Shown here: piece by piece, positions 1-64,000 of the stretch
Position numbering within the stretch: position 1 is the stretch's first letter
Layout of the letters: each line of letters starts with the position of its first letter
Assembly: GCF_000143845.1 (NCBI RefSeq)
Contig: NC_014363.1
Span: 1,411,186-1,475,185, forward strand
Source: Olsenella uli DSM 7084
GTDB taxonomy: Bacteria > Actinomycetota > Coriobacteriia > Coriobacteriales > Atopobiaceae
Direction of reading: 5' to 3'
Length of the DNA stretch: 64,000 nucleotides
Program-made: the position numbers and the translations under genes
The notes under the pieces: model-generated
What the model saw: only the letters and a program-made list of their open reading frames with translations
Databases searched by the model: none
Told to the model about the DNA's origin: nothing

Positions 1-791
1 AGTCCGACGATTGCCTTAGCGATTGCCTCGTTACACTGCTTGCTCTGCTTTGCGTCCCCACAATCGACACCAGTTAGCTTGGCAATCTCCTTTGCCTGGT
101 CGCTGCGCCCTTTCTCGCCATCAGCCAGCACATTGAGAATGGCCTCGTCGATAGCACCATCATCTTCCTCGCCTTTCCAAGCGCACTCATAGTCACGCTC
201 CGAACACCAATCGTTCAAAGCCAGTCGCAGACTCTTCACCGCCTGAGCAGGATTTGCATCACGAGAACTCAGACTCTTGTTGTTCTCACGCAGGAAGTTG
301 CCCCTATGCTTCACGATGTTATGAGTAGCAAGATAGATGAGACGAATGTCGGCTTTCTCGTCCGTTTCCATCAGCCATTTGCGTAGGTGGTAAATGGTAG
401 GAAAGCGCTTGTAATAATCCACTTCGTTGAAGTCTGAGTCATTGAAGATGGGCCATGTGTAATCCGCATGTCCCTTTTCCCTATCTCCCACATACAGGCG
501 CGATTGTCTAAGCCTGCAAAAGAACTCTGAGTCAACCTTGCTGACCTCATCTTGGAAGAGACTCTGTAGAAGGTCGAGCCGCCAACGCCTGCGAACATAA
601 CGACGCCGTTGGCTGCGGTGTATACGCGCCCCTGCAGCAGTTTGCGCTGCGTCGAAAAGCCTGCTACCCAGAGTGGGCTTGCCCTTGAAGTGCGCGATGG
701 CCCCAGCTTTATCTGTAACTGCCCATCCAACGGAGTTGGTGCCCATGTCCAGACCGATGTTGTACTCGTCTGTAGTATTGCGAAGATTCAT
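1..791 (-). CDS. cas9: CRISPR-associated endonuclease Cas9, N-terminal part (runs off window)
   Basis: RNA-guided DNA endonuclease of type II CRISPR-Cas. Only the first 263 codons are visible; the frame stays open to base 1. The protein begins MNLRNTTDEYNIGLDMGTNS, so the RuvC-I motif IGLDMGTNSVGWAV is present with its catalytic Asp at residue 15. An arginine-rich bridge helix follows around residues 57-72 (RIHRSQRRRYVRRRWR). Further on, YHLRKWL and IYLATHNIVKHRGNFL match the start of the REC lobe. This layout, including LFDAAQTA before the bridge helix, closely follows S. pyogenes Cas9, so a II-A type is likely. The start is the ATG preceded by an AAGGGA-like ribosome site. Codon use is visibly more A/T-rich than in neighbouring genes, suggesting horizontal origin. 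No cas1, cas2 or array lies on this side of the gene. Confidence 0.93.
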   Translation of the reverse strand, partial: MNLRNTTDEYNIGLDMGTNSVGWAVTDKAGAIAHFKGKPTLGSRLFDAAQTAAGARIHRSQRRRYVRRRWRLDLLQSLFQDEVSKVDSEFFCRLRQSRLYVGDREKGHADYTWPIFNDSDFNEVDYYKRFPTIYHLRKWLMETDEKADIRLIYLATHNIVKHRGNFLRENNKSLSSRDANPAQAVKSLRLALNDWCSERDYECAWKGEEDDGAIDEAILNVLADGEKGRSDQAKEIAKLTGVDCGDAKQSKQCNEAIAKAIVG

Positions 792-813
792 GCGCTTCCC
801 TTTCTCCGTGTGG

Positions 814-822
814 TGCTACACT
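814..822 (+). promoter_or_regulatory. Extended -10 promoter element for tracrRNA
   Basis: TG at 814-815 followed by C and TACACT (817-822) forms an extended -10 box. It lies about 7 bases before the point where the anti-repeat begins (about 829). No convincing -35 is seen, which is tolerable for an extended -10 promoter. Inferred from sequence only. Confidence 0.4.
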
Positions 823-828
823 GTCCTC

Positions 829-916
829 GTTCTGAATTACCAGTCAGAACGATACTGCGAGTCAAAATACGGCTTAGCCATACCTGCCCTTTTTGGGCAC
901 CGCGTAGGCGGTTTTT
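829..916 (+). ncRNA. tracrRNA of the type II CRISPR system
   Basis: This small RNA pairs with crRNA repeats and is bound by Cas9. The strand, divergent from cas9, matches the S. pyogenes arrangement. From 5' to 3' it has an anti-repeat (about 829-866) ending GTCAAAATACGG; a nexus hairpin GGCTTAGCC (871-879); a hairpin TGCCC-TTTTT-GGGCA (885-899); and a final hairpin CCGC-GTAG-GCGG (900-911) followed by five T (912-916), an intrinsic terminator. Order and spacing mirror the scaffold AAAATAAGGCTAGTCC-hairpin-CACCGAGTCGGTGC-T run of S. pyogenes tracrRNA. The 5' end is inferred from the extended -10 box. The anti-repeat predicts a CRISPR repeat containing CAGTATCGTTCTGACTGG. Confidence 0.85.
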
Positions 917-926
917 GACTGGCACG

Positions 927-964
927 GCCCTTCCTGGAAAAAGCTTCAGGAAGGGCTCTTGTTT
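927..964 (+). terminator. Back-up intrinsic terminator behind tracrRNA
   Basis: A perfect 10-bp stem (927-936 with 947-956) and a 10-base loop are followed by TCTTGTTT. On the plus strand it would stop read-through from the tracrRNA gene. Its T run is weaker than the one at 912-916. Confidence 0.5.
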
Positions 965-1349
965 AATCTAGCACTAGGTGCAGACGCGAATGATAAGGTA
1001 TCGACCAGAATAGCAATACCCTGCTCTGTGGATTATGGCTTACCAACGCGATCAGCCTCCTCTTATGGGGACTCTCCCAAAAGGACTCCTCTCCCAGCAC
1101 TGAGGCGAGCATATCGAAGGCACCGGACATTAATTCACCCCGATCCGCCCCAATCCCCGCATGGCGACACCGTGACAAAGGGGCCACCTTGCCCATAGAA
1201 TTGGGTCTCGGTGGCGTTTGGGGCCCCACCCGGCTCCCCAGACCCGTCACCCAACCCCGACGTGCCAAGCTCGATGCCCCAAAGCCCGGCACCCGGGGTC
1301 CGACACGCTTGCACGGCGACCTGCCGACCCTGATGGAGGCCCTTCTCAT
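965..1349. other. Intergenic region between CRISPR locus and tdk
   Basis: No gene is convincingly supported. A 55-codon minus-strand frame (about 963-1130, starting MSGAFDMLASVLG) has a GGGGTGA-like site upstream but no recognisable family. The segment nearer the CRISPR locus is more A/T-rich; the segment nearer tdk is C/G-rich. The tdk promoter should lie here but no clear boxes are seen. Confidence 0.4.
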
Positions 1350-2000
1350 ATGGCAAAGCTGTACTACATCCACGGAGCTATGAACTGCGGGAAGTCGACC
1401 AACCTCTTGCAGGTGGCCCATAACTACGAGGAACGCGGGATGCGCGTGCTGCTCATGAAGCCCTCGACCGACACCAAGGGGGACGCCAGCATCATGAGCC
1501 GGCTCGGTGTCACGCGCAGGGTCGACGTCCTCATACGACCGGGCGACAGGATGGGCGACCTCGTGGCTCCACATCTCGCCCACGTGGGGTGCGTCCTCAT
1601 AGACGAGGCGCAGTTCCTCACCCCACGCCAGGCGGAGGAGCTGCACGAGCTGGTGCACACGCGCCACGTCCCCTGCATGTGCTACGGCCTCAAGATCGAC
1701 TTCCGCGCCGCAGGCTTCCCTGGTTCGTCGCGCCTGCTGGAGCTTGCCGACGAGATACGCGAACTGCGCACGATCTGCCAGTGCGGGCGCAGGGCGACCA
1801 TGAACCTGCGTCTGGTGAACGGCGTCGCCACCTTTAGCGGAAGCCAGGTCGAGGTGGACGACCAGGGCGACATCAGATACGTGTCAGTCTGCGGGGACTG
1901 CTTCTACAAGATCAGAAACGGCGAGATGCGCTATGACTATGGTGAGGCGATGGGCAAGGCGAGCCCAACCGACGTGACGGATCCAGACGATCCCGCATAG
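1350..2000 (+). CDS. tdk: Thymidine kinase (type II)
   Basis: Phosphorylates thymidine and deoxyuridine with ATP in the cytoplasmic salvage pathway. The 216-residue protein has the P-loop GAMNCGKST (9-17) and a Walker B region DEAQF (85-89) with the catalytic Glu at 86. Zinc ligands are CQC (143, 145) and CGDC (181, 184). The substrate-binding segment FSGSQVEV is near 162-169. Length is normal for the family. The frame extends upstream, but the ATG at 1350 has GGAGG 10 bases before it and starts MAKLYYIHG as in relatives, so the longer version is rejected. It is isolated, on the opposite strand to both neighbours. Confidence 0.95.
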   Translation: MAKLYYIHGAMNCGKSTNLLQVAHNYEERGMRVLLMKPSTDTKGDASIMSRLGVTRRVDVLIRPGDRMGDLVAPHLAHVGCVLIDEAQFLTPRQAEELHELVHTRHVPCMCYGLKIDFRAAGFPGSSRLLELADEIRELRTICQCGRRATMNLRLVNGVATFSGSQVEVDDQGDIRYVSVCGDCFYKIRNGEMRYDYGEAMGKASPTDVTDPDDPA

Positions 2001-2231
2001 GCAAGCGGCGGAGAGCATAGGCGGAGGCGGCCGGCCCGACCCGTCGATGCCGACGGCAAGCCGGCCTATCCCGCCTCGAGTGCATCTACCTCGGGTGCAT
2101 CCAGGTGCCCATGAACGTCAAATTGCTTCAGCTCCCAGGAACCCCTGCCACCAGGCTGCCCCCCAAGCGGATGGGAGGGATGTCCGCCGGGCAGCCGATG
2201 CGTGCAGCGCCAATCGCTCCCGAGCGCATCG

Positions 2232-2591
2232 CTAGGCAGTGAGCCGCCTGCTCGTCTCGATCAGCTCCCCGACCAGCTCGCCTGGCACCCGCGCCAGGCG
2301 CACCGAGACCCAGTTCCGCCTGCTCATGTGATACGCGGGAAGGATGTCCTGAGAGAGGCGCAGGACCAGGGAATCGTCTGGGTCCACCTTGACGTTGAGG
2401 ATGTCCACGCGCTCGTCAGGAGCCGCGTCCTCAAGCCCGAGCCGACCGGCCGGAACGTCCATCACCACCCCGTACCACTTCTGGTTCGAGGTGTTTCTCA
2501 GCACGGCGTAGCCGGGCCATCTCTCCCAGAGGTGCTCGGGGGTCGTCTGGTACCTGTCGGCCACAAGGGCGAGGAGCTCGTCTCTCGTCAT
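2232..2591 (-). CDS. MmcQ/YjbR family protein
   Basis: A 119-residue cytoplasmic protein of the YjbR (CyaY-like fold) family, whose members are often described as DNA-binding; the molecular role is not established. Family hallmarks are the YAVLRNTSNQKWYGVVMDV segment (about residues 29-47), DILNVKV, and the C-terminal YHMSRRNWVSVRL. An AAGGGGAAGC ribosome site precedes the chosen ATG; an in-frame upstream start lacks support. No operon partner is evident. The 230 bp between this gene and tdk contain nothing I can identify. Confidence 0.75.
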   Translation of the reverse strand: MTRDELLALVADRYQTTPEHLWERWPGYAVLRNTSNQKWYGVVMDVPAGRLGLEDAAPDERVDILNVKVDPDDSLVLRLSQDILPAYHMSRRNWVSVRLARVPGELVGELIETSRRLTA

Positions 2592-2741
2592 GCTTCCCCT
2601 TCGTCGCCATGTCGCATTCGTGAGCCAGTGCAATCATACGCCTGGTTGTCGCACCTGCCTCAATATGCGGCAACGGGAGCTTGCCAGCGACGGGAGCTGG
2701 GGTGATGCGTCACGGGATCGCTGGGATGACGGGTGGGACGG

Positions 2742-2996
2742 CTAGGCTTGTGTCGCCAGGATGCCGTATACAACGAGCGATATGGCGACCAACGCCACGA
2801 GTGCGATCCCGACCCCCTGACCGACCTGACGCATCTCCTCACTTTCCAGCCTCTCCCTCGGAAGGGACCATGCCCCAGCTATGAGCCTGAGCCATCTTCC
2901 CCTCATCAGCTGAATGCCCACGACCACGGTCACCCCGGCGAGGACCACGGCAAGAGCGACTGTGACGAATGCCACCGACCCTGCTATCACATCCAT
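2742..2996 (-). CDS. Small two-helix membrane protein (DUF3784-like)
   Basis: An 84-residue protein with two hydrophobic helices (about residues 5-27 and 61-82) around a short basic stretch, QLMRGRWLRLIAG. The pattern resembles small DUF3784-type membrane proteins; function unknown. The ATG at 2996 is chosen because AGGAGG lies 5 bases upstream; a GTG 6 bases earlier would sit on that site. It stands alone between a YjbR-like gene and the catabolic operon. Confidence 0.65.
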   Translation of the reverse strand: MDVIAGSVAFVTVALAVVLAGVTVVVGIQLMRGRWLRLIAGAWSLPRERLESEEMRQVGQGVGIALVALVAISLVVYGILATQA

Positions 2997-3109
2997 GGCC
3001 ACCTCCTGACACCCCTCTTGTCGCGAGTCTACCCACCGGCCGCAGGGTCATTCCGTCAAGCCGGGAGGGCATTCCACCAGCCGCAAGGGGCATCTCGTCG
3101 ACCGACCGC

Positions 3110-3826
3110 CTAGCACCTCTCCTTGAACTCGCGTATCTTGTCCGCAAGAGCCAGCTTGTCGTCGTGCAGCCTGAGGATGGTGGAGCCCACGAAGATCCCA
3201 TCCCCACCGGCATCCCTGACCATCTGTGCGTCCTGCGGGGAGTGGACTCCCACACCGCAGTAGATGGCATTCTCTAGCCCGCGTGACCTGAGGTAGCCGA
3301 TGCAGGACTTGAGCGTGGGATGCTCCCTGGTGGCTTGTCCAGGTGCAGGGACCGCCTGCAGATAGGTGAACCCGTTGGACTCCAGCGCTCGTCTGACCTC
3401 TTCTTCCGGCAGGTTGAACTGAACGTAGCAGCTCACCTTCAGGCCGGCGGCGATGAGGCGATCCTTGACCTCGTCCGTGCTTGACCCCACAAGGATGATG
3501 TCCTCGAAGTCGTTCTCCCTACAGAAGCCCCCAAACCTGCCTATGCCAATTTCCAGGATGGTGCTCTCGTATGCCATGAGGATGAACTTGGTATCTGGCA
3601 GCAGAGCGTGTGCCTTTGCCATGCCCACCATGTACTTGTCGTAATCACATTCGGCCTCAAGGGCCTTTGCCATTCTCCTTGCGATGAAGTCGCCTTCCAA
3701 GAAGGGGTCCTTGCTTGGAAAGTCCATCTCGATCATGTCGCAGCCGGCATCGACGTAGGTCCTTGCCATCTCTATGCTGCTCTCGATGGTCGGATAGCCG
3801 TTTGAAAGGTAGAGGATGAGCTTCAT
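3110..3826 (-). CDS. TrpA-like (tryptophan synthase alpha-fold) lyase
   Basis: A 238-residue (beta/alpha)8-barrel protein related to the tryptophan synthase alpha subunit. Both TrpA acid residues appear conserved: Glu33 in DMIEMDFPSKDP (TrpA Glu49) and Asp40 (TrpA Asp60). The phosphate-binding end is intact (CGVGVHSPQD and GDGIFVGST). It is not in a trp operon and there is no trpB. It is the last gene of an operon with a nucleoside importer, PfkB kinase, nucleoside phosphorylase, BtpA protein and iron alcohol dehydrogenase. By inference it performs a retro-aldol-type cleavage on a phosphorylated substrate. It is shorter than TrpA (about 260-270). An AAGGGTAA site precedes the ATG. Confidence 0.7.
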   Translation of the reverse strand: MKLILYLSNGYPTIESSIEMARTYVDAGCDMIEMDFPSKDPFLEGDFIARRMAKALEAECDYDKYMVGMAKAHALLPDTKFILMAYESTILEIGIGRFGGFCRENDFEDIILVGSSTDEVKDRLIAAGLKVSCYVQFNLPEEEVRRALESNGFTYLQAVPAPGQATREHPTLKSCIGYLRSRGLENAIYCGVGVHSPQDAQMVRDAGGDGIFVGSTILRLHDDKLALADKIREFKERC

Positions 3827-3902
3827 GCGGTTACCCTTCCGTAGTTATTGCTTGACAGGAAATCCGATGCACCCCGCGCATGCCCATACGACGCAGGTCC
3901 AT

Positions 3903-5054
3903 CTAAACGCCGTAGTAGGCCCTTTCGAGAATCTCGGCGAACTCGTGCACGGTCGGGATCACGGGGTTCGTCTTCGTGCATCCATCTCGGAGAGAGTCCT
4001 CCGCCATCTGCCGCAGGCTCCCCCTGTAGGTCGTCTCGTCGATTCCGGCGTCCTGCACGGTACTGGGAATGCCGAGGCTCGCGTTGAGGTCGCGCACGGC
4101 CTGCGCGAGGTCGTCCACGCCCATCTTTGCCGCAAGCCCCTCGTAGCGGCCTCTCGCCCACTTGTCCCTGCTGTTCCACTCGATGGTGTAGGGCAGCAGG
4201 ATCGCGCAGATGCGGCCGTGGGCGATGGGGAAGTAGCCACCGATGGTCTGCGCCATGGAATGGTCGATGCCCAGCGACACGTTCGTGAAGGCAAGGCCTG
4301 CCGTCATGGACGCATCGCTCATCATCTCGCGGGCCCTCATGTCATCGCCATCCCGATACGCCCTCGGAAGCCACCTCACGATGTCGAGCGCCGCTGCGGT
4401 GGCAAGGATGTCCGACACGTAGTTGGCCCTGTTGGAGACGAGCGCTTCCAACGCATGGGTAAGGGCATCCATGCCCGTCTCGGCGGTGACGTGCGGCGGC
4501 ATGCTCCTGGTGACGTCCGGATCGCAGATGGCGATGTCCGGCATCATCTCCATGTCTCCCAGGCCGTGCTTGCGACCTTCGTCATCGTCCGTGATGACGA
4601 CGGAGCGGGAGACCTCGGATGCCGTGCCGGATGTCGTGGGCACGCACATGAAGCGTGCCTTGGAGCGCAGCTTGGGGAGCGGCTTGGTATGCAGGATCTG
4701 GTCGAGTTCCTCGAGCTCGGGGTGTTCGTACATGACCCACATGGTCTTCGCCGCATCCATGACGGAACCGCCGCCAAGGGCGCAGATGAGATCGGGCTCC
4801 TCCTCGAGCATGCTCTGGGCGCCACGGCGCACGGTCGAGAAGTGGGGGTCGGGCTCCACTCCCCTGAACACGAACGTCCGCGCACCTCCGTCATGGAAGT
4901 ACTCCTCGACCCTCGCGAGCGACCCGTTGCGCTCCACGGCGCGACCACCAATCACGATGAACGCCTTCCTGCAGTGCACGGAGGTCTTGATGTACTCGAG
5001 GCAGCCCTCTCCGAACATCAGCTCGCTACCCGCGAGCTTCATGGGTCTCATCAT
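3903..5054 (-). CDS. Iron-containing alcohol dehydrogenase
   Basis: NAD(P)-dependent alcohol dehydrogenase of the group III (Fe) family, normally reducing short aldehydes in the cytoplasm. The 383-residue protein has the nucleotide-binding motif GGGSVMD (94-100) and the segment TTSGTASEVS (140-149). Metal ligands are Asp196 and His200 (MDALTHALEA), His265 (GIDHSMAQ) and His279 (IAHGR). The ATG at 5054 is chosen with AGGCGG upstream; an upstream TTG is unlikely. The substrate cannot be read from sequence. The context suggests it disposes of an aldehyde released by the neighbouring lyases. Confidence 0.85.
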   Translation of the reverse strand: MMRPMKLAGSELMFGEGCLEYIKTSVHCRKAFIVIGGRAVERNGSLARVEEYFHDGGARTFVFRGVEPDPHFSTVRRGAQSMLEEEPDLICALGGGSVMDAAKTMWVMYEHPELEELDQILHTKPLPKLRSKARFMCVPTTSGTASEVSRSVVITDDDEGRKHGLGDMEMMPDIAICDPDVTRSMPPHVTAETGMDALTHALEALVSNRANYVSDILATAAALDIVRWLPRAYRDGDDMRAREMMSDASMTAGLAFTNVSLGIDHSMAQTIGGYFPIAHGRICAILLPYTIEWNSRDKWARGRYEGLAAKMGVDDLAQAVRDLNASLGIPSTVQDAGIDETTYRGSLRQMAEDSLRDGCTKTNPVIPTVHEFAEILERAYYGV

Positions 5055-5137
5055 CGCTATCAACCGCCTTTCGTCCGGCGCCAACGCCCGGAGCAATCCA
5101 GTGTCGCTTCGAATACCGGCTCGCCGAGAGGTGCCGG

Positions 5138-5935
5138 CTACCTTCCAAGAGGTCTCATGAGGGTTCTGACCAGGTCATAGTCGACGGGGTTAGTCGTGAG
5201 GCCACCCTTCTTGAAGGTCGAGCCGACAATCGCGCCGTCCGCGACCTTGAACTGCTCGACGACGTCGGTCGGGCTGATGCCAGAGCCCGCAAGCACGGGC
5301 AGGTCGACCACGCTCTTGACCCTCCTTATCATGTCGATCGGAGTCTCCTCGCCCGTCGTGGTTCCCGTCACGATGATGGCGTCGGCGCCAGCCGCCTCCG
5401 CGTTCGCGGCGCTCTCCTCGATGGAGACTTGGGGCAGCAGCATGCTGCTATGCTTGACCTGCACGTCGCAGAGGAGCATCACGTCGTCCGCCCCAAGGTG
5501 ATGACGCAGCTCGATGACCTTGTGTGCACAGGGGTTGACGACGCCGCACCAGTTGGAGACCGTGTCCACGAACACGGGCACGCGGACGAAGTCGCATCCG
5601 TTCGCCACGGCGATCCCCAGGCTGGCCTCGCAGTCGTTGAAGGACGCGTCAGAGCCGACGGGTATGCCCACGGCCTGCCTCACAAGCGCAGTTGCAGCGG
5701 ACAAGGCTGCCACCTGCGCCTTCGTGAGGAGCTCCGTGAACGGGGCGTCATTGGTGTTCTCGACGATCAGTGCGTCGACGCCGCCGCGCTCGAGGGTCCT
5801 CGCGTCCTCGACGGCCCGCTCCAGGACCTCACCCATGTCCCCCCGGCATGCCGGAGAGCCCGGAAGCGGGAGGCAGTGCACCATCCCGATGACGAAGCCC
5901 CCGCACACCTTGATCACGTCCTTTATGTCCTTCAT
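5138..5935 (-). CDS. BtpA/SgcQ family TIM-barrel protein
   Basis: A 265-residue member of the BtpA/SgcQ family, a TIM-barrel family first linked to photosystem I biogenesis but in most bacteria found among sugar and nucleoside catabolism genes; no general enzymatic role is settled. Seen here are GMVHCLPLPGSP near the N terminus, VDALIVENTNDAPF, DVQVKHSS, and a C-terminal phosphate-site-like part VLAGSGISP and GAIVGSTFKKGG. These suggest a phosphate-bearing ligand. It sits between the nucleoside phosphorylase and the alcohol dehydrogenase with 75-85 bp gaps on each side, in one transcription unit. Confidence 0.8.
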   Translation of the reverse strand: MKDIKDVIKVCGGFVIGMVHCLPLPGSPACRGDMGEVLERAVEDARTLERGGVDALIVENTNDAPFTELLTKAQVAALSAATALVRQAVGIPVGSDASFNDCEASLGIAVANGCDFVRVPVFVDTVSNWCGVVNPCAHKVIELRHHLGADDVMLLCDVQVKHSSMLLPQVSIEESAANAEAAGADAIIVTGTTTGEETPIDMIRRVKSVVDLPVLAGSGISPTDVVEQFKVADGAIVGSTFKKGGLTTNPVDYDLVRTLMRPLGR

Positions 5936-6010
5936 CTCGACCTCATCCCCTTCGATAGGCTCTCTTCTCCAGACTCCTGGCCTTGAGCTCCCGGTGGTTT
6001 TACTGGCCTC

Positions 6011-6763
6011 CTAGCCGTTCGAGCCCGCGAACCGCGCAAGTCCCTCGAGGGTCACCCGGCACAGGAGGTCTTCCGCATCCGTTCTCTCGTCCCCCTTAAG
6101 GCTGTCCCTCAAGTTCTCCAGGACGGTGGCGAGGGTGACCACACACGCGCGCACCCCCATGAGTCGCGAGACCGTCAGGATGCAGCTCGACTCCATGTCG
6201 ATGGCGCAGACGCTGAGCCTCCTCATCTCGTCGAAGGTGGGGGAGATGTCCCTTCCCTGCTCCCGCGAGAGGCGCGAGTCATGCATCTGGGTGTAGAAGC
6301 CGTCCATGCTGCACGTGACGCCGTTGAGGCAGCGCCTGCCATGGTCCGACACGACCTGGTTCATCGCATTCACGAGGTCGACGTCTGCAACCGCCGGATA
6401 CCCGCGCTCGACGTAGGTGTCGCTCGTACCGTCGCGCCGCATGACCGCTATGGGGATGATGAACTGCCCGAGCATGTCATCCCGAAGCGACATCGAGGTG
6501 CCCATCCTCACGGCTACGCGCATCCCCGCCTCGTACATCTCCTCCACGGCGATTGCGGCTGAGGGGGCGCCGATCCCCGTGGAGCTCACGGTCATGGGCA
6601 CGCCGTGGTACGTGCCCGTGTAGGTGTTGAACTCCCTGGCAAAGGCCACATGCACGGGATCGTCCAGATAGCGCTTCAGCACCTCCACGCGCCAGGGGTC
6701 GCCCGAGAAGATCACGCTCGGGGCGACCGTGCCCTTCCTCGCCCCTAGATACAGTGTCGACAT
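6011..6763 (-). CDS. Nucleoside phosphorylase (uridine phosphorylase-like)
   Basis: A 250-residue member of the NP-I (PNP/UDP) family, which splits nucleosides with phosphate into base and pentose-1-phosphate. Signatures include SGDPWRV (20-26), SSTGIG (60-65), RMGTS (86-90), and the ribose-binding DMES (189-192, equivalent to the MES/MEA motif). The ATG at 6763 overlaps the end of the PfkB kinase gene by 19 bases, implying translational coupling. A much longer upstream frame is only an antisense-of-frame artefact over the kinase gene. Base specificity cannot be assigned; residues around the DPGRV-like motif depart from classical Udp. Confidence 0.8.
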   Translation of the reverse strand: MSTLYLGARKGTVAPSVIFSGDPWRVEVLKRYLDDPVHVAFAREFNTYTGTYHGVPMTVSSTGIGAPSAAIAVEEMYEAGMRVAVRMGTSMSLRDDMLGQFIIPIAVMRRDGTSDTYVERGYPAVADVDLVNAMNQVVSDHGRRCLNGVTCSMDGFYTQMHDSRLSREQGRDISPTFDEMRRLSVCAIDMESSCILTVSRLMGVRACVVTLATVLENLRDSLKGDERTDAEDLLCRVTLEGLARFAGSNG

Positions 6764-7731
6764 GCCTGCCCCCGCATCCTTCCGACCTCGCCCCGCCTCT
6801 CCTCGAGCCTTGCCAGGAGCTCCTCCTCGCCAGGCACGCCTGTGCAGCATCCGTACCGCTCCAGCACGAACGAGGAGAGGGTCGCCCCCAACCGACAGCA
6901 CTCGCCAGGCCCCTTGCCATGCGCCCATCCGTATAGGAAGCCGCTCATGTACGCGTCGCCACAGCCCGTCGTGTCCACCACCGCGCCGCACGGCACGACG
7001 CCAACCGAACCGCGACTGACGGAGCCGTCCGACTCGCGGTGGCACCACGCCGAGCCCCTCGGCCCGTACGTGGTGACGATGGTGCGCACCTCGTCGGACA
7101 GGAGGTCCTCCATCGACGGGAGGCCCAGCGCCCTCTCGATGCAGCGACGCTCGGACTCGTTGGCGAACACGATTTCCGAGCCCCTGAGCAGCTCCTCCAG
7201 AAACGGCAGCGGAAACGCGCCCTCGTCGGCCTTCATGCCAAAGGCCACCGGGATGCCGTGGGTGCGGCACTTCTCGAAGAACTCCCGGTTGTCACGCTCG
7301 GAGGCGACGGTTATCACGCCCAGGGCCACGTCCGAGAAGAGCTCGTCATCCAGCGGGCGGAAGTGTTCGGGCGCCATGGGTCCGGGGTAGTAGCAGGTGA
7401 TGTGTTGGCCCTCCGCGTCCTGGATGAGATAGCTCGCGGAGGTGGCCTCCCCAGACACCACGGCGATCGCATCAAGGCCGACGCCAGCCTCCTCCAGGAA
7501 GCTGCGGAACCCGGTCCGCTCCCAGTCATCCCCCACCCTGAGGATGGGCTTGGCCGGGACGCCCAGCTTGGAGAGGGCGTAGGCTATGTTGACCGAGCAG
7601 CCGCCAAAATAGGTCCTGGTGCAGCTGCTGTTGGTGATGATCGAGGTGTAGCCCACGCGCGCCGGTGTCGAGATCTCGATCATGTGGTCCATGCTCACGT
7701 ACCCGGACGTGAGCACGACTTGTCCGCTCAT
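6745..7731 (-). CDS. PfkB-family carbohydrate/nucleoside kinase
   Basis: A 328-residue ribokinase-fold kinase that would phosphorylate a sugar or nucleoside with ATP. The N-terminal substrate motif FGGCSVNIAYALSKLG (42-57) and the C-terminal anion-hole motif DTTGCGDA (253-260) with catalytic Asp259 are intact. A Cys replaces the usual Ala/Gly in the latter motif. The start ATG overlaps the stop of the isochorismatase-like gene (ATGA), and its own end overlaps the phosphorylase start. Neighbours suggest the substrate is a nucleoside or a pentose derived from one. Ribokinase, adenosine-kinase and pseudouridine-kinase-like roles are all open. Confidence 0.82.
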   Translation of the reverse strand: MSGQVVLTSGYVSMDHMIEISTPARVGYTSIITNSSCTRTYFGGCSVNIAYALSKLGVPAKPILRVGDDWERTGFRSFLEEAGVGLDAIAVVSGEATSASYLIQDAEGQHITCYYPGPMAPEHFRPLDDELFSDVALGVITVASERDNREFFEKCRTHGIPVAFGMKADEGAFPLPFLEELLRGSEIVFANESERRCIERALGLPSMEDLLSDEVRTIVTTYGPRGSAWCHRESDGSVSRGSVGVVPCGAVVDTTGCGDAYMSGFLYGWAHGKGPGECCRLGATLSSFVLERYGCCTGVPGEEELLARLEERRGEVGRMRGQACRHCI

Positions 7732-8318
7732 CGCCTCTCGCCCCCCCTGAGCCTCCCCAGGAGCTCGTCCATCGAGACGACCTCCCCCAGGTACTTGCGG
7801 ATGTCCTCGAGGTGGACTTGGTTCACCGCATCGGAGTCCGTGGCGACGCACTCCCTCACGACGATGGGGTCGTAGTCCAGGCAGAAGGCGTCCGTCACCG
7901 TCGCTCGGATGCAGCAGTTGGTCTTGGTGCCCACCACGATCACGTTGCGCATGCCGTTCTCGCGCAGGACGAGGTCGAGGTCCGTCCCGAAGAAGCCCGA
8001 GTAGCGACGCTTCTTGATCACGTAGTCGCACTGGGGGACGACCTCGAGCATGGGGTCGATGTCGTCGCCCCACGTCCCTTCGATGCAGTTGGGCCTCATG
8101 GATGCCGCCTTGCGGTCATACTTGCCCGCGCGGTTGCAGTGCCTGAGGAACACCACCAGCACGCCCGCCTGCCTACAGGCATCGATGACCCGCCTGATCC
8201 TCGGGAGGATCTCCCTGTTCTGCGGATAGAAGGCGAGCCCCTTGGGGTCGGTGAAGTCCCTGAGCATGTCCACCACGAGAAGGGCGCTCCTCCTTCCCTC
8301 GATGGCGTCACTAGCCAT
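7728..8318 (-). CDS. Isochorismatase-family cysteine hydrolase
   Basis: A 196-residue cysteine hydrolase of the isochorismatase/nicotinamidase/RutB superfamily. Asp17 (VVDMLRDF), a Lys at 102-103 (KKRRYSGFFGT) and Cys136 (TKTNCCIRAT) form the expected catalytic triad. The KRRYSGFFGTDLD segment resembles ureidoacrylate- and carbamoyl-type amidohydrolases more than isochorismatases; this is a judgement by eye. It is the first enzyme gene after the importer and overlaps the permease stop by 8 bases. A role hydrolysing an amide or ureido group on the released base is plausible but unproven. Confidence 0.8.
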   Translation of the reverse strand: MASDAIEGRRSALLVVDMLRDFTDPKGLAFYPQNREILPRIRRVIDACRQAGVLVVFLRHCNRAGKYDRKAASMRPNCIEGTWGDDIDPMLEVVPQCDYVIKKRRYSGFFGTDLDLVLRENGMRNVIVVGTKTNCCIRATVTDAFCLDYDPIVVRECVATDSDAVNQVHLEDIRKYLGEVVSMDELLGRLRGGERR

Positions 8319-9225
8319 TTGCGAACCCCCTTGCCCTGACGTTGCGGCGCTTGGAGACCTGGGCGAAGAGCAGAACGACCACCATCACGATGTAGGGGAT
8401 GACGTCGAAGAGCCCTGCGGCGGATCCCGCATAGATCGCGAGGTTGATGGAGAGCGAGCGAGCAAAGCCGAACAGGATCGCATAGAGCGAGGACTTGAGC
8501 GGGTCCCCCCTGCCGCAGTAGATCGCGGCGATTGCTACGAAGCCCCTGCCTGCGGTCATGTTGTTGGTGTAGAGCCCGAGCCTCTCAGTCGAGAGGTTTG
8601 TGCCCGCAAGCCCGCAGGTGAGTGCGCCGATGAGGATGGCTGCCACTTTGTAGAAGTCCACCTTGAGTCCCAACGACTTGGCCGCGTCCTCGTTCTCCCC
8701 CACGACCCTCACGTAGGTGCCGAACCTCGTTCGGTACGAGAGGACCCACGTGAGCCAGATGCCCGCGAAGGCAACGTAGGTGAGGACGGGGTGGCCCGAC
8801 ACGATGGGTCCCACGAGGGGGACGTCACTGACGCCGGGGATCACGATCTTCAGACCTGCGACGCTAAGGTTCGAGAGTGCGATGTTGGCGACGTTCATCC
8901 TCGCCATCACGAAGCCCGCGACAGCGGTCGCCAGGAGGTTGAGCGCGACGCCGATGATGATGACGTTACCCTTGAGCGTGACCCCCATCAGCGAGAACAT
9001 CGCCCCGAACACGAATGCCGCAAACACGCCGGCGAGTAGTCCCAAGAGCAGGTCGTCGGTAAGGAGCACGACGAGCGTGGAGGCGAACGCGCCTATCCCC
9101 ATCATGCCCTCGAGGGCAATGTTGAGGACGTTTGCCTGATAGGCAAACACGCCGCCTATGACGCAGAGGATGATGGGTGACGCATGGTACACCGTGTCGT
9201 AAAGAATGCTTGCGAGAAGATCCAT
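8311..9225 (-). CDS. Nucleoside ABC transporter permease (second subunit)
   Basis: A 304-residue polytopic inner-membrane protein of the BPD_transp_2 (branched-chain amino acid/ribose-type) family, with YufQ-like length. The segment FAYQANVLNIALEGMM near residues 27-42 is the conserved signature of guanosine/nucleoside permeases. It begins 2 bases after the stop of the preceding permease gene. With the partner permease, ATPase and BMP lipoprotein it forms an importer for nucleosides or related compounds. Confidence 0.88.
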   Translation of the reverse strand: MDLLASILYDTVYHASPIILCVIGGVFAYQANVLNIALEGMMGIGAFASTLVVLLTDDLLLGLLAGVFAAFVFGAMFSLMGVTLKGNVIIIGVALNLLATAVAGFVMARMNVANIALSNLSVAGLKIVIPGVSDVPLVGPIVSGHPVLTYVAFAGIWLTWVLSYRTRFGTYVRVVGENEDAAKSLGLKVDFYKVAAILIGALTCGLAGTNLSTERLGLYTNNMTAGRGFVAIAAIYCGRGDPLKSSLYAILFGFARSLSINLAIYAGSAAGLFDVIPYIVMVVVLLFAQVSKRRNVRARGFANG

Positions 9226-9227
9226 CG

Positions 9228-10346
9228 CTAGGCCCCCTTCGCGCCGTCGGCACCCACGACATCGGCCGTGCCCTCGGGACCGTCATGTCTGTGCGGGAAG
9301 CGAGCCTTGAGGCGCCCCCTCAGACCGAAGCGGCTGTCCAGGAGCTTGGCCGCAAGGAAGAGGATGATGAGGCCTTGGATGACCGTCACGAGCTCCTTGG
9401 GGACGGACGAGTAGAGGTTGATGTTGTCCGCACCCGTCTTGAGCGCAGCATAGAAGACGGCCGCGATGAGGATTCCCGTCGGGGAGTGGTTGCCCAGGAG
9501 CGCGACGAGCATGCCGTCCCAGCCGAGCCCGGGGTTGCCCGAGAAGCCCAGGGTGTAGTGGTACTGGTCAGATAGCATGTAGCCGGCGCCGGCGAGTCCC
9601 GCGAGGGCACCCGAGACCAACATGAGGACGATGATCTTGCGACGCACCCTCATGCCCATCGCGTCGGCGAACTCGACGTTCTTGCCCATGGCGGTGATCT
9701 CGAAGCCGAGCTTGGAGTGGTTCATCACCACGAACATCACGGCAAAGGCCACCAGCGAGACGAAGAAGAAGGGCGTCATCTTGGCGCTCGCCATGCGCTG
9801 GAACATGGCCCCTTCATGGATGGTGGGCGTGCAGACGTAGCCCGAGCCCTGGTCACGGAACACGCCGGTGGAGAGGAACTCCAGCACCTTGGCAAGCGCG
9901 TAGTTGAGCATCAGGGTCACGACCATCTCGTCCACGTGGAAGCAGGCCTTCAGGATCGCGGGCACGACCACGTAGAGCATGCCGCATGCGATGCCGACGA
10001 CAAGGCAGGTGACCTTGAGGACCGTCGGGTCGAGCGTGGCGGGAAGGTATGCCCCCGCAATGCCGGCGAAGAAGCCGCCCAGGAGGACCGACCCCTCCAC
10101 ACCCATGTTGTATATGCCCGCCTTGAAGTTCACCGCGATGGCAAGCCCCGTGAGCACGAGCGGGGCCGCGTAGTGCAGCGTCGTGAGGAGGCCCTTTGGG
10201 GTGAGCAGCGACTTGTCGATCAGTATCGAGTAGGTCTGCATGGGGTTCTCGCCCATGAAGGCGATCACGATCCCGCCGAGTACGAACGCCAGAAGCACGG
10301 GAACGAGCGAGTTGAGAACACCCATGCCGACCGTCTTAGCCTTCAA
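9228..10346 (-). CDS. Nucleoside ABC transporter permease (first subunit)
   Basis: A 372-residue permease of the same family, YufP-like. The motif VNFKAGIYNMGVEG (about 72-85) is the family's signature loop. The predicted start is TTG at 10346, with GGAGG 8 bases upstream inside the ATPase gene, giving an 11-base overlap; an ATG at 10325 is a less well-placed alternative. A hydrophilic C-terminal tail (about 345-372) follows the last helix. Confidence 0.85.
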   Translation of the reverse strand: MKAKTVGMGVLNSLVPVLLAFVLGGIVIAFMGENPMQTYSILIDKSLLTPKGLLTTLHYAAPLVLTGLAIAVNFKAGIYNMGVEGSVLLGGFFAGIAGAYLPATLDPTVLKVTCLVVGIACGMLYVVVPAILKACFHVDEMVVTLMLNYALAKVLEFLSTGVFRDQGSGYVCTPTIHEGAMFQRMASAKMTPFFFVSLVAFAVMFVVMNHSKLGFEITAMGKNVEFADAMGMRVRRKIIVLMLVSGALAGLAGAGYMLSDQYHYTLGFSGNPGLGWDGMLVALLGNHSPTGILIAAVFYAALKTGADNINLYSSVPKELVTVIQGLIILFLAAKLLDSRFGLRGRLKARFPHRHDGPEGTADVVGADGAKGA

Positions 10347-11880
10347 GTCCCTCGCCTCCCCCCTTCTTGACTCCCGCCATCAGGAGTCCCAGCTCAGTGC
10401 TGGTAGTCTCCCTCGGCAGCACCTCCCCCGTTATCTGTCCCTTGCACATGACGACGATCCGGTCGGAGAGCCCGAGGACCTCCGTGAGTTCGCTCGAGAC
10501 GAGGAGCACCGAGCTGCCCGCGTTGCGGAAGCGCAGGATCTCCTCGTGGATGGACTCGGTGGCACCGATGTCCACCCCTCGGGTCGGCTGGCACGCGATG
10601 AGGAACTTGGGCGCAGACTCGAGCTCACGCGCAACGATGACCTTCTGTGCGTTGCCACCCGAGAGGGCCCCCACCTGGCCATCGATGTCACCGACGCGAA
10701 TGTCGTACTTCTCCAGAAGGGCGTCGCGCTGGGCGAGGACCGCCCGCCTGTTCAGGATCCCATGCCTGCAGACGGCGGGATCGCCATGATGGCCGGCGAT
10801 GCAGTTGTCGGCCACGCTCATGGTGGCGCAGAGACCGTCCTCGAAGCGATCCTCCGGAATTATGGCCACACCATCGTCGCGGAGCTGGTCGGGCCATTGG
10901 TTGGTGATGTCGACGCCGTCGAGCGTGACTTTGCCCTCGGTGGTGGTCATGAGACCGGTCAGCACCTTCACGAGCTCCGTCTGCCCGTTGCCCTCGACTC
11001 CCGCGACGCCGAGGATCTCTCCGCGGTGGACGTCGAAGCTCAGCTTGTGGAGGACTTCCTTGCCGTACTCGTTGACGGTCGAGAGCCCCTTGGCCGAGAA
11101 GGCAACCTCCTCGGACGGGGGTGTCGTCACGTCATTATGAACAGTCAGGACGACCTCACGCCCGACCATCATCTGCGCGATCTGCTCCTGGGAGCTGTCC
11201 TTGGTCGCCATGGACCCGACGACCTTGCCATGCTTGATCACCGTGACGGAGTCCGAGATCTCCATGACCTCACGCAGCTTGTGGGTGATGACGATGATGG
11301 TCTTGCCCTGCCCCCGCAGTTCACGGAGGTTGTCGAAGAGCTTGTCCACCTCCTGCGGCGTGAGCACGGCGGTGGGCTCGTCCATGATGAGGACGTCCAC
11401 GTTGCGGTAGAGCATCTTGAGGATCTCGACGCACTGGCGCGACCCGACGGATATGTCCTCGACCTTGGCGCGGGGGTCGAGGTCGAACTTGTACTTCTTG
11501 ATGAGAGCGGAAACCGACCTGATCTCCTCCTGGGTGTCGATGAGGCGCGATCCCTTGTGCAGGATCTCTGTCCCCAACAGGACGTTCTCGTACACGGCCA
11601 GGCTAGGCACGAGCTTGAAGTGCTGGTGCACCATGCCCAGGCCATGCTTGATCGCATCGGTGGGCGAGCGGAGGCTCACCTCCTCGCCCCTGATGAGGAT
11701 CCTCCCGCTAGTGGGTTGCAGCATGCCGTAGAGCATGTTCATGAGGGTGGACTTGCCGGCGCCATTCTCGCCGACGATGCACTTTATCTCGCTCTTCCTG
11801 ACGATAAGGTCTATGTGGTCATTCGCGACAAAGTCCCCGAACGCCTTGGTCAGACCCACCGTCTCGATGACGTTTCCCAT
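10336..11880 (-). CDS. Nucleoside ABC transporter ATPase, double cassette
   Basis: A 514-residue ATPase with two nucleotide-binding domains, like YufO. Domain 1 has Walker A GENGAGKST (about 37-45), signature ISVGSRQ and Walker B VLIMDEPT. Domain 2 has a degenerate Walker A (GVEGNGQTE), signature LSGGNAQK and a divergent Walker B (FLIACQPT). Degeneracy of the second site is normal in this family. The ATG at 11880 is preferred over a GTG two codons earlier. It energises uptake by the neighbouring permeases. Confidence 0.9.
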   Translation of the reverse strand: MGNVIETVGLTKAFGDFVANDHIDLIVRKSEIKCIVGENGAGKSTLMNMLYGMLQPTSGRILIRGEEVSLRSPTDAIKHGLGMVHQHFKLVPSLAVYENVLLGTEILHKGSRLIDTQEEIRSVSALIKKYKFDLDPRAKVEDISVGSRQCVEILKMLYRNVDVLIMDEPTAVLTPQEVDKLFDNLRELRGQGKTIIVITHKLREVMEISDSVTVIKHGKVVGSMATKDSSQEQIAQMMVGREVVLTVHNDVTTPPSEEVAFSAKGLSTVNEYGKEVLHKLSFDVHRGEILGVAGVEGNGQTELVKVLTGLMTTTEGKVTLDGVDITNQWPDQLRDDGVAIIPEDRFEDGLCATMSVADNCIAGHHGDPAVCRHGILNRRAVLAQRDALLEKYDIRVGDIDGQVGALSGGNAQKVIVARELESAPKFLIACQPTRGVDIGATESIHEEILRFRNAGSSVLLVSSELTEVLGLSDRIVVMCKGQITGEVLPRETTSTELGLLMAGVKKGGGEGLEG

Positions 11881-11980
11881 GGGCACGCACCACCGTTCCG
11901 CAAAATCGCCTGTGGGGCAGGGTCGGAGCCCCTCTCCCGCCCCACGGGCATGGCCTGGCTCACGAGCTGACCGAGGCCAA

Positions 11981-13183
11981 CTACTTGATGTTCACGTTCG
12001 GGCAGGTGGAAGGATCGAACTCCTCGCCATTCTGGGCGTTGACGATCTTGATCTCGGATCCGACCTTGCCCTTGAGGTCCTCGATCTCGGACCAGATCTC
12101 CTTCCACTTGGCCTTGCCCTCGTCGGTCGTGATGGCCTTCTGGATCTCGCTGCAGTCGGTGATACCGGTCGCGCCGGATGACAGGGAGTAGTCCTGCAGG
12201 TTGTCCATCTTGGAGATGGAGCCGTCATCCAAGGCGTCGCAGATGGCCTGGACGGGGACGTTGGTGTTCTTCAACACGGAGGTGAGCACGTGGCCAGGCT
12301 GTTGGTCGTCCTTGTTGCCGTCGACCTGGATTGCGAGCTTGCCAACCTCCTTCGCCTTGGACGTGATGCCATCTCCCACGCTGCCAGCAGCACCGAAGAC
12401 GACGTTTGCGCCATTGCCGTAATAGGTGCCTGCGACGGTCGCGCCACCGGCAGAATCGGTGAAGCCGGCATCGTACTTGGAGTAGTAGTCGTACGTGACG
12501 CCCAGCTTCTGTGCCTCGTAGTTGATGCCCGTGATGTAGCCCCAGGAGAACACCGTAATCCCAGCGGAGTTCGTGCCACCAATAAAACCGCAGGCACGGG
12601 CAGTGTTGGGGTCGGTGAAGCTGTAATCGCCCCCCTCGAAGAGGACCGAGGCGCTCTCGTTGACCAGGACTGAGAGCGCACCAGCAAGGAATGAGGACTC
12701 ATTGAGGTCGTAGAGGACCGCAATGACGTTCTTGTGCTTGACCGAACCGTCTTCGCTCTTGTTGGGGTTGTCGTTGAAGATGACCCACTCGGTGCTGGGA
12801 TACTGTGCGGCAAGCGGCTCTGCACCGCCCACGCCATTGATCAGTGCCTCGAAGTCATACGCCATGTTGAAGATGACGTCGTACCCTTCCTCGCCGAGCG
12901 ACTCGAGGGCGTCAGGCACGCCGTTTGTGGGCTCGACGACCTTGAACTCCCAGCCCTTCTCGTCGCAGACCTTCCCGGCGCCCTCGACGGCAGCCTGGTT
13001 GTAGCCGTTGTCGTTCTTGCCGGCGTCATCGCAGAGGACGGCGATGCGCCTCTTCTTGCCGTCATCATGAGAATCCGAGACGTTGGCACCTCCGCATGCA
13101 GCGAGGCCGAGCATTGCGGCAACGGCTGCCGAAGTGCCGAGGAACGTACGACGCGACATCTTTCTGTTCGTGGAATCCTGCAT
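11981..13183 (-). CDS. BMP-family nucleoside-binding lipoprotein
   Basis: A 400-residue extracytoplasmic solute-binding lipoprotein of the BMP/PnrA family. The N terminus carries a twin-arginine motif (SRRTFLG) and lipobox LAAC with the lipidated Cys at 30, so Tat export and membrane anchoring are expected. GKNDNGYNQAAVEGAG and GADVVF-like segments (GANVVFGAAGSVG) are typical of the family. It lies between the regulator and the ATPase, with AAGGGG before the ATG. BMP proteins usually bind purine or pyrimidine nucleosides, though some relatives bind autoinducer or sugar-like ligands, so the ligand is inferred. Confidence 0.88.
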   Translation of the reverse strand: MQDSTNRKMSRRTFLGTSAAVAAMLGLAACGGANVSDSHDDGKKRRIAVLCDDAGKNDNGYNQAAVEGAGKVCDEKGWEFKVVEPTNGVPDALESLGEEGYDVIFNMAYDFEALINGVGGAEPLAAQYPSTEWVIFNDNPNKSEDGSVKHKNVIAVLYDLNESSFLAGALSVLVNESASVLFEGGDYSFTDPNTARACGFIGGTNSAGITVFSWGYITGINYEAQKLGVTYDYYSKYDAGFTDSAGGATVAGTYYGNGANVVFGAAGSVGDGITSKAKEVGKLAIQVDGNKDDQQPGHVLTSVLKNTNVPVQAICDALDDGSISKMDNLQDYSLSSGATGITDCSEIQKAITTDEGKAKWKEIWSEIEDLKGKVGSEIKIVNAQNGEEFDPSTCPNVNIK

Positions 13184-13224
13184 GGTCTTCCCCTTCTCTC
13201 CCCTCTGGCGGCCTTTCAGATCCT

Positions 13225-14028
13225 CTATGAGTCCTTTCGAGCTCCTTCCTCCCCACCCATGACTTGATTGATATAGAACTTGAACTTGTCGCTTCTATAG
13301 CAGCACTTGAAGTACTCGATGGGACGCTCGCGGCCGCACATCTTGCCTTTGGTGACGCACTCAAAGTGGAGGATCGGGGTTCCGGGACTGACTTGCAGGT
13401 ATCGGGCTATCTCCTCCTTGGCGAGGATCGCCTCGATGGTGCGTGTCGCAGTGGTTATCTGACATCCGTACTGCTTCTCCAGCACCCGGTACAGGGAATC
13501 TTGCGAAAAGTCGTATGCGTCGATCCCAGGGAACAGCTTGCAGGGCAGGTAGGCGATCGTGTGGTTGAGGGGATCGTCATCTGCGAGGTAAACGCGTTCG
13601 AGCGTGAAGACCCGCTCGTTGCTCCCAAGCTCCAGGAGACGCATGCGCTTCTGGTCCGCGACCCCCGTGGACGAGGAGATGACATGCCTCTTTGGGGTCA
13701 TGCCCAAGTTGATGACGTCTTGCGTGCAGCTGGTGATGGAGATGAGGTTCTGCTGGATCTTGTCGGACTTGACGTAGGTGCCCTTGCCTTGGATGCGGTA
13801 GAGGTAGTTCTCCCCCACCAGCTCATCGACTGCCCTGCGGATGGTGATTCTGCTTACGCCAAAGAGCTCGGTCAGTTCGCGCTCGGACGGGATGAGCTCG
13901 TTCCCCACGTACTCCTCCGTCTCGATCTTCCTGAGGATTGCCCGTTTGACGATGTAGTACTTGGGGGCCATGGACTGATCTGCGGCCTTCAGCTTCATGC
14001 CCAACGGCAATTCAATAAGCTGGCTCAT
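13225..14028 (-). CDS. GntR-family regulator with UTRA domain
   Basis: A 267-residue transcription factor of the HutC subfamily. The winged helix-turn-helix is at about residues 22-90 (IPSERELTELFGVSRITIRR is the recognition part, then GKGTYV). The ligand-sensing UTRA domain spans about 105-250. It is the first gene of the 11-gene operon, 41 bases upstream of the BMP lipoprotein gene, so autoregulation with release by a pathway metabolite is likely. Direct repeats upstream of its start are candidate binding sites. Confidence 0.9.
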   Translation of the reverse strand: MSQLIELPLGMKLKAADQSMAPKYYIVKRAILRKIETEEYVGNELIPSERELTELFGVSRITIRRAVDELVGENYLYRIQGKGTYVKSDKIQQNLISITSCTQDVINLGMTPKRHVISSSTGVADQKRMRLLELGSNERVFTLERVYLADDDPLNHTIAYLPCKLFPGIDAYDFSQDSLYRVLEKQYGCQITTATRTIEAILAKEEIARYLQVSPGTPILHFECVTKGKMCGRERPIEYFKCCYRSDKFKFYINQVMGGEEGARKDS

Positions 14029-14040
14029 TGATGACCCCTC

Positions 14041-14057
14041 TTGTCATTATGTTGTCA
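14041..14057 (-). promoter_or_regulatory. Possible operator: TGACAA direct repeats
   Basis: Upstream of the regulator start the minus strand carries TGACAA twice (14041-14046 and 14052-14057), spaced 11 bp, about one helical turn. They lie 13-29 bases before the ATG in an A/T-rich patch containing CATAAT. Placement and spacing suit a repressor site over the promoter or leader. Inference only. Confidence 0.35.
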
Positions 14058-14059
14058 TA

Positions 14060-14523
14060 TCCACTTATAAATGTTATTCGCCACGAAACTGAGGCCGCGA
14101 GCTGCTCTCGTGGCGAGTGCCATTTGGTCCGCGAATGGTAATACCACTTGAACTACCTGCGGAAACGCAGATTGGTTGTGACGCCATCTGAAGCTGCTCA
14201 TCAAAAGTGTCCGAAGAGAGAAGCTGGCCCTTTGAAGAACCGAATATGCTCCTGCCGACATCATGACGAACTGGCTTAAAAGATACACGCTACGAGGACT
14301 GGCATTAAGCGGAATGGCCATCCACCAAGCACTGCGTTGTAGGGGTCTATGGTCTGTGGATTCGAAAGCCCATACGCTGTGCCCGAGCCTGATAGCGAAC
14401 CTTGTCGATGTCCTATTGCCGGACGAAGCCAACTTCCTTGCCCGCCGCGCGACAGACTCGTTCGCTGAGCATATAGGGGTCCTCGGCTTTGCTGTCCCAT
14501 TTGGTGTCCCGTTTAGTGCACTA
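14060..14523. other. Gene-free, lower-GC region next to tRNA-Val
   Basis: No frame here looks like a real gene. On the minus strand, translation gives short protein-like stretches in different frames broken by stops, which could be a decayed gene, but I recognise no family. A palindrome TTTAGTGCACTAAA lies at about 14513-14526. Base composition is less GC-rich than in the surroundings. A former insertion next to the tRNA is possible but no attachment-site duplication is visible. Confidence 0.35.
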
Positions 14524-14559
14524 AAACAAAGCAGGCCAGAAGCTAAGCCTCTGGCCTGC
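14524..14559 (-). terminator. Intrinsic terminator of tRNA-Val
   Basis: A 10-bp stem (14531-14540 with 14550-14559) and a 9-base loop are followed on the minus strand by TTTGTTTT. It lies just downstream of the tRNA and clearly belongs to it. Confidence 0.85.
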
Positions 14560-14566
14560 GAATTTA

Positions 14567-14641
14567 TGGTGGGCGTTAGAAGATTTGAACTTCTGACCTC
14601 TTCCGTGTCAGGGAAGCGCTCTCCCCCTGAGCTAAACGCCC
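14567..14641 (-). tRNA. tRNA-Val (GAC)
   Basis: A complete cloverleaf of 75 bases including an encoded CCA. The acceptor stem is GGGCGTT/AACGCCC, the anticodon stem-loop CTTCC-CTGACAC-GGAAG gives anticodon GAC, and the T loop reads GTTCAAATC. It has its own promoter and terminator. Confidence 0.95.
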
Positions 14642-14683
14642 GAATGCGTGCCGCCGCGCGTGGGGTCGCGCAGCGCGTTAGCT

Positions 14684-14712
14684 ACTATACGAGAATGGGA
14701 GCGTTGGTGCAA
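14684..14712 (-). promoter_or_regulatory. Promoter of tRNA-Val
   Basis: On the minus strand, -35 TTGCAC (14707-14712) and -10 TATAGT (14684-14689) are separated by 17 bp. They lie about 40 bases upstream of the mature tRNA 5' end. Confidence 0.75.
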
Positions 14713-14866
14713 ACGAGAACTTGTCGCACGGGCAAACCGTTGAGACTTTGTGAACCGTGAGCGTATGCCCACCTCCGTCCGGCGAGCGCCTCGCCGTTTG
14801 GCCCGCCATATGGCCAACATTTCCAGGCCAGTGGCGCCTCGAACGGCTTTCCGCAAGCCTGCCACC

Positions 14867-16633
14867 CTACTCCTCGACGATGATGCGCAGCTTCTTCTTG
14901 CCGGACTTGGGAGGTTTCTCAGCCACAGGCCGCGATGGCTGAGAGGCTTGCGATGGTTGCAACATCTGCGCCGAACGAGGCGCTTGTGCTGGACGAACCC
15001 CAGTCTGCGCCGGTCGCATCCCAGCTCCACTTGCAGGACGGGCAACCTGGGGCGGAGTCCCAGCCCCACCCGCAGACGCCACGCTACCGGCAGGGACCGC
15101 GCCGCTCGCAGGTGCCACGCTACCCGAAGGCATGCCCTTGCCGGAGATCCTCACCTTGCCCGAGCGGCTCATCCTGACGCTGACCCCATCGGTACGACCG
15201 CCTGACCGACTCCCAATGCGCCCCCCCGTGAGAGTGGCGATGCGGCCACCCACACGACCGCCAACCCGCGATGCCGCACGCCCATGGAACACGTCCCTGC
15301 GCACGCCAGCCAGGCGGGAACGCAGGCGCTTCCAGCGCACGTGGATGCTGGGGCCCCCATGCGAGCGCAGGCCCAGCAGCGGCACCGCGACCAGGACCGG
15401 CAGGAAGTACTCGACCATGCGCCAGACCACGTATCCCGCCGTGATGGACGACCCGAACATGGGCGCAAAGAGGAACGCGAATCCCCCCTCGGCACCCCCC
15501 GTACCACCCGGCAGCGGTATGGCCGAGGTCAGAAGCTCCAGCATGGAGCCACAGGCCAGGCAGGTGATGAGGTCCGCCGGTTGGCCAAACGCCCGCAGGA
15601 CGAAGTATGGCAGCGCATAGAGGCACCCCAGCTGGATCAGGGTCACGACCAAGGTGGCGATCATCTCGGCAACGTTCTTCGACGCGGCGCGAAAACCCGC
15701 CGAGAAGTCGTTGACCTCGGAATTGACGACCTCGTGCCAATGGTCGTGGCTCTTCTCGGACAGCCAGCCACGCGCACGGAGGAACCTCAGCAGGGCGTTT
15801 CCCACGCGCGTGATGAAGTGCGGCCACAGGCAGACCACCAAGAGGCCTGCCACCTCGACCACCTTGAAGCCAAAGAGCAGGGCTCCCACCAGCACGACGT
15901 TGCCATAGGTATCCAGGAAGTACTGCCAGCGGAAGAGCAGCATGAGCGCGGCGAAGATTCCCTCGCCCGCCTCGTACACGATGAAGCGCGTGTACTGCAG
16001 CGCCCCCGCGCCACCCATGGAGAGTCCCGCGCGGGTCAGGCGGAAGATCTGCGACGGAGCCCCGCCGGCCCCGTTGGGCGTGAGGTTGCCAAAGAAGATG
16101 CCCGATGCCTCGACGCTCATGAGGTCGCGGATGCCCACCGGCGACGTGGGGTCGGATATGACCGCCATCACGTAGGCGCTCACGCCAAAGGCGTAGTAGA
16201 CGACGTAGCACAGCGCTGCCGCGACGACCCATCCACGATCGATTCCGCCCATCGCCGAGAGAAACTCGTCGATCTGGCCCGATATGATCAGGTACGCCGC
16301 GTATGCCACGCCGACGGCAGCCAGGAAGAGCAGGCTCTTGCGGACCGTGCCCATGCTCTCGCGCTCGGCCTCGACCTGGGAGGCGGGCACCGACGCCGAC
16401 GCCGACACCCTGACCGAGACCTTGGCGGTCTTGGGAGACTTCGCGGGTTTCGAGGGTTTCGCAGAATCTGTGGAACCTGCGGCCCCCGTGGGCTGGAGGA
16501 CCCCCGCAGGTCCGGATGGTGGCGTGGTCCCAGAGGCCCGTACGGACCGAGAGGCATTCTCGGACCCAAGGGCACCGGTCCCGGACGAGACGGGTGCGTT
16601 CTTCCTCCCCTTGCTGTCAGCGGACTGGGACAT
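14867..16633 (-). CDS. LPG-synthase/flippase-like (UPF0104, YbhN) membrane protein
   Basis: A 588-residue integral membrane protein of the lysylphosphatidylglycerol synthetase TM-domain (MprF N-terminal, AglD) family. A long N-terminal tail rich in Ser, Pro, Ala and Lys (about 1-95) precedes six to eight helices starting at LLFLAAVGVAYAAYLII. The family motifs FFGNLTPNGAGGAPSQIFRL and SAIPLPGGTGGAEGGFAFLF are present. A low-complexity basic C-terminal tail of some 150 residues (Gly/Arg, then Ala/Pro/Gln) ends in KKKLRIIVEE. There is no lysyltransferase domain, so a lipid transport role is more likely than aminoacylation. AGGAG precedes the ATG; an upstream extension is unsupported. Confidence 0.8.
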   Translation of the reverse strand: MSQSADSKGRKNAPVSSGTGALGSENASRSVRASGTTPPSGPAGVLQPTGAAGSTDSAKPSKPAKSPKTAKVSVRVSASASVPASQVEAERESMGTVRKSLLFLAAVGVAYAAYLIISGQIDEFLSAMGGIDRGWVVAAALCYVVYYAFGVSAYVMAVISDPTSPVGIRDLMSVEASGIFFGNLTPNGAGGAPSQIFRLTRAGLSMGGAGALQYTRFIVYEAGEGIFAALMLLFRWQYFLDTYGNVVLVGALLFGFKVVEVAGLLVVCLWPHFITRVGNALLRFLRARGWLSEKSHDHWHEVVNSEVNDFSAGFRAASKNVAEMIATLVVTLIQLGCLYALPYFVLRAFGQPADLITCLACGSMLELLTSAIPLPGGTGGAEGGFAFLFAPMFGSSITAGYVVWRMVEYFLPVLVAVPLLGLRSHGGPSIHVRWKRLRSRLAGVRRDVFHGRAASRVGGRVGGRIATLTGGRIGSRSGGRTDGVSVRMSRSGKVRISGKGMPSGSVAPASGAVPAGSVASAGGAGTPPQVARPASGAGMRPAQTGVRPAQAPRSAQMLQPSQASQPSRPVAEKPPKSGKKKLRIIVEE

Positions 16634-16794
16634 GCGACTCCTGAGTCGGTGTACATGGCACGTGGCGGCGCGTTCGAAGCACAAGCACCCGGCATGCGAC
16701 GCTCGTGCAGGAGCTCGTCTGCCACACTCAAGCATCATATGTCACGGTGGCCACGTTACGGGCGACACGGCATTCGAGGACTCGAACACCAGAA

Positions 16795-16851
16795 AGACTC
16801 CCGCCGTGGGGAAAGACTCCCGTTGTGGGGAAAGACTCCCGCCGTGAGCGG
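16795..16851. repeat. Tandem repeat, 19 bp x 3
   Basis: The unit AGACTCCCGCCGTGGGGAA starts at 16795, 16814 and 16833. The second and third copies differ at a few positions. Confidence 0.9.
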
Positions 16852-16883
16852 GACAAAGGACAGCAGCGCACATGTCTTCTCGA

Positions 16884-16926
16884 CCTCGCGGGGCGGCAGG
16901 GACAACCTCGCCTCGCGGGGCGGCAG
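16884..16926. repeat. Direct repeat, 16 bp x 2
   Basis: CCTCGCGGGGCGGCAG occurs at 16884-16899 and again at 16911-16926, 27 bp apart. Confidence 0.85.
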
Positions 16927-16943
16927 AAGAACCTGACCGCAAG

Positions 16944-17212
16944 GGATGGCAGAGCAACTTTTGTGAGCGAGTCTGAGGAGAGATTCACAATACTTCTTCA
17001 CACGTCCATTTTTCGTAGGCGAATGGATGACAGGAGAAGTTTTGTGAGTCGGATTTGCTCAGCAACTCACAATACCTCCCCTCTCGTCCATAAAACCCCT
17101 AGAGGTCGGATGGCAGGAGAGGTTTTGTGAGTTTCCATCACACAGGGCTCACAATAGTTCCCCAGCCATCCACAGGTCCCGAAAAAAGGGATGCGAGGGA
17201 AACTTCTGTGAT
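16944..17212. repeat. Cluster of palindromic repeats (three full units plus a half)
   Basis: Units lie at 16984-17049, 17065-17132 and 17148-17212, with a right half-unit at 16944-16967. Each is about 65-68 bp: left arm TCACAATA plus a pyrimidine-rich stretch, then an inner CCATCC/GGATG pair, then a purine-rich stretch and right arm TTTTGTGA. In the second unit the outer arms pair over 14 bases with one mismatch. The same family recurs at 62.46-62.73 kb. They resemble REP/BIME or MITE-like elements. Confidence 0.8.
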
Positions 17213-17214
17213 TC

Positions 17215-17317
17215 GCGCTCCTTGTGATCTGCGCTCCTCGCGATCCTTGTGATCTGCGCTCCTCGCGATCCTTGTGATCTGCGCTCCTCGCGATCCGTGC
17301 GATCCGTGCGATCCGTG
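17215..17317. repeat. Tandem repeats: 25-bp unit, then 9-bp unit
   Basis: The 25-bp unit made of GCGCTCCTCGCGATCC plus TTGTGATCT occurs twice in full (17231-17255, 17256-17280), with partial copies on both sides. It runs directly into three copies of the 9-bp unit CGATCCGTG (17291-17317). Units abut without spacers, so this is not a CRISPR array. Confidence 0.85.
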
Positions 17318-17411
17318 CGCTCCGCGCTCCGAAAGGCTCACGGAACTTCGCCGGTCATCCACTGCTGACGCCCACAGACAAATGGCCCGGGCGGGCAGCG
17401 TCGGCATGGGC

Positions 17412-18554
17412 CTACGAGGGCAGTGGACCCTTCTGGATGATGCCACCACCAAGGCAGACGAGCCCATCATAGATGACGGCCGACTGGCCTGGAGCGACGG
17501 CGCGCATGGGCTTTGCCAGGTCGACCGAGACCGTGCCATCCGCGTGGGGCATGACATGTGCCGGACGCAGCTCGCCGGTATGGCGCGTGCGGACCACGTA
17601 GTCGCCCTCCGCAGGTGGGACCCCCGCGATCCAGAGGACGTCGGAAAGCTCGAGACGTCGGCACCACAACGCGGGGCAGGACCGGTCCGCAGTCACGTAG
17701 ACCACGTTGCTCTCGGTGTCCGTGGTGACGACGTAGCGTGCGGGGCCACCACCGAGGTCGAGCCCCTTGCGCTGGCCCACCGTGAAGAGGAAGGCCCCGT
17801 CGTGGCGGCCCAGGACGGTGCCGGTCTCCCACTCCACGATGTCCCCCGGACGACGGTCCAGGACGTCCAGCAGGAAGCTGCGGATGCCGACCTCGCCGAT
17901 GAAGCAGATGCCGTCGGAGTCCGGCTTGCGCTCGACGCCCAGGCCGCGTGCGGCGCACATGCGGCGGACCTCGCCCTTGGAGGGAATGTCGCCCACGGGA
18001 AAGAGCGTGCGGGCGAGGGTCCCGGTCGGCACGCGCCAGAGGAAGTAGGTCTGGTCCTTGTGCTCGTCGGCGGCACGAAAGAGAGTCGCCCTCCGCGATG
18101 GTGCCGGGGCCGACGCTGACGGTGCCGGGGCCGACGCCGATGGCGCCGTTTCCATCGGTGGCGCGACGCCCACGCGGGCATAGTGACCCGTGGCGACGAA
18201 GTCGGCACCCTCGGCGAAGGCGCGCTCGGCGAAGGCACCGAACTTGACGGTCTGGTTGCACATCACGTCCGGATTGGGCGTGTAGCCATGCGCGTAAGCG
18301 TCGACCAGGTAGTCGACCACGGTCTCCTTGTACGTGCGCTCGCAGTCCCACACCTCGAGGTCCAGCCCCAGCGTGACGGCCACGCGCTCCGCATCCGCCA
18401 GGTCATCCGCCCAAGTGCACCTGAATCCCGGCAGGTCGCGCGACCAGTTGCGCATGTAGACGGCCTTCACGTCATGGCCCTGCTCCACGAGGAGCGCAGC
18501 CGCGAGCGCCGAGTCGACGCCGCCGCTCATACCCAGGCACACCCGCTCCCCCAT
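17412..18554 (-). CDS. mnmA: tRNA-specific 2-thiouridylase MnmA
   Basis: Adds sulfur to U34 of tRNAs for Lys, Glu and Gln, using ATP and persulfide sulfur. The PP-loop SGGVDS is at 10-15. Catalytic cysteines are Cys99 (NPDVMCNQTVKF) and Cys217 (DSDGICFIGE). The domain order is complete over 380 residues. A low-complexity insert, PSASAPAPSASAPAPS (about 138-153), follows GHYARV where most homologues have a short link. Its ATG overlaps the stop of the cysteine desulfurase gene (TGATG), so sulfur donor and acceptor are co-translated. Confidence 0.93.
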   Translation of the reverse strand: MGERVCLGMSGGVDSALAAALLVEQGHDVKAVYMRNWSRDLPGFRCTWADDLADAERVAVTLGLDLEVWDCERTYKETVVDYLVDAYAHGYTPNPDVMCNQTVKFGAFAERAFAEGADFVATGHYARVGVAPPMETAPSASAPAPSASAPAPSRRATLFRAADEHKDQTYFLWRVPTGTLARTLFPVGDIPSKGEVRRMCAARGLGVERKPDSDGICFIGEVGIRSFLLDVLDRRPGDIVEWETGTVLGRHDGAFLFTVGQRKGLDLGGGPARYVVTTDTESNVVYVTADRSCPALWCRRLELSDVLWIAGVPPAEGDYVVRTRHTGELRPAHVMPHADGTVSVDLAKPMRAVAPGQSAVIYDGLVCLGGGIIQKGPLPS

Positions 18555-19807
18555 CACGCGCCCCCCATCAGCCGGCGGGCACGTGCGTGCGCCTCGGCCT
18601 CCGTGACGGCCTGGCGCGCAAGCTCCGCCCGGACGGCCGCAGCCAGGCAGCCTGCGGCGTAGTCGACCTCCCCGGCCGTGCTGGGGCGGCCAAGCGTCAG
18701 GCGCAGGCTCCCCTCTGCGACCCCATCGGGCAATCCAATGGCACGAAGCACATGCGAGACGCGCATGTGGCTTGCCGCGCAGGCCGAACCCGTCCCCACG
18801 CTCACGCCCTGTCGCTCGAGCAGGATGACCAGGCGACGGGCCTCGATGCCCGGAAACGAGATGTGCAGGAGCCCGGGAAGGCGTCTCTTGCCCTTCGAGG
18901 GCCCGGACACCACGGCCCAGGGAAAGTCGGCGAGGACGTGTCGGAGCAGACGCTCGCGCAGGTCGGCCAGCCGGCGGGACTCCTGGGGGCGCAGCTCCTC
19001 CGCACGGGCGAGGGCTGCCGCGAAGGCGACGACGCCAGCCACGTTCTCCGTGCCGGAGCGCACGCCGCCCTCCTGGCCACCGCCGCGCACGAGCGGACGG
19101 AGGCGCACGACGTCCGACGCATAGAGGAGACCGACCTGCTTGGGTCCGTAGACCTTGGCGGCGGAGAGGGTCATGAGGTCCACTCCCAGCGACGAGACGT
19201 TGACGGAGACGTGGCCGGCGGCCTGCGAGGCATCGGTGTGCAGGAGGATCTGGCGTCTCTCCCCCGCCTCGAGCCGACGGCGGCGCTCGGCCGCCACCAC
19301 GCGCGAGATCTCGCGGACGGGTTGCAGGGTGCCGATCTCGCCGTTGGCGAGGGCGACCGAGACGAGCTCGGTATCCGGGGTGAGGGCGGCCGCGACGTCC
19401 GCGGCGTCCACGCGGCCATCGCGCGCAACGCTGACGACGGAGGCGGGCCTGTTGCCAAAGGCGGGCCTGCCGTCAGAGGCGGCTCCGCTCGCATCACCAT
19501 GGCGGGCAGCGGCGCAGGCCAGGACGCTCTCGTGCTCGATCGCATCCGTCACCACGCGTCCCGACGTGGCGGCAAACGCCAGGTTGTTCGCCTCCGTGGC
19601 ACCGGCGGTCAGCACGACGTTGGCCGGCCGGGCGCCAATGGTGCGGGCCAGGGCCGCACGGGCGTCCTCGAGCTCGGCATGCACCTCGCGGGCGGCGGCG
19701 TAGGGAGCCGAGGGGTTGTAGTACCTCTCGGACAGATACGGGAGCAGCGCCCGGACGGCCTCCGGCGCCATCGGGGTCGCCGCCGCGTAGTCGAGATACG
19801 CCCTCAC
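18554..19807 (-). CDS. Cysteine desulfurase (NifS/IscS family)
   Basis: A PLP enzyme converting cysteine to alanine and an enzyme-bound persulfide. The 417-residue protein starts with GTG, giving MRAYLDYAAATPM. The PLP lysine is Lys218 in LSAAKVYGPKQ; the His usual two positions before is replaced by Ala. The catalytic Cys343 lies in GTGSACAASHMRVSHVL. The GTG overlaps the stop of the upstream membrane-protein gene (GTGA), and its stop overlaps mnmA, so it probably supplies sulfur for tRNA thiolation. A longer upstream frame is rejected. Confidence 0.9.
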   Translation of the reverse strand: MRAYLDYAAATPMAPEAVRALLPYLSERYYNPSAPYAAAREVHAELEDARAALARTIGARPANVVLTAGATEANNLAFAATSGRVVTDAIEHESVLACAAARHGDASGAASDGRPAFGNRPASVVSVARDGRVDAADVAAALTPDTELVSVALANGEIGTLQPVREISRVVAAERRRRLEAGERRQILLHTDASQAAGHVSVNVSSLGVDLMTLSAAKVYGPKQVGLLYASDVVRLRPLVRGGGQEGGVRSGTENVAGVVAFAAALARAEELRPQESRRLADLRERLLRHVLADFPWAVVSGPSKGKRRLPGLLHISFPGIEARRLVILLERQGVSVGTGSACAASHMRVSHVLRAIGLPDGVAEGSLRLTLGRPSTAGEVDYAAGCLAAAVRAELARQAVTEAEAHARARRLMGGA

Positions 19808-20712
19808 CGAGCGTCGCCTCCCCCCTGGCTGTCGATGACGAGGTTCTGGAACTTGCTCGACATGAACTGGTCGGTGAAGTTCTGGTCTACCCACGCCTCG
19901 AAGGCGTTATGGGCCGGGATCCCCGCGTCACGCGCGGCACGACGCGAGAAGCAGGCGACGGTCAGGAAGATGTCGAGCGCAAGGTAGACGGCTAGAATCA
20001 CCACGAAGGTGACCTGACGGCGCGTGGTGGGCTCACCGATGCGGAAGAGCAGCTCGGGTGTGATGACCTTGGCCCAGACCAGGCCGAGGGCACCCCAGAA
20101 CACGAGGAAGCGCCAGGCCACCCAGGTGGTGATGTGATCAGGCAGGGCGGCGTAGGTCCAGGACTGCGCGTGGAAGAGCGTCTCCATCCCCCAGCCGGTC
20201 AGCTGCTCCAGGCTCCCCCCCACGAAGGCAGAGAGCAGGAAGATCTGCCAGGAACGTGCCTGCTTGCGCCTCAGCCAGAACGAGAGGGCGGTGAGCAGGA
20301 CCGTGCCCGTGCCGTACAGAGGGGAGAACGGCCCCCACACCAGGCCGACACGGGACTCGGTAAGGCCGGCCGTGGCGAACATCCAGACCTCCTCGAGCAA
20401 AAGGCCTGCCATGGAGCCCAGGACGAAGATGAACACGATCTGATACCAGCCCAGGCTGAGGCCATCGAGAAACTCCTCGCGTTCCTCGCGGCGGGACTGC
20501 AGCACCTGCGCGCGCTGACGGCGCGTGAGGCGGGGGCTGAGGACCTCCTCGGCCTCCTCGGGCAGGCTCCCCTCTGACGTGACGCGCCCACGTGCGCGGG
20601 CGTGCTCGAGGTCCCTGCCATGGCCGAGCCAGGTCCAGAAGTAGCCGACAACCCGTGCGAAGCCACGGACGACCAGCAACAGGAACAGGAGCGACAGGAG
20701 GGTCAGGAACAT
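19804..20712 (-). CDS. Putative membrane protein, ABC_trans_CmpB family
   Basis: A 302-residue membrane protein of the PF06541-type family (annotated as putative ABC-transporter type IV, without experimental support). One N-terminal helix is followed by a charged loop with LTRRQRAQVLQSRREEREE (about 62-80), then about five helices from YQIVFIFVLGSMAG. The motifs GLVWGPFSPLYG and the SLEQLTGWGMETLFHAQ region are typical. GAGGAG precedes the ATG. It is coupled translationally to the desulfurase gene, although no functional link is known. Confidence 0.7.
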   Translation of the reverse strand: MFLTLLSLLFLLLVVRGFARVVGYFWTWLGHGRDLEHARARGRVTSEGSLPEEAEEVLSPRLTRRQRAQVLQSRREEREEFLDGLSLGWYQIVFIFVLGSMAGLLLEEVWMFATAGLTESRVGLVWGPFSPLYGTGTVLLTALSFWLRRKQARSWQIFLLSAFVGGSLEQLTGWGMETLFHAQSWTYAALPDHITTWVAWRFLVFWGALGLVWAKVITPELLFRIGEPTTRRQVTFVVILAVYLALDIFLTVACFSRRAARDAGIPAHNAFEAWVDQNFTDQFMSSKFQNLVIDSQGGGDAR

Positions 20713-20962
20713 GGGACTCCTCTGACGAGGGCTGGGGGCAGCAGGGACGGGCAGTGCGCGTCACGACGGCGCATGCCACGAGAGCGCGCGACGCAATGGC
20801 GCACGACATAAATATAGGACTCTGTACGTCTTTTCGACAGCCATTCGGGCGAGATGCTACCCATGGGCCCTTCTATCCATATATCTACCTTGCATTATGT
20901 GCAGATCATGAGATAGGGAGATGGAAGGGTGGCTGATCGCGCAGGGGCCATCCGCCGCGCAC

Positions 20963-20997
20963 GCAAAAGGGCACCCGCCATAAGCAGGTGCCCTTGC
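20963..20997 (-). terminator. Intrinsic terminator of the tRNA-Gly/tRNA-Cys unit
   Basis: On the minus strand a stem AAGGGCACC/GGTGCCCTT with an 11-base loop runs into TTTTGCG, just downstream of tRNA-Cys. The 290 bp between the membrane-protein start and this tRNA hold no other recognisable gene. Confidence 0.8.
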
Positions 20998-21003
20998 GCT
21001 CGA

Positions 21004-21077
21004 TGGAGGCGAGACCCGGATTCGAACCGGGGATAAAGGCTTTGCAGGCCTCTGCCTTACCACTTGGCCATCTCGCC
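21004..21077 (-). tRNA. tRNA-Cys (GCA)
   Basis: A complete cloverleaf with encoded CCA and discriminator U. The acceptor stem is GGCGAGA/TCTCGCC, and the anticodon loop CTGCAAA gives GCA. Confidence 0.95.
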
Positions 21078-21115
21078 GTATGAAAAAGGCCGATCGAAAC
21101 CGGCCGGGGTTCGCA

Positions 21116-21191
21116 TGGAGCGGGCTACGGGGTTCGAACCCGCGACCTCCACCTTGGCAAGGTGGCGCGCTACCAACTGCGCCAAGCCCGC
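21116..21191 (-). tRNA. tRNA-Gly (GCC)
   Basis: A complete cloverleaf with encoded CCA. The acceptor stem is GCGGGCT/AGCCCGC, and the anticodon stem-loop CCACC-TTGCCAA-GGTGG gives GCC. It is transcribed ahead of tRNA-Cys, 38 bp apart. Confidence 0.95.
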
Positions 21192-21204
21192 GAACGCGAG
21201 GAAT

Positions 21205-21233
21205 AATATACGCGACGGGACAGGCGGGCGCAA
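21205..21233 (-). promoter_or_regulatory. Promoter of the tRNA-Gly/tRNA-Cys unit
   Basis: On the minus strand, -35 TTGCGC (21228-21233) and -10 TATATT (21205-21210) are spaced 17 bp, just upstream of tRNA-Gly. Confidence 0.75.
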
Positions 21234-21386
21234 GGCTCAATCTCAAATTCTTTGAGCCCCCGCGAAACGCCCGTGGGGCACCCACAAACCCGTGACCCAT
21301 GCGGACCCGGGATGCATGTCACCCGGAGCATGCGAGGATCCGGATCACCCCAGAGCCCAACTTGCCCCGGGGCCATGGGGCGAAGC

Positions 21387-22181
21387 CTAGCTGCGGGCCA
21401 CGTCGGCCTCTTCGACGAGCTTGACGAGGCGTACGAGCGTGCCGACGCCAGAGGGCTTCGGCGTGATCGTGACGGAGTCTGCAAGCAGCCTCATCATCCT
21501 TACGCCACGGCCACGCTCCGCGAAGGAGTCCTGTTCCGGGAAGGGGCCCTGGCCCGCAAGGGGGCCCTGGCCCGTGACCGACGTCGGCATCCGGGGTGGT
21601 GCGGCGTAGCCGCAGCCGCAGTCCGTGACGTCAATCACGGCCCTGTCCGGGAAGGCGCTCACCGTGACCTGCGCACAGCTGCCGTCGGTGTGGTCAACCG
21701 CGTTACCCATGGCCTCCCCCACCGCAAGGGTCATGTCGAACATCTGGTCGTCCGTGAAGGGGAGGCGCCGCAGGAGCCCCCCCACGCGGGTGCGCGTCTC
21801 GGCAAGGTCGGTGGGGTCTATGCGCACGGCGACACGCCAGAGCGGCTGTACCTTGGGATCGAGCTCGGACACCACGGGACGGGGGCCCCTGCCGGACACC
21901 GGTGCAAAGTCCACCACACGGGCGATCCTGAGCGAGCGCAGCACCCTCTCCGAGGCGTTGGTGATGGAGACGAGGCCACCCATCGCCCTCATGCGACGGA
22001 TGGACCGGAAGATGAGTGCCATGCCCGCCGAATCGACGTAGCTGGCACCCAACATGTTGAGGATGACCCTGCGACAGCCGCCGTCTATGAGACGGTCCAC
22101 CGTCCGGCGGACGGCACGCACCGTCGTCACGTCAAGGTCGCTGTCTATGGGCACAAGCGCTATGTCCGGCATGTTCTGCAT
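21387..22181 (-). CDS. STAS-HATPase fusion: anti-sigma antagonist joined to RsbW-like kinase
   Basis: A 264-residue cytoplasmic protein that seems to join two partner-switching components. Residues 1-105 are a STAS domain (SpoIIAA/RsbV type) with the conserved loop at YVDSAGMAL. Residues about 115-258 are a serine kinase of the RsbW/SpoIIAB type: N-box LAVGEAMGNAVDH, G1 box DVTDCGCGYA, and G2 box GRGVRMMRLLAD. All ATP-binding boxes look intact. The STAS loop has DSAG where RsbV and SpoIIAA have DST/SG, so only one hydroxyl residue is available for phosphorylation. The SpoIIE-type phosphatase gene lies 47 bp upstream in the same direction. No sigma factor gene is adjacent. Confidence 0.82.
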   Translation of the reverse strand: MQNMPDIALVPIDSDLDVTTVRAVRRTVDRLIDGGCRRVILNMLGASYVDSAGMALIFRSIRRMRAMGGLVSITNASERVLRSLRIARVVDFAPVSGRGPRPVVSELDPKVQPLWRVAVRIDPTDLAETRTRVGGLLRRLPFTDDQMFDMTLAVGEAMGNAVDHTDGSCAQVTVSAFPDRAVIDVTDCGCGYAAPPRMPTSVTGQGPLAGQGPFPEQDSFAERGRGVRMMRLLADSVTITPKPSGVGTLVRLVKLVEEADVARS

Positions 22182-22228
22182 ACCGTGCTTGTTCCCCTAA
22201 CGCGCGGCACCCATACGCGCGGCAGACG

Positions 22229-24514
22229 TCAGCGCCGAGGAGGGACGGCTGCGGCCGGGAGGGGCGCGCCCACGTCGTCGAAGCGCAGGCAGACCATCGC
22301 GACGTCGTCCTCCAGGCGACGGTCCGTGAAGCGGTCCAGGGTCTCCAGCAGGCGGTCCAATATGCCGTCGAAGCCACGGGGGGCCTCGCGCATCACGGCG
22401 TCACGCAGGCCGTCCTCCCCGAAGAAGGCGCCGTCCTTGGCGCGCGCCTCGGTCGTGCCGTCGGTGTAGAGCAGGAGCATGTCCCCCCGCGAGAGCCGCA
22501 CGCACCCGTTCTGGTAGCTCATCTCGTGGAACGCGCCTACGACACCGCTCTGCACGTCGAGCGTCTCGATCTCGCCCGAGACGTCACAGCCAGCACCGGC
22601 AGCAGAGCGTACCAAGAGCGCGGGGGGATGCCCGGCAGAGCAGTACGTGAGCGTACCTGCCGACAGGTCCACGATGCCCACGAAGAGCGTGGCGAAGGTC
22701 TCCAGACGCGAGAAGCCCAGGAGGAAGTCGTTCAGGAGGCGCACCATCCGCGCCGGCGAGAGCCCCTGCCACGAGTAGGCACCCAGGGCCGTCTTCACTG
22801 CGGCCGACACGGACGCCGCCTCGACGCCCTTGCCCGACACGTCTCCCATGATCACGCAGGCGTGATGGTGGGGCAGGCGGATCAGGTCATAGAAGTCGCC
22901 CCCTATGACGGCCGCCTGCGTGGCCGAGGAGTAGATGCCGCGTGCGCTGATGCCCGGCACCCTCTGCAACTCGTTGCGCATGCCGGTCTGCAGCGCCTGA
23001 GAGATGCGCTTGTCCTGCCGGCGTTCCTCGTCCCCCAGCGAGAGCTCGCGGGCTCCCTGGGCCACGCGCGAGAGGAACGAGAGCTCCAGGTCGTCGAGGG
23101 GCTCTGCGTCGATGTGCCGCAGGATCATGCCCATCCTGCGCTCACCCGCAATCACGCCCACGTCCACCAGCGCTCCGATGCAGGGCTCCCCCATCTCTCG
23201 CAGCCAGGAGGCCAGGGGGGAGCCAGTGCCCAGGACGTGCACGCCCACCGACGGGGCCGCACCCCTCTCCACCGGGACGTCCGCCAGCAGCCCCTCGAGG
23301 TCCCGCTCGAGATCGCCGCCAAGGGATACGGGCCCCCTGTCTGGGAGCTCGGCCACGTAATGGCCGTCTCCTGCGGCGCGCATGGGCACCAGGGTCGCAT
23401 CGAGCTCCCCAGCCGCCTCGACGGCGGCCAGGCGCAGGCCATCGCGCTCGAGGCCTCCCTCGCCCATCAGGTGCCCGCGAATGACGGCCGCGGCCTCTCC
23501 CAGGCGCTGCTCGTGCTGGGCGCGCATCGTGCTGAACGCACCCACCAGCTGGACCGACAGGTAGCGCGCCACCGCATCCAGCAGCTCGGCATCGTCGCCG
23601 CGCGTGGGATGCACCTGCTTCCACCCCACCTCGATCAGGGCGACCACGTGGCTGCCAAACCACACCGGCACCGCGATGAAGCTCACGAACGGCGGCAGCA
23701 CGCGTGACGAGATGCCATACACCTCACGCGTCTCCTCGTTCACGACCTCGCGACGGGCAAGCCTCCCCTGGCGCAGCGCGTCACCCCGCGGCGCCAGCAC
23801 GCGCAGCCGCAGGGACCGGCCCGCCTGCGTCGCCAGGCGCTCGATCATGCGACCCTGGGGCATGTAGCGCGCGACGTCGGCGCCCACCAAGGACGAGCTC
23901 GTGCCACGCAGGTGGTAGCCATCGTCGGCGGCGACGTAGAATACCGTGCCGAAGGCCTCCATGGTCTCGGTGATCTCCTCGAGCACGCGCGAGAAGAGCG
24001 TCGTCACGTCCTTTGAGTCCAGGGTGTCCAGCACGATCTTGAGCGTGCCCGAGAGGCGATTGTTGGCACGCGAGAGCTCCTCGACCAGACGGTCATGCTC
24101 GCGCTGGGCCTGCTGCTCCCCCACCGTGTGGTGGGCCACCAGGAGCAGCGTGTCGCCAGGCGAGCTCACGCGGGAGCACCTGAGCGTGAGGGTCACCGGC
24201 ATCCCATCGGCTCCCTGGCAGGTGAGGGTCGCAGAGGAACCGTCGCACGAGAAGGGCAGCGACTCCAGCGAGAAGGGGGCGTCGGGGACCACGCCCACTG
24301 CAGGTGGGAACAGCATGCGCACGTCGCAGCCGAGAAGCCCTTCGGCAGGGCCGGCGAAGAGGCGCTCCGCCTCCGCATTGGAGAGCAGCACCTTGCCAAA
24401 GCCGTCGAAGGCGATGACGGCATCGCTCGTGAGCGAGAGGAGCCCCGCCAGCGTGCCGTTGACGCTACGTTCCCCTATGCCGTCGACCCTGCGGACGATG
24501 CCGTTCGCTCCCAT
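22229..24514 (-). CDS. PAS-GAF-SpoIIE serine phosphatase
   Basis: A 761-residue signalling phosphatase. A PAS-like domain spans about 20-130 (AVIAFDGFGKVLLSNAEAERLF). A coiled segment (135-165) is followed by a GAF-like sensor (about 170-345). A second, less clear sensor stretch precedes the PP2C-type SpoIIE phosphatase domain at about 550-750. Metal-binding motifs are complete: GGDFYDL, GDVSGKGVEAA, LLLYTDGTTEA and LEDDVAMV. It should dephosphorylate a STAS-domain protein, most simply the product of the next gene. The organism shows no sign of sporulation, so a stress or general partner-switch role is inferred. Confidence 0.88.
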   Translation of the reverse strand: MGANGIVRRVDGIGERSVNGTLAGLLSLTSDAVIAFDGFGKVLLSNAEAERLFAGPAEGLLGCDVRMLFPPAVGVVPDAPFSLESLPFSCDGSSATLTCQGADGMPVTLTLRCSRVSSPGDTLLLVAHHTVGEQQAQREHDRLVEELSRANNRLSGTLKIVLDTLDSKDVTTLFSRVLEEITETMEAFGTVFYVAADDGYHLRGTSSSLVGADVARYMPQGRMIERLATQAGRSLRLRVLAPRGDALRQGRLARREVVNEETREVYGISSRVLPPFVSFIAVPVWFGSHVVALIEVGWKQVHPTRGDDAELLDAVARYLSVQLVGAFSTMRAQHEQRLGEAAAVIRGHLMGEGGLERDGLRLAAVEAAGELDATLVPMRAAGDGHYVAELPDRGPVSLGGDLERDLEGLLADVPVERGAAPSVGVHVLGTGSPLASWLREMGEPCIGALVDVGVIAGERRMGMILRHIDAEPLDDLELSFLSRVAQGARELSLGDEERRQDKRISQALQTGMRNELQRVPGISARGIYSSATQAAVIGGDFYDLIRLPHHHACVIMGDVSGKGVEAASVSAAVKTALGAYSWQGLSPARMVRLLNDFLLGFSRLETFATLFVGIVDLSAGTLTYCSAGHPPALLVRSAAGAGCDVSGEIETLDVQSGVVGAFHEMSYQNGCVRLSRGDMLLLYTDGTTEARAKDGAFFGEDGLRDAVMREAPRGFDGILDRLLETLDRFTDRRLEDDVAMVCLRFDDVGAPLPAAAVPPRR

Positions 24515-24546
24515 GTGGACCCCCGTCGCAGCCGTCTGCCTATATG

Positions 24547-24572
24547 AGAAGAGGGCCTCCCGAAGGAAGCCC
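24547..24572 (-). terminator. Terminator of tRNA-Leu
   Basis: On the minus strand GGGCTTCC-TTCG-GGAGGCCC forms a stem closed by a UUCG tetraloop, followed by TCTTCTC. It lies just downstream of tRNA-Leu and ahead of the phosphatase gene. Confidence 0.65.
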
Positions 24573-24584
24573 CCTGGCGTCTCA

Positions 24585-24675
24585 TGGTGTCGGAGGCGGG
24601 ACTTGAACCCGCACGACCTTTTAGTCAGTCACTAGCACCTCAAGCTAGCGCGTCTGCCAATTCCGCCACTCCGAC
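24585..24675 (-). tRNA. tRNA-Leu (GAG)
   Basis: A 91-base class II tRNA with a long variable arm and encoded CCA. The acceptor stem is GTCGGAG/CTCCGAC, and the anticodon loop CTTGAGG gives GAG. Confidence 0.95.
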
Positions 24676-24693
24676 GTGACTCGCGCAGGGAGT

Positions 24694-24723
24694 AATATAG
24701 CAAACCCCTTCGCGCCAATGCAA
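24694..24723 (-). promoter_or_regulatory. Promoter of tRNA-Leu
   Basis: On the minus strand, -35 TTGCAT (24718-24723) and -10 TATATT (24694-24699) are spaced 18 bp, upstream of the tRNA. Confidence 0.65.
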
Positions 24724-24771
24724 CACCTTTCTGGGGGAAATTTACGTCCCCAGGGGCTCGCGCCCGACCCG

Positions 24772-25806
24772 CTAGAGCTCGACCGACTCCTCCTTTATGG
24801 GATGCGGCGCGGCGAAGTGGCACGCGCAGAAGTGGCCGGGCGCGACCGTCCTGAACTCGGGCATCGGCTCCGCGGAGCAGACGTCCTGCGCGATGGGGCA
24901 CCTCGTGTGGAAGCGGCAGCCGCTGGGCGGCTCGATCGGCGAGGGTGGGTCGCCCTTCAGGATGATGCGCTTGCGGTTGTGCTGCACGTCGGGGTCGGGC
25001 ACGGGCACCGCAGAGAGGAGCGACTGGGTGTAGGGGTGGTTCGGCTCACCATAGAGGCTCTTCCAGTCCGAGCATTCCATCATGTTGCCGAGGTACATGA
25101 CGGCGACGCGGTCGGAGATGTGCTGGACCACGGAGAGGTCATGGGCGATGAACAGGTAGGCCGTCCCATACTCGCTCTGGAGGTCCGAGAGGAGGTTCAG
25201 GACCTGCGCCTGGATCGAGACGTCCAGCGCCGAGACGGGCTCGTCGCAGATGATGAGCTTGGGGCGCAGGGCGAACGCGCGGGCGATGCCGATGCGCTGG
25301 CGCTGTCCGCCCGAGAACTCGTGCGGGTAGCGGTTGATGTGCTCCGGGTTGAGACCGACGACGTCCAGCAGCTGACGGACGTAGTCCATGCGCTCGTCGG
25401 CACTTTCCATGAGCCCATGGATGAGGAGGGGCTCGGAGACGATCTCGCCGATGGTCATGCGCGGGTTGAGCGAGGCATAGGGGTCTTGGAAGATGTACTG
25501 CATGTTGCGGCGCATCTCCTTGAGCTCCCGCCTGCCCATCGACGCCACGTCCTTGCCGTCGAAGACGACCCTGCCGGAAGTGGGCTGCGTCAGGCGCATG
25601 ATGCAGCGGCCGGTGGTGGACTTGCCGCAGCCGGACTCGCCGACGAGGCCGAAGGTCTCTCCGGGATAGATGTCGAAGGAGACGTCGTTGACCGCATGGA
25701 CCTTCTTCTTGTTGAACCTGCTGGCAAAGACGCCCTGCTCGACGGGGAACTCCTTGGTGAGGTGCTCGACGTGCAAAAGCGGCGTGCGCTCCTGGGTCTC
25801 GGCCAT
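24772..25806 (-). CDS. oppF: Oligopeptide ABC transporter ATPase OppF
   Basis: A 344-residue cytoplasmic ATPase. Walker [10 protein letters not shown], signature [14 protein letters not shown], Walker [13 protein letters not shown] and the switch His (IAHDLS) are present. The C-terminal oligopeptide-family tail contains the Cys motif [15 protein letters not shown], a likely iron-sulfur or disulfide site in DppD/OppF proteins. The ATG at 25806 overlaps the oppD stop (TGATG); an upstream extension is rejected. It is the last gene of oppABCDF. Confidence 0.93.
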
Positions 25807-26894
25807 CACGCCTCGCCTCCTTCCTTGGCACGAGAGGTCGCAGGCGCGTTGGCCTTGACGAACTCCGCGTCGCCGGCATAGTGGCAGCACGCGTAGTGAC
25901 CCGTCTCAGTGACGTGCAGCTCGGGACGCTCGCTGCGACAGCGCGGCGTGGCATACGGGCACCTGGGCGAGAAGGCGCAGCCCTCAGGCACGTTGACCAA
26001 CGAGGGGGGGTTGCCCTCGATCGGCGTGAGGGGCTTCTTCTCGTCCTGGACCGGATCGGGAATGGAGCGGGTGAGGCCCCAAGTGTAGGGATGGATCGAG
26101 TCGTAGAAGATCTCGTCGGCCGTGCCGAACTCAACGGGGGTCCCGGCGTACATGACCATGATCTTGTCCGCCACATCGGCGACGACGCCGAGGTCGTGGG
26201 TGATCATGATGATCGCGTTGCCGTTCTCCTCCTGCATCTTCTTCATCAGCTCGATGATCTGCGCCTGGATGGTGACGTCGAGGGCGGTGGTGGGCTCATC
26301 GGCAATCAGGATGTCCGGGTCGCAGGCAAGCGCCATGGCGATCATGACGCGCTGGCGCATACCACCCGAGAACTCGTGCGGGTAGTCCTTGACGCGCTGC
26401 TCTGCGTTGGGGATGCCGACCATGGTCAGAAGCTCTACGGCGCGGGCGTTGGCCTGCTCCTTGCTGTAGCCGCGATGGAGCCTGAGGCCCTCTCCCAGCT
26501 GGCGCCCGATGGTGTAGACGGGGTTGAGCGAGGTCATGGGGTCCTGGAAGATCATCGCGATGTCGTTGCCGCGTATGTGCTCCATCTCGTGCTCGGACAT
26601 CTCCAGCAGCGACCTGCCGCGGTAACGGACGTCGCCGCCCTCTATGCGCCCCGGGGGCATGTCGATGAGGCCCATGATGGTGAGCGAGGTCACGGACTTG
26701 CCGGAGCCGGACTCGCCGACGACGCCGAGGGTCTCGCCGCGGTCGAGCGTATAGGAGACGCCGTTGACGGCCTTGACCACGCCGTCCTGTGTATGGAAGT
26801 ACATCTTGAGGTCATCGACCTCGAGGAGGTGCGCGCCCTCGGGGACCGGCTGGTCCTTGAGGTCGACCCAGTTGTCAGTCTTCTTGCGTGCCAT
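25806..26894 (-). CDS. oppD: Oligopeptide ABC transporter ATPase OppD
   Basis: A 362-residue ATPase pairing with OppF. It has Walker [10 protein letters not shown], signature [14 protein letters not shown], Walker [13 protein letters not shown], and the C-terminal [15 protein letters not shown] motif. It begins 2 bases after the oppC stop. Confidence 0.93.
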
Positions 26895-26896
26895 GT

Positions 26897-27874
26897 CTAT
26901 GCATCCTTCATCTTGACGTCGAGTGCGTCGCGCAGGCCGTCACCAAGGAGCGTGAACGCCAGAACGGTGGTGAGGATCGCGAGGCCGGGCATGATCATCA
27001 GCCAGGGCTGGGTGGCCAGGTAGGTCTGGCCATCCTGGATCATGATGCCCCAGGAGGGGTCGGGCGGGATGACGCCCATGCCCAGATAGGACAGGGCCGA
27101 CTCGGTCAGGATGGCCCCGCCGATGTTCATGGTCGCGTAGACGACGATGGAGGCGACGGAGTTGGGGAAGATGTGACGCGAGACGATGCGGATGTCGGCG
27201 GCGCCCATGGAGCGTGCGGCGTCGACGTAGTCGTTCTCCTTGACCGTCAGGATGGCGGAGCGGAAGACGCGCGCGATCGACGGCCAGCCCAGGACGCCGA
27301 TGGCGATGAACACGTTCTGGATGCCCTGCCCTATGACGGCGAGCATCGCGATCACGAACAGGGTGTACGGGAACGCCAGGAAGATGTCCGCCAGGCGCAT
27401 GATGATCGTGTCCCAGATGCCGCCGTAGTAGGCCGCCAGCGCGCCCATGACCAGGCCGATGACCGTGGAGATGGCCGTCGCGAGGACGCCGACCGCAAGC
27501 GATATGCGCGCGCCGTAGATGACGCGGCACAAGACGTCGCGACCGAGGGTGTCCGTGCCGAAGGGATGCTCGAGAGACGGGGCGAGCCGGGACTGCGCCG
27601 TCATGGTCGAGGAGTCGATCTCGGTCGGGTTGCCGAGCGTCTGGGGCACCCAGAGGTCGGCGGAAAGCGCGACGATCACCATGAAGACGATCCAGGCGAG
27701 GGCGATCATCGCGAGGCGGTTCCTGCGCAGGCGCTTCCATGCGTCGCCCCAGAGCGTGCGGACCGGCGCGTCGGACACGGTGGCGGCGCCGTCCGGGGCG
27801 ACATCCTCCCGCCCCGTGGGGGCCTCCTGGAAGGCGGCAACGTCCTCGCTGTGGAGGTAGCCCTTGTCTGCCAT
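26897..27874 (-). CDS. oppC: Oligopeptide ABC transporter permease OppC
   Basis: A 325-residue inner-membrane permease with a hydrophilic N-terminal stretch (about 1-45), then LAMIALAWIVFMVIVAL as the first helix. The loop FGTDTLGRDVLCRVIYGARIS and the EAA-type segment RSMGAADIRIVSRHIFPN are characteristic of OppC/DppC. The ATG at 27874 is preferred to a GTG two codons upstream because GGGAGG is well spaced for it. Confidence 0.92.
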   Translation of the reverse strand: MADKGYLHSEDVAAFQEAPTGREDVAPDGAATVSDAPVRTLWGDAWKRLRRNRLAMIALAWIVFMVIVALSADLWVPQTLGNPTEIDSSTMTAQSRLAPSLEHPFGTDTLGRDVLCRVIYGARISLAVGVLATAISTVIGLVMGALAAYYGGIWDTIIMRLADIFLAFPYTLFVIAMLAVIGQGIQNVFIAIGVLGWPSIARVFRSAILTVKENDYVDAARSMGAADIRIVSRHIFPNSVASIVVYATMNIGGAILTESALSYLGMGVIPPDPSWGIMIQDGQTYLATQPWLMIMPGLAILTTVLAFTLLGDGLRDALDVKMKDA

Positions 27875-27887
27875 GCTCACTACCTCC

Positions 27888-28928
<1,041 letters not shown>

Positions 28929-29074
28929 GCTTGGAATCCCCTTGTTTGGCCTACAGATGCAGAAAAGCGGCACAGGCCGCACTTCGCCAGGGTGCAGTAT
29001 AGCGTAAAGACCTTATATCGGAGCCAGCGAGCGGCGTGTAGGCGTGCGCTCACACGATTTGCCCGTAACGCGGC

Positions 29075-29100
29075 GGGGCGCCGGATCGCTCCGGCGCCCC
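29075..29100 (-). terminator. Intercistronic hairpin between oppA and oppB
   Basis: A perfect 11-bp GC-rich stem (29075-29085 with 29090-29100) with a 4-base loop, no T run following. It may act as a partial terminator or as a barrier protecting the 3' end of oppA mRNA. This would let the binding protein be made in excess of the permeases. Confidence 0.65.
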
Positions 29101-29136
29101 GCGCAAAATCGCTTGGTCGGCCGCTAGAGATAGTCG

Positions 29137-30777
29137 CTACGCGTTGAGCGCGGCGCTCGCGAGGTCGGCGGTGTTCTGCGGGCTGAGGTACATGCGCGCA
29201 ACCCGGTCGGAACCGACGTGGTCGAGGGCATAGAACATCAGGGGGATGACCGGCACGGACTCGGCGATCGTCTGGTTGATCTTGCGATAGGCGGCCTTGC
29301 GCTCCTCGACGTCCGTGACCTGACGTGCGGCGTCGATGGCGGCGTCCACGTCGGCGTTCACGTACTTGGCGTAGTTGTTGTCCGCCGTGGAGTAGAAGTT
29401 GGGGTACAGGAAGTTGTCCATGGTCGGGTAGTCGGCGTTCCAGCCCAGACGACCCACCTGGTACCTGCCGTCACCGAGGTTGGTGAGGTAGGTGGCCCAC
29501 TCCATGGAGGACTGCTCTACCTTGAAGCCCACGGCCTCGAGGTCGCCCTGGACGATGGACATGATGTCCTCGTGGCCGCCGCCGGAGTTGTAGGACAGGG
29601 TGATGGTGGTGCCGGCGAGGTTGTTCTCGTCGACGATCTTCTGGGCGGCGTCCTTGTCGTACTTGCAGAACTCCCAGACGTTGGACTCGTCGTCGTCGAT
29701 GATGAGGGGGAAGAAGCCGTTGGCCGCCTTGCGCGAGCCCTCGAAGAGGGTGTCGACGATGTTCTGGCGGTTGATGGCGAGCGACATGGCCTTGCGGACG
29801 TTGATGTCGGCCATGGTGGGGTCGTTGAGGTTGAGCGTCAGGTAGTAGATGGCGGCCTGGGCGCCCGTCAGGACCTGCTTCTTGGGGGTGACGGTGTAGC
29901 CGTCCTCGGAGGTTCCGTACTTCTCGGAGGTCTCGTTGAGGCGACCGGAGGGAATCTGGCAGAAGTCGATGTTGCCGGCCTCGAACTCGCGGAACGCGGT
30001 GGCCGGGTCCTTCTGGATGGAGAAGTGGATGCCATCGAGGATGGGCTTCTCGCCATAGTAGTCATCGAAGCGGACGACGTCTATGTACTGTCCGCTCTCC
30101 CACTTGCCGTCCATCTTGAAGGGGCCGTTGCCGATCGGCGCGAGCAGGAAGGACGCAGGGTCGTCGAGGGCGGCCTGCGGCACGGGCGCGAGGGCGATGT
30201 GGGCGCAGATGTAGGGGAAGTCGGCCATCGGGGCGCTCAGCTTGACGACGAGGGTGTTGTCGTCGGGGCAGGTCACGCCCGAGAGCTCGGTTGCGGTGCT
30301 GGCCTGCATCTCGGCGTAGCCGGCGACGGGGGCAAGGTGATAGTTGATCTCGGACGGGGTGGACATGTTGGGATTGCAGATGCGCTCCCACCCGCGCTTG
30401 AAGCTCTTGGCGTCGACGGGATCGCCGTTGTGGAACTTGGCGCCCTTCACCAGGTGGAAGGTGAACTCGGTGGCGTCGGCGTTGGACTCCCAGGACTCGG
30501 CGGCCTTCGGGACGAGCTCCTCCTTCTCCCAGTCATAGCCCAGCAGGGAGTCGAAGAGCTTGGACTCGACCTGGGAGCCCTCGGTCTCCTGGGTGTTGTA
30601 GGGGTCGATGGCGACGGGCTCGTTGATGTAGAACTTGAAGGTGCCACCCTGTGCGGTGGCGCCGGCGGACGCGTCCTCTGACTTCTTGCCACAGGCGGCA
30701 AGGGACGCGAGTGCGCTGGCGGCGAGGCCGCCCTTGACGAAGGTGCGACGAGTCACGCCGCTCTTCTCAACTGCCAT
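29137..30777 (-). CDS. oppA: Oligopeptide-binding lipoprotein OppA
   Basis: A 546-residue solute-binding lipoprotein of family 5 (SBP_bac_5). A twin-arginine motif (TRRTFVKGG) and lipobox LAAC near residue 29 indicate Tat export and lipid anchoring. TFHLVKGAKFHNGDPVDA and NVRKAMSLAINRQNIVD are family landmarks. GGGAGG is 6 bases before the ATG. The DDDES and NNLAG segments match peptide binders. Specificity cannot be read, but the complete oppABCDF set and absence of catabolic enzymes fit peptide uptake. Confidence 0.9.
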   Translation of the reverse strand: MAVEKSGVTRRTFVKGGLAASALASLAACGKKSEDASAGATAQGGTFKFYINEPVAIDPYNTQETEGSQVESKLFDSLLGYDWEKEELVPKAAESWESNADATEFTFHLVKGAKFHNGDPVDAKSFKRGWERICNPNMSTPSEINYHLAPVAGYAEMQASTATELSGVTCPDDNTLVVKLSAPMADFPYICAHIALAPVPQAALDDPASFLLAPIGNGPFKMDGKWESGQYIDVVRFDDYYGEKPILDGIHFSIQKDPATAFREFEAGNIDFCQIPSGRLNETSEKYGTSEDGYTVTPKKQVLTGAQAAIYYLTLNLNDPTMADINVRKAMSLAINRQNIVDTLFEGSRKAANGFFPLIIDDDESNVWEFCKYDKDAAQKIVDENNLAGTTITLSYNSGGGHEDIMSIVQGDLEAVGFKVEQSSMEWATYLTNLGDGRYQVGRLGWNADYPTMDNFLYPNFYSTADNNYAKYVNADVDAAIDAARQVTDVEERKAAYRKINQTIAESVPVIPLMFYALDHVGSDRVARMYLSPQNTADLASAALNA

Positions 30778-31106
30778 TCTTTTCCTCCCTTGAGTGCGTC
30801 TCACGGCAGCCACCCATTGAAGGCCGCCGTCGGAACATCCGGGACATCGCCTGGCGCGATGCGCCCATGCGTTCTATTTTCATACAATACGCATAGGGAT
30901 GCAAACCATCTGCCTGCAAGGCCGCACGTCGGACGGCCCTATGCCCGCACGGCCCGCATTGGGCTTTCGGCAGATGGGGACCCCGCCACGCGCCTCGCGA
31001 GACGGGGTCCCCACCTCCTCGGACGAAGGTCAGAGTTTACATGTCGGCAACATTGCCGACCCAGGGGGCAAGACGGCGCCCCAGCCAGCCATACGAGCCG
31101 AGGCCC
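30778..31106. other. Intergenic region between oppA and secG
   Basis: No gene seen. It contains two strong inverted repeats: 10-bp arms GGGGACCCCG/CGGGGTCCCC (30976-30985, 31003-31012) and 8-bp arms GTCGGCAA/TTGCCGAC (31043-31060). These are probably 3' structures of the secG-tpi-pgk-gap transcript; neither has a T run. The oppA promoter should lie at about 30840-30910, where the sequence turns A/T-rich. Confidence 0.5.
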
Positions 31107-31355
31107 CTAGATGGTACCCAGGGGGAAGGTCAGTGCGAGCACGCAGACGCAGACGCCGAAGACGACGGCGGAGATGACGGTGAGGCGGTCGAGGTTCCTC
31201 TCCCACACGCCCGACCCCGCAGCCGAGTTGTACATCGAGGAGGCGATCATGTCGGACACGCCCGTGCCCTTGCCGGAATGCATGAGGACGAGGGCGATCG
31301 TCGCGAGGGCGGAAAGGGCTAGGATGATGAGAAGAACGACGTTGAGCGGACCCAC
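31107..31355 (-). CDS. secG: Preprotein translocase subunit SecG
   Basis: An 82-residue inner-membrane protein with two helices, a non-essential part of the SecYEG channel. The segment LVLMHSGKGTGVSDMI between the helices is the SecG signature. It starts at GTG with AAGGAG 7 bases upstream. It follows tpiA, as in many Gram-positive bacteria. Confidence 0.9.
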   Translation of the reverse strand: MGPLNVVLLIILALSALATIALVLMHSGKGTGVSDMIASSMYNSAAGSGVWERNLDRLTVISAVVFGVCVCVLALTFPLGTI

Positions 31356-31388
31356 GGGCAGTCTCCTTAGCGAAGGGGCTTGACGAAG

Positions 31389-31420
31389 GGGGTCGGCATC
31401 GCGGGTGCGATGCCGACCCC
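31389..31420 (-). terminator. Intercistronic hairpin between tpiA and secG
   Basis: A perfect 13-bp stem (31389-31401 with 31408-31420) with a 6-base loop and no T run. It probably attenuates or stabilises the gap-pgk-tpi message before secG. Confidence 0.65.
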
Positions 31421-31451
31421 TGCTAGCTTCACACTACAGCGTAGCAGCTTA

Positions 31452-32216
31452 TCACATAGCCGCCTTCACCATCGCGGCGAACGAGTCCGCCTTGAGGGAG
31501 GCGCCGCCGACGAGGGCGCCGTCGACGTCGTCCTTCCCGAGGAAGCCCGCGACGTTCTCGGGCTTGGCGGAGCCGCCGTAGAGGATGCGGATGCCGTCGG
31601 CGACCTCTTGCCCGAAGGCCTCGGCCAGGGTCTCGCGGATGGCGCCGCAGACCTCCTGGGCGTCGTCGGCCGTGGCGGTCTTGCCCGTGCCGATGGCCCA
31701 GATGGGCTCGTAGGCGATGACGTACTTGGAGGGGTCGTCGATCTTGAGGCCCGCGGTGTCCTTCTTGATCTGCTCGACGACGAATGAGACATGGGTGCCG
31801 GCCTCGCGGACCTCGAGGGACTCGCCGCAGCAGCTGATGGGCACGATGCCGTGCGACATGAGGGCCTTGGCCTTCCTGTTGACGTCCTCGTCGGTCTCTC
31901 CGAAGTAGCCGCGACGCTCGGAGTGGCCGATGATGCAGTGGGTCGCGCCGATGCCCACCAGCATGTCGGGAGCGGTCTCGCCCGTGTAGGCCCCGCTCTC
32001 CTCGAAGTAGACGTTCTGGGCGCCCAGGGAGAAGGGCGCGCCCTCCTGCTCGATGACCTCCGAGACTCCCTTGAGGTCGACCGTCGGCGGGCAGACGACG
32101 ACGTCCACGTCGCCGGTGCCGCCCTCGAGCTCTCTGACGAGGCCCTGTGCGAGGACGACGCCCTCGGTGAAGGTCTTGTTCATCTTCCAGTTGCCAGCGA
32201 TCATCCTGTTACGCAT
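31452..32216 (-). CDS. tpiA: Triosephosphate isomerase
   Basis: Interconverts dihydroxyacetone phosphate and glyceraldehyde 3-phosphate. Of 254 residues, Lys11 (GNWKMN), His98 (IIGHSERR) and Glu170 (AYEPIWAIGTGK) are the catalytic residues. The phosphate loop YGGSAKPEN is present. The ATG overlaps the pgk stop by 8 bases, with GGAGG upstream inside pgk. Confidence 0.97.
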   Translation of the reverse strand: MRNRMIAGNWKMNKTFTEGVVLAQGLVRELEGGTGDVDVVVCPPTVDLKGVSEVIEQEGAPFSLGAQNVYFEESGAYTGETAPDMLVGIGATHCIIGHSERRGYFGETDEDVNRKAKALMSHGIVPISCCGESLEVREAGTHVSFVVEQIKKDTAGLKIDDPSKYVIAYEPIWAIGTGKTATADDAQEVCGAIRETLAEAFGQEVADGIRILYGGSAKPENVAGFLGKDDVDGALVGGASLKADSFAAMVKAAM

Positions 32217-33399
32217 CGAGAAGCGCCTCCACTCCGGGAAGGGCCTTGCCCTCGACGAGCTCCATGGATGCGCCACCGCCGGTGGAGATCCAGCTCATCT
32301 TGTCGGCAAGGTCGAACTTGTTGATGGCCGCGACGGAGTCGCCGCCGCCGATGATGGACGTGCAGTCGGAGTCGGCCACGGCACGGGCGACGGCCTCGGT
32401 GCCCTTGGCGAACTGGTCCATCTCGAAGACGCCCATGGGGCCGTTCCAGAAGACGGTCTTGGCGCCCTTGATGGCCTCGACGTAGAGCGCACAGGTCTTG
32501 GGGCCGATGTCCATGCCCATGCGGTCGTCGGGGATCTTGTCGGAGTCGACGACCTCACCCTCGGCATCCTCGCCGAAGTGGTCCGCAACGACGTTGTCGA
32601 CGGGAAGGAGGATCTTGACTCCCTTGTCCTCTGCCTTCTTGAGCATCTCGGCGGCGCGCTCGACCCAGTCCTCCTCCTTGAGGGAGGTGCCCACGGCGTA
32701 GCCCTTGGCCAGGAAGAAGGTGTAGGCCATGCCGCCGCCGATGATCAGGGTGTCGGCGGAGTCGATCAGGTGGTCGAGGACGCCGATCTTGCTGGAGACC
32801 TTGGAGCCGCCGACGATGGCGACGAAGGGACGCGCCGGATCGGCGAAGATGGAGGTGAGGGTGTCGACCTCCTTCTCGAGCAGGAAGCCCGCGACGGCCG
32901 GGATGTAGGCGGCAGGCCCGACGACGGAGCCTTGCGCGCGGTGTGCGGTGCCGAAGGCGTCAAGCACGAAGACGTCGCCGTAGGAGGCAAGCTTCTTGGC
33001 GACCTCGGGGTCGTTCTTCTTCTCGGCCTTGAGGAAGCGGACGTTCTCGAGGACGAGGATGTCGCCGGGCTTGACCTCGGAGACGGCCTTCTCGGCCTTC
33101 TCGCCGTAGGTGTCGTCGACGAACCTCACGTCATAGCCGGTGAGCTCGGCGAGCTTCTCTGCGGCGGGCCTGAGCGAGAGCTCGGGCTCGGGGCCGTCGC
33201 CCTTGGGGCGGCCGAGGTGCGACATCAGGATGATGCCGGCGCCCTGCTCCTTGAGGTACTTGATGGTGGGGATGGCGGCGCGCACGCGCGTGTCATCGGT
33301 GACGACGCCGTCCTTCAAAGGGACGTTGAAGTCGACGCGCATGAGGACGCGCTTGCCGGCGACGTCGATGTCGCGAACGGTCTTCTTGGTGAAAGCCAT
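32209..33399 (-). CDS. pgk: Phosphoglycerate kinase
   Basis: Transfers phosphate from 1,3-bisphosphoglycerate to ADP in glycolysis. The 396-residue protein has RVDFNVPLKDG near 23, SHLGRPKG, and the C-terminal IGGGDSVAAINKF with STGGGASMELVEGK. ATG at 33399 with AAGGGAG; a GTG two codons earlier is less likely. It lies 123 bp downstream of gap. Confidence 0.97.
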   Translation of the reverse strand: MAFTKKTVRDIDVAGKRVLMRVDFNVPLKDGVVTDDTRVRAAIPTIKYLKEQGAGIILMSHLGRPKGDGPEPELSLRPAAEKLAELTGYDVRFVDDTYGEKAEKAVSEVKPGDILVLENVRFLKAEKKNDPEVAKKLASYGDVFVLDAFGTAHRAQGSVVGPAAYIPAVAGFLLEKEVDTLTSIFADPARPFVAIVGGSKVSSKIGVLDHLIDSADTLIIGGGMAYTFFLAKGYAVGTSLKEEDWVERAAEMLKKAEDKGVKILLPVDNVVADHFGEDAEGEVVDSDKIPDDRMGMDIGPKTCALYVEAIKGAKTVFWNGPMGVFEMDQFAKGTEAVARAVADSDCTSIIGGGDSVAAINKFDLADKMSWISTGGGASMELVEGKALPGVEALLDA

Positions 33400-33522
33400 G
33401 CTCACTCCCTTGCCGGGTGCTGGGTGGACTGCGCTGGGCGGACTGGCGAAGAGGGGCGCGGCCGAGGCCCTGGGACCTGCGACCGCACCCCTCTCCTGTA
33501 CGAGACCGAGTCCGGGGCGCCC

Positions 33523-34548
33523 TTAGGCGACGAACTTCTCGAAGTACTTGATGGTGCGGACCATCTGGGAGGTGTAGGAGTTCTCGTTGTCGTACCACGA
33601 GGTGACCTGGACGAGGCTCTGGCCACCTCCGAGATCCTGGACCATGGTCTGGGTGGCATCGAAGATGGAGCCGTGGGTCTCGCCGACGATGTCGCGGGAG
33701 ACGATGTCGTCCTCGTTGTAGGCGAAGGTCTCGGGGATGGTCTCGGCGTAGGCCTTCATGGCTGCGTTGACCTCGTCGACGGTGACCTTCTTGTCGACGA
33801 CGGCGTAGAGGTTGGTGAGGGAGCCGGTCGGCGTCGGGACGCGCTGGGCGGCACCGATGAGCTTGCCGTTGAGCTCGGGGAGGACGAGGCCGATGGCCTT
33901 GGCGGCACCCGTGGAGTTGGGGACGATGTTCTCGGAGCAGGCGCGGGAGCGGCGGAAGTTGCCCTTGCGCTGCGGGCCGTCGAGGGGCATCTGGTCGCCC
34001 GTGAAGGCATGGATGGTGGTCATGATGCCGGACACGATGGGGGCGAAGTCGTTCAGGCCCTTGGCCATCGGCGCGAGGCAGTTGGTGGTGCAGGAGGCGG
34101 CGGAGATGATGTTGTCATCGGCGCCCAGCTGCTCGTGGTTGACGTTGAAGACGATGGTGGGCAGGTCATTGCCCGCAGGGGCGGAGATGACGACCTTCTT
34201 GGCGCCGGCGTTGATGTGGGCCTGGGCCTTGGCCTTGGAGGTGTAGAAGCCGGTGCACTCGAGAACGACGTCTACGCCAAGCTCGCCCCAGGGCAGGTTG
34301 TTGGCGTCAGCCTCCTTGTAGATGGTGATCTCGTGGCCATCGACGACGATGGAGCTCTCGGTGGCCTCGACCTTGTGGCCGCGCGCGTAGTTGCCCTGCG
34401 TGGAGTCATACTTCAGCAGGTAGGCGAGCATCTCTGGCGAGGTGAGGTCGTTGATGGCGACGATCTCGGAGCCCTCGTGACCGAACATCTGGCGGAAGGC
34501 CAGACGGCCGATGCGACCAAAGCCGTTAATAGCAACCTTAACTGCCAT
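33523..34548 (-). CDS. gap: Glyceraldehyde-3-phosphate dehydrogenase
   Basis: NAD-dependent glycolytic enzyme of 341 residues. The Rossmann motif INGFGRIGR is at 7-15, catalytic Cys153 is in SAASCTTNC, and the His of [10 protein letters not shown] follows. Asp34 (IND) suits NAD specificity. AAAGGAG is 5 bases before the ATG, a strong site. First gene of gap-pgk-tpi-secG. The 199 bp upstream hold the promoter, but I cannot define boxes with confidence. Confidence 0.97.
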
Positions 34549-34747
34549 GCTATCTCCTTTCGCGAGGCCACCTGGGGCCCTTCCCCACGGTCGGCCCAAT
34601 GCTTGCGCATAGCACTATTTTAGCCGTTTCAGGGGACCGGTATGCATCGCGACGCATGTGTGGTGGAAAAGTCTCGGCTTGCGCAGGTTGACCACTTATC
34701 GCTATGCAAATCTACAGACGGTTGCCGACATTCCGCGAACGGTAGTC

Positions 34748-35698
34748 TTAGGACGTTCCCACGCCTTTCGTGCGCATCTCGCCCACAAGTTCCTGGAGCC
34801 TGAGGACGCGATGGTACATGGCCGACTTCGATGCCGGGGGATCGCAGAGCGCACCCAGGGCGACGAGCGAGAGTTCGGGGTTGGCCCGGCGCAGGAGACA
34901 GAACTCGCGCAGGGCGGGCGGCAGGGCACGTAGGCCCATGCCCCTCTCGGCCTGGGCGATGAGCTGGAGCTGGTCGGCGGCGGCCCCCGTCGACCGGGCC
35001 TGGTTGGCCATCTCCGCGTTGACGCGGCGGTTGACGTCGTTCTTGAGCGACTTCATGCGCCGGACGTTGCCGACTGCCATGGCCGAGCGGGTGGCCCCCA
35101 TGGCGCGCAGGAGGACGACGATGTCGTCGAAGCTCTTGACGTAGACGGCGAAGCTGCCGCGCCTCCGGTTGAGGCGGGCCTCGACGCCCAGCTCACGAGC
35201 TATATCCACGATGTCGTGGGCAAACTCCTCACCCGTGACGGCGATCTCCAGGTGGAAGTCGCCACGCGGGTCGGCGATGAAGCCGCCTGCCATGAAGGCG
35301 CCGCGCACGAAGGCGCGCTTGCAGCAGGGGCGCGCGAGGAGGTCGTGGGGCGCGCCGGTCGCGAGGCCCCTTCCCGCGACGAGGATGCCCAGGCGCTCGA
35401 GGTCCGCCTCGAGCTCGTCCTGCTCGGGGATCTCGATCAGGTAGTTGCGGGTCTTGTGCAGGTTGGAGTGGCGGACCGTGAGCGGGGTCTCGAGGTCGAA
35501 GAGCTCGTGGGTGAGCTTGATCATCGTGCGCGCGACGGCTCCGGTCTCGGTGGCGACGCGGATGGAGTAGCGGCCGCTGCCGCGAAACGACAGCGTCCCG
35601 CAGACGCGGGTGATGGCCGAGAGCGCGGCGTAGGGGCAGAGCGCGCATCCGTCCTCGATGCGGGAGAGCTCGTCCTTCACCTGGGCCGTGAACGACAT
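34748..35698 (-). CDS. whiA: Sporulation/cell-division regulator WhiA
   Basis: A DNA-binding protein linked to cell division control in Actinobacteria and Firmicutes. The 316-residue protein has the LAGLIDADG-like N-terminal part (about 20-190, including RAFVRGAFMAGGFI) and a C-terminal helix-turn-helix (about 225-315, SLVALGALCDPPASKSAMYHR). It directly follows rapZ. The usual intervening gene yvcK is absent. Confidence 0.93.
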   Translation of the reverse strand: MSFTAQVKDELSRIEDGCALCPYAALSAITRVCGTLSFRGSGRYSIRVATETGAVARTMIKLTHELFDLETPLTVRHSNLHKTRNYLIEIPEQDELEADLERLGILVAGRGLATGAPHDLLARPCCKRAFVRGAFMAGGFIADPRGDFHLEIAVTGEEFAHDIVDIARELGVEARLNRRRGSFAVYVKSFDDIVVLLRAMGATRSAMAVGNVRRMKSLKNDVNRRVNAEMANQARSTGAAADQLQLIAQAERGMGLRALPPALREFCLLRRANPELSLVALGALCDPPASKSAMYHRVLRLQELVGEMRTKGVGTS

Positions 35699-35699
35699 G

Positions 35700-36626
35700 C
35701 TAGACCACGCCCCTGTTGGCGAGGGGCAGGTCGCGATGGGTGAGCGTCACGTGGTAGCCCGCCTCGCTGAGGTAGGCGGCCGTGGCGTTGGCGATGGCGA
35801 CGCTTCGGTGCTGGCCACCGGTACAGCCGACGGCCACCGAGAGCCGCGACTTGCCCTCCGCGACGTAGCCGGGCATCACGACGTCGAGGAGCCTCTGCCA
35901 GGCCTTGATGAAGTCACGCGTGACCCGCTGGCCCATGACGAAGTCGCGCACCTTGGCGTCATTGCCCGTGAGCGGGCGCATCTCGGGATCGTAGAACGGG
36001 TTGGGCAGGAAGCGCACGTCGATCATGAGGTCCGCCTCGACGGGCATGCCATGCTTGAAGCCGAACGAGAAGACGTTGACGTCGAGGAGCTGCTGGTCCG
36101 TGAGCTCGGAGAAGCTGCGCCGGATGCGGGAGCGCAGGGTGGACGTGCGCATGCGGCTGGTGTCGAGGACGAGGTCCGCTCCCTCGCGGATGGAGGCCAG
36201 CTGCTCTCGCTCGCGCCGGATGGCACTCTCCGTGGACTCGCCGCGCTTGGCAATGGGATGGCGGCGGCGCGTCTCGTTGTAGCGGCGGAGCAGCACCTCG
36301 TCGGAGCAGTCCAGGAAGAGGAGCCTGACCGTGAGCTCGTGCTCGCGCAAGGCCCTCACGGCATCCGCCATCTCGTCAAAGAGCCCCTGGCTGCGCAGGT
36401 CGCAGGTCACGGCCAGGTGGCGGCCGATGCTGGTGTTGATGCCCACCGTGGTGGCGAGGTCGAGGATGAGCCGCGGGGGGAGGTTGTCGATGCAGTAGTA
36501 GCCCATGTCCTCGAACACGTGCATGGCCTGGGTGCGACCGCTGCCCGACATACCCGTGATGACCACGACGTCGGGCACCTGGTCGAGCCGCGCCGCACGG
36601 CGCATATCCTGTCCACCGTCAGCCAT
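35700..36626 (-). CDS. rapZ: RNase adapter protein RapZ (YvcJ family)
   Basis: A nucleotide-binding protein of 308 residues. The Walker A motif is GMSGSGRT (25-32), with DNLPPRLI and the segment DVRFLPNPFYDPEMRPLTG. The C-terminal ligand-binding part contains VAVGCTGGQHRSVAIAN. In E. coli RapZ controls amino-sugar synthesis through a small RNA; in Gram-positives the role is less clear. The ATG at 36626 has GGGAGGGG; a 43-residue upstream extension is rejected. It ends one base before the whiA start. Confidence 0.93.
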   Translation of the reverse strand: MADGGQDMRRAARLDQVPDVVVITGMSGSGRTQAMHVFEDMGYYCIDNLPPRLILDLATTVGINTSIGRHLAVTCDLRSQGLFDEMADAVRALREHELTVRLLFLDCSDEVLLRRYNETRRRHPIAKRGESTESAIRREREQLASIREGADLVLDTSRMRTSTLRSRIRRSFSELTDQQLLDVNVFSFGFKHGMPVEADLMIDVRFLPNPFYDPEMRPLTGNDAKVRDFVMGQRVTRDFIKAWQRLLDVVMPGYVAEGKSRLSVAVGCTGGQHRSVAIANATAAYLSEAGYHVTLTHRDLPLANRGVV

Positions 36627-36655
36627 GTGGCCCCTCCCCTCTCGTCTGCGACCCC

Positions 36656-37750
36656 CTAGCGTCCCCGCTCCTCCGGATAGACCACTCCCCACTCTCGACG
36701 AAGCCTCGTCATGATGTCCATGACGTCTGTGGCGACGTCTATGAGAGAAGAGCACTGCGCATCGCCCGCAACGGCCCTTTCGAGGTCCGCCATCTCGTAG
36801 CAGAGGGCATAGGCCTCACAGCCGACGGCTACCTCCTCGCGACGTCCGTCCGCGCTCCACACGATGGTCCCGCGGTCTGCCCTCGGGTAGTCCGTCACCT
36901 CGAGGTAGCACTCGTCGAAGCTGATGACAGCACGCTTGGGCTGCTTGGAGTGGAGCGACAGGGACACCACGCCCAACTGCCCGGAGGCGTTCCTCGCCAC
37001 TATGCCACTGGTCTGGTCGACGCCGGTAGGCGCCCTGTTTGCGAGCGAGGTCAGCTCGTCCGGCTGCGAATCCATGAAGAGCCTCATGATCGTAAGCGCA
37101 TAGACCCCGATGTCCAGCATGGCGCCACCGGCCAGCCTGGGGTTGTAGAAGCGATTCGTGAGATCGCCGTACTCCTTGAGGCTCCCGAAGCTCACCTGGG
37201 CGAGGTTCATGCGACCGAACTCGCCCGAGCGTGCGCGGCGAAGGAGCTCCCGGTACAGGGGCATGTGGAGAATGGTCGTCGCGTCCATCAGGACGCATCC
37301 GTGCTCCCCCGCGACGGAGCGTGCCTGGCCGAGCTCCTCGGAGTTGAGGGTGATGGACTTCTCGCACAGCACGTGCTTGCCCGCCGTCAGGGCCGGGACG
37401 AGGTAGCGGATGTGGGTGTTGTGGGGCGTGGTTATGTAGATCGCGTCTATCGACGGGTCGGCGTAGAGCTCGTCGGGGCTGCCGTACACGCGCTCGACGT
37501 CGTAGCGCCGCGCAAAGGCGACCGCCTTGTCGTGCGTGCGGTTGCAGACGCCCGAAAGCCTACGGCCCGCAAGCTCAAGCGAGCGCGCCATCTGGTTCGC
37601 TATGGCGCCGCAGCCTATGACTGCCCAGCGAAGCTGGGGCGCAGCGAAGATCCCATCGGGAAAGCCCGCACCCCTGACCCGCTCGAAGGCCGCCTCCGCC
37701 GCAGCTGCGGCATCAATGGGCGCCGCGGCCTTGGTGCTGCCGTCACACAT
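36656..37750 (-). CDS. Gfo/Idh/MocA-family oxidoreductase
   Basis: An NAD(P)-dependent sugar dehydrogenase-type protein of 364 residues. The Rossmann motif is VIGCGAIANQMA near 43-54, followed by YITTPHNTHIRY and the conserved CEK motif (HVLCEKSITLN). The second domain contains GGAMLDIGVYALTIMRLF. A 30-residue Ala-rich N-terminal stretch precedes the fold. GGAGGAAGG precedes the ATG. Substrate unknown; trans-dihydrodiol dehydrogenase-like members share this shape. It lies 29 bp upstream of rapZ. Confidence 0.85.
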   Translation of the reverse strand: MCDGSTKAAAPIDAAAAAEAAFERVRGAGFPDGIFAAPQLRWAVIGCGAIANQMARSLELAGRRLSGVCNRTHDKAVAFARRYDVERVYGSPDELYADPSIDAIYITTPHNTHIRYLVPALTAGKHVLCEKSITLNSEELGQARSVAGEHGCVLMDATTILHMPLYRELLRRARSGEFGRMNLAQVSFGSLKEYGDLTNRFYNPRLAGGAMLDIGVYALTIMRLFMDSQPDELTSLANRAPTGVDQTSGIVARNASGQLGVVSLSLHSKQPKRAVISFDECYLEVTDYPRADRGTIVWSADGRREEVAVGCEAYALCYEMADLERAVAGDAQCSSLIDVATDVMDIMTRLRREWGVVYPEERGR

Positions 37751-38061
37751 GCCTTCCTCCGTCCTTGCCCACGCGCGGCCTGCGGCCAGGCGGCGCGGGT
37801 GCAGTTGCCAGACAGGGACATTCTCTCCCATCCCAAGGGGTTTTCCCGCAGGAACGCCAAGACTACACCTCGAGCCGACGGCAAAGCCAAGGCATGCGGC
37901 GACAGTGACGCAGCAAGGAACCAGCGCGCTGGGGTATCGTGGATCGAGGCACCCGTCGATTGGAAGCCCCATGAGCGACCGCATGCCCTCACGTTCCCTG
38001 GCCGCGGGCGGGGCGAGGCGTGCCTGTTCGAGCCTAGTTTGCGATGGGAGTCGGTGGGCGC

Positions 38062-38583
38062 ATGGCGGACGGTGACGGCTACCTGCATGTCTCCCACGGC
38101 TTTGACCCCGTGTTCGACGAGCGCAGCCGCGTGATCATACTCGGGTCGTTTCCCTCGGTGCTCTCACGGCGAAACGACTTCTACTACGGCAACCCGCAGA
38201 ACCGCTTCTGGCGTGTCCTGGCTCGGTGCCTCGGCGAGGCATGCCCACAGACCGTACCTGAAAAACGCGCGATGCTGCTGGCACACGGCATCGCCCTGTG
38301 GGACGTCATCGCAAGCTGCGATATCAGGGGCTCGAGCGATGCGAGCATCCGCAACGTGACGCCCGTCGACCTTGGTCGCGTGACCCGCGTTGCGCGCCTG
38401 CGTTCCGTCCTCTGCAACGGTACCACGGCCGGCAGGCTCTACCACCGCTGGCTGGAGACCCAGACGAACATGCCGGCCGAGGTCCTGCCCTCGACGAGCC
38501 CGGCCAACGCCGCCTGGCGGCTCGAGCGGCTTGTCGCACGCTGGAACGAGTCGCTCTCCCCGTCGCTGGGCGAGGGCCGATAG
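38062..38583 (+). CDS. DNA-deoxyinosine (hypoxanthine) glycosylase
   Basis: A 173-residue DNA repair protein of the uracil-DNA-glycosylase superfamily, apparently the hypoxanthine/deoxyinosine branch. ILGSFPSVLSRRNDFYYGNP and NRFWRVLA form the N-terminal catalytic region, GIALWDVIASC follows, and the C-terminal STSPANA motif is present. The start at 38062 (MADGDG) has GGAG 11 bases upstream; an ATG at 38044 is an alternative without a ribosome site. It is isolated on the plus strand between minus-strand genes. Confidence 0.78.
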   Translation: MADGDGYLHVSHGFDPVFDERSRVIILGSFPSVLSRRNDFYYGNPQNRFWRVLARCLGEACPQTVPEKRAMLLAHGIALWDVIASCDIRGSSDASIRNVTPVDLGRVTRVARLRSVLCNGTTAGRLYHRWLETQTNMPAEVLPSTSPANAAWRLERLVARWNESLSPSLGEGR

Positions 38584-38667
38584 GCGGCAGCGGTGCCAGC
38601 CACGACATGGTCGCACATCTCGCCGAGGATGACGGCGGATTGGCGGCCACCGTGCGGATCATGGCGG

Positions 38668-39735
38668 TCATTTCCCGTCGAAGTTCACGACGACACGGTA
38701 TGACGCGCCCTCGATCGCCTTGTCAAAGGCCTCCTTGACCTGGCTCTCGTGATAGGTGCCGCTCACATAGGGCTTGAGGTCGATGACGCCCTCGGAGACC
38801 ATCGCGACAGCACGCACGAAGTCCCTGGAGTTGGAGTTCGCGGTACCCAGCGTCTTGATGGACCAGCTGTGCATCCAGCCGGCATCGACAGGAACGAGCT
38901 TCTCCTCGCCCGGTTTGGGGTGGATGGAGCTATAGAGGATGACCTTGCCGACGTTGGCGACACAGGTGTAGGCGTCCTTGAGCACGCTCGGGAACGGCGT
39001 GGTGTCAAACACGGCCTGGCACTTCAGGCCATGGGTAAGCTCGAGGACCCTCTCGGTCAGGCTCTCCTTCGACGGATCGATGGCGTAATCGGCACCGTAC
39101 CGCCGGGCCAGGACCGTACGCTCCCGATTGATGTCGGAGACGATCACGACGGCACCACGCTTCTTCGCAACCTGCACGTGCAGCTGCCCCATGATGCCAC
39201 AGCCTATTACGAGGACGTAATCCCCGAGCTGGATGTCCGCCGTCTCGACGCTGTGCACGACACAGGAGAGCGGCTCGACGATGGACGCCTCCTGAGGCGT
39301 CACGTTGCGATACTTGAACAGGCAGTGCGTCGTCACGAGCATGTACTCGGAAAGCCCGCCCATGCCGTGGTAGGGCAGGCCCTCGAGCTGCGCCCCGTGG
39401 TCGAAGTGCGCGCAGCTCTGCTCCTCGAACGTCTTGCAGTAGTAGCAGTCACCACACGGAAGCGTGTTGCCTACGACGACTTTGTCACCGACCGCCCACT
39501 CGTCAGGATTGACGTCGTCGCCCAGCCCCACGATCTCGCCGGAAATCTCGTGACCGCCGATGAACGGATGCTCGACCTTGTTGACACCCGTGTACACGCG
39601 CTGCTCCCACGTGCACAGGGCGCAGCAGTCAACCTTCACGAGCACCTTGTTGCCCTTGGCATGAGGACGCTCGCACTCCTCGAGAGAAATATCCATGCGG
39701 CCATGGAATACCGCCGTCTTCATCGTCTCTGGCAT
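38668..39735 (-). CDS. Zinc-binding medium-chain dehydrogenase
   Basis: A 355-residue NAD(P)-dependent dehydrogenase of the sorbitol/threonine dehydrogenase type. Catalytic zinc ligands include the Cys in CALCTWEQR and the GHEISGEIVG motif. Structural zinc cysteines are in LPCGDCYYCKTFEEQSC. The nucleotide site is VIGCGIMGQLHVQVAKK. It is the last gene of the PTS operon, 127 bp downstream of IID, so it probably oxidises a PTS-delivered polyol or sugar phosphate. AAGGAG is 5 bases before the ATG. Confidence 0.85.
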   Translation of the reverse strand: MPETMKTAVFHGRMDISLEECERPHAKGNKVLVKVDCCALCTWEQRVYTGVNKVEHPFIGGHEISGEIVGLGDDVNPDEWAVGDKVVVGNTLPCGDCYYCKTFEEQSCAHFDHGAQLEGLPYHGMGGLSEYMLVTTHCLFKYRNVTPQEASIVEPLSCVVHSVETADIQLGDYVLVIGCGIMGQLHVQVAKKRGAVVIVSDINRERTVLARRYGADYAIDPSKESLTERVLELTHGLKCQAVFDTTPFPSVLKDAYTCVANVGKVILYSSIHPKPGEEKLVPVDAGWMHSWSIKTLGTANSNSRDFVRAVAMVSEGVIDLKPYVSGTYHESQVKEAFDKAIEGASYRVVVNFDGK

Positions 39736-39862
39736 GGGGACTCCTTCTGAATAACCTGGGCAGCGCGAGAGCACGTCTTCGCCGGCACGCCCTCGCGCAC
39801 CCAGGCACATGGACTAAGACCGATTTCTTGCGAACGCCAGACCCGCTGGATCGCAGCGTAGG

Positions 39863-40765
39863 CTACGAGATGATGCCGCCCAGGAGTCCCGTCGCACCCA
39901 ACACGGCGCCAACGACAACGAGGGCGACCATGACCCGCGTCGACTTCATCTTGCGAACCTTGAGAAGGTACCAGGTGCCCAACGTAATCGCCAGCGGAAT
40001 GACGCCCTTGAGAAGCTTGTCAAGGATGTCCGCCTGTAACGCCAGCTGGGCCTCCCCCACCTGAATGACAAAGCCCGAGGAGGCAGTCACGTAACTGGCC
40101 GCCAGAGCCCCAAGCACCACGGCCCCCATGATCGACGCCGCAGAGATAAGCCGTCGCATCTGGCCACCACCAAGGAGCTTCTCCACCCCACCCTTCCCTT
40201 GCCTGTAGCCGGTCATGAAGAAGAAGTAGCCAATGGCAGTCTGGATTGCGAACATCGCAACTGCAAAGAACAGGGCGCCTGCGGGGGACCCGGACGCAGA
40301 GGCAAGCGAGATGCCGATGGCCAAGAGGATCGGCTGCAAGGTCCCCTGCCATAGGGTGTCGCCCACGCCGGCCATGGGCCCCATGAGGCCGGTCTTGATC
40401 GCCGAGATCGCCTCGCCGGTCACGGCGGGGTCGTTCGCGCGCTCCTCCTCCATTGCAAGCGCCAGGCCGTTCACGATGCCCCCGTAATGCGGCTCGGTGT
40501 TGTAGAACTGCATGTGGCGCTTCATGAAGTCGATCTTTGCCTGCCTGTCGTTCGGATACAGCCTGTCAATGATGTGCGTCATGGAAAAAAGGACGCCAGA
40601 GGCCTGCATGCGCTCGTAGTTGTAGTTCGCGTGGCTTGCGAAGTCCCATTTCCAGAACACCTTGAGAACGTCGGCCTTGGAGAGCGCCCTACGCTTGGCC
40701 GTGCCGTCAGCCGCCACATCAATCCCGCGGCGCCCGGTTCCCCCAGTCATCTCGTTCTGCATCAT
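39863..40765 (-). CDS. PTS mannose-family IID component
   Basis: A 300-residue membrane subunit of a mannose/fructose/sorbose-class phosphotransferase system. It has the signature region FMKRHMQFYNTEPHYGGIV and GLMGPMAGVGDTLWQGT, then C-terminal helices. Two tandem ATG codons follow AAGGGA; the upstream one is used here. It starts 10 bases after the IIC stop. Confidence 0.93.
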   Translation of the reverse strand: MMQNEMTGGTGRRGIDVAADGTAKRRALSKADVLKVFWKWDFASHANYNYERMQASGVLFSMTHIIDRLYPNDRQAKIDFMKRHMQFYNTEPHYGGIVNGLALAMEEERANDPAVTGEAISAIKTGLMGPMAGVGDTLWQGTLQPILLAIGISLASASGSPAGALFFAVAMFAIQTAIGYFFFMTGYRQGKGGVEKLLGGGQMRRLISAASIMGAVVLGALAASYVTASSGFVIQVGEAQLALQADILDKLLKGVIPLAITLGTWYLLKVRKMKSTRVMVALVVVGAVLGATGLLGGIIS

Positions 40766-40775
40766 ACGGTCCCTT

Positions 40776-41615
40776 CTATTCGAAATCCGCGTCGGAGTCC
40801 TCAGAGGCAATATCGGCGGATGGAGGCGCGCCGCCAGCGATGACCGGCTGAACCGGTACCATCTCTGCCCCGGACGCCGCGCTTCCCGTAATGAGGTAGG
40901 CAACGATGCCGGCGAGCACGGCCAGGGGCAGCGTCGCGATTCCCGAGTACTGGACAACCACAAAGCCAAGGACGAACCAAAGGATCACCCCAGGGCGGTC
41001 CAGGGCTCGCAGGTTCATGGCGATGCCAATGGCCGGCAGGATACCGCCAATAACCTGCAGCGTCTCAAGAGGCCGACCCTCAAGGGCGTTGATGATGTCA
41101 GCCACCACTCCCGCGCCGAAGTATGCCCCCAGCATCACGGGGATGATGCCAATGATCGCCGCTACGATCTGCGGGGGGCAGAGATGCCAGAACGCAAGCG
41201 CCTTGGTGTCGCCGTTTTCCGCCGCCCTGTCGCACATGTGGGCGAACACGACGTCAACCGTCATGTGGATGACCCAGATGATCGTTCCCAGCAAACCGAT
41301 CGGCGTGGCGATGGCAATTGCCGTGGCAGGGTCGACGCCCGCAGCGAGCGCGAGCGCCGTGCCCAGCGTTCCCGCCAAGCCCGGGTCCGTCGGAGGCGCG
41401 CCACCAGCCGAGATGTATGCAATGAAGGGGAGTTGAATGGCGGCGCCGATGACTGCCCCCTGCACCGGGTCGCCCATGATGATGCCCACGAGCAGGCCGG
41501 ACACCAAGGGCTTCTGAATGATCGTAGAGCCAACGAGCGTGAGCCAAGGCGTCCCATTTATCCCCAGGTAGTACACGACGCCGATAAGCAGTGCTTGGAT
41601 GAGTGAAATCTGCAT
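40776..41615 (-). CDS. PTS mannose-family IIC component
   Basis: A 279-residue membrane permease subunit. It begins MQISLIQALLIGVVYYLG and contains the family motif GLLVGIIMGDPVQGAVIGA. The C-terminal 35 residues are hydrophilic and acidic (ASEDSDADFE). AAAGGGG precedes the ATG. Together with IID it forms the sugar channel. Confidence 0.93.
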   Translation of the reverse strand: MQISLIQALLIGVVYYLGINGTPWLTLVGSTIIQKPLVSGLLVGIIMGDPVQGAVIGAAIQLPFIAYISAGGAPPTDPGLAGTLGTALALAAGVDPATAIAIATPIGLLGTIIWVIHMTVDVVFAHMCDRAAENGDTKALAFWHLCPPQIVAAIIGIIPVMLGAYFGAGVVADIINALEGRPLETLQVIGGILPAIGIAMNLRALDRPGVILWFVLGFVVVQYSGIATLPLAVLAGIVAYLITGSAASGAEMVPVQPVIAGGAPPSADIASEDSDADFE

Positions 41616-41675
41616 GCTCGCCCCTTTGTACGCATGGAATGTCGTGCGCTAAGCGCCCCATAGAGACCAAAGGTG

Positions 41676-42644
41676 TTACAAAAGCTTTGAAACGCTGACC
41701 TGCGCATCGTCCGCAAGAATCTGAATTGCGACGTCCACGCCCTCGTCCACGAGGGCCCTCAGGGCCGCCCTCTCATCCTGTGACGCAGAGATGTTGCGGT
41801 AGAGCCTGCTCCGATCCTCGCGTGCGCCCATACCTCCGATGATGACCTGCCGGAGACTCGCACCCCTCTCGACGAGGGACAGAAAGGTCTGGGGGTACTT
41901 GGCAAGCACGATGACCCTGTCTGTTGGCTTGAAACCCTTGATGAGACGATCGACCGCCTTCGCCTCATTGAATACCCCCACTTTCACGTTTGCGGGCACG
42001 GCGCTCTTGAACACGCTCTTGAGGAACGGGTTTTGGGATGTCTCATCGTCCACAATCATGATCTTGTTGGCGCCCGTGGCATTCAGCCACGATGTCATGA
42101 CCTGACCATGGATGAGACGATCGTCCACACGGCACAGAACCACCTCACCGTTGCCCGGCGCCGTGAGGTTCTCCCCCCGTTCAATGGGAGGCGCATCGCC
42201 GGGTTCCATTCGCTCCTGTTCCCTCTCCTGCTTTGCCGGGGTCTCGAGCTCGGGAATCTTGAGGCTCAGGTCGATGACGGCGTCACGCTGTGCCGCAAAC
42301 GTCTCTCGTGCGAGCTCCTCGAGGCCAAGGCTCTCCCGCATGAAGACCGCCTGAATCACCGCAGGCAGATTCACGCCCGCCAATGCGCGGACGTTGCCGC
42401 TCTGCATGAGCCTCATCACCACGTTCGAGGGCGTTCCACCCAGCATGTCAACCAGGCAGAGGGCTCCATCGCCCTCGTCTGCCTTCCTGATGGAGGCAGA
42501 CACTTTCTCCTCAAATTCGGAGGGCTCATCCCCGTGGTACAGACCGACCGTCTCGAGCTGCCGCTGAGGGCCGACGAGCAGCTCGACTCCCGATCTCAGC
42601 CCTTCTGCCAGCGAGCCGTGTGTGGCTATCACTATCCCAACCAT
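41676..42644 (-). CDS. PTS mannose-family IIAB fusion
   Basis: A 322-residue cytoplasmic phosphocarrier. The IIA domain (1-125) has phosphoryl His9 in IATHGSLAEG and the DMLGGTPSN loop. A charged linker (about 130-165) leads to the IIB domain with phosphoryl His179 in VDDRLIHGQV. It relays phosphate from HPr to the sugar. First structural gene after the DeoR regulator, with an AAAGGGGG site. Confidence 0.93.
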   Translation of the reverse strand: MVGIVIATHGSLAEGLRSGVELLVGPQRQLETVGLYHGDEPSEFEEKVSASIRKADEGDGALCLVDMLGGTPSNVVMRLMQSGNVRALAGVNLPAVIQAVFMRESLGLEELARETFAAQRDAVIDLSLKIPELETPAKQEREQERMEPGDAPPIERGENLTAPGNGEVVLCRVDDRLIHGQVMTSWLNATGANKIMIVDDETSQNPFLKSVFKSAVPANVKVGVFNEAKAVDRLIKGFKPTDRVIVLAKYPQTFLSLVERGASLRQVIIGGMGAREDRSRLYRNISASQDERAALRALVDEGVDVAIQILADDAQVSVSKLL

Positions 42645-42660
42645 ACTTCCCCCTTTACTT

Positions 42661-42718
42661 AACTAGAAACTAGTAGATACCTAATATCTATAAGTAGAAA
42701 TATATGCACCTATAGATA
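42661..42718 (-). promoter_or_regulatory. A/T-rich control region with inverted repeat upstream of PTS genes
   Basis: A very A/T-rich stretch lies between the DeoR terminator and the IIAB start. It contains an 8-bp inverted repeat TATCTATA (42685-42692) / TATAGATA (42711-42718) and a repeated CTAG pair (AACTAGAAACTAG, 42661-42673). These are good candidates for the DeoR-family operator and the promoter. Inference from position and symmetry. Confidence 0.5.
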
Positions 42719-42758
42719 GAAAATAATAGTAAGTTTTAGAAAGTCTACGAAAGGTATG

Positions 42759-42790
42759 AAAAACACCCCGAGCGGTAGCCCCAGAGTGTT
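42759..42790 (-). terminator. Intrinsic terminator of the deoR-family gene
   Basis: On the minus strand AACACTC/GGGTGTT closes a GC-rich hairpin followed by TTTTTC. It lies 30 bp behind the regulator stop and separates it from the PTS genes. Confidence 0.7.
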
Positions 42791-42819
42791 AGAGCGGTCC
42801 CTTATTTATATAAATTAAT

Positions 42820-43623
42820 TTATGATGCTATCGTCAGCTGTGTTGTGAGGCTCTGTCTGCGTATGGCACTGGAAACTATGCCATCCGGATCAACATCCAT
42901 GACAATGACGTCGATATCAGGGAGCTCTGCAAATCTGATGAAGCTACTGGCGCCAACCTTCGAGGCATCCATGAGCACGTAGCTCGTGCGCGCGTGAGCA
43001 ATCAGCTCGGACTTAACCAAAGCCATCGGCTCGTATTCGGTCATGAAGCCCTGATTTGGGAGAAACGCATTGGCGGCGAGAAAGGCCTTGTCGACATGGA
43101 GCATCTCCAGGCAGGCCGAGGTAAGCCGCCCGAAAGCGTAACGATGGTTGCGCCGGAACGTTCCGCCCAGGACCACGAGCTCGGCGTCGGGCAGGTGGTC
43201 CTCAACATACTCCGCTATCGCAAAGTCATTGGTGACAATTGCTATATCGCGCTTGTCAGCGAGGCGTTTGGTGAATTCAAGCGTAGTCGTGCCAGCATCG
43301 ATGCCAATGGTGTCTCCGTCTCGGACATACTCGGCCGCCCGTCGGGCAATCCTCTCCTTCTCGCGCATGTGGACGGACATTCGCTCCTTGGGGACGGAGA
43401 CATGCCGGGTGAGGTCGAGGGAGACCGCACCGCCATACATGCGGCGAAGCTTGCCCTCCTCTTCCAATACTGAGAGGTCGCTGCGGGCGGTTACCGCCGA
43501 GATGCCAAACTCCCGCTTGAGATTCGCTATTGAAACTGAGCTGTTGCGCTCGACAAGCTCCGCAATCCGGGCCCTGCGCTCCCCGGCAAGCATCCTATCC
43601 TGTTTCTTGTCATCGAACCCCAT
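42820..43623 (-). CDS. DeoR-family transcriptional regulator
   Basis: A 267-residue repressor of the DeoR/GlpR type. The N-terminal helix-turn-helix (about 15-70) includes SIANLKREFGISAVTARSDL. The sensor domain has GIDAGTTTLEF and VVLGGTFRRNHRYAFG, which bind a phosphorylated sugar. It precedes the PTS operon in the same direction and very likely controls it. The ATG at 43623 is chosen over an upstream TTG. The 250 bp upstream are A/T-rich and contain TACAAT-like boxes but no gene. Confidence 0.9.
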   Translation of the reverse strand: MGFDDKKQDRMLAGERRARIAELVERNSSVSIANLKREFGISAVTARSDLSVLEEEGKLRRMYGGAVSLDLTRHVSVPKERMSVHMREKERIARRAAEYVRDGDTIGIDAGTTTLEFTKRLADKRDIAIVTNDFAIAEYVEDHLPDAELVVLGGTFRRNHRYAFGRLTSACLEMLHVDKAFLAANAFLPNQGFMTEYEPMALVKSELIAHARTSYVLMDASKVGASSFIRFAELPDIDVIVMDVDPDGIVSSAIRRQSLTTQLTIAS

Positions 43624-43882
43624 GATCCGACCAATCCCTTGCAACCGTCCAAAACAGCGGTCAATTCATTTCCACTATTTGCCAACGCTTACTTTTATGT
43701 CTCATTGTATCCAATATTTATTGAACCGGCTGACACATATGCGCCCAGACGGGCAAGCGCGCCAGTCCCCCGATTGCCATGCAAATCGAGTCGTTTGGAC
43801 CCATCCGGTCTGTGGGAATATCCAGACCGCGCGGCAACTCGCAGTGTCATCTGACGTGTTCGACGGTATCGCTGGCTATGGG

Positions 43883-44575
43883 CTAGGCCTCCTTGATGGC
43901 GTCGACGAACCAGCCTGTGATGGACGTGGGGTGCGTGATGCCCGTCCCCACGACGACGGCCCAGGCGCCCGCCTGCATGGCGGCGACGGCATCGGACGGC
44001 GTGTGCACATGACCCTCGCAGATGATGGGCAGGCCCGGGAACTCGGTCGTGGCCCGGCGCAGAAGCGGCAGGTCGGGGCCGTCATCCATCGTAGTGTCGA
44101 TAGCCGGCTTGTTGTGCGAGAGGGTCGTCGAGACGATGTCGCAGCCGCAGGCCACCGCGCCGCGGATGTCCTCGATGGTCATGCAGTCGGCCATCACGAG
44201 CGTCTCGCACCGGGCACGCAGGTCACGGACCGTCTGGGCGAAGCTGCGCCCATCGGGGCGGGGACGACTGGTCGCGTCGAGGGCCACGACGTCCGCGCCA
44301 GCGTTGACGCAGGCGACGGCGTGGCGCAGGGTCGGGGTGATGTAGACGCCCTCGTGCCCCTCCTTCCAAAGGCCTATGACCGGGACCTCGACGCGGCCCT
44401 TGATGGCGGCGATGTCCGCGAGTCCCTGGCAGCGTATGGCGGCGGCACCACCCTGCTCGCATGCGGCGGCCATCTGAGCCATGGTCTCGGGATGGCGCAG
44501 CGGCTCGCCGGGATAGGCCTGGACGGAGACGATCAGCCTGCCCTTGAGGGACCGGACCAGAGGCGAAGCTTCCAT
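43883..44575 (-). CDS. nanE: N-acetylmannosamine-6-phosphate 2-epimerase
   Basis: Converts ManNAc-6-P to GlcNAc-6-P in sialic acid breakdown. The 230-residue TIM barrel has VSVQAYPGEPL, the catalytic Lys in GLWKEG, VVALDATSRPRP with the acidic residue, and a phosphate loop ICEGHVHTP plus VVVGTGITHP. Last gene of the nan operon, 75 bp downstream of nanK. Confidence 0.93.
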   Translation of the reverse strand: MEASPLVRSLKGRLIVSVQAYPGEPLRHPETMAQMAAACEQGGAAAIRCQGLADIAAIKGRVEVPVIGLWKEGHEGVYITPTLRHAVACVNAGADVVALDATSRPRPDGRSFAQTVRDLRARCETLVMADCMTIEDIRGAVACGCDIVSTTLSHNKPAIDTTMDDGPDLPLLRRATTEFPGLPIICEGHVHTPSDAVAAMQAGAWAVVVGTGITHPTSITGWFVDAIKEA

Positions 44576-44650
44576 GTTCCCTGCCTTTCTGCCCTGGAGG
44601 GCGAGAGGGATTCGCCCTCGGCGCTTTGAGAAGTGTCTGCCATGACCTGG

Positions 44651-45619
44651 CTAGTCGAGAGAGACGTACGCCGAGCTGACGACATTCTGGGCCGCCCCGA
44701 TGAGCGGCGCAGCGTCGCCCAGCGTGCCGCTCCTCACGGGCGTGTTGGCCTGAGGTGGCATGACGACCTCGGCCCAACCCCTTCCGAGGGCGTCATGCCA
44801 GACGGGCCCGCACTTGGCAACCGATCCGGACAGGATGACGCAGTCGGGGTCAAACATGTTGACCATGGACCCCAGCACCTCGCCGAGGGCGTGGCCGGAG
44901 CGCGACTCGGCCGCGATGGCCGCCTCGTCGCCCGTCTCAGCAAGCCGACTGATGTCGGCCCCATCCGTGGGTCTGCCGTCAGGCCGAGTGGCGACGCCAC
45001 CCAGCTCGAGGTAGCGCGCGAGAATCCCCGGACCGCAGGCGATGGTCTCCACGTGGCCGACGCCGCCGCACTGGCAGGGAATGCCCGCCGCATCCGTGCA
45101 GGTCACGTGACCGATGTTCGCCGCCGCGCCATGGGCGCCGAGGAGCAGGCGGCCATGCTCGACGAAGGCGCCGCCTATGCCGGTGCCCACCGCGCACACG
45201 AAGGCGCTGTCCGAGCCAAGCCCGGCGCCCCAGCTTGCCTCGCCGAAGGCGTGGGCATGGACGTCGTTCATGACGCGTGCGGGAACGCCGAAGGCGCGCT
45301 CGAGCTCGGAACCAAGGTGGGTTCCGCCCCAGCCGGGCATCATGTCGTTGGCGTAGGTGATGTCTCCCGTGCGGGGATCGACCACGCCACCGGTCGAGAC
45401 TCCGACGCCATCCACGCTGCCGCCCGCCAGCTCGATCACGCGCCGAGCGCTCCCAAGGGCCACCTCGAGCACGTGACGCCCTCCCAGTTGGGCCTCGGTC
45501 GGACGCCTGCCATAGCCTTCGACCCGAGGCGTCTGCCCGTCACCCAAGGTGACGAGCGCCGAGGCGACCTTTGTGCCACCGATGTCGATGGCGATGACCT
45601 TCTTGCCTTCTTCTGCCAT
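44651..45619 (-). CDS. nanK: N-acetylmannosamine kinase (ROK family)
   Basis: Phosphorylates ManNAc at C6 with ATP. The 322-residue ROK protein has the ATP motif AIDIGGTKV (10-18), sugar-binding VMNDVHAHAFGE, the GTGIGGAFV loop and the zinc motif region CQCGGVGHVE. AAGGAG is 6 bases before the ATG at 45619; the longer upstream frame is rejected. Placement between nanA and nanE supports ManNAc over glucose as substrate. Confidence 0.9.
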   Translation of the reverse strand: MAEEGKKVIAIDIGGTKVASALVTLGDGQTPRVEGYGRRPTEAQLGGRHVLEVALGSARRVIELAGGSVDGVGVSTGGVVDPRTGDITYANDMMPGWGGTHLGSELERAFGVPARVMNDVHAHAFGEASWGAGLGSDSAFVCAVGTGIGGAFVEHGRLLLGAHGAAANIGHVTCTDAAGIPCQCGGVGHVETIACGPGILARYLELGGVATRPDGRPTDGADISRLAETGDEAAIAAESRSGHALGEVLGSMVNMFDPDCVILSGSVAKCGPVWHDALGRGWAEVVMPPQANTPVRSGTLGDAAPLIGAAQNVVSSAYVSLD

Positions 45620-45644
45620 GAGCAGCTCCTTCGAGAGATGGGCC

Positions 45645-46571
45645 CTACGCCCCCAAGACGCCGTTGTCGACAAGGACCTTCCGGATGGCCTCGCGGTTGG
45701 CGCCCTCGAGCGCCCTGACCGGACGGGGCATGGTGTCGTGGTCGAAGACGCCCATGAGGTTGAGGGCGCACTTGAACGCCCCGACGCCGCCCGCATAGCC
45801 CTGCACGCCGGCGGTCACGTCGAAGATGTGGGAGACCTCGTTGATCTGGTCCTGGAGTTCCTTGACGTGCGCCCAGTCGCCCGCCCGGTAGGCCTCGTAC
45901 TGTCGGACGTAGGGCGCGGGGATGACGTTGGCGAGGCCCGGCACGGAGCCGTCCGCGCCCGAGAGGTAGGCCCCGTCGACCACGATCTCGTGGCCAGTGA
46001 GCAGGCTCAGGGGATGGCCGGCCTTCTCGTTCTCCTGGACCAGGTAGCGGAAGTTGACGTCGTCGCCCGAGGAGTCCTTGACGCCGGCGAGGACGCCGTC
46101 TTGGCCCAGCCTGAGCGCAAGCTTCCAGGGGATCTTGGAATGGACGCAGGCGGGGATGTCGTATGCCAGGATCGGCAGGTCGATCTCCTCGTGCAGGATG
46201 CGGAAGTGCTCCTCTATCTCGTCCAGGCCGCCCAGGGCGTAGAAGGGCGCCGTGGCGACGACGGCGTCGGCGCCGAGGGCCTGCGCACGCCGGGCGTGCT
46301 CGATCACACGGTCCGTCTCGGTGTCGATGCAGCCGACGAGCACGGGCACACGGCCGGCCACGATGCGTATGCCCTCGCGGACGATGTCCTCGCGGTGGGC
46401 ATCGTTGGAGAAGGCGACCTCACCCGTGGAACCCAGGAGGAACAGGCCGTTGACACCGGAGCCGACCATGCGGTCGATGAGGCGTCCGTAGGACCTCACG
46501 TCGAGGGTATGGTCGGGGTTGTCGGGGGTGACGACGGGGGGGATGACGCCAGAGAACTTGGGTTGGGGCAT
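45645..46571 (-). CDS. nanA: N-acetylneuraminate lyase (DHDPS superfamily)
   Basis: Aldolase splitting N-acetylneuraminate into pyruvate and ManNAc. The 308-residue barrel has Schiff-base Lys165 (GVKDSSGD), Tyr137 (ILAYDIP) and GSTGE (47-51). The Ser in GSTGE is typical of neuraminate lyases, where dihydrodipicolinate synthase has GTTGE. Neighbours nanK, nanE and a dedicated importer support this call; sequence alone would allow another 2-keto-acid aldolase. GAGGAG precedes the ATG at 46571. Confidence 0.82.
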   Translation of the reverse strand: MPQPKFSGVIPPVVTPDNPDHTLDVRSYGRLIDRMVGSGVNGLFLLGSTGEVAFSNDAHREDIVREGIRIVAGRVPVLVGCIDTETDRVIEHARRAQALGADAVVATAPFYALGGLDEIEEHFRILHEEIDLPILAYDIPACVHSKIPWKLALRLGQDGVLAGVKDSSGDDVNFRYLVQENEKAGHPLSLLTGHEIVVDGAYLSGADGSVPGLANVIPAPYVRQYEAYRAGDWAHVKELQDQINEVSHIFDVTAGVQGYAGGVGAFKCALNLMGVFDHDTMPRPVRALEGANREAIRKVLVDNGVLGA

Positions 46572-46660
46572 GGGATGACTCTCCTCTTCCTTGTCTTGCG
46601 GCCAAAGGCCGGCAGATGGGTGGCGTGGGTGATGGCGGTGGCGTGGGCGAGGCCGCGTGC

Positions 46661-47584
46661 CTAGGGGTGCAGGAACGCAAGCAGCTCGTCCTCGAAGGCG
46701 TTCACGCGCTCGTGGGCCCACCTGGGATAGGTGACGTGGCGCACCTCCCCCGCCACGTTCCCCACGATAGCAAACTGGCTGGAGGGCGGGGCAGCCGTGT
46801 CCAGGAGCGAGGTGCCCACCAGCAGCCTGGAGCCCAGACGGCGCGCGAAGTTGACCGTGTCGACATACTCCAGGGCCGAGAAGAGCGCGTCCGCATCCTT
46901 GCCGGTCGGGTCCTCGAGGCGGAAGTGGGCCCGCAGGCCGGCATACAGAAGTTCGCAGGGGCCCTCGAGCCAGACGGAGCGCAGGTCGGCCGGCATGGGG
47001 TTGAGGGCCGCGCAGCGAGAGGGTCGCACCCTCCCCACAGCCGCGGCGTCGATGGCGAGCGCGCCGCCCAGGCCCTCCCCCCAGAAGCTGAGGCGCGTCT
47101 CGTCCACGCCCCCGAGCCTCGACGCGATAGACGCGCACACCAGGGCGTCGTCAACGAGCCGGGCCAGGGCGAGGTCACGGGCACCTCCATGCCAGCCATC
47201 GCAGATGTCGCCCGACCAGCGACGGTTCTCGAGCTCGATCACGGCATGGCCGATGGCGGCGAAGCGCGTCAGGTGGTGCCAGCCGTGCGGGGCGCAGCCG
47301 ACGTCGTGGAACATCACCACGGCCGGATGGCGCGGGCCTGTCTCGGCGTCAGGGCGCAGGGGGTGGACGTAGCGGGCGACGAGGGGGGTGCCGTCCGTCG
47401 ACGTGAACCCCAGTCGCAGGTACACGGCCATTGGGCTGTCGATTCCCACGTCATCCACCGTGACCTCGCGCAGCTCGGCGGCACGCGCCGCACGTGCGTC
47501 CCAGAGCGCGTCGAAGCCGACGGGTAGCCTCGTCTCGCCTTGGTATCCGGCGAGGTCGGCCAGGGTCCGGGCGAGCGTCTCCAT
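46661..47584 (-). CDS. Acetyl-xylan-esterase-family protein lacking the nucleophile
   Basis: A 307-residue alpha/beta-hydrolase of the AXE1/cephalosporin-C deacetylase family, paralogous to the next upstream gene. The nucleophile elbow reads FWGEGLGG (168-174), so Gly171 stands where the Ser of GxSxGG should be. The candidate acid (LLDTAAPP) and His (WAHERVNAF) positions remain. The oxyanion region HDVGCAPHGWHH is also altered from the usual HGY/HGG. It is probably not an active esterase; a structural or binding role is possible. The frame is intact with no sign of decay. Confidence 0.75.
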   Translation of the reverse strand: METLARTLADLAGYQGETRLPVGFDALWDARAARAAELREVTVDDVGIDSPMAVYLRLGFTSTDGTPLVARYVHPLRPDAETGPRHPAVVMFHDVGCAPHGWHHLTRFAAIGHAVIELENRRWSGDICDGWHGGARDLALARLVDDALVCASIASRLGGVDETRLSFWGEGLGGALAIDAAAVGRVRPSRCAALNPMPADLRSVWLEGPCELLYAGLRAHFRLEDPTGKDADALFSALEYVDTVNFARRLGSRLLVGTSLLDTAAPPSSQFAIVGNVAGEVRHVTYPRWAHERVNAFEDELLAFLHP

Positions 47585-47586
47585 GG

Positions 47587-48555
47587 CTAGCGCGCCCCCT
47601 TCCCGAAGAAGCCGAGGAGGGCGTCGTCGAACGCCTGGATCGCCTCATGGCCGAAGTCGGGGTAGAGGAGGTGGGTCTTGGGGCAGCGCAGAGCGTTGTA
47701 CACGGCGAACTGCGTGGGGGGCGGGCAGACGTCGTCTGCCAGGCCCGTGCCAAAGAGGACCTCGCAGCGTACCAGGTGTGCAAAGCTCAGAGTGTCGATG
47801 TAGCCCAGGCGACGGAACCACTCGTCCGCACCGGAGCCGTCCGCGTCGAACCAGCGGGAGAAGTAGCGGAGGCCCTCGTAGGCAGACACGTCGTCCCCCC
47901 GCTCCCAGACCCCGCGGAAGTCCGAGAGGAACGGGTAGAGGATGGCCGCCCGCCTGATGAGGTCGCCGTTGAGTGCGCAGGTCGCAAGGCCCACGGCCCC
48001 GCCCTGGGAGCCACCGTAGACGCAGACGTCATCCAGGTCCAGCCCCGGAAGTTCCCTCACGATGCGGCAGAGGATGCGTATGTCCTGGTAGAGGCGGACA
48101 TAGTACAGGTCCTTGGGGTCGCCGCCCAACCCGGCGATGAGGTGCCCCGAGACGGTAGCGCCCCTGAAGCCGCCGACGTCCTCGGACCTGCCGCCCTGGC
48201 CGGGGTTGTCCAAGGCGATGCCGGCGAAGCCCATGCCCACGAAGGAGCTGTGTTCGAACCAGCTGCGGGTGCGACCGGGATAGCCATGGAACTGCAGCAC
48301 CAAGGGTGCTGGGCCAGGTCCTGCGGGCCTGAGGTACTTGGCGTAGAGCCGCGCACCCGCCATGCCCCGAAACCAGAGGTCGAGATACTCGCAGCCATCG
48401 AAGGACGGGACGTCTGCGGGGACGGTCTCAAAGTCGAGGGGCCGCTCGTCGGCCTCTGCGACGCGCTCGGCCCAGAACGCGTCGAAGTCTGCGGGGATGG
48501 GGTTGGTCCCCGCATAGGCCTCGAGCTCGCACAGCTGTTGGGGTGTCACTGGCAA
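47587..48555 (-). CDS. Acetyl esterase, AXE1/cephalosporin-C deacetylase family
   Basis: A 322-residue alpha/beta-hydrolase with an intact triad: Ser183 in YGGSQGG, Asp274 or Asp275 in GLADDVCPP and His303 in PDFGHEA. The oxyanion segment QFHGYPGR is normal. No signal peptide, so it acts in the cytoplasm on an imported substrate. In this nan operon, removal of O-acetyl groups from sialic acid is the natural inference. The start is a TTG with GAGGTG 7 bases upstream; GTG at 48549 is an alternative. Confidence 0.82.
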   Translation of the reverse strand: MPVTPQQLCELEAYAGTNPIPADFDAFWAERVAEADERPLDFETVPADVPSFDGCEYLDLWFRGMAGARLYAKYLRPAGPGPAPLVLQFHGYPGRTRSWFEHSSFVGMGFAGIALDNPGQGGRSEDVGGFRGATVSGHLIAGLGGDPKDLYYVRLYQDIRILCRIVRELPGLDLDDVCVYGGSQGGAVGLATCALNGDLIRRAAILYPFLSDFRGVWERGDDVSAYEGLRYFSRWFDADGSGADEWFRRLGYIDTLSFAHLVRCEVLFGTGLADDVCPPPTQFAVYNALRCPKTHLLYPDFGHEAIQAFDDALLGFFGKGAR

Positions 48556-48623
48556 AGGCTGTCACCTCGAGATGGGTGCGCCCGAGGTAACGGGCGCACC
48601 TTTGGGGCGGAATCTCCGGGAGC

Positions 48624-49451
48624 TCACTGGCCGAGCCTGGGATGCAGAAGCGACGGCGCCGCGCCCAGGAGGGTCTTGGTGTAGTCGTCCTGCGGGTCGT
48701 TGAAGACCTGTTGGGCAGGGCCCTGCTCCATGATCTGCCCGTGGTTCATGACGATGATGCGGTCGGATATGTAGCGCACGGTCTGGATGTCATGGCTGAT
48801 GAAGATCATCGACAGGCCGAGCTCGCTCTTGAGGTCCGTGAGCAGGTTCAGGATCTGGGCGCGGACGGAGACGTCGAGGGCGGACGTGGGCTCGTCGGCG
48901 ATGATCGCGGCGGGGTTCAGCGACATGGCGCGCGCGATGGCGACACGCTGGCGCTGGCCGCCCGAGAGCTGGCCGGGAAGGGCGCGCAGGGCGCTCTTGG
49001 GAAGACCGACGAGCTCGATGAGCTCGCCAATGCGCCTCTCCTGGTCCACGGGGGTATCGACCGCATGGACCAGCAGCGGGTCGAGCAGCTGGTCATGGAC
49101 GACCATGCGCGGGTTCAGGGCCGTCGCGGGGTCCTGGAAGACGACGGAGACGACGCGGCCGATCTGCTTGCGCATCTCGGCGCTGCGGCGCGTGACGTCT
49201 TGCCCCTTGAAGTAGACCCTGCCCGACGTGGGCGACTGCAGGCCGCACATGACGTTGGCCGTCGTGGACTTGCCGCAGCCCGACTCGCCGACGATGCCCA
49301 CGGTCTCGCCGGGCATCAGCCTGATCGTGACGCCCCGGACGGCGTTGACCGTGTTGGGGCGGAAGAGCGAGCCCGTGCGCGTCCTGAAGGTGACCGAGAT
49401 GTCATCGAGGAAGATGATCGGCTCGGTGGTGTCGCTTCCCTTCCCAGCCAT
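48624..49451 (-). CDS. Peptide-class ABC transporter ATPase (OppF/DppF-like) of nan operon
   Basis: A 275-residue ATPase with Walker [10 protein letters not shown], signature LSGGQRQRVAIARA and Walker B AIIADEPTSALD. It ends shortly after the conserved domain and lacks the Cys-containing C-terminal extension seen in the OppF of this window. Its ATG directly follows the stop of the permease-ATPase fusion. By context it powers sialic acid import. Confidence 0.87.
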   Translation of the reverse strand: MAGKGSDTTEPIIFLDDISVTFRTRTGSLFRPNTVNAVRGVTIRLMPGETVGIVGESGCGKSTTANVMCGLQSPTSGRVYFKGQDVTRRSAEMRKQIGRVVSVVFQDPATALNPRMVVHDQLLDPLLVHAVDTPVDQERRIGELIELVGLPKSALRALPGQLSGGQRQRVAIARAMSLNPAAIIADEPTSALDVSVRAQILNLLTDLKSELGLSMIFISHDIQTVRYISDRIIVMNHGQIMEQGPAQQVFNDPQDDYTKTLLGAAPSLLHPRLGQ

Positions 49452-51491
49452 CTACTTCGCCTCCTTGAGGGTCTCGAGATACGGGGTGAGGCCGTTGTCC
49501 TTGAGGTAGTCGTCAGGCAGTTCGGAGAACCTGTGGCACACGTCACCAGGCAGCCGCTTCAGGACGGGATGCACGTCGAGGCCAAGCGTCGGGTGGCTCG
49601 AGCGTGGCGCGAAGCGGTCGCCTGCGGGAAAGTCCTCGGGCGAGGGGACGGAGCCTGGCACCTGGTGGAGACGCGTGCCCGTCTTGGCGCCCTCCTCGAT
49701 GGAGAGCACGGAGCCCAGAAGGCCGCGGGTGTACTCGTGGATGGGATTGGTGAGGAGCTCCTTGGTGGGGGCCTGCTCGATGACCTGGCCAGCATACATG
49801 ACCGTGATCTCGGAGGCGACCTCGGCAACGAGCGCCAGGTCATGGCTGACGAAGATCATCGCGAAGCCGAGCTTGGCCTGAAGGTCGTTCAGGAGCCTGA
49901 TGACCTGCTTCTGGACCGTGACGTCAAGTGCCGTGGTGGGCTCGTCGCAGATGACGAGCGAGGGGTCGCGCGTAAGCGCCATGGCGATGAGGACGCGCTG
50001 GCGCTGGCCACCCGAGAGCTCGTGCGGGTACGACTCGAGGGTGCGCTTGGGATCGAGGCCGACGAGCTCGAGGAGCTCCTCGGCGCTGCGGGTCCCACCG
50101 CGGTCGGTGAGCTGCTTCATCTGCGCCGAGATGAGCATCGAGGGGTTCAGCGAGGACAGGGCGTCCTGGTAGACCATGGCAAGCTCGGTGCCCAGGAGCC
50201 TCCTGTGCTGCTCGGACGTGAGCTTGAGCAGGTCTTGCCCCCGATAGATGACCTCGCCCGTGACGGTCTCCTTGGGATCGGTGAGGTTCATTATCGTCTT
50301 GGTGGTGATGGACTTGCCGCAGCCCGACTCGCCGACGAGGGCCATGCACTGGCCGGGGCGGACGTCGAAGGACACGCCGTCCACGACGCGCACGTCGCCG
50401 TGGGACTCGAAGCTGATGGAGAGGTCCCTCACCCGAAGCAGCGGCTCCACGGAGAGGTCGGGCACGTGGCGGTCGCTGCGGGCGAGCTCCACCTCGCGCA
50501 AGGCCGACAGCCTGCGGTCGAGGGAGACGGCCTGCTCCTTGTAGGCGCGCACGGGGTCGGAGGCCAGGACGTCGTCGGCGCGGCGGGAGCCGGAGGCGTC
50601 CGCGTCCACGGGGGCGCCAGGCGCAGCTGCCATGGCATCGGTCAGGCCCTCGGAGAGGATGTTGAGGGCCAGGCAGGTGACCATGATGGCGATGCCCGGG
50701 AACAGCGCCTGCCACCAGCGACCGGAGAGGACGCCCGCACGGGCGTCGGCAAGGATGTTTCCCCAGGTGGGCGTAGGCTCGGTGATGCCAGCGCCGATGA
50801 AGGTCAGCGAGGCCTCGAAGATGATGGCGTCGGCGACGAGGGTGACGGTGAAGACCATGATCGGTGCGATGCAGTTGCGCAGCACGTGCCTCCATAGGAT
50901 CCAGGGCGCGCGCGCACCCGAGACGATGACCGCCCGGACGTAGTCCTCGCCGTACTCGGACACGACGTTTGCGCGGACGATGCGCGCGATCTGCGGCGTG
51001 TACATGAAGCCGATCGAGAAGATGATCGAAGGCACGGAGTTGCCCAGGATGGAGACGAACACGGCAGCCAGGGCGATGCCCGGGAAGGACATGATGATGT
51101 CCAGGATGCGCATGATGACCTCTGAGACGGCCTTGCGCGAGACGGCGGCGACGGCACCGATGATGGAACCGAAGACCAGCGCGAAGGCCGTGGCCCCGAA
51201 GCCGATGATCAGCGAGTAGCGCCCGCCGTAGAGCATGCGGGAGAGGATGTCTCGGCCCTTGTCGTCGGTGCCAAAGAGGAAGCCACCCCCGGGTGCCTGG
51301 CGTGCCGCGAAGATGTCGATGGGGTTGTAGGGTGCGATCACCGCGGCAAGTATCGCGGAGAGCGCCACGAGGGCGAGGATGACGAGGGAGACCTTCGATC
51401 CCAGGCTCATCTTCTTCCACCCGCCAAGGCGCAGGCCCTTGGCCGCGGCGCGCTCGAGCGCCTCGGACTGCTCTCGTCTTTGGGTCAGCAT
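49452..51491 (-). CDS. Permease-ATPase fusion of peptide-class ABC transporter (OppC-OppD)
   Basis: A 679-residue fusion. Residues about 1-285 are an OppC/DppC-type permease (LFGTDDKGRDILSRMLYGG; EAA loop VSGARAPWILWRHVLRN). A linker of some 60 charged residues leads to an OppD-type ATPase from about 345: Walker [10 protein letters not shown], signature LSGGQRQRVLIAMA, Walker [13 protein letters not shown]. No frameshift is needed; one frame runs through. Such fusions are known in actinobacterial peptide-class importers. With the OppB-like permease, second ATPase and binding protein it completes the transporter. Confidence 0.9.
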   Translation of the reverse strand: MLTQRREQSEALERAAAKGLRLGGWKKMSLGSKVSLVILALVALSAILAAVIAPYNPIDIFAARQAPGGGFLFGTDDKGRDILSRMLYGGRYSLIIGFGATAFALVFGSIIGAVAAVSRKAVSEVIMRILDIIMSFPGIALAAVFVSILGNSVPSIIFSIGFMYTPQIARIVRANVVSEYGEDYVRAVIVSGARAPWILWRHVLRNCIAPIMVFTVTLVADAIIFEASLTFIGAGITEPTPTWGNILADARAGVLSGRWWQALFPGIAIMVTCLALNILSEGLTDAMAAAPGAPVDADASGSRRADDVLASDPVRAYKEQAVSLDRRLSALREVELARSDRHVPDLSVEPLLRVRDLSISFESHGDVRVVDGVSFDVRPGQCMALVGESGCGKSITTKTIMNLTDPKETVTGEVIYRGQDLLKLTSEQHRRLLGTELAMVYQDALSSLNPSMLISAQMKQLTDRGGTRSAEELLELVGLDPKRTLESYPHELSGGQRQRVLIAMALTRDPSLVICDEPTTALDVTVQKQVIRLLNDLQAKLGFAMIFVSHDLALVAEVASEITVMYAGQVIEQAPTKELLTNPIHEYTRGLLGSVLSIEEGAKTGTRLHQVPGSVPSPEDFPAGDRFAPRSSHPTLGLDVHPVLKRLPGDVCHRFSELPDDYLKDNGLTPYLETLKEAK

Positions 51492-51493
51492 GT

Positions 51494-52450
51494 CTACACC
51501 GTCCTAATCCGAGGGTTGATGAGGAGGTAGAGCATGTCGACCACGATGTTGATGATGATGAAGGACAGCGCGACGACGATGACGACGCCCTGTACGAGGT
51601 TGGTCTCGTTGCCCTGGATGCCTTCGAGGATGGCCATGCCCATGCCCGGTATGTTGAATATCGTCTCGATGACGACGGCACCGCCCATGAGGTAGCCGAT
51701 CTTGAGGCCGAGCGTCGTGACTGGGGTGATGAGGGCGTTGCGCAGCACGTTGCGCCCGACGACGACGGCCTGTGGCAGGCCGGCGCCCTTGGCCGTCTTG
51801 ACGTAGTCGCGGTCGAGCTCCTCGACCATGGCGGTGCGGACGATGCGGGTCATCTGCCCGGTCAGGGGCACGGCGAGCGCGACGGCGGGCATGATCATGC
51901 GCGCCATGTAACCACCGGGGTTGGCGAAGAGGTCGGGCAGCGGGCCCGATGCGGGCAGCAGGTGCAGGAAGGTGGAGAAGAGCAGGATCATAAGAACCGC
52001 GAGCCAGAACGAGGGCGTCGCGAGCCCTGCGATCGAGAGCACGCGGATGACCTGGTCCGGCCAGCTATCCCGGTAGAGAGCGGCAAGGACGCCGAGGACG
52101 AACGAGATGATTGCGCCCATGACGAGCCCCATGAAGGTCAGCTGCATCGTGACGGGCAGGGCCTTGGAGACGCGCTCGCCGACGGAGTAGCTCGCGGCGC
52201 CGTAGGTGCCAAGGTCACCGTGGAGAAGTCCCCCCATGTACCTGACGTAGCGGACCGGCAGCGGATCGTCGAGGCCATGCTCCTCATGGTAGCGGGCCAC
52301 GGCCTCGGGTGTCGCGCTCTCGCCCAGCGCGTTGTACGCCGGGTCGATCTTGGAGAACGACATGAGGAAGAAGACAAGGACGGTGACGCCCAGTGCCATG
52401 ATCGGCAGGGCGATCAGGCGGCGACCTATGAGACGCAGGAAGTTGTTCAC
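51494..52450 (-). CDS. Peptide-class ABC transporter permease (OppB/DppB-like) of nan operon
   Basis: A 318-residue permease beginning MNNFLRLIGRRLIALPIMAL. GLLHGDLGTYGAASYSVGERV and the EAA loop KTAKGAGLPQAVVVGRNVLR are typical. The start is a GTG with AGGGGAG upstream; a longer frame into the intergenic hairpin is rejected. It lies 2 bp upstream of the fusion gene. Confidence 0.88.
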   Translation of the reverse strand: MNNFLRLIGRRLIALPIMALGVTVLVFFLMSFSKIDPAYNALGESATPEAVARYHEEHGLDDPLPVRYVRYMGGLLHGDLGTYGAASYSVGERVSKALPVTMQLTFMGLVMGAIISFVLGVLAALYRDSWPDQVIRVLSIAGLATPSFWLAVLMILLFSTFLHLLPASGPLPDLFANPGGYMARMIMPAVALAVPLTGQMTRIVRTAMVEELDRDYVKTAKGAGLPQAVVVGRNVLRNALITPVTTLGLKIGYLMGGAVVIETIFNIPGMGMAILEGIQGNETNLVQGVVIVVALSFIIINIVVDMLYLLINPRIRTV

Positions 52451-52501
52451 GCAGCCTCTCCCCTTTCTGTTTCCTACTGGTTGAACGCTTGCCACACGGC
52501 T

Positions 52502-52545
52502 GGAGGGACCTTGGCGATCGCAAGAGACTCGCGCAAGGTCCCTCC
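52502..52545 (-). terminator. Intercistronic hairpin between binding protein and permease genes
   Basis: A 12-bp perfect stem (52502-52513 with 52534-52545) with a 20-base loop and no T run. Same position relative to the binding-protein gene as the hairpin behind oppA, so it probably limits transcription into, or protects mRNA before, the permease genes. Confidence 0.6.
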
Positions 52546-52619
52546 TCCAACTGGCGACTAGTGTGCCACCCACGGTCTGCGGGTGACGCCGTCAGGGCAA
52601 CGGCCGCAGGGCCATGCGG

Positions 52620-54227
52620 TCACTTGGCAGTGACGACGTCTGTCAGCGAGACGCCGGTGGTACCGATTCCGGAGAAGCCGGAGACCTTGACGCCCTCGCC
52701 GTTGGCCGTCTCGGACCAGGAGCCCGTGGAGGTCTTGACCTGGAGGACCGGGTAGAGGGGGACGTTCTCGGACAGCAGGTCGAAGCACTTGTTCCAGGTC
52801 TTCTGCTGCTCGTCTCCCGACTGCTCGAGTGCCTGGGCCATGGTGGAGGTGAGCTCCTTCCACTCGTCGGAGCCACTCCAGGGGCACCTGGTCTTCATCC
52901 AGATGTTGTCGCCGTACCACCAGTTGAGCAGCAGGTCGGGGTCAGCGCCGAAGCAGGAGGGGTCGCCTGGGGCGAGCAGCAGGTCATAGGCCTCGCCGCC
53001 GTCGATTGCGGCGTAGGTCGCGGCCGAGGTGTCGGTCTGAATCGTGACGTTGAAGCCCAGCGCGTCGAGGTCGTTCTTGACCTGCGTGGACATGGCGACG
53101 ACCTGGTCGTTGTCCGTGGTGCGCAGGGTGATGTCACCTGGGGTGATGCCGGACTCGGCGATGAGGCCCTTGGCCTTCTCCTGGTCATAGCCATAGACCA
53201 TGGAGGCCTTGTGGTAGTTGCTGAAGGTCTCGGGCAGGTAGCTTGTGGGGGCGGACGCCATGCCCGCCAGGGCGTTGTTGATCATCTGGTCGTAGTTCAG
53301 GGCGTACATGACGGCCTGACGGACCTTGACGTTGTCCCACGGCGCCTTGGCGACGTTGAACATCATGAAGCGGGTCCCGAAGCCCTGGACGGTGTCGACG
53401 GTGACGCCGGCGCCCTTGAGCTGGTCGATGGAGTCGGCCGGGACGGACTCGCAGACGAGGGTGGTGCCCTCCTGCTGCGCGGTGACGCGGGCGGTGGCGT
53501 CCTTGAGGACGTCGACGCGTATCTGGTTGTCCTTGGCGGGGTGGTCGCCGTTGTAGTTCTCGTTCGGGGAGAGGGTGACGGAGGCGTCGGTGATCTCGTC
53601 GTACTTCCACGGGCCGGAGCCGACGGGCTTCAGGGTGAGCTCGTCCTTGGTCATGGCGGCGGGAATGACGCGGACGATGGCCAGGCGCTCCTTCAGCAGG
53701 GAGAAGTTCGCGACCTTGGTCTTGATGGTGACGGTGGTGTCGTCCTTCTTCTCGACGGAGGCGATGGGGGCGAGCATCGAGACGTAGATGTTGCCCTCGG
53801 CGGTGGCGCGGGCGAAGGACTCCACGACGTCGTCTGGGGTCACGGCGTTGCCGTCGGAGAACTTGGCATCGGCGCGGAGCGCGACCTCGAAGGTGGTGTC
53901 GTCCACCTTGACGGGGTCGCCCGAAGCGAGGCCGTTGTAGGTGGAGTAGTCGTGGTAGTCAAGCTCGTAGAGGCCCTCGACGACGTTCCAGTTGGTCGAG
54001 AGCGCCAGGGCGGAGGACGTGGACGAGGGGTCGTAGTTCTGGGTGGCATAGGCGGAGCCATAGGAGAGGGTGCCACCGCCCTGGGCCTCGGAGCCCGTCG
54101 CATCGCCGCCCGACGAGGGCTGGGAGGCGCCGCATCCCGCCAGGCCCAGGCCCGCCAGCGCAGCGGCGCCGCCCGTCACACCGAGAAACGAACGGCGCGA
54201 AAGGTTCTTGCTCATGGTCTCGTTCAT
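52620..54227 (-). CDS. Extracellular solute-binding lipoprotein (family 5), probable sialic acid binder
   Basis: A 535-residue SBP_bac_5 lipoprotein with twin-arginine motif LSRRSFLG and lipobox LAGC near residue 32. Family landmarks FEVALRADAKFSDGNAVTPDDV and KVRQAVMYALNYDQMINNAL are present. First gene of the nine-gene nan operon, so sialic acid is the most likely ligand although the fold is shared with peptide binders. ATG at 54227 with AAGGAC; an internal ATG four codons later is possible. The 221 bp upstream of it show no clear promoter. Confidence 0.85.
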   Translation of the reverse strand: MNETMSKNLSRRSFLGVTGGAAALAGLGLAGCGASQPSSGGDATGSEAQGGGTLSYGSAYATQNYDPSSTSSALALSTNWNVVEGLYELDYHDYSTYNGLASGDPVKVDDTTFEVALRADAKFSDGNAVTPDDVVESFARATAEGNIYVSMLAPIASVEKKDDTTVTIKTKVANFSLLKERLAIVRVIPAAMTKDELTLKPVGSGPWKYDEITDASVTLSPNENYNGDHPAKDNQIRVDVLKDATARVTAQQEGTTLVCESVPADSIDQLKGAGVTVDTVQGFGTRFMMFNVAKAPWDNVKVRQAVMYALNYDQMINNALAGMASAPTSYLPETFSNYHKASMVYGYDQEKAKGLIAESGITPGDITLRTTDNDQVVAMSTQVKNDLDALGFNVTIQTDTSAATYAAIDGGEAYDLLLAPGDPSCFGADPDLLLNWWYGDNIWMKTRCPWSGSDEWKELTSTMAQALEQSGDEQQKTWNKCFDLLSENVPLYPVLQVKTSTGSWSETANGEGVKVSGFSGIGTTGVSLTDVVTAK

Positions 54228-54448
54228 GTCCTTGCCTCTCTCACGTGTGTGGTACGTCCCTGTCTTGCCACAGCTCGATCCGTGGCTCAACCTTCATGAG
54301 AGCAGGGTATTTCAGAGTACCGGTTCCCTAAAAGGGGTCATTCCGTTAAAGGCCCGCCTTTGAGCACGAGTGGAGCGAACAAGAAAAACACTTGACAAAT
54401 CGCGCCAATCTGTTTGGCCATTCTCAGTTGTTCGCAAGACAATGCCAG

Positions 54449-56413
54449 CTAATCAGTATGATGACTTATTGAAGACGTTATATCGCCATCCAAGGCGGAC
54501 GAAGCCTCGTCCGCCACCCGCCCCGCCTGTGCGTCCCACGCGCGCAGGGTCTGCCACACGTCCCGGGCGACGGCCTCGGGCACGCCCCTGACCGACGCGA
54601 TCTCCCCCGGGCTCGCCGCGCGGAGCCGCTTGAGGGAACCGAAGTGACGCATGATGGCCTTCTTGCGCTTGGGGCCGACGCCCTCTATGTCGTCGAGGAC
54701 CGAGATGGTCATCGCCTTGTCACGCAGCTCTCGGTGGAAGGTGATGGCAAAGCGGTGCGACTCGTCACGCACCTGCTTGATGAGGTAGAGTGACGCGCTT
54801 CCCGAGGGGAGCACGACGGGCGTCTCGTCCCAGGGGACGAAGACCTCCTCGTCCGACTTGGCAAGGCCGCAGACGGGGATGTCGAGGCCCAAGGCCCCAA
54901 GTTGCCTGAGCGCAGCTGTGAGCTGGGGCTTGCCACCATCGACCACGAGGAGGTCGGGCCGTGAGCCAAAGCGCTCGTCGGCCATGCGCTCGGGCGCGTA
55001 GCGCCGACCCAGCACCTCCCCCATCGACACGAAGTCGTTTGCCTCGTCGAGCTGGGAGCGGACCTTGAAGCGGCGGTACTGCCCCTTGTCGGGACGACCG
55101 TTCGTGAAGACCACCATGGAGGCGACGGTGAAGTTGCCGTGGAGGGTGGAGATGTCGAAGCACTCGATGCGTAGGGGCGGCGCGTCAAGGGCAAGTGCGC
55201 TCTCGAGCTGGAGCAGGGCCTGGTTGGTGCGGTCATCCGCGTAGCCCGTGCGCACCATGTAGCGCATGAGGGCGTGACGGGCGTTCCGCTCGGCCATGTC
55301 GAGCAGGTGGCTCTTCTCGCCTCTCTGGGGGCGGTGGACGTGCACGGCAAGGCCGCGCTTCTCGGTAAGCCAGCCGCCCAGGAGCTCTGCGTCGGGAAGG
55401 GCGCACCTGACGTCGACCTCGGCGGGGATGTCCGCCGTCTCGTCGTAGTAGCGCTTGACGAAGCCCCCCGTGAGCTCCACCTCGTCGACGTCGGCGCCCT
55501 TGTTGAGGATGAACTCGCTCGAGCGGATGGTGCGTCCCTCGCGCACGACGAAGACGCAGGCGCAGCTGATGGTCTCCTCACGGTAGAAGCCGATGAGGTC
55601 GAGGTTGACGCTGGTCGGGAAGGTCACCTGCTGCCGATCGTCGAGGCCGTCTATGACCTCGAGGCGGCGCTTGATGCGTGCGGCGCGCTCGAACTCGAGG
55701 TTGGAGGCTGCCTCGTGCATCTGGTCCTCGAGCTCGCCGCAGATCTCGGCACGCCTGCCCGAGAGGAACTTCTCGACCTGGCGCACGTGGGCGGCATAGT
55801 CGACGGTGTCTATCTGCCCGCAGCAGACGCCAGGCCCGCGCCCTACGTGATAGTCGAAGCAGGGTCGGCAGTGCTCGCCCAGAACCAGGTTGGCGATCGC
55901 CACGTCGTCGGGATGACCCTTGAGGTAGCGGCGGGCGCGCTTCCACTCCGTGCAGCTGGCGATGCAGATGGGCACCGCCTTGCGCAGGGTGTCGATGGTC
56001 TCGCGCGCGGCGTGGGAGTCCGTGTAGGGGCCGAAGTAGCGGGTTCCCTTGCGGTGCCTCTCGCGCGTGTACTTGATCGCCGGGAAGGCGTCGTCCTCGG
56101 TGATGGCGATGTAGGGGTAGCTCTTGTCGTCCTTGAAGTCAACGTTGAAGTAGGGGTGGTACTGGGCGATGAGGTTGCGCTCCAGCACCAGCGCCTCGTG
56201 CTCGGAGCCCACGACCACATAGTCGAAGCTGCGGACCACCTGCATCATCAGGGGGATCTTGGCACGGTCGTCCGTCAGGTTGACGTACTGGAGCATGCGC
56301 GAGCGCAGGTTCTTGGCCTTGCCCACGTAGATGACCTCCCCCCTGCCGTCCTTCCAGAGGTAGCAGCCAGGCTCCGTGGGAACCTGGGCCACTTGCTCGG
56401 CGATGCTCGGCAT
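54449..56413 (-). CDS. uvrC: Excinuclease ABC subunit C
   Basis: Makes both incisions in nucleotide excision repair. The 654-residue protein has a GIY-YIG domain (about 10-95, PGCYLWKDGRGEVIYVGKAK), a UVR motif region around 205-240, the RNase H-like UvrC domain (FDISTLHGNFTVASMVVF; DLLVVDGGKPQL) and a C-terminal helix-hairpin-helix (DIEGVGPKRKKAIMRHFGS). The start at 56413 is chosen because GGAGGAG is 6 bases upstream; an in-frame ATG at 56485 would add 24 residues but has no good site. It is far from rapZ-whiA, with which it is often clustered. Confidence 0.95.
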   Translation of the reverse strand: MPSIAEQVAQVPTEPGCYLWKDGRGEVIYVGKAKNLRSRMLQYVNLTDDRAKIPLMMQVVRSFDYVVVGSEHEALVLERNLIAQYHPYFNVDFKDDKSYPYIAITEDDAFPAIKYTRERHRKGTRYFGPYTDSHAARETIDTLRKAVPICIASCTEWKRARRYLKGHPDDVAIANLVLGEHCRPCFDYHVGRGPGVCCGQIDTVDYAAHVRQVEKFLSGRRAEICGELEDQMHEAASNLEFERAARIKRRLEVIDGLDDRQQVTFPTSVNLDLIGFYREETISCACVFVVREGRTIRSSEFILNKGADVDEVELTGGFVKRYYDETADIPAEVDVRCALPDAELLGGWLTEKRGLAVHVHRPQRGEKSHLLDMAERNARHALMRYMVRTGYADDRTNQALLQLESALALDAPPLRIECFDISTLHGNFTVASMVVFTNGRPDKGQYRRFKVRSQLDEANDFVSMGEVLGRRYAPERMADERFGSRPDLLVVDGGKPQLTAALRQLGALGLDIPVCGLAKSDEEVFVPWDETPVVLPSGSASLYLIKQVRDESHRFAITFHRELRDKAMTISVLDDIEGVGPKRKKAIMRHFGSLKRLRAASPGEIASVRGVPEAVARDVWQTLRAWDAQAGRVADEASSALDGDITSSISHHTD

Positions 56414-56488
56414 GCCCAGCTCCTCCGGACTCGGGGAGGCGAGGCCGAGGTCGGGCCTTCTGGCTGAGGGGTCCTTCACGCCCATGGG

Positions 56489-57757
56489 CTACTTGCTCGC
56501 CCTGCTGCCCTCGTCGCTCCAGTAGTACTTCCGGAACTTCTGGACCTGGTGGTAGTAGTTCACGCTGGCCCAGAAGCGCTGTGCCAGGCAGTCCTGGTCC
56601 CAGTGCAGGGCGAAGCAGGCGGTGCCGTCCCTGAACGCGTCCAGGACCTGCCGTCTGACCTTGGGGTCGCTGACGCAGGACCTCACGACCTGCGGAGGCA
56701 CGGTGACGTAGGCGAAGGGCCTGTCGGACGCCACGGGCTCCATCCTCTTGCCGAGAAGGACGTCGTCCACCTGGACCTTTGCGAAGTTCACCCCAGCGAG
56801 GTAGGGGAAGAGCGAGCTGCGACCCGGGCGGGTGTTTATCTCGAAGAACTTGAAGCTGTCGTCACGGGCGTCGTACTTGACGTCGAAGTTGGCCATGCCA
56901 TGGTAGCCGACGCGGCGCATGAAGCGGCAGGCGTCCTCGAGCACCTTGCGATTGGTCTCGGGGATGATCACGGCGGGGTTGCCGATGGCGGTGGGCGCAT
57001 GGTCCTGCAACACGACGCGACCGCCGACCATGAACACGGGATCGGAGTTGGCATCGGTGTAGATGGAGAGGATCCTCTCCTGGGAGTCCTCGCCGGGGAT
57101 GAGCTCCTGGACGATCAGGCTCTTGTCATAGCTTGACGCCTGGAGGCTCCTGAAAATGCCCTCGAGCTCGCTGCGGTCCTGGACGAAGAACACCTTCTTC
57201 TTGTCGGGAATCTCCGCATAGTGGTAGGCAGCCGAGTTGGACGGCTTCGCCACCAGGGGATATGAGAAGCCCGAATCATCCACCGCGGCATGGGGGTCGG
57301 CGCAGTCGAGGAAGCGGGTCTTGGGGTACGGGATGCCGACCTCGTCCGCGATGCGATAGAAGTTCTCCTTCTGCGTGATGTCGTCAAGCAGGTCGAAGTC
57401 GATGTAGGGGACGTAGTACCACTCCTCGAGCACCGGTTTGTTCTTGGAGACGATGCGGGCGTAGAAGTCGCCGCAGCCCACGAGGAACGGGACCTTCCCG
57501 GCAGACACGAGCTCGGCGCCGAGCCTCGTGAGGTAGCCCATGAGGACGTCCTCGCGGTCGATGCCAGGAACCACGCGGAAGTCGACGAAGCGGCTGCGCG
57601 CGATGGACTTGATGTCGTCGGCGCCCAGCTCGATGGGTTTGACGTGGTAGGCCTCCCAGAAGCAGCGGATGTACGCATAGCCGCAGAAGTCCGCTCCCAG
57701 GATGACGGGCTGGAGCACGTTGGGGAGGTTCTTCTCGTCTGTAACCACAGGTCTCAT
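56489..57757 (-). CDS. ATP-grasp ligase, probable D-aspartate ligase
   Basis: A 422-residue ATP-grasp protein: an N-terminal pre-grasp domain (VILGADFCGYAYIRCFWEAY), the central ATP-binding part (YPLVAKPSNSAAYHYAEI; IVQELIPGEDSQERILS) and the metal/ATP site MANFDVKYDARDDSFKFFEINTRPG. Size and layout fit the D-aspartate ligase (Asl) type that adds D-Asp to the peptidoglycan stem lysine; other carboxylate-amine ligases share the fold. A divergent aspartate racemase gene 220 bp away supports the D-Asp reading, because the same two functions are adjacent in Enterococcus faecium. It runs into uvrC in the same direction. Confidence 0.65.
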   Translation of the reverse strand: MRPVVTDEKNLPNVLQPVILGADFCGYAYIRCFWEAYHVKPIELGADDIKSIARSRFVDFRVVPGIDREDVLMGYLTRLGAELVSAGKVPFLVGCGDFYARIVSKNKPVLEEWYYVPYIDFDLLDDITQKENFYRIADEVGIPYPKTRFLDCADPHAAVDDSGFSYPLVAKPSNSAAYHYAEIPDKKKVFFVQDRSELEGIFRSLQASSYDKSLIVQELIPGEDSQERILSIYTDANSDPVFMVGGRVVLQDHAPTAIGNPAVIIPETNRKVLEDACRFMRRVGYHGMANFDVKYDARDDSFKFFEINTRPGRSSLFPYLAGVNFAKVQVDDVLLGKRMEPVASDRPFAYVTVPPQVVRSCVSDPKVRRQVLDAFRDGTACFALHWDQDCLAQRFWASVNYYHQVQKFRKYYWSDEGSRASK

Positions 57758-57977
57758 GGGACGGACTCCTAGGGTTGCCGATTGGACGCGGGAGGGACCC
57801 AGCGCCTACGCCGGAAGCATCCGGGCGGGCGAAGCGCGGCGCCTGGGGTGCGGAACCTTCCATGGCCTATGGTAGCGCCATGGAGACGACGCCCCGACGG
57901 GTAAAATCGGCTGCAGCAAGATTCAACAGTTGCGCGGGCCCGCAGGACGCACGGGCCAGCTGGGGACGGAGGGGCGC

Positions 57978-58721
57978 GTGAACAAGCCAATCCTGGGCAT
58001 CATCGGCGGCGTGGGGCCACTGGCGACGGCCTACTTCATGGAGATGCTCATCAAGAAGACGCCCGCCACGTCCGATCAGGACAACATGCCGATGATCGTC
58101 TTCAACGACCCCCAGATCCCCGACCGTACGGCCTACATCCTCGACCACGGCAGGCCCAACCCCCAGCCCGAGATGGTCAAGGTGGCCCGCTGGCTGCAGG
58201 ATGCCGGGGCGGACTACCTCGCCATCGCCTGCAACACGGCGCACTACTTCTACGCCGCCATCGACGACGCCGTCGACATACCCGTGGTGAACATCATGGA
58301 GGAGACCTCGCGTCACATCGCCGAGAAGGTCGGCCACGGGGGCAGGGTCGGCCTGATGGCGACCGAGGGCACCGTGCGCTCGGAGGTGTTCCAGGGCTAC
58401 TTCAAGGCCATGGGGCTCGAGTGCGTGCATCCCGACGAGGCGGACCAGGCACAGGTGAGCTCTCTCATCTACGACGGCGTCAAGGCGAACGCGGACTACG
58501 ACCCCGGCGACCTCCTTGACATCGCGGGACGGCTGCGCGGGGCCGGCTGCGATGCGGTGGTCTGTGGCTGCACCGAACTCTCCGTCATCTACCAGGACCT
58601 CCTGGACGACAAGACCCAGACCGTACCTTGCTGGCTCTTTGACTCGCTGGACATCCTGGCGGAACGTTGCGTACAGCTGTACCTGTGGGCCCGCGAGGCG
58701 GGCGGCGACATCAAGATGTAG
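57978..58721 (+). CDS. Aspartate/glutamate racemase family protein
   Basis: A cofactor-independent racemase of 247 residues. GIIGGVGPLATAYF is the N-terminal signature. The paired catalytic cysteines are Cys85 (IACNTAHY) and Cys198 (VCGCTEL). The class resembles aspartate racemases more than MurI by the GGVGP start and NDPQIPDRT segment. It starts at GTG with GGAGGGG upstream. The divergent D-aspartate-ligase-like gene suggests it supplies D-Asp for cell-wall cross-bridges. Confidence 0.85.
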   Translation: MNKPILGIIGGVGPLATAYFMEMLIKKTPATSDQDNMPMIVFNDPQIPDRTAYILDHGRPNPQPEMVKVARWLQDAGADYLAIACNTAHYFYAAIDDAVDIPVVNIMEETSRHIAEKVGHGGRVGLMATEGTVRSEVFQGYFKAMGLECVHPDEADQAQVSSLIYDGVKANADYDPGDLLDIAGRLRGAGCDAVVCGCTELSVIYQDLLDDKTQTVPCWLFDSLDILAERCVQLYLWAREAGGDIKM

Positions 58722-58758
58722 GGAGGTGTGGGGCGCGCGGGGACCTCAGGGGGGCGGC

Positions 58759-59154
58759 CTATGCGGTGAGCTCGCGGTAGAAGCAGCTGCGATGTCCGGT
58801 ATGGCAGGCGGGGCCCGGCGAGTCCACCTCGTAGACGAGGGTGTCCGCGTCACAGTCCACCAGCACGCGCCTGAGTCTCTGCACGTTGCCGCTCGTCGCC
58901 CCCTTGTTCCAGAGCTCCCTGCGAGAGCGGGACCAGAACCAGGTGGTACCTGTCTCGAGGCTGAGACGTACGGCCTCCTCGTTGGCCCAGGCGACCATGA
59001 GCACCTCACCCGTCCCTCCCTGCTGGACCACGACGGTGACCAGCCCCCTGTCATCGAAGCGCATGCCCGCGGCGGAGAGGCCGACCCGCTCCACCCCCTC
59101 GTCGGCGTAGGGTTCGGCGCCAGGACGCTCATTTGCGATGTCGACGTTGCACAT
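58759..59154 (-). CDS. hisI: Phosphoribosyl-AMP cyclohydrolase
   Basis: Opens the purine ring of PR-AMP in the third step of histidine synthesis. The 131-residue protein has TWFWSRSRRELWNKGATSGN, the metal site DCDADT and the zinc-binding CHTGHRSCFYR end. No PR-ATP pyrophosphatase domain is fused. ATG at 59154 with AGAGG; longer frames are rejected. It is oriented like hisF and hisA but separated from them by two unrelated genes. Confidence 0.95.
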   Translation of the reverse strand: MCNVDIANERPGAEPYADEGVERVGLSAAGMRFDDRGLVTVVVQQGGTGEVLMVAWANEEAVRLSLETGTTWFWSRSRRELWNKGATSGNVQRLRRVLVDCDADTLVYEVDSPGPACHTGHRSCFYRELTA

Positions 59155-59401
59155 GGGGGCCTCTCTCCTCGTCTTGCCGTACGCACGGCTCCGCCGCACG
59201 TGGCGCCCGCGGCATATGGTGCACGGCGCGAGGTGCGACGCGCAGGGCACGGGGCGGCATCCGGCGCGCGGCGCCACGTTGTCCGTGGGGACGCCGCCCA
59301 CGAGTGCACGCAGGGCATACGGGACATACTATAGGAGCGGCGCGCAGGGCGTAGGCGGAACGTGACGCAGATGGGGCCCGAACGCGACGGGAAGAGACGG
59401 G

Positions 59402-61147
59402 ATGGCCGTCGGGATTGGGGCTGTCATGGGGAGCTCGCACGAGAAGGGCGTGGACGTCCTCGTCGTGGGCGCGGGCATCGCGGGCACCACGGCCGCACTC
59501 GCGGCGTCCGCGCAGGGTGCCCGCGTGTGCATGGCAAGTGTGGGGACGACGTTTTCCGGGGCCAGCTTCTATGGGGGCACCTGGGGGCTGGGGCTTGTCG
59601 GCCCAGACGGGGAGGGGGACGAGGACGACCTGGTGGCAACCATCCTGCGCGTGGGCGGCAACGTGGCCGACCCAACGCTCGTGCGCACGCTCGCCCGCGG
59701 CATCGCCCCAGCGGCGGAACGCCTCGAACGGCTGGGCGTCACGCTGCGACGGCCCGCTGCGGGACATGGGGACGAGCAGGCCTACGTGCCTTGCTTCGAT
59801 CACAGACATCGCTGCTGGAGGGGAATCGAGCGTGGGCCCTACCGCGCCTCCGTCGCCCGTGGGCTGCGTGCGGGGGAGGTCACGCTCCTCGAGGGATGCG
59901 AGCTCGTCGACCTAGCCGAGGCCGATGACCACATCTGCGGCGCCGTCCTGTACGATGCGGGGTCGGGACGCTTCCGCACGGTGGCATGTGGCGCCGTCGT
60001 GCTCGCCGCAGGCGGGCTGAGTGGCCTGTACCAGCAGAGGCTCTGTGCGCCCGACGTCACCGGCGCGGTGCACGCCATAGCCCTCAGGCATGGGTGCTCC
60101 CTGGTGAACGTCGAGTTCCTGCAGATGATGCCGACGATTGTCTCGCCTAGGCCAGGAATCGTGTTCAACGAGAAGAGCTTCGGCTACGTGGACGGAAGGT
60201 CGGCCGGCCTGTCGCGGGACCTCCTGGCCGAGCGAGGGCGCTACGGACCGTTCAGCGCCCGCCTGGCCTCGCGCTCTGTTGACTTTGCCATCGCGTCTGC
60301 GGGCAGGCGGGGCATGGAGGTCCGCTACGGGACGCTCCCGGACCGGCTCCCCGAGTTCGTTCGCAGCTATTCCGCCTGGCTGTCCGCACAGGGCGTGGAC
60401 CCCATGGGGCCCCTTCGCATCACGCACTACGCGCACGCCTCGAACGGGGGCATCGCGATTGACGCGCGGGGTCGATGCCGCGGGGGCGCACGGGGCCTCT
60501 TTGCCTGCGGGGAAATGGCAGGGGGCATGCACGGAGCGGACAGGCTGGGAGGGCTCTCGAGTGCCAACTGCCTGGTGTATGGCGAGATCGCGGGAAGGGA
60601 GGCCGCACGCGAGGCGTTGGGGACGTCGTGGGCGAGCAGGGCCTGGCGCCACCCCGACGCACACGCCCCAGGTCGCAAGCTGCCTTCGACGCAGGCGATG
60701 GTCCCTGCGGACGCGGAGGCGATGGAGGGCGAGCTGCGGGACACGATGAGCCGCTGGTGCATGGTGAGGCGCGAGGCCGAGGGGTTGTCACGTGCGCGCA
60801 GGCGGCTGGACGGGCTTGCGGAGAGGGCCACGGCCGGGCTTGTTGGTGCGGGGGGCGCCGCGAGGGCCGCGGATGCGGTCGTGACGGTGGAGGGAACTCT
60901 GACGGCAGGCGTGGGCGAGGTCGCGGGCGCACCCCATGACGTCGCCCGAGCCATGCGCCTCAGGCTGCGGCTGGACTCCGCCCGCGCCATGGTCGCGGCG
61001 ATGTCGGCCAGGCAGGAAAGCCGCGGCGCACACTACCGCAGCGACTCCCCGCACGAGGTTGCCGAACTCGCAACTGCGCATGTGGTAACCCTGGACGCTG
61101 GGGGCAATCCCGAGGTGCGGGCGTCAGGGGAAGACGTGCGGGACTAG
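59402..61147 (+). CDS. FAD-binding flavoprotein, NadB/fumarate-reductase family
   Basis: A 581-residue flavoprotein of the succinate dehydrogenase/fumarate reductase flavoprotein superfamily. FAD-binding VLVVGAGIAGTTAALAA lies near 20-36. The catalytic half shows RITHYAHASNGGIAID and a substrate/FAD segment LFACGEMAGGMHGADRLGG. The C-terminal helical domain (about 430-560) is Ala/Arg-rich. It resembles L-aspartate oxidase or a soluble fumarate/methylacrylate-type reductase; there is no nadA, nadC or iron-sulfur subunit nearby, so the call stays at family level. The ATG at 59426 is an alternative start. It converges with the next gene, sharing 4 bases. Confidence 0.75.
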   Translation: MAVGIGAVMGSSHEKGVDVLVVGAGIAGTTAALAASAQGARVCMASVGTTFSGASFYGGTWGLGLVGPDGEGDEDDLVATILRVGGNVADPTLVRTLARGIAPAAERLERLGVTLRRPAAGHGDEQAYVPCFDHRHRCWRGIERGPYRASVARGLRAGEVTLLEGCELVDLAEADDHICGAVLYDAGSGRFRTVACGAVVLAAGGLSGLYQQRLCAPDVTGAVHAIALRHGCSLVNVEFLQMMPTIVSPRPGIVFNEKSFGYVDGRSAGLSRDLLAERGRYGPFSARLASRSVDFAIASAGRRGMEVRYGTLPDRLPEFVRSYSAWLSAQGVDPMGPLRITHYAHASNGGIAIDARGRCRGGARGLFACGEMAGGMHGADRLGGLSSANCLVYGEIAGREAAREALGTSWASRAWRHPDAHAPGRKLPSTQAMVPADAEAMEGELRDTMSRWCMVRREAEGLSRARRRLDGLAERATAGLVGAGGAARAADAVVTVEGTLTAGVGEVAGAPHDVARAMRLRLRLDSARAMVAAMSARQESRGAHYRSDSPHEVAELATAHVVTLDAGGNPEVRASGEDVRD

Positions 61148-62166
61148 GCGACGGGCGGGGCGGGGCCCAGGCCGGGACTTGGGTCAGGGGGACGCACGGC
61201 GAGCGGCACGCCAGCCCAAGGCGAGGCCACGAGGTCCTTCCAGAGTTCCCGTCGGCAGTCCTCCGTCCTGCCGTCAACGGGGCGCGCACGAAGCCCGAGC
61301 ATATGCCGGACGGCGATGCCCGCCTCACAGGCACGCTGGTAGCTGCTGAACTGCTTCCAGGAGATGCGTTCCTCTCGATAGCCCACGTTGGAGAGCTGTG
61401 TCTGGCGATGCGCGTCATCATCTGACTGAGCCGAGGACTCATGCTGGAGACCATCGCACTCCACCCCGCAACGCTGCCGCGGATAGCATATGTCGATGAC
61501 GCGCGTACGCCGCGCTGGCATACCAGACCCAAAGCCCTCTCCCACGTCGACCGCGACGTTGAACGCCGACTGGCCGGTGCCATAGCCACCGTGCTCCACG
61601 GGAACATGCAGCCAATGGCGCACGAGGGCCTCGAGGGGCGACGCGGCCCCATCGGCGGCGAGGCGGATGGCACGGCGGAGTATGTTGACGCCTCGGGCAC
61701 CGGGGACCTCCTCGCAGAAGGAGGTGACGTCGGCAAGCGTCACGAGGGGTTCTCGACGAACGAACGCCGTCTCGTCCGGGGTGAGTGCAAAGCCACCGCA
61801 AAACTCGTCCGCCAGCAACGCGAGGCGGTTCACTCCCAGGCCACACGCCATCGTCAGCAGACAGAGCTCCGGTGTGGCGACCAGGACGCCCGGGGCATGG
61901 CGATTGAAGGAGCCCTCGGGAAGGGGGACGCAGCATGCATGTTGCACCAGTCGCCTGTCATGACCGTTCCTCCTGCCGGCGGGCGTCAGGATGTGTAGGG
62001 TCTCGTCGCCCTCGAGGCACCTCCTCAGCTGAGGGTCCTCGATCTCACGCCTGTTGGAGGCGATCTCCTCGACGCGAGGGTTGCCTGACGGAGCCGGTCG
62101 CCTGCGCGCCACGCGCATGCGACGGATGCTCCTGAGGGCGGATATGCCTACGATGCAGGTTTCCAT
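61144..62166 (-). CDS. Hypothetical protein with Vsr/DUF559-like nuclease-type C terminus
   Basis: A 340-residue protein. The N-terminal and middle parts (about 1-200) are not recognised but include GVLVATPELCLLTMACGLG, reminiscent of AbiEi-type antitoxin/abortive-infection proteins. The C-terminal part (about 230-310) has VIDICYPRQRCGVECDGLQH, then DDDAHRQTQLSNVGYREERI, resembling the D...ECDG..H...D..R...L pattern of Vsr/DUF559 endonuclease folds. The assignment is by eye. The ATG at 62166 is chosen for the conserved-looking start METCIVGIS; only a weak GGCGG site precedes it. Its upstream flank is packed with repeats. Confidence 0.5.
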   Translation of the reverse strand: METCIVGISALRSIRRMRVARRRPAPSGNPRVEEIASNRREIEDPQLRRCLEGDETLHILTPAGRRNGHDRRLVQHACCVPLPEGSFNRHAPGVLVATPELCLLTMACGLGVNRLALLADEFCGGFALTPDETAFVRREPLVTLADVTSFCEEVPGARGVNILRRAIRLAADGAASPLEALVRHWLHVPVEHGGYGTGQSAFNVAVDVGEGFGSGMPARRTRVIDICYPRQRCGVECDGLQHESSAQSDDDAHRQTQLSNVGYREERISWKQFSSYQRACEAGIAVRHMLGLRARPVDGRTEDCRRELWKDLVASPWAGVPLAVRPPDPSPGLGPAPPVA

Positions 62167-62398
62167 GGGTCTGTTTTCCGCCAAAACAGGTAACGGGTCA
62201 ACGGCTACGGGGACCCTTTCGACAGAACGTCGGCACCACGCAGCAAGTCTGCTGCAAGTAAGCTTGGACAGTGACATCGCTGCAGGTGAGCATAGGGAAG
62301 GGCAGCACGGCACACCGTCAAGGGTCACCAGCCGAAAATCGACGAACGGCAGGGGTCAGCGTGTCGCGCGCATGTGTCCCCAGTTACCCGATGCACAT

Positions 62399-62430
62399 CA
62401 TTAGGCTGCTGGTTCATTAGGCTGCTGGTT
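62399..62430. repeat. Tandem repeat, 16 bp x 2
   Basis: CATTAGGCTGCTGGTT occurs at 62399-62414 and, identically, at 62415-62430. Confidence 0.9.
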
Positions 62431-62464
62431 CACAACAGCTCCTAAGGCTCACAACAGCGCCTAA

Positions 62465-62733
62465 TTCACACTACTTGCTGTGCCGTCCACTTTTGAAGGG
62501 CGGATGGATGGCTAGAGAACTTCTGTGAGTGTCGCGAGGAGGAATTTCACAATAACTCGCCACGCATCCCATCATGTGCGCCAGAACGCACCTCAGAGGA
62601 ACTATTGTGAGCGTACGCCCAAGTCACACTCACAATAGTTCTCCTCCCATCCAGAGGACCCCGAAAAACGGACGCGTGAGCAACTATTGTGAAAACGGAT
62701 GCCGCTAGACTCACAGAAAGTCCCCTGCGATCC
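62465..62733. repeat. Second cluster of palindromic repeats (three units plus a half)
   Basis: Units lie at 62465-62530, 62546-62610 and 62630-62692, with a left half-unit at 62709-62733. The third unit nearly copies the third unit of the 17.1-kb cluster in its core (CCATCCA, AGG, CCCGAAAAA, GCG). Adjacent arms of units two and three form a perfect 13-bp inverted repeat, GAACTATTGTGAG (62599-62611) and CTCACAATAGTTC (62629-62641). Confidence 0.85.
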
Positions 62734-62781
62734 AAGTGAAGCCTGCTGCCATGGCGCGCGTTCATGCGGCCCCACGCGGAC

Positions 62782-63552
62782 CTAAAAGTCCAGTCTCACG
62801 GGAATGCCCTGTGAGGCCATGTACTCCTTCACCTGGCGAATCGAGAAGGTGCCGAAGTGGAAGACGCCGGCCGCCAGCACGGCATCCGCCTCTCCCTCGA
62901 TGATGCCCTCGGCGAAGTGCTCGAGCGTGCCCACGCCACCGGAAGCGATGACGGGTATGGGGACCGCGCGCGCGACGGTCCGTGTCAGCGCGAGGTCGAA
63001 GCCGACCTTGGTGCCATCACGATCCATGCTGGTGAGGAGGATCTCGCCGGCGCCACGACGTGCTACCTCCTCGGCCCACGCCACGGCATCGATTCCCGTT
63101 GCCGTGCGTCCGCCAGCGACGTAGACCTCCCAGCGGTCACGAGGCCCCTCGACGCGTCGGGCGTCAATCGCGCACACCACGGCCTGGCTGCCAAAGGCAG
63201 AAGCCGCAGCACTCACGAGCATCGGGTCGCGTACGGCGGCGGAGTTCACCGAGACCTTGTCGGCACCGACCGAGATCATCTGGCGCATGCCGTCGACGTC
63301 ACGGAGTCCACCGCCCACGGTGTAGGGGATGTGCAGCTCCTCTGCCGCACGGCTAGCCAACTCGACAGTGGTCCCACGATCGTCGGAGGTAGCCGTGATG
63401 TCCAGGAAGACAACCTCGTCGGCACCCTCACGGTCATACGCGGAGGCGAGCTCCACGGGGTCGCCCGCGTCTCGCAGCCCGACGAAGTTCACGCCCTTCA
63501 CGACACGTCCGTCCTTCACGTCCAGGCAGGGTATGACGCGCTTGGTAAGCAT
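62782..63552 (-). CDS. hisF: Imidazole glycerol phosphate synthase subunit HisF
   Basis: Cyclase of the HisF-HisH complex making imidazole glycerol phosphate and AICAR. The 256-residue barrel has catalytic Asp11 ([14 protein letters not shown]) and Asp130 (CAIDAR). Phosphate loops are VGGGLRD and [11 protein letters not shown], ending [20 protein letters not shown] is 7 bases before the ATG. It follows hisA with 63 bp between. Confidence 0.97.
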
Positions 63553-63615
63553 CGGTGAATCTCCTCTCGCTACGGCTCGCCCCTCAGTTCAATCCCCTCC
63601 GGAACCGGCACGCCC

Positions 63616-64000
63616 TCAGCTCGACCGCCATGCGGCCGCAAGCGCCTCCTCCAGCGTGAAGCTCCCCTCGTAGAGGGCGCGGCCCGTGATGGCGCCCTCG
63701 ATCACGTCAGGGCCGGCGGCGGCGAGCGTGCGGATGTCGTCGAGCGTGGCGATACCGCCGGAGGCCACCACCGGGAACCCCGCGATGCCGGCGATGTGGC
63801 GGTACGCATCCGCATCGATGCCCGTCTGCATGCCGTCGCGCTCGACGTCCGTGAAGACCAGGTGACGGAAGCCCATGTCAGCCAGGCGTGCGACCAGGTC
63901 GTCGGCGCGCATGCCCTCACCCTCGCACCATCCGCTCACGCGGACCTCGCCGGCACGGGCGGCCACGTCAGCCACGAGGAGCTCGCCAAACTCGCGCGCG
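63616..64000 (-). CDS. hisA: Phosphoribosylformimino-AICAR-phosphate isomerase HisA, C-terminal part
   Basis: Only the last 128 residues are in the window; the frame continues past the right edge. FTDVERDGMQTG carries the catalytic Asp of HisA. The phosphate-binding parts VVASGGIATLDDI and IEGAITGRALYEG are clear. It precedes hisF in the operon. An internal GTG start near 63975 is an artefact of the window edge. Confidence 0.93.
   Translation of the reverse strand, partial: AREFGELLVADVAARAGEVRVSGWCEGEGMRADDLVARLADMGFRHLVFTDVERDGMQTGIDADAYRHIAGIAGFPVVASGGIATLDDIRTLAAAGPDVIEGAITGRALYEGSFTLEEALAAAWRSS

Follow-up and report, generated by a model that had tools for sequence, protein, structure and literature searches.

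Which substrate and which chemistry connect the eleven genes at positions 3110-14028 of the Olsenella uli DSM 7084 sequence analyzed here? This stretch (the window) is 64 kb long and is part of a single-contig genome of 2,051,896 bp. All eleven genes lie on the minus strand, from GntR (start at 14028) to a TrpA-like gene (end at 3110), in the order GntR, BMP importer (four genes), isochorismatase-type hydrolase, PfkB kinase, Udp-family phosphorylase, BtpA, iron-containing alcohol dehydrogenase (Fe-ADH), and TrpA-like protein. We tentatively propose, at a confidence somewhat short of even, that the operon encodes an inducible pathway of nucleoside import, phosphorolysis, phosphorylation, cleavage, and aldehyde reduction. 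The substrates, the sequence of steps, and what BtpA and the TrpA-like protein catalyze are all inferred from the evidence that follows. The features are:

14137..14145, minus strand: palindrome GGTATTACC, likely GntR/UTRA operator, conserved upstream in seven genomes
13225..14028, minus strand: GntR/UTRA transcriptional regulator (PF00392 and PF07702; 55-85% identity in other genomes)
11981..13183, minus strand: BMP (PnrA-like) substrate-binding protein (PF02608), with a Tat-type signal and a lipobox-like LAAC
10336..11886, minus strand: ABC transporter ATPase, by similarity (81-86% to syntenic orthologues; 42% to the annotated A. vitis cassette ATPase)
9228..10346, minus strand: ABC permease 1 (PF02653)
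8311..9225, minus strand: ABC permease 2 (PF02653)
7728..8318, minus strand: isochorismatase-family cysteine amidohydrolase (PF00857; Asp-Lys-Cys invariant in the alignment)
6745..7731, minus strand: PfkB kinase (PF00294), putative pentose-1-phosphate 5-kinase
6011..6763, minus strand: Udp-family nucleoside phosphorylase (PF01048) with non-canonical base and 5'-OH residues (residue table; clade 99/96)
5138..5935, minus strand: BtpA/SgcQ-family phosphate-binding TIM barrel (PF03437, TIGR00259), putative isomerase, epimerase, or lyase acting on a phosphorylated sugar
3903..5054, minus strand (ORF open to 5096): iron-containing alcohol dehydrogenase (PF00465 and PF25137), putative C2-aldehyde reductase
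3110..3826, minus strand: TrpA-like TIM barrel without TrpB (PF00290; separate clade), putative lyase

The eleven tightly packed, partly overlapping genes described in the earlier note were all present. Intergenic distances ranged from -19 to +94 bp, and overlaps were found at four junctions (ATPase/permease 1, permease 2/hydrolase, hydrolase/kinase, and kinase/phosphorylase). Ten of the proteins were included in the Pfam scan, and their matches above the cut-off were Trp_syntA, Fe-ADH, BtpA, PNP_UDP_1, PfkB, Isochorismatase, BPD_transp_2 (two proteins), Bmp, and GntR with UTRA; the ATPase was identified by syntenic similarity instead. The start codon of Fe-ADH is most likely the ATG at 5054, not the TTG at 5096. 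No Rfam elements or riboswitches were found in the operon, promoter and terminator scans of it gave no more hits than in shuffled sequence, and literature searches did not return a description of the operon.

The gene set is co-inherited. As judged by tblastn, it was collinear in six other Atopobiaceae genomes at 54-87% identity: Tractidigestivibacter scatoligenes, Olsenella sp. KH3B4, and Olsenella sp. Marseille-P4559 carried all eleven genes at 77-87% identity, and three remoter genomes carried them at roughly 54-74%. TrpA-like orthologues (at least 55% identity) were detected in 7 of the 140 genomes of the family and phosphorylase orthologues (>458 bits; next best 170) in 7 of the 398 genomes of the class, and these were exactly the same seven genomes. 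In a phylum-wide sample of 396 genomes, the phosphorylase orthologue was present only in the genome containing the window, and no such cassette was found in 16 inspected neighborhoods of Actinomycetota phosphorylase matches at 110-170 bits. Because the genes are collinear in six further genomes, their grouping is not due to chance, and the co-occurrence search suggested in the earlier note left its reading unrefuted. Conservation across seven related genomes demonstrates selection for the gene set but not its chemistry.

Upstream of GntR, GGTATTACC was found in five of the seven genomes and GGTATTGCC in the other two. In O. uli the palindrome lies 109 bp upstream of the GntR start and is the only exact match in the window, where 0.04 would be expected; the extended site RNTGGTATTACCAN occurs once in the whole genome. 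This shared site is likely the operator of the GntR/UTRA regulator, and since a single operator precedes the first gene, the arrangement fits a single transcript under putative autoregulation.

A second version of the cassette was found on plasmids of Agrobacterium vitis and Rhizobium lusitanum (two plasmid records only), in which GntR, BMP protein, ATPase, two permeases, hydrolase, kinase, and phosphorylase are arranged in identical order. Beyond gene eight, a SIS-domain sugar isomerase and an aldehyde dehydrogenase replace BtpA, Fe-ADH, and the TrpA-like protein; the reading frame of the R. lusitanum aldehyde dehydrogenase is broken in the available sequence. In a tree of 30 phosphorylases, the nine cassette members grouped together in a single clade (99/96), separately from Udp and DeoD. 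The cassette grouping was moderately supported in the kinase tree (91/87), and a cassette clade was not resolved in the isochorismatase tree (77/86). Further isochorismatase matches on the plasmids inspected belonged to unrelated clusters. On this evidence the eight-gene core has a common origin, strongly so for the phosphorylase. The downstream module is exchanged, with BtpA, Fe-ADH, and the TrpA-like protein in anaerobes and the SIS protein and aldehyde dehydrogenase in aerobes. Since Fe-ADH is present in Olsenella and an aldehyde dehydrogenase at the corresponding place in rhizobia, the simplest inference is that an aldehyde is likely the common product, reduced by Olsenella and oxidized by rhizobia. 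An obvious lyase was absent from the rhizobial cassettes, a point against the pathway reading.

The components of a BMP/PnrA importer are complete, comprising the PF02608 binding protein, the ATPase (by similarity), and two BPD_transp_2 permeases. The solved chains closest to the BMP protein include BmpA, BmpD, and TmpC/PnrA, which are described as nucleoside binders (PMC7093131; PMC13325309). The transporter thus appears to be a BMP/PnrA-type importer with a nucleoside as its predicted ligand.

The phosphorylase scored 165.5 bits against TIGR01718, below the cut-off of 280.3, and is assigned at the family level only. We compared it with Udp of E. coli (whose numbering is used here) and with DeoD at the positions that recognize phosphate, ribose, and base in those enzymes. 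The phosphate residues Gly26, Arg30, Arg48, Arg91, and Thr94 and the Met197-Glu198 ribose pair were kept in all nine cassette phosphorylases, as in uridine phosphorylase. By contrast, His8, which we take to contact the 5'-OH, was replaced by Tyr in all nine; among the aligned non-cassette relatives this position was His throughout, the sole exception being the DeoD encoded in the O. uli genome (Cys). All nine likewise lacked Arg168 and the GQER loop, the latter being replaced by TQMH or TEMF. Gln166 was alignment-dependent in the Olsenella-type enzymes and absent from the rhizobial ones, and Val occupied the position of the DeoD Asp. Because the uracil motif of Udp is lost and the uridine and purine recognition residues are missing, the base of the nucleoside is probably neither uracil nor purine. 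Furthermore, the genome also encodes a DeoD phosphorylase, a phosphopentomutase, and a transketolase; ordinary ribosides, being served by these enzymes, therefore need no special route, which counts against the pathway reading.

The nearest NCBIfam models of the hydrolase were RutB and biuret hydrolase, both below cut-off, and the protein was closest to ureido and carbamoyl amidases. Its conservation fits a role in processing the nucleoside base. The PfkB kinase scored 64.5 bits against NF053626 (ATP-ribose-1-phosphate kinase; cut-off 330). This was the top-scoring model for both rhizobial kinases, which speaks for the pathway reading. The cassette kinases as a group scored about 63-75 bits; that even the best (74.7) fell below the cut-off is a further point against it. 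The best NCBIfam model of Fe-ADH was bifunctional AdhE (alcohol-dehydrogenase half), below cut-off, and its score against GlycoaldRedHalo was 24.9 bits (cut-off 550), which places the assignment at the level of the Fe-ADH superfamily.

BtpA is a full-length member of the widespread BtpA/SgcQ family, with scores of 223.9 bits for PF03437 (cut-off 30) and 212.9 bits for TIGR00259 (curated cut-off 153.4). The literature searched contained no reaction assigned to these proteins, and a PDB sequence search gave only weak partial TIM-barrel matches, with no solved family member found. Structure prediction, as suggested in the earlier note, yielded a BtpA model (pLDDT 74.6) with a fold of the HisF/TrpA/TrpC/hexulose-phosphate synthase type. 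The model supports a phosphate-binding TIM barrel but gives no clear nearest function, because many such barrels matched it about equally (Z 18-20) and no reaction was singled out. In most, though not all, of the plasmid and chromosome loci inspected, BtpA genes adjoined a PfkB or FGGY kinase or sat within a PTS operon; this pattern favors the pathway reading, and its exceptions count against it. Of three haloarchaeal plasmids inspected, two had BtpA next to a PfkB kinase, and the O. uli genome encodes a second, SgcQ-type BtpA adjoining an FGGY kinase. The operon protein shares this kinase-linked context with the family; its strand-5 KH motif is common to haloarchaeal and Roseomonas members but not to SgcQ. 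Because kinase or PTS genes are its usual neighbors, the substrate of BtpA is probably a phosphorylated sugar.

The TrpA-like protein scored 80.6 bits against PF00290 and 78.6 bits against TIGR00262 (trpA equivalog; cut-off 102.35). Its diverged orthologues also fell below this cut-off (85.8 and 99.7 bits), and in the tree a long branch led to the TrpA-like proteins, which grouped on their own (100/99), at about 25-30% identity to the tryptophan synthase alpha chain (TrpA). Aside from a weak cross-match of BtpA, it is the only TrpA-family protein in the genome. The absence of TrpB claimed in the earlier note holds genome-wide, as the only two PF00291 proteins resemble cysteine synthase and threonine dehydratase; among the TrpA genes of the family that were examined, TrpB was adjacent in nearly all cases. 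The claim that both catalytic acids are kept was borne out for the Glu49 equivalent, which is invariant in all seven orthologues, but not for the Asp60 equivalent, which is Glu in five (including O. uli) and Asp in two. Similarly, the phosphate site is kept only in part: the equivalents of Gly211/Gly213 and Gly234-Ser235 of E. coli TrpA are present, together with that of Tyr175, whereas the Thr183-Gly184 loop is lost and Gly51 is changed to Asp. The structure model of this protein (pLDDT 62.7) was too poor and was set aside. TrpA releases glyceraldehyde-3-phosphate by C-C cleavage, and a lyase role for the TrpA-like protein is therefore chemically suggestive. TrpA works without a Schiff base or metal because indole serves as an electron sink; a sugar substrate in the TrpA-like barrel would require another solution, which counts against the pathway reading.

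In the pathway that we propose, the BMP-type ABC importer would take up a non-canonical nucleoside, which the Udp-family enzyme would convert with phosphate to the base and pentose-1-phosphate. The PfkB kinase would add a second phosphate at C5 of the pentose-1-phosphate. The resulting bisphosphate would be isomerized and split by the TIM barrels, either BtpA followed by the TrpA-like protein or one of them alone, giving DHAP or glyceraldehyde-3-phosphate as the C3 phosphate and, as the C2 aldehyde, probably glycolaldehyde or its phosphate. Fe-ADH would then reduce the aldehyde and reoxidize NADH in O. uli, an anaerobe, and the isochorismatase-type enzyme would act on the base by hydrolyzing an amide or ureido group. 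This outline of import, phosphorolysis, phosphorylation, cleavage, and reduction, already drawn in the earlier note, fits the comparative evidence and gains strength from the aldehyde dehydrogenase swap in rhizobia, with both TIM barrels as candidate lyases. A more specific version, unlikely as a whole, would place a non-carboxylating pentose bisphosphate pathway in bacteria, fed by a non-canonical nucleoside. BtpA would serve as its sugar-bisphosphate isomerase, a TrpA descendant lacking TrpB would have turned into a sugar-phosphate lyase, and the end modules would be reducing (anaerobic) or oxidizing (aerobic). If true, bisphosphate isomerization would be the first enzymatic role for the BtpA family, and the TrpA-like protein would clearly exemplify enzyme repurposing, as a bacterial relative of TrpA put to use in something other than tryptophan synthesis.

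The phosphorylase without uridine and purine recognition residues, and a hydrolase within the core common to the Olsenella-type and rhizobial cassettes, would also suit base or cofactor salvage instead of carbon catabolism. In that reading a modified nucleoside is imported (one with a carboxamide or ureido base, for example, or one resembling nicotinamide riboside), its base is processed by the hydrolase, and the product of the kinase is a nucleotide or a phosphorylated base. The PfkB family covers nucleoside and vitamin kinases, with MJ0406 and adenosine kinase among the best solved relatives, and the importer is weakly similar, below cut-off, to putative B6 transporter models. Salvage nevertheless leaves no role for BtpA, Fe-ADH, and the TrpA-like protein, or for the SIS protein and aldehyde dehydrogenase, and what we take to be the PncA metal site is missing from the hydrolase by eye; we consider it somewhat unlikely. 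Import of a ligand other than a nucleoside (autoinducer-2, a sugar, or a vitamin), with the phosphorylase-family enzyme acting on something else, is very unlikely. The BMP and BPD_transp_2 families are broad and the family name does not fix the ligand, yet the binding protein matches BmpA, BmpD, and TmpC/PnrA, described as nucleoside binders (PMC7093131; PMC13325309), and the same operon encodes a phosphorylase whose phosphate and ribose residues are intact.

Decidedly unlikely is a route in which a 5-deoxynucleoside or a deoxynucleoside is split and its 5-deoxyribose or 2-deoxyribose yields acetaldehyde and DHAP or G3P, with reduction of the acetaldehyde to ethanol by Fe-ADH, even though Fe-ADH is nearest to the alcohol-dehydrogenase half of AdhE and all nine cassette phosphorylases carry Tyr at the equivalent of the 5'-OH-contacting His8. 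MtnA, MtnB, and DeoC-type genes are absent from the operon, the sole PF01008 (MtnA-like) protein is encoded elsewhere in the genome beside the DeoD phosphorylase, and 5-deoxyribose-1-phosphate offers the kinase no C5 hydroxyl. For these reasons (missing isomerase and aldolase, and a kinase needing the hydroxyl that a 5-deoxy sugar lacks), the likeness to the 5-deoxyribose/DHAP shunt drawn in the earlier note is not the best comparison for the proposed pathway; common to both is that the final aldehyde is reduced or oxidized.

The closest described logic, not mentioned in the earlier note, is that of the haloarchaeal non-carboxylating pentose bisphosphate pathway, in which a nucleoside is converted through R1P, R15P, RuBP, and Ru1P to DHAP and glycolaldehyde, and the latter is reduced to ethylene glycol (PMC9700705). 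There, the succession of phosphorylase, kinase, cleavage, and aldehyde reduction has been demonstrated biochemically (PMC9700705), which speaks for the proposed pathway. The operon would work alike but is not a member. In both, a Udp-family phosphorylase is encoded next to a PfkB kinase, and the proposed cleavage of the sugar to a C3 phosphate and a C2 aldehyde that is reduced, with Fe-ADH as the candidate reductase in Olsenella, would match the haloarchaeal steps. However, haloarchaea use an R15P isomerase, a HAD RuBP phosphatase, a FucA-type aldolase, and a glycerol-1-phosphate-dehydrogenase-like reductase, whereas Olsenella has BtpA, the TrpA-like protein, and Fe-ADH. No R15P isomerase (PF01008), HAD RuBP phosphatase, or FucA-type aldolase domain was found among the operon proteins, and this too counts against the pathway reading. 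The Olsenella operon additionally encodes the hydrolase and the BMP importer and resides in a bacterial host. In Thermococcus, a carboxylating pentose bisphosphate pathway is fed by the BMP-type importer NupDABC (PMC12628685). A BMP-type nucleoside importer for a pentose bisphosphate route would thus be common to both, but Thermococcus uses R15P isomerase and Rubisco, neither of which is in the Olsenella operon. Ten haloarchaea possess the phosphorylase and ATP-R1P kinase with no known downstream enzymes (PMC9700705), and if BtpA acts on a bisphosphate, this downstream gap becomes directly testable.

Upstream of the operon lies a tRNA gene, and related genes were also found at other loci of the Olsenella uli genome and in other genomes, as follows.

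Window 14570-14641, minus strand: tRNA gene
O. uli C1:1600000-1619900 (stretch L044), about 8583-19831 within that stretch: second sugar locus, whose BtpA is of the SgcQ type
O. uli, around C1:1670070 (L121): MtnA-like isomerase gene overlapping a DeoD phosphorylase gene
Olsenella sp. Marseille-P4559, G314 C2, about 5937-6680 (L046): second solitary TrpA relative
Genome G239, C1:1216000-1235900 (L096): different BMP-ABC importer operon

The SgcQ-type BtpA locus carries an FGGY kinase, several PfkB kinases, two GntR/UTRA regulators, and amidohydrolase-like, epimerase-like, and DapA-like proteins. At the MtnA-like/DeoD pair, a LuxS gene is located on the opposite strand, and this locus possibly serves salvage of S-adenosylmethionine by-products.

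The second TrpA relative of Marseille-P4559 formed its own long branch in the tree, and no TrpB was observed nearby within the 13 kb read. The G239 operon includes GntR, a PfkB kinase, and several phosphorylase-family genes; BtpA and the TrpA-like protein are absent from it. In Ponticoccus, Pantoea, and one Klebsiella record (L119, L120, and L051), BtpA is adjoined by TenA, together with phosphotriesterase-related and sugar ABC genes, and in two of these three loci (Ponticoccus and Pantoea) also by a PfkB kinase.

Follow-up and report, generated by a model that had tools for sequence, protein, structure and literature searches.

What kind of element is formed by the palindromic repeats that occupy an intergenic space in the chromosome of Olsenella uli DSM 7084? 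The repeats were noticed in a 64,000-nucleotide stretch of DNA (C1:1411186-1475185, referred to here as the window) from a genome that is a single contig of 2,051,896 bp. The GC content of the window is 0.649, and a value of 64.7% is given for the type strain in the genome report (PMC3035265). The first-pass annotation proposed a repeat family of ~65 bp whose arm positions are conserved as if selected for structure, and named MITEs, RNA hairpins and protein-binding sites as possible identities. The element is real, genome-wide and under strong constraint, and its sequence has the appearance of a protein-binding site of array type that has not been described before.

The repeats in question, referred to as cluster A (16943-17211), consist of three 63-64-nt inverted pairs plus one additional arm, in agreement with the three full units and one half unit first recognized. 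The additional (seventh) arm, which corresponds to the half unit, lies on the minus strand at 16943-16966, scores 32.3 bits against the arm profile and is placed 42 bp ahead of the next arm. Outer pair U1 (16985-17047) is built from a plus arm at 16985-17008 and a minus arm at 17024-17047, set 39 bp apart start-to-start, and its loop opens with TTTTT. Middle pair U2 (17067-17130) has its plus arm at 17067-17090 and its minus arm at 17107-17130, with a start-to-start distance of 40 bp. Outer pair U3 (17149-17211) returns to 39 bp (plus arm 17149-17172, minus arm 17188-17211), and its loop is closed by AAAAAA. From the minus arm of U1 to the plus arm of U3 the distance is 125 bp. Inner CCATCC/GGATG arms are present as annotated, and the window contains two instances of the outer-arm pattern TCACAATA-N(30-60)-TTTTGTGA, versus 0.00 expected (100 shuffles). 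Cluster A is flanked by a LPG-synthase-like gene (14867-16390, minus) and by mnmA (17412-18554, minus). Tandem 25-bp repeats resembling GCTCCTCGCGATCCTTGTGATCT adjoin it at 17213-17330 and are followed by a weak stray arm (17338-17361), while short direct repeats are found on its other side at 16792-16848 (three 19-bp units) and 16884-16926 (two 16-bp units).

A second copy, cluster B (62466-62734), is located downstream of hisF. Its outer pairs (62466-62528 and 62630-62692) enclose a middle pair (62547-62610) with a start-to-start distance of 40 bp, and the outer-to-outer distance is again 125 bp. The extra arm of cluster B (62711-62734, plus strand, 24.2 bits) lies 42 bp past the last arm, on the side opposite to that of cluster A, so the two elements are oppositely oriented. 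When the 64-kb window was scanned without reference to the motif, for any 5-mer and its complement occurring three times in step, clusters A and B were recovered and nothing else. Two pairs of short direct repeats adjoin cluster B at 62398-62464, of which the 19-bp pair contains TCACAACA, resembling the first third of an arm. The adjoining gene at 61144-62166 bears a weak, nuclease-like resemblance to REase_MTES_1575/DUF559 that falls under the Pfam cut-off.

Further copies exist throughout the genome, so one of the two outcomes that the first-pass annotation took as refuting did not arise. A covariance model built from 18 units identified 27 loci with 72 unit places (143 strand matches, E <= 1), a lower bound, since 150 of 999 candidates were scored by the model. 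Exactly three units are present at 22 of the 27 loci, with cluster B among the loci, and the other five (at 90.7, 734, 1155, 1307 and 1819 kb) are single, partial or degenerate. The ~65-bp family is thus genuine, but the element itself is larger and stricter, with three pairs over ~230 bp. None of the 27 loci overlaps a gene predicted by a simple gene caller, which extends to the whole family the intergenic position first noted for cluster A. An independent arm pattern (<=1 mismatch) matched 156 places in the genome, and the reversed pattern, used as a control, matched 0. Of the matches listed, a solitary arm with one mismatch (G000:C1:467005-467027) is the sole place beyond the 27 loci.

Each arm is 24 bp long and conforms to TCACAnnAnnTCnnCnnnCRTCC, or, in fuller form, TCACA V W A N Y T C N Y C W S N C R T C C R, a consensus based on 166 arm-profile matches of >=10 bits from the window and 23 loci. 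In 132 core arms, TCACA is retained in 128, T11 in all 132 and TCC in 130. Identity between copies reaches 0.99 at key arm positions and 0.71 over whole arms, whereas linker interiors are 0.33 identical, versus 0.25 expected from linker composition, and the columns that flank the arms have no consensus. The arms are not clearly specific to their slot in the element, as identity is 0.69-0.75 within the same slot and 0.68-0.74 across slots. A slight excess of similar linker pairs between some copies (maximum 0.5875 versus a null 95% value of 0.55) points to descent by copying. Copying of the element in the distant past is therefore likely, with arms and spacing retained far beyond it. Within the arm, neighbouring positions are interdependent (17-18 and 16-18, both strongly, and 14-15, in the 161 of 166 arms that score >=20 bits), and positions 16-18 fall into GC, CG, CA and CC classes, as if a few alternative arm types existed.

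The arms alternate in orientation, and their spacing follows narrow rules. Counting arms of at least 15 bits (which leaves out at least one, at 897544 in locus L035, with 13.5 bits), the distance between the arms of a pair is 39 bp in 56 of 71 units, 40 bp in 12 and 50 bp in 3. Gaps between pairs (n = 67) are 42 bp (29) or 43 bp (32), with 53 bp in three cases and single gaps of 32, 36 and 150 bp; the 36-bp gap comes from a degenerate locus and the 150-bp gap from the weak stray arm next to cluster A. All 44 outer pairs of the 22 intact elements measure 39 bp, and the variation is confined to the middle pair (39 bp in 7, 40 in 12 and 50 in 3). Measured between the inner arms of the first and third pairs, the distance is 125 bp in 15 of these elements and 124 bp in 2, for a total of 17 at 124-125 bp, while the remaining five are one helical turn longer (135 bp in 3, 136 bp in 2). 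Shuffling the three constituent distances among elements would yield a 125-bp sum in 7.1 rather than 15 of the 22 (P 0.0002), and the excess persists when one-turn jumps are excluded (16 elements, P 0.00045). One element combines a middle pair of 50 bp with a neighbouring gap of 32 bp and still sums to 125. It follows that spacing changes by 1 bp or by about one helical turn, and that 1-bp changes are mostly compensated.

The element also has symmetry and direction. A T-tract opens the U1 loop and an A-tract closes the U3 loop in mirror image; the three strongest positions carry 1.4-1.75 bits each. A seventh arm accompanies 16 of the 22 elements and is found on both sides in 2 of those 16. Eight elements combine a 40-bp middle pair with unequal flanking gaps (42 versus 43 or 53 bp) and a single extra arm, and in each of them this arm is found on the longer-gap side; the element is accordingly directional, and both directions occur. 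Some spacers between pairs in L028, L029, L031, L034, L040, L042, L043 and L047 belong to an A/T-rich class with AAA...TTT ends (e.g., AAAGTTTTTCAACTTT), and all three spacers lengthened by 10 bp (L028, L040 and the second cluster of L043) open in this manner. Such spacers may constitute a second protein site.

Outside this genome the element was not recovered. There was no match at E <= 0.01 in 39 relatives (24 of the same family, 15 of the same order but of other families), at 1e-5 in 139 other family genomes, at 1e-8 in 395 other genomes of the class, or at 1e-6 in 395 other genomes of the phylum; these samples overlap, the larger searches were run with stricter filters and scored few candidates in each genome, and the genus is represented by this one genome. 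A motif-free architecture detector, which recovers 14 of the 22 clusters in the element's own genome and makes no further call in 262 kb of own sequence, gave 0 hits when two relatives were scanned over 400 kb each. The exact 64-bp pattern matched a single stretch, from an Asaia MAG, in a wider contig collection that may lack own or very near records, and this match is read as chance. Viral contigs gave 0 matches, and plasmids and phages none. In the literature searched, no description of the element or of an Olsenella intergenic palindromic repeat was found: the one paper retrieved for Olsenella and inverted repeats is, in the portion available, concerned with antiviral systems, and none of six terms sought occurs in PMC3733652. 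As no relative searched carries the element, in-place conservation across species is not demonstrable, and this counts against the explanation preferred below.

REP/RAYT or MITE debris is the usual explanation for intergenic repeats in bacteria, and the rival that survives best is of this kind. The 27 loci would be insertions of a MITE-like, non-autonomous mobile element of ~230-270 bp, five of them decayed, and the arms would be sites for a transposase or accessory protein. Such an element would be dispersed, intergenic and present in both orientations, as observed here; it would be missing from related genera, leave partial or degenerate loci and show some linkers that are slightly too similar between copies. 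Still, a MITE family is expected to be similar over its whole length, and unselected insertions would not display near-invariant key arm positions amid nearly random linkers. The flanks beyond the arms are not conserved. Neither Y1_Tnp nor a rve transposase (Mu/Tn7/IS-type) is matched in the genome, and phage and plasmid records gave no match to the element. The strong conservation of arms amid near-random linkers, together with the lack of a rve match, weakens the MITE reading, of which the dispersed character stands; while past mobility is plausible, mobility as the full explanation is unlikely. Five tyrosine recombinases were matched in the genome, with none inside a cluster locus by coordinates. 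A RAYT-type transposase gene, another possibility raised at the outset, was not found: Y1_Tnp (PF01797) has 0 matches in this genome, the same search being positive in 5 of 14 control genomes, and the REP/RAYT candidate was rejected on that basis.

Alternatively, a transcription factor could control the adjacent genes through the copies, which would be its operator arrays in a regulon of ~22 sites. A conserved motif with helical phasing suits DNA-bound regulators, as do the TGTGA/TCACA half-sites within the arms, which presumably resemble half-sites of the CRP type. Against this stands the genomic context. The 50 genes that neighbour 25 loci (all of the 27 but L037 and L046) share no common function when compared with Pfam, 7 of the 50 being without a family, and comprise such unrelated genes as EF-G, pyruvate kinase, hisF, mnmA, leuS and PTS genes, among others; the regulon reading was rejected for want of a common theme, and with no function common to the neighbours the role of the element is not visible from context. 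Gene orientation around the 22 intact elements is codirectional in 12, convergent in 7 and divergent in 3, and in 11 of the 12 codirectional gaps the element is closer to the 3' end of one gene than to the 5' end of the next (P 0.006), although strand assignments are partly uncertain, as the neighbour calls L031 315-3854 and L026 4607-8101 of the simple gene caller look like antisense artefacts. With copies at gene ends and between convergent genes, control of adjacent genes is quite improbable.

The weakest rival, that of RNA or single-stranded DNA hairpins (REP/REPIN-like, or serving in mRNA stability or termination), has in its favor that complementary arms can fold, as cluster A does (301 nt, -124.1 kcal/mol, z -7.4), and that the element sits 3' of genes, but it is very improbable, as the shared arm motif alone would yield as stable a fold and loop-length steps of 10-11 bp are meaningless for a single-stranded loop. 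Arms of the same unit are no better matched than arms with shuffled partners (16.61 of 24 positions identical versus 16.74 +/- 0.20; 71 units, P 0.76; top-strand pairing P 0.42), and RNAalifold found double changes in 0 of 8 pairs among 18 aligned units, so covariation across copies within the genome is absent. Folding energies of 66 real units (-22.9 and -23.2 kcal/mol for the two strands) equal those obtained with re-dealt arms (-23.0 and -23.2 kcal/mol). No terminator-like site beyond chance was found in cluster A, and a Rfam scan of the window returned tRNAs only. The hairpin reading was therefore rejected, and of the proposed selection for structure, the conservation of arm positions held while conservation of pairing did not. 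The element is not a member of the structured-RNA families or of REP/REPIN.

Sequence that is conserved without covariation, arms that alternate at intervals of about four helical turns and spacing that changes in one-turn steps argue for a rigid, one-protein assembly on duplex DNA, as do the fixed outer-to-outer distance and the mirror-placed T and A tracts. Of the identities first suggested, protein-binding sites are thus the one favored by the rigid spacing and the jumps of one helical turn. Cluster A is probably a representative of a dyad-symmetric element of double-stranded DNA that is dispersed over the genome and serves as an arm array for one protein and a single nucleoprotein complex. 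Each 24-bp arm would be a putative binding site for one sequence-specific protein, and with three inverted pairs, to which a seventh arm is often added, six or seven molecules of the protein would be held at fixed distances from one another and on fixed helical faces. The proteins might then assemble into a single wrapped or bridged complex of ~230 bp. Wrapping as such is without support of its own, as A/T periodicity near 10.25 bp was not above chance. Searches for Y1_Tnp, rve and ParB_N yielded no candidate for the binding protein; the one ParB_N protein of the genome is encoded near coordinate 1.

As for purpose, the absence of a regulon, the placement at 3' ends and a scattered distribution along the chromosome would make a structural role such as bridging, insulation or anchoring the likeliest. 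It is possible, if tentative, that a host function maintains the element at its loci; local chromosome organisation, or the insulation of one transcription unit from the next, would be the most likely such function. A lineage-specific chromosome organiser, in which an undescribed protein on ~22 scattered triple-pair sites, in six or seven phased copies each, tethers, bridges or insulates at gene ends, is a rather doubtful extension. The part of the chromosome opposite parB, by which alone (C1:930) the origin was placed, falls within the longest stretch free of intact copies (476 kb), whose length is not significant (P 0.085). About 70 NBSs are reported for Noc of B. subtilis, none of them at the terminus (PMC4331003). 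The wider interest of the family is that it behaves as neither REP/RAYT nor MITE debris and has, at some two dozen loci, the hallmarks of a rigid multi-protein assembly on DNA. If this is true, one DNA fragment could be used to isolate a site-specific chromosome protein that is new, and direct predictions of its structure would follow from the spacing rules.

Several known systems share parts of this architecture. REPs, BIMEs and REPINs are likewise intergenic and dispersed, with inverted units in regular alternating order. The BIMEs of E. coli are described as binding proteins, e.g., IHF and gyrase (PMC2817692), and compensatory changes are described as common in REPINs (PMC3116915). In contrast, the present element has no Y1 transposase, no hairpin arms or compensatory change, and a three-pair architecture with a fixed outer distance. 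MITE-like small repeats such as ERIC/RU and BOX are intergenic and partly palindromic, 100-300 bp long and present in tens of copies, as here. Members of such a family have sequence in common from end to end, whereas copies of the present element have only the 24-bp arms and their spacing in common. The res site of the Tn3 family provides an architectural parallel, with three successive inverted-repeat subsites at defined spacing that build a synaptic complex; its arms are ~12 bp, however, and it occurs once per transposon. To our knowledge, the triple-pair architecture matches no known bacterial nucleoid or partition site. The Noc NBS of B. subtilis and the SlmA SBS of E. coli, bound by a ParB-like and a TetR-like protein, respectively, nonetheless resemble the element in being tens of palindromic sites spread over one chromosome, with protein binding known there and presumed here. 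Those sites are short, single palindromes, whereas each site of the present element is an array of six to eight arms.
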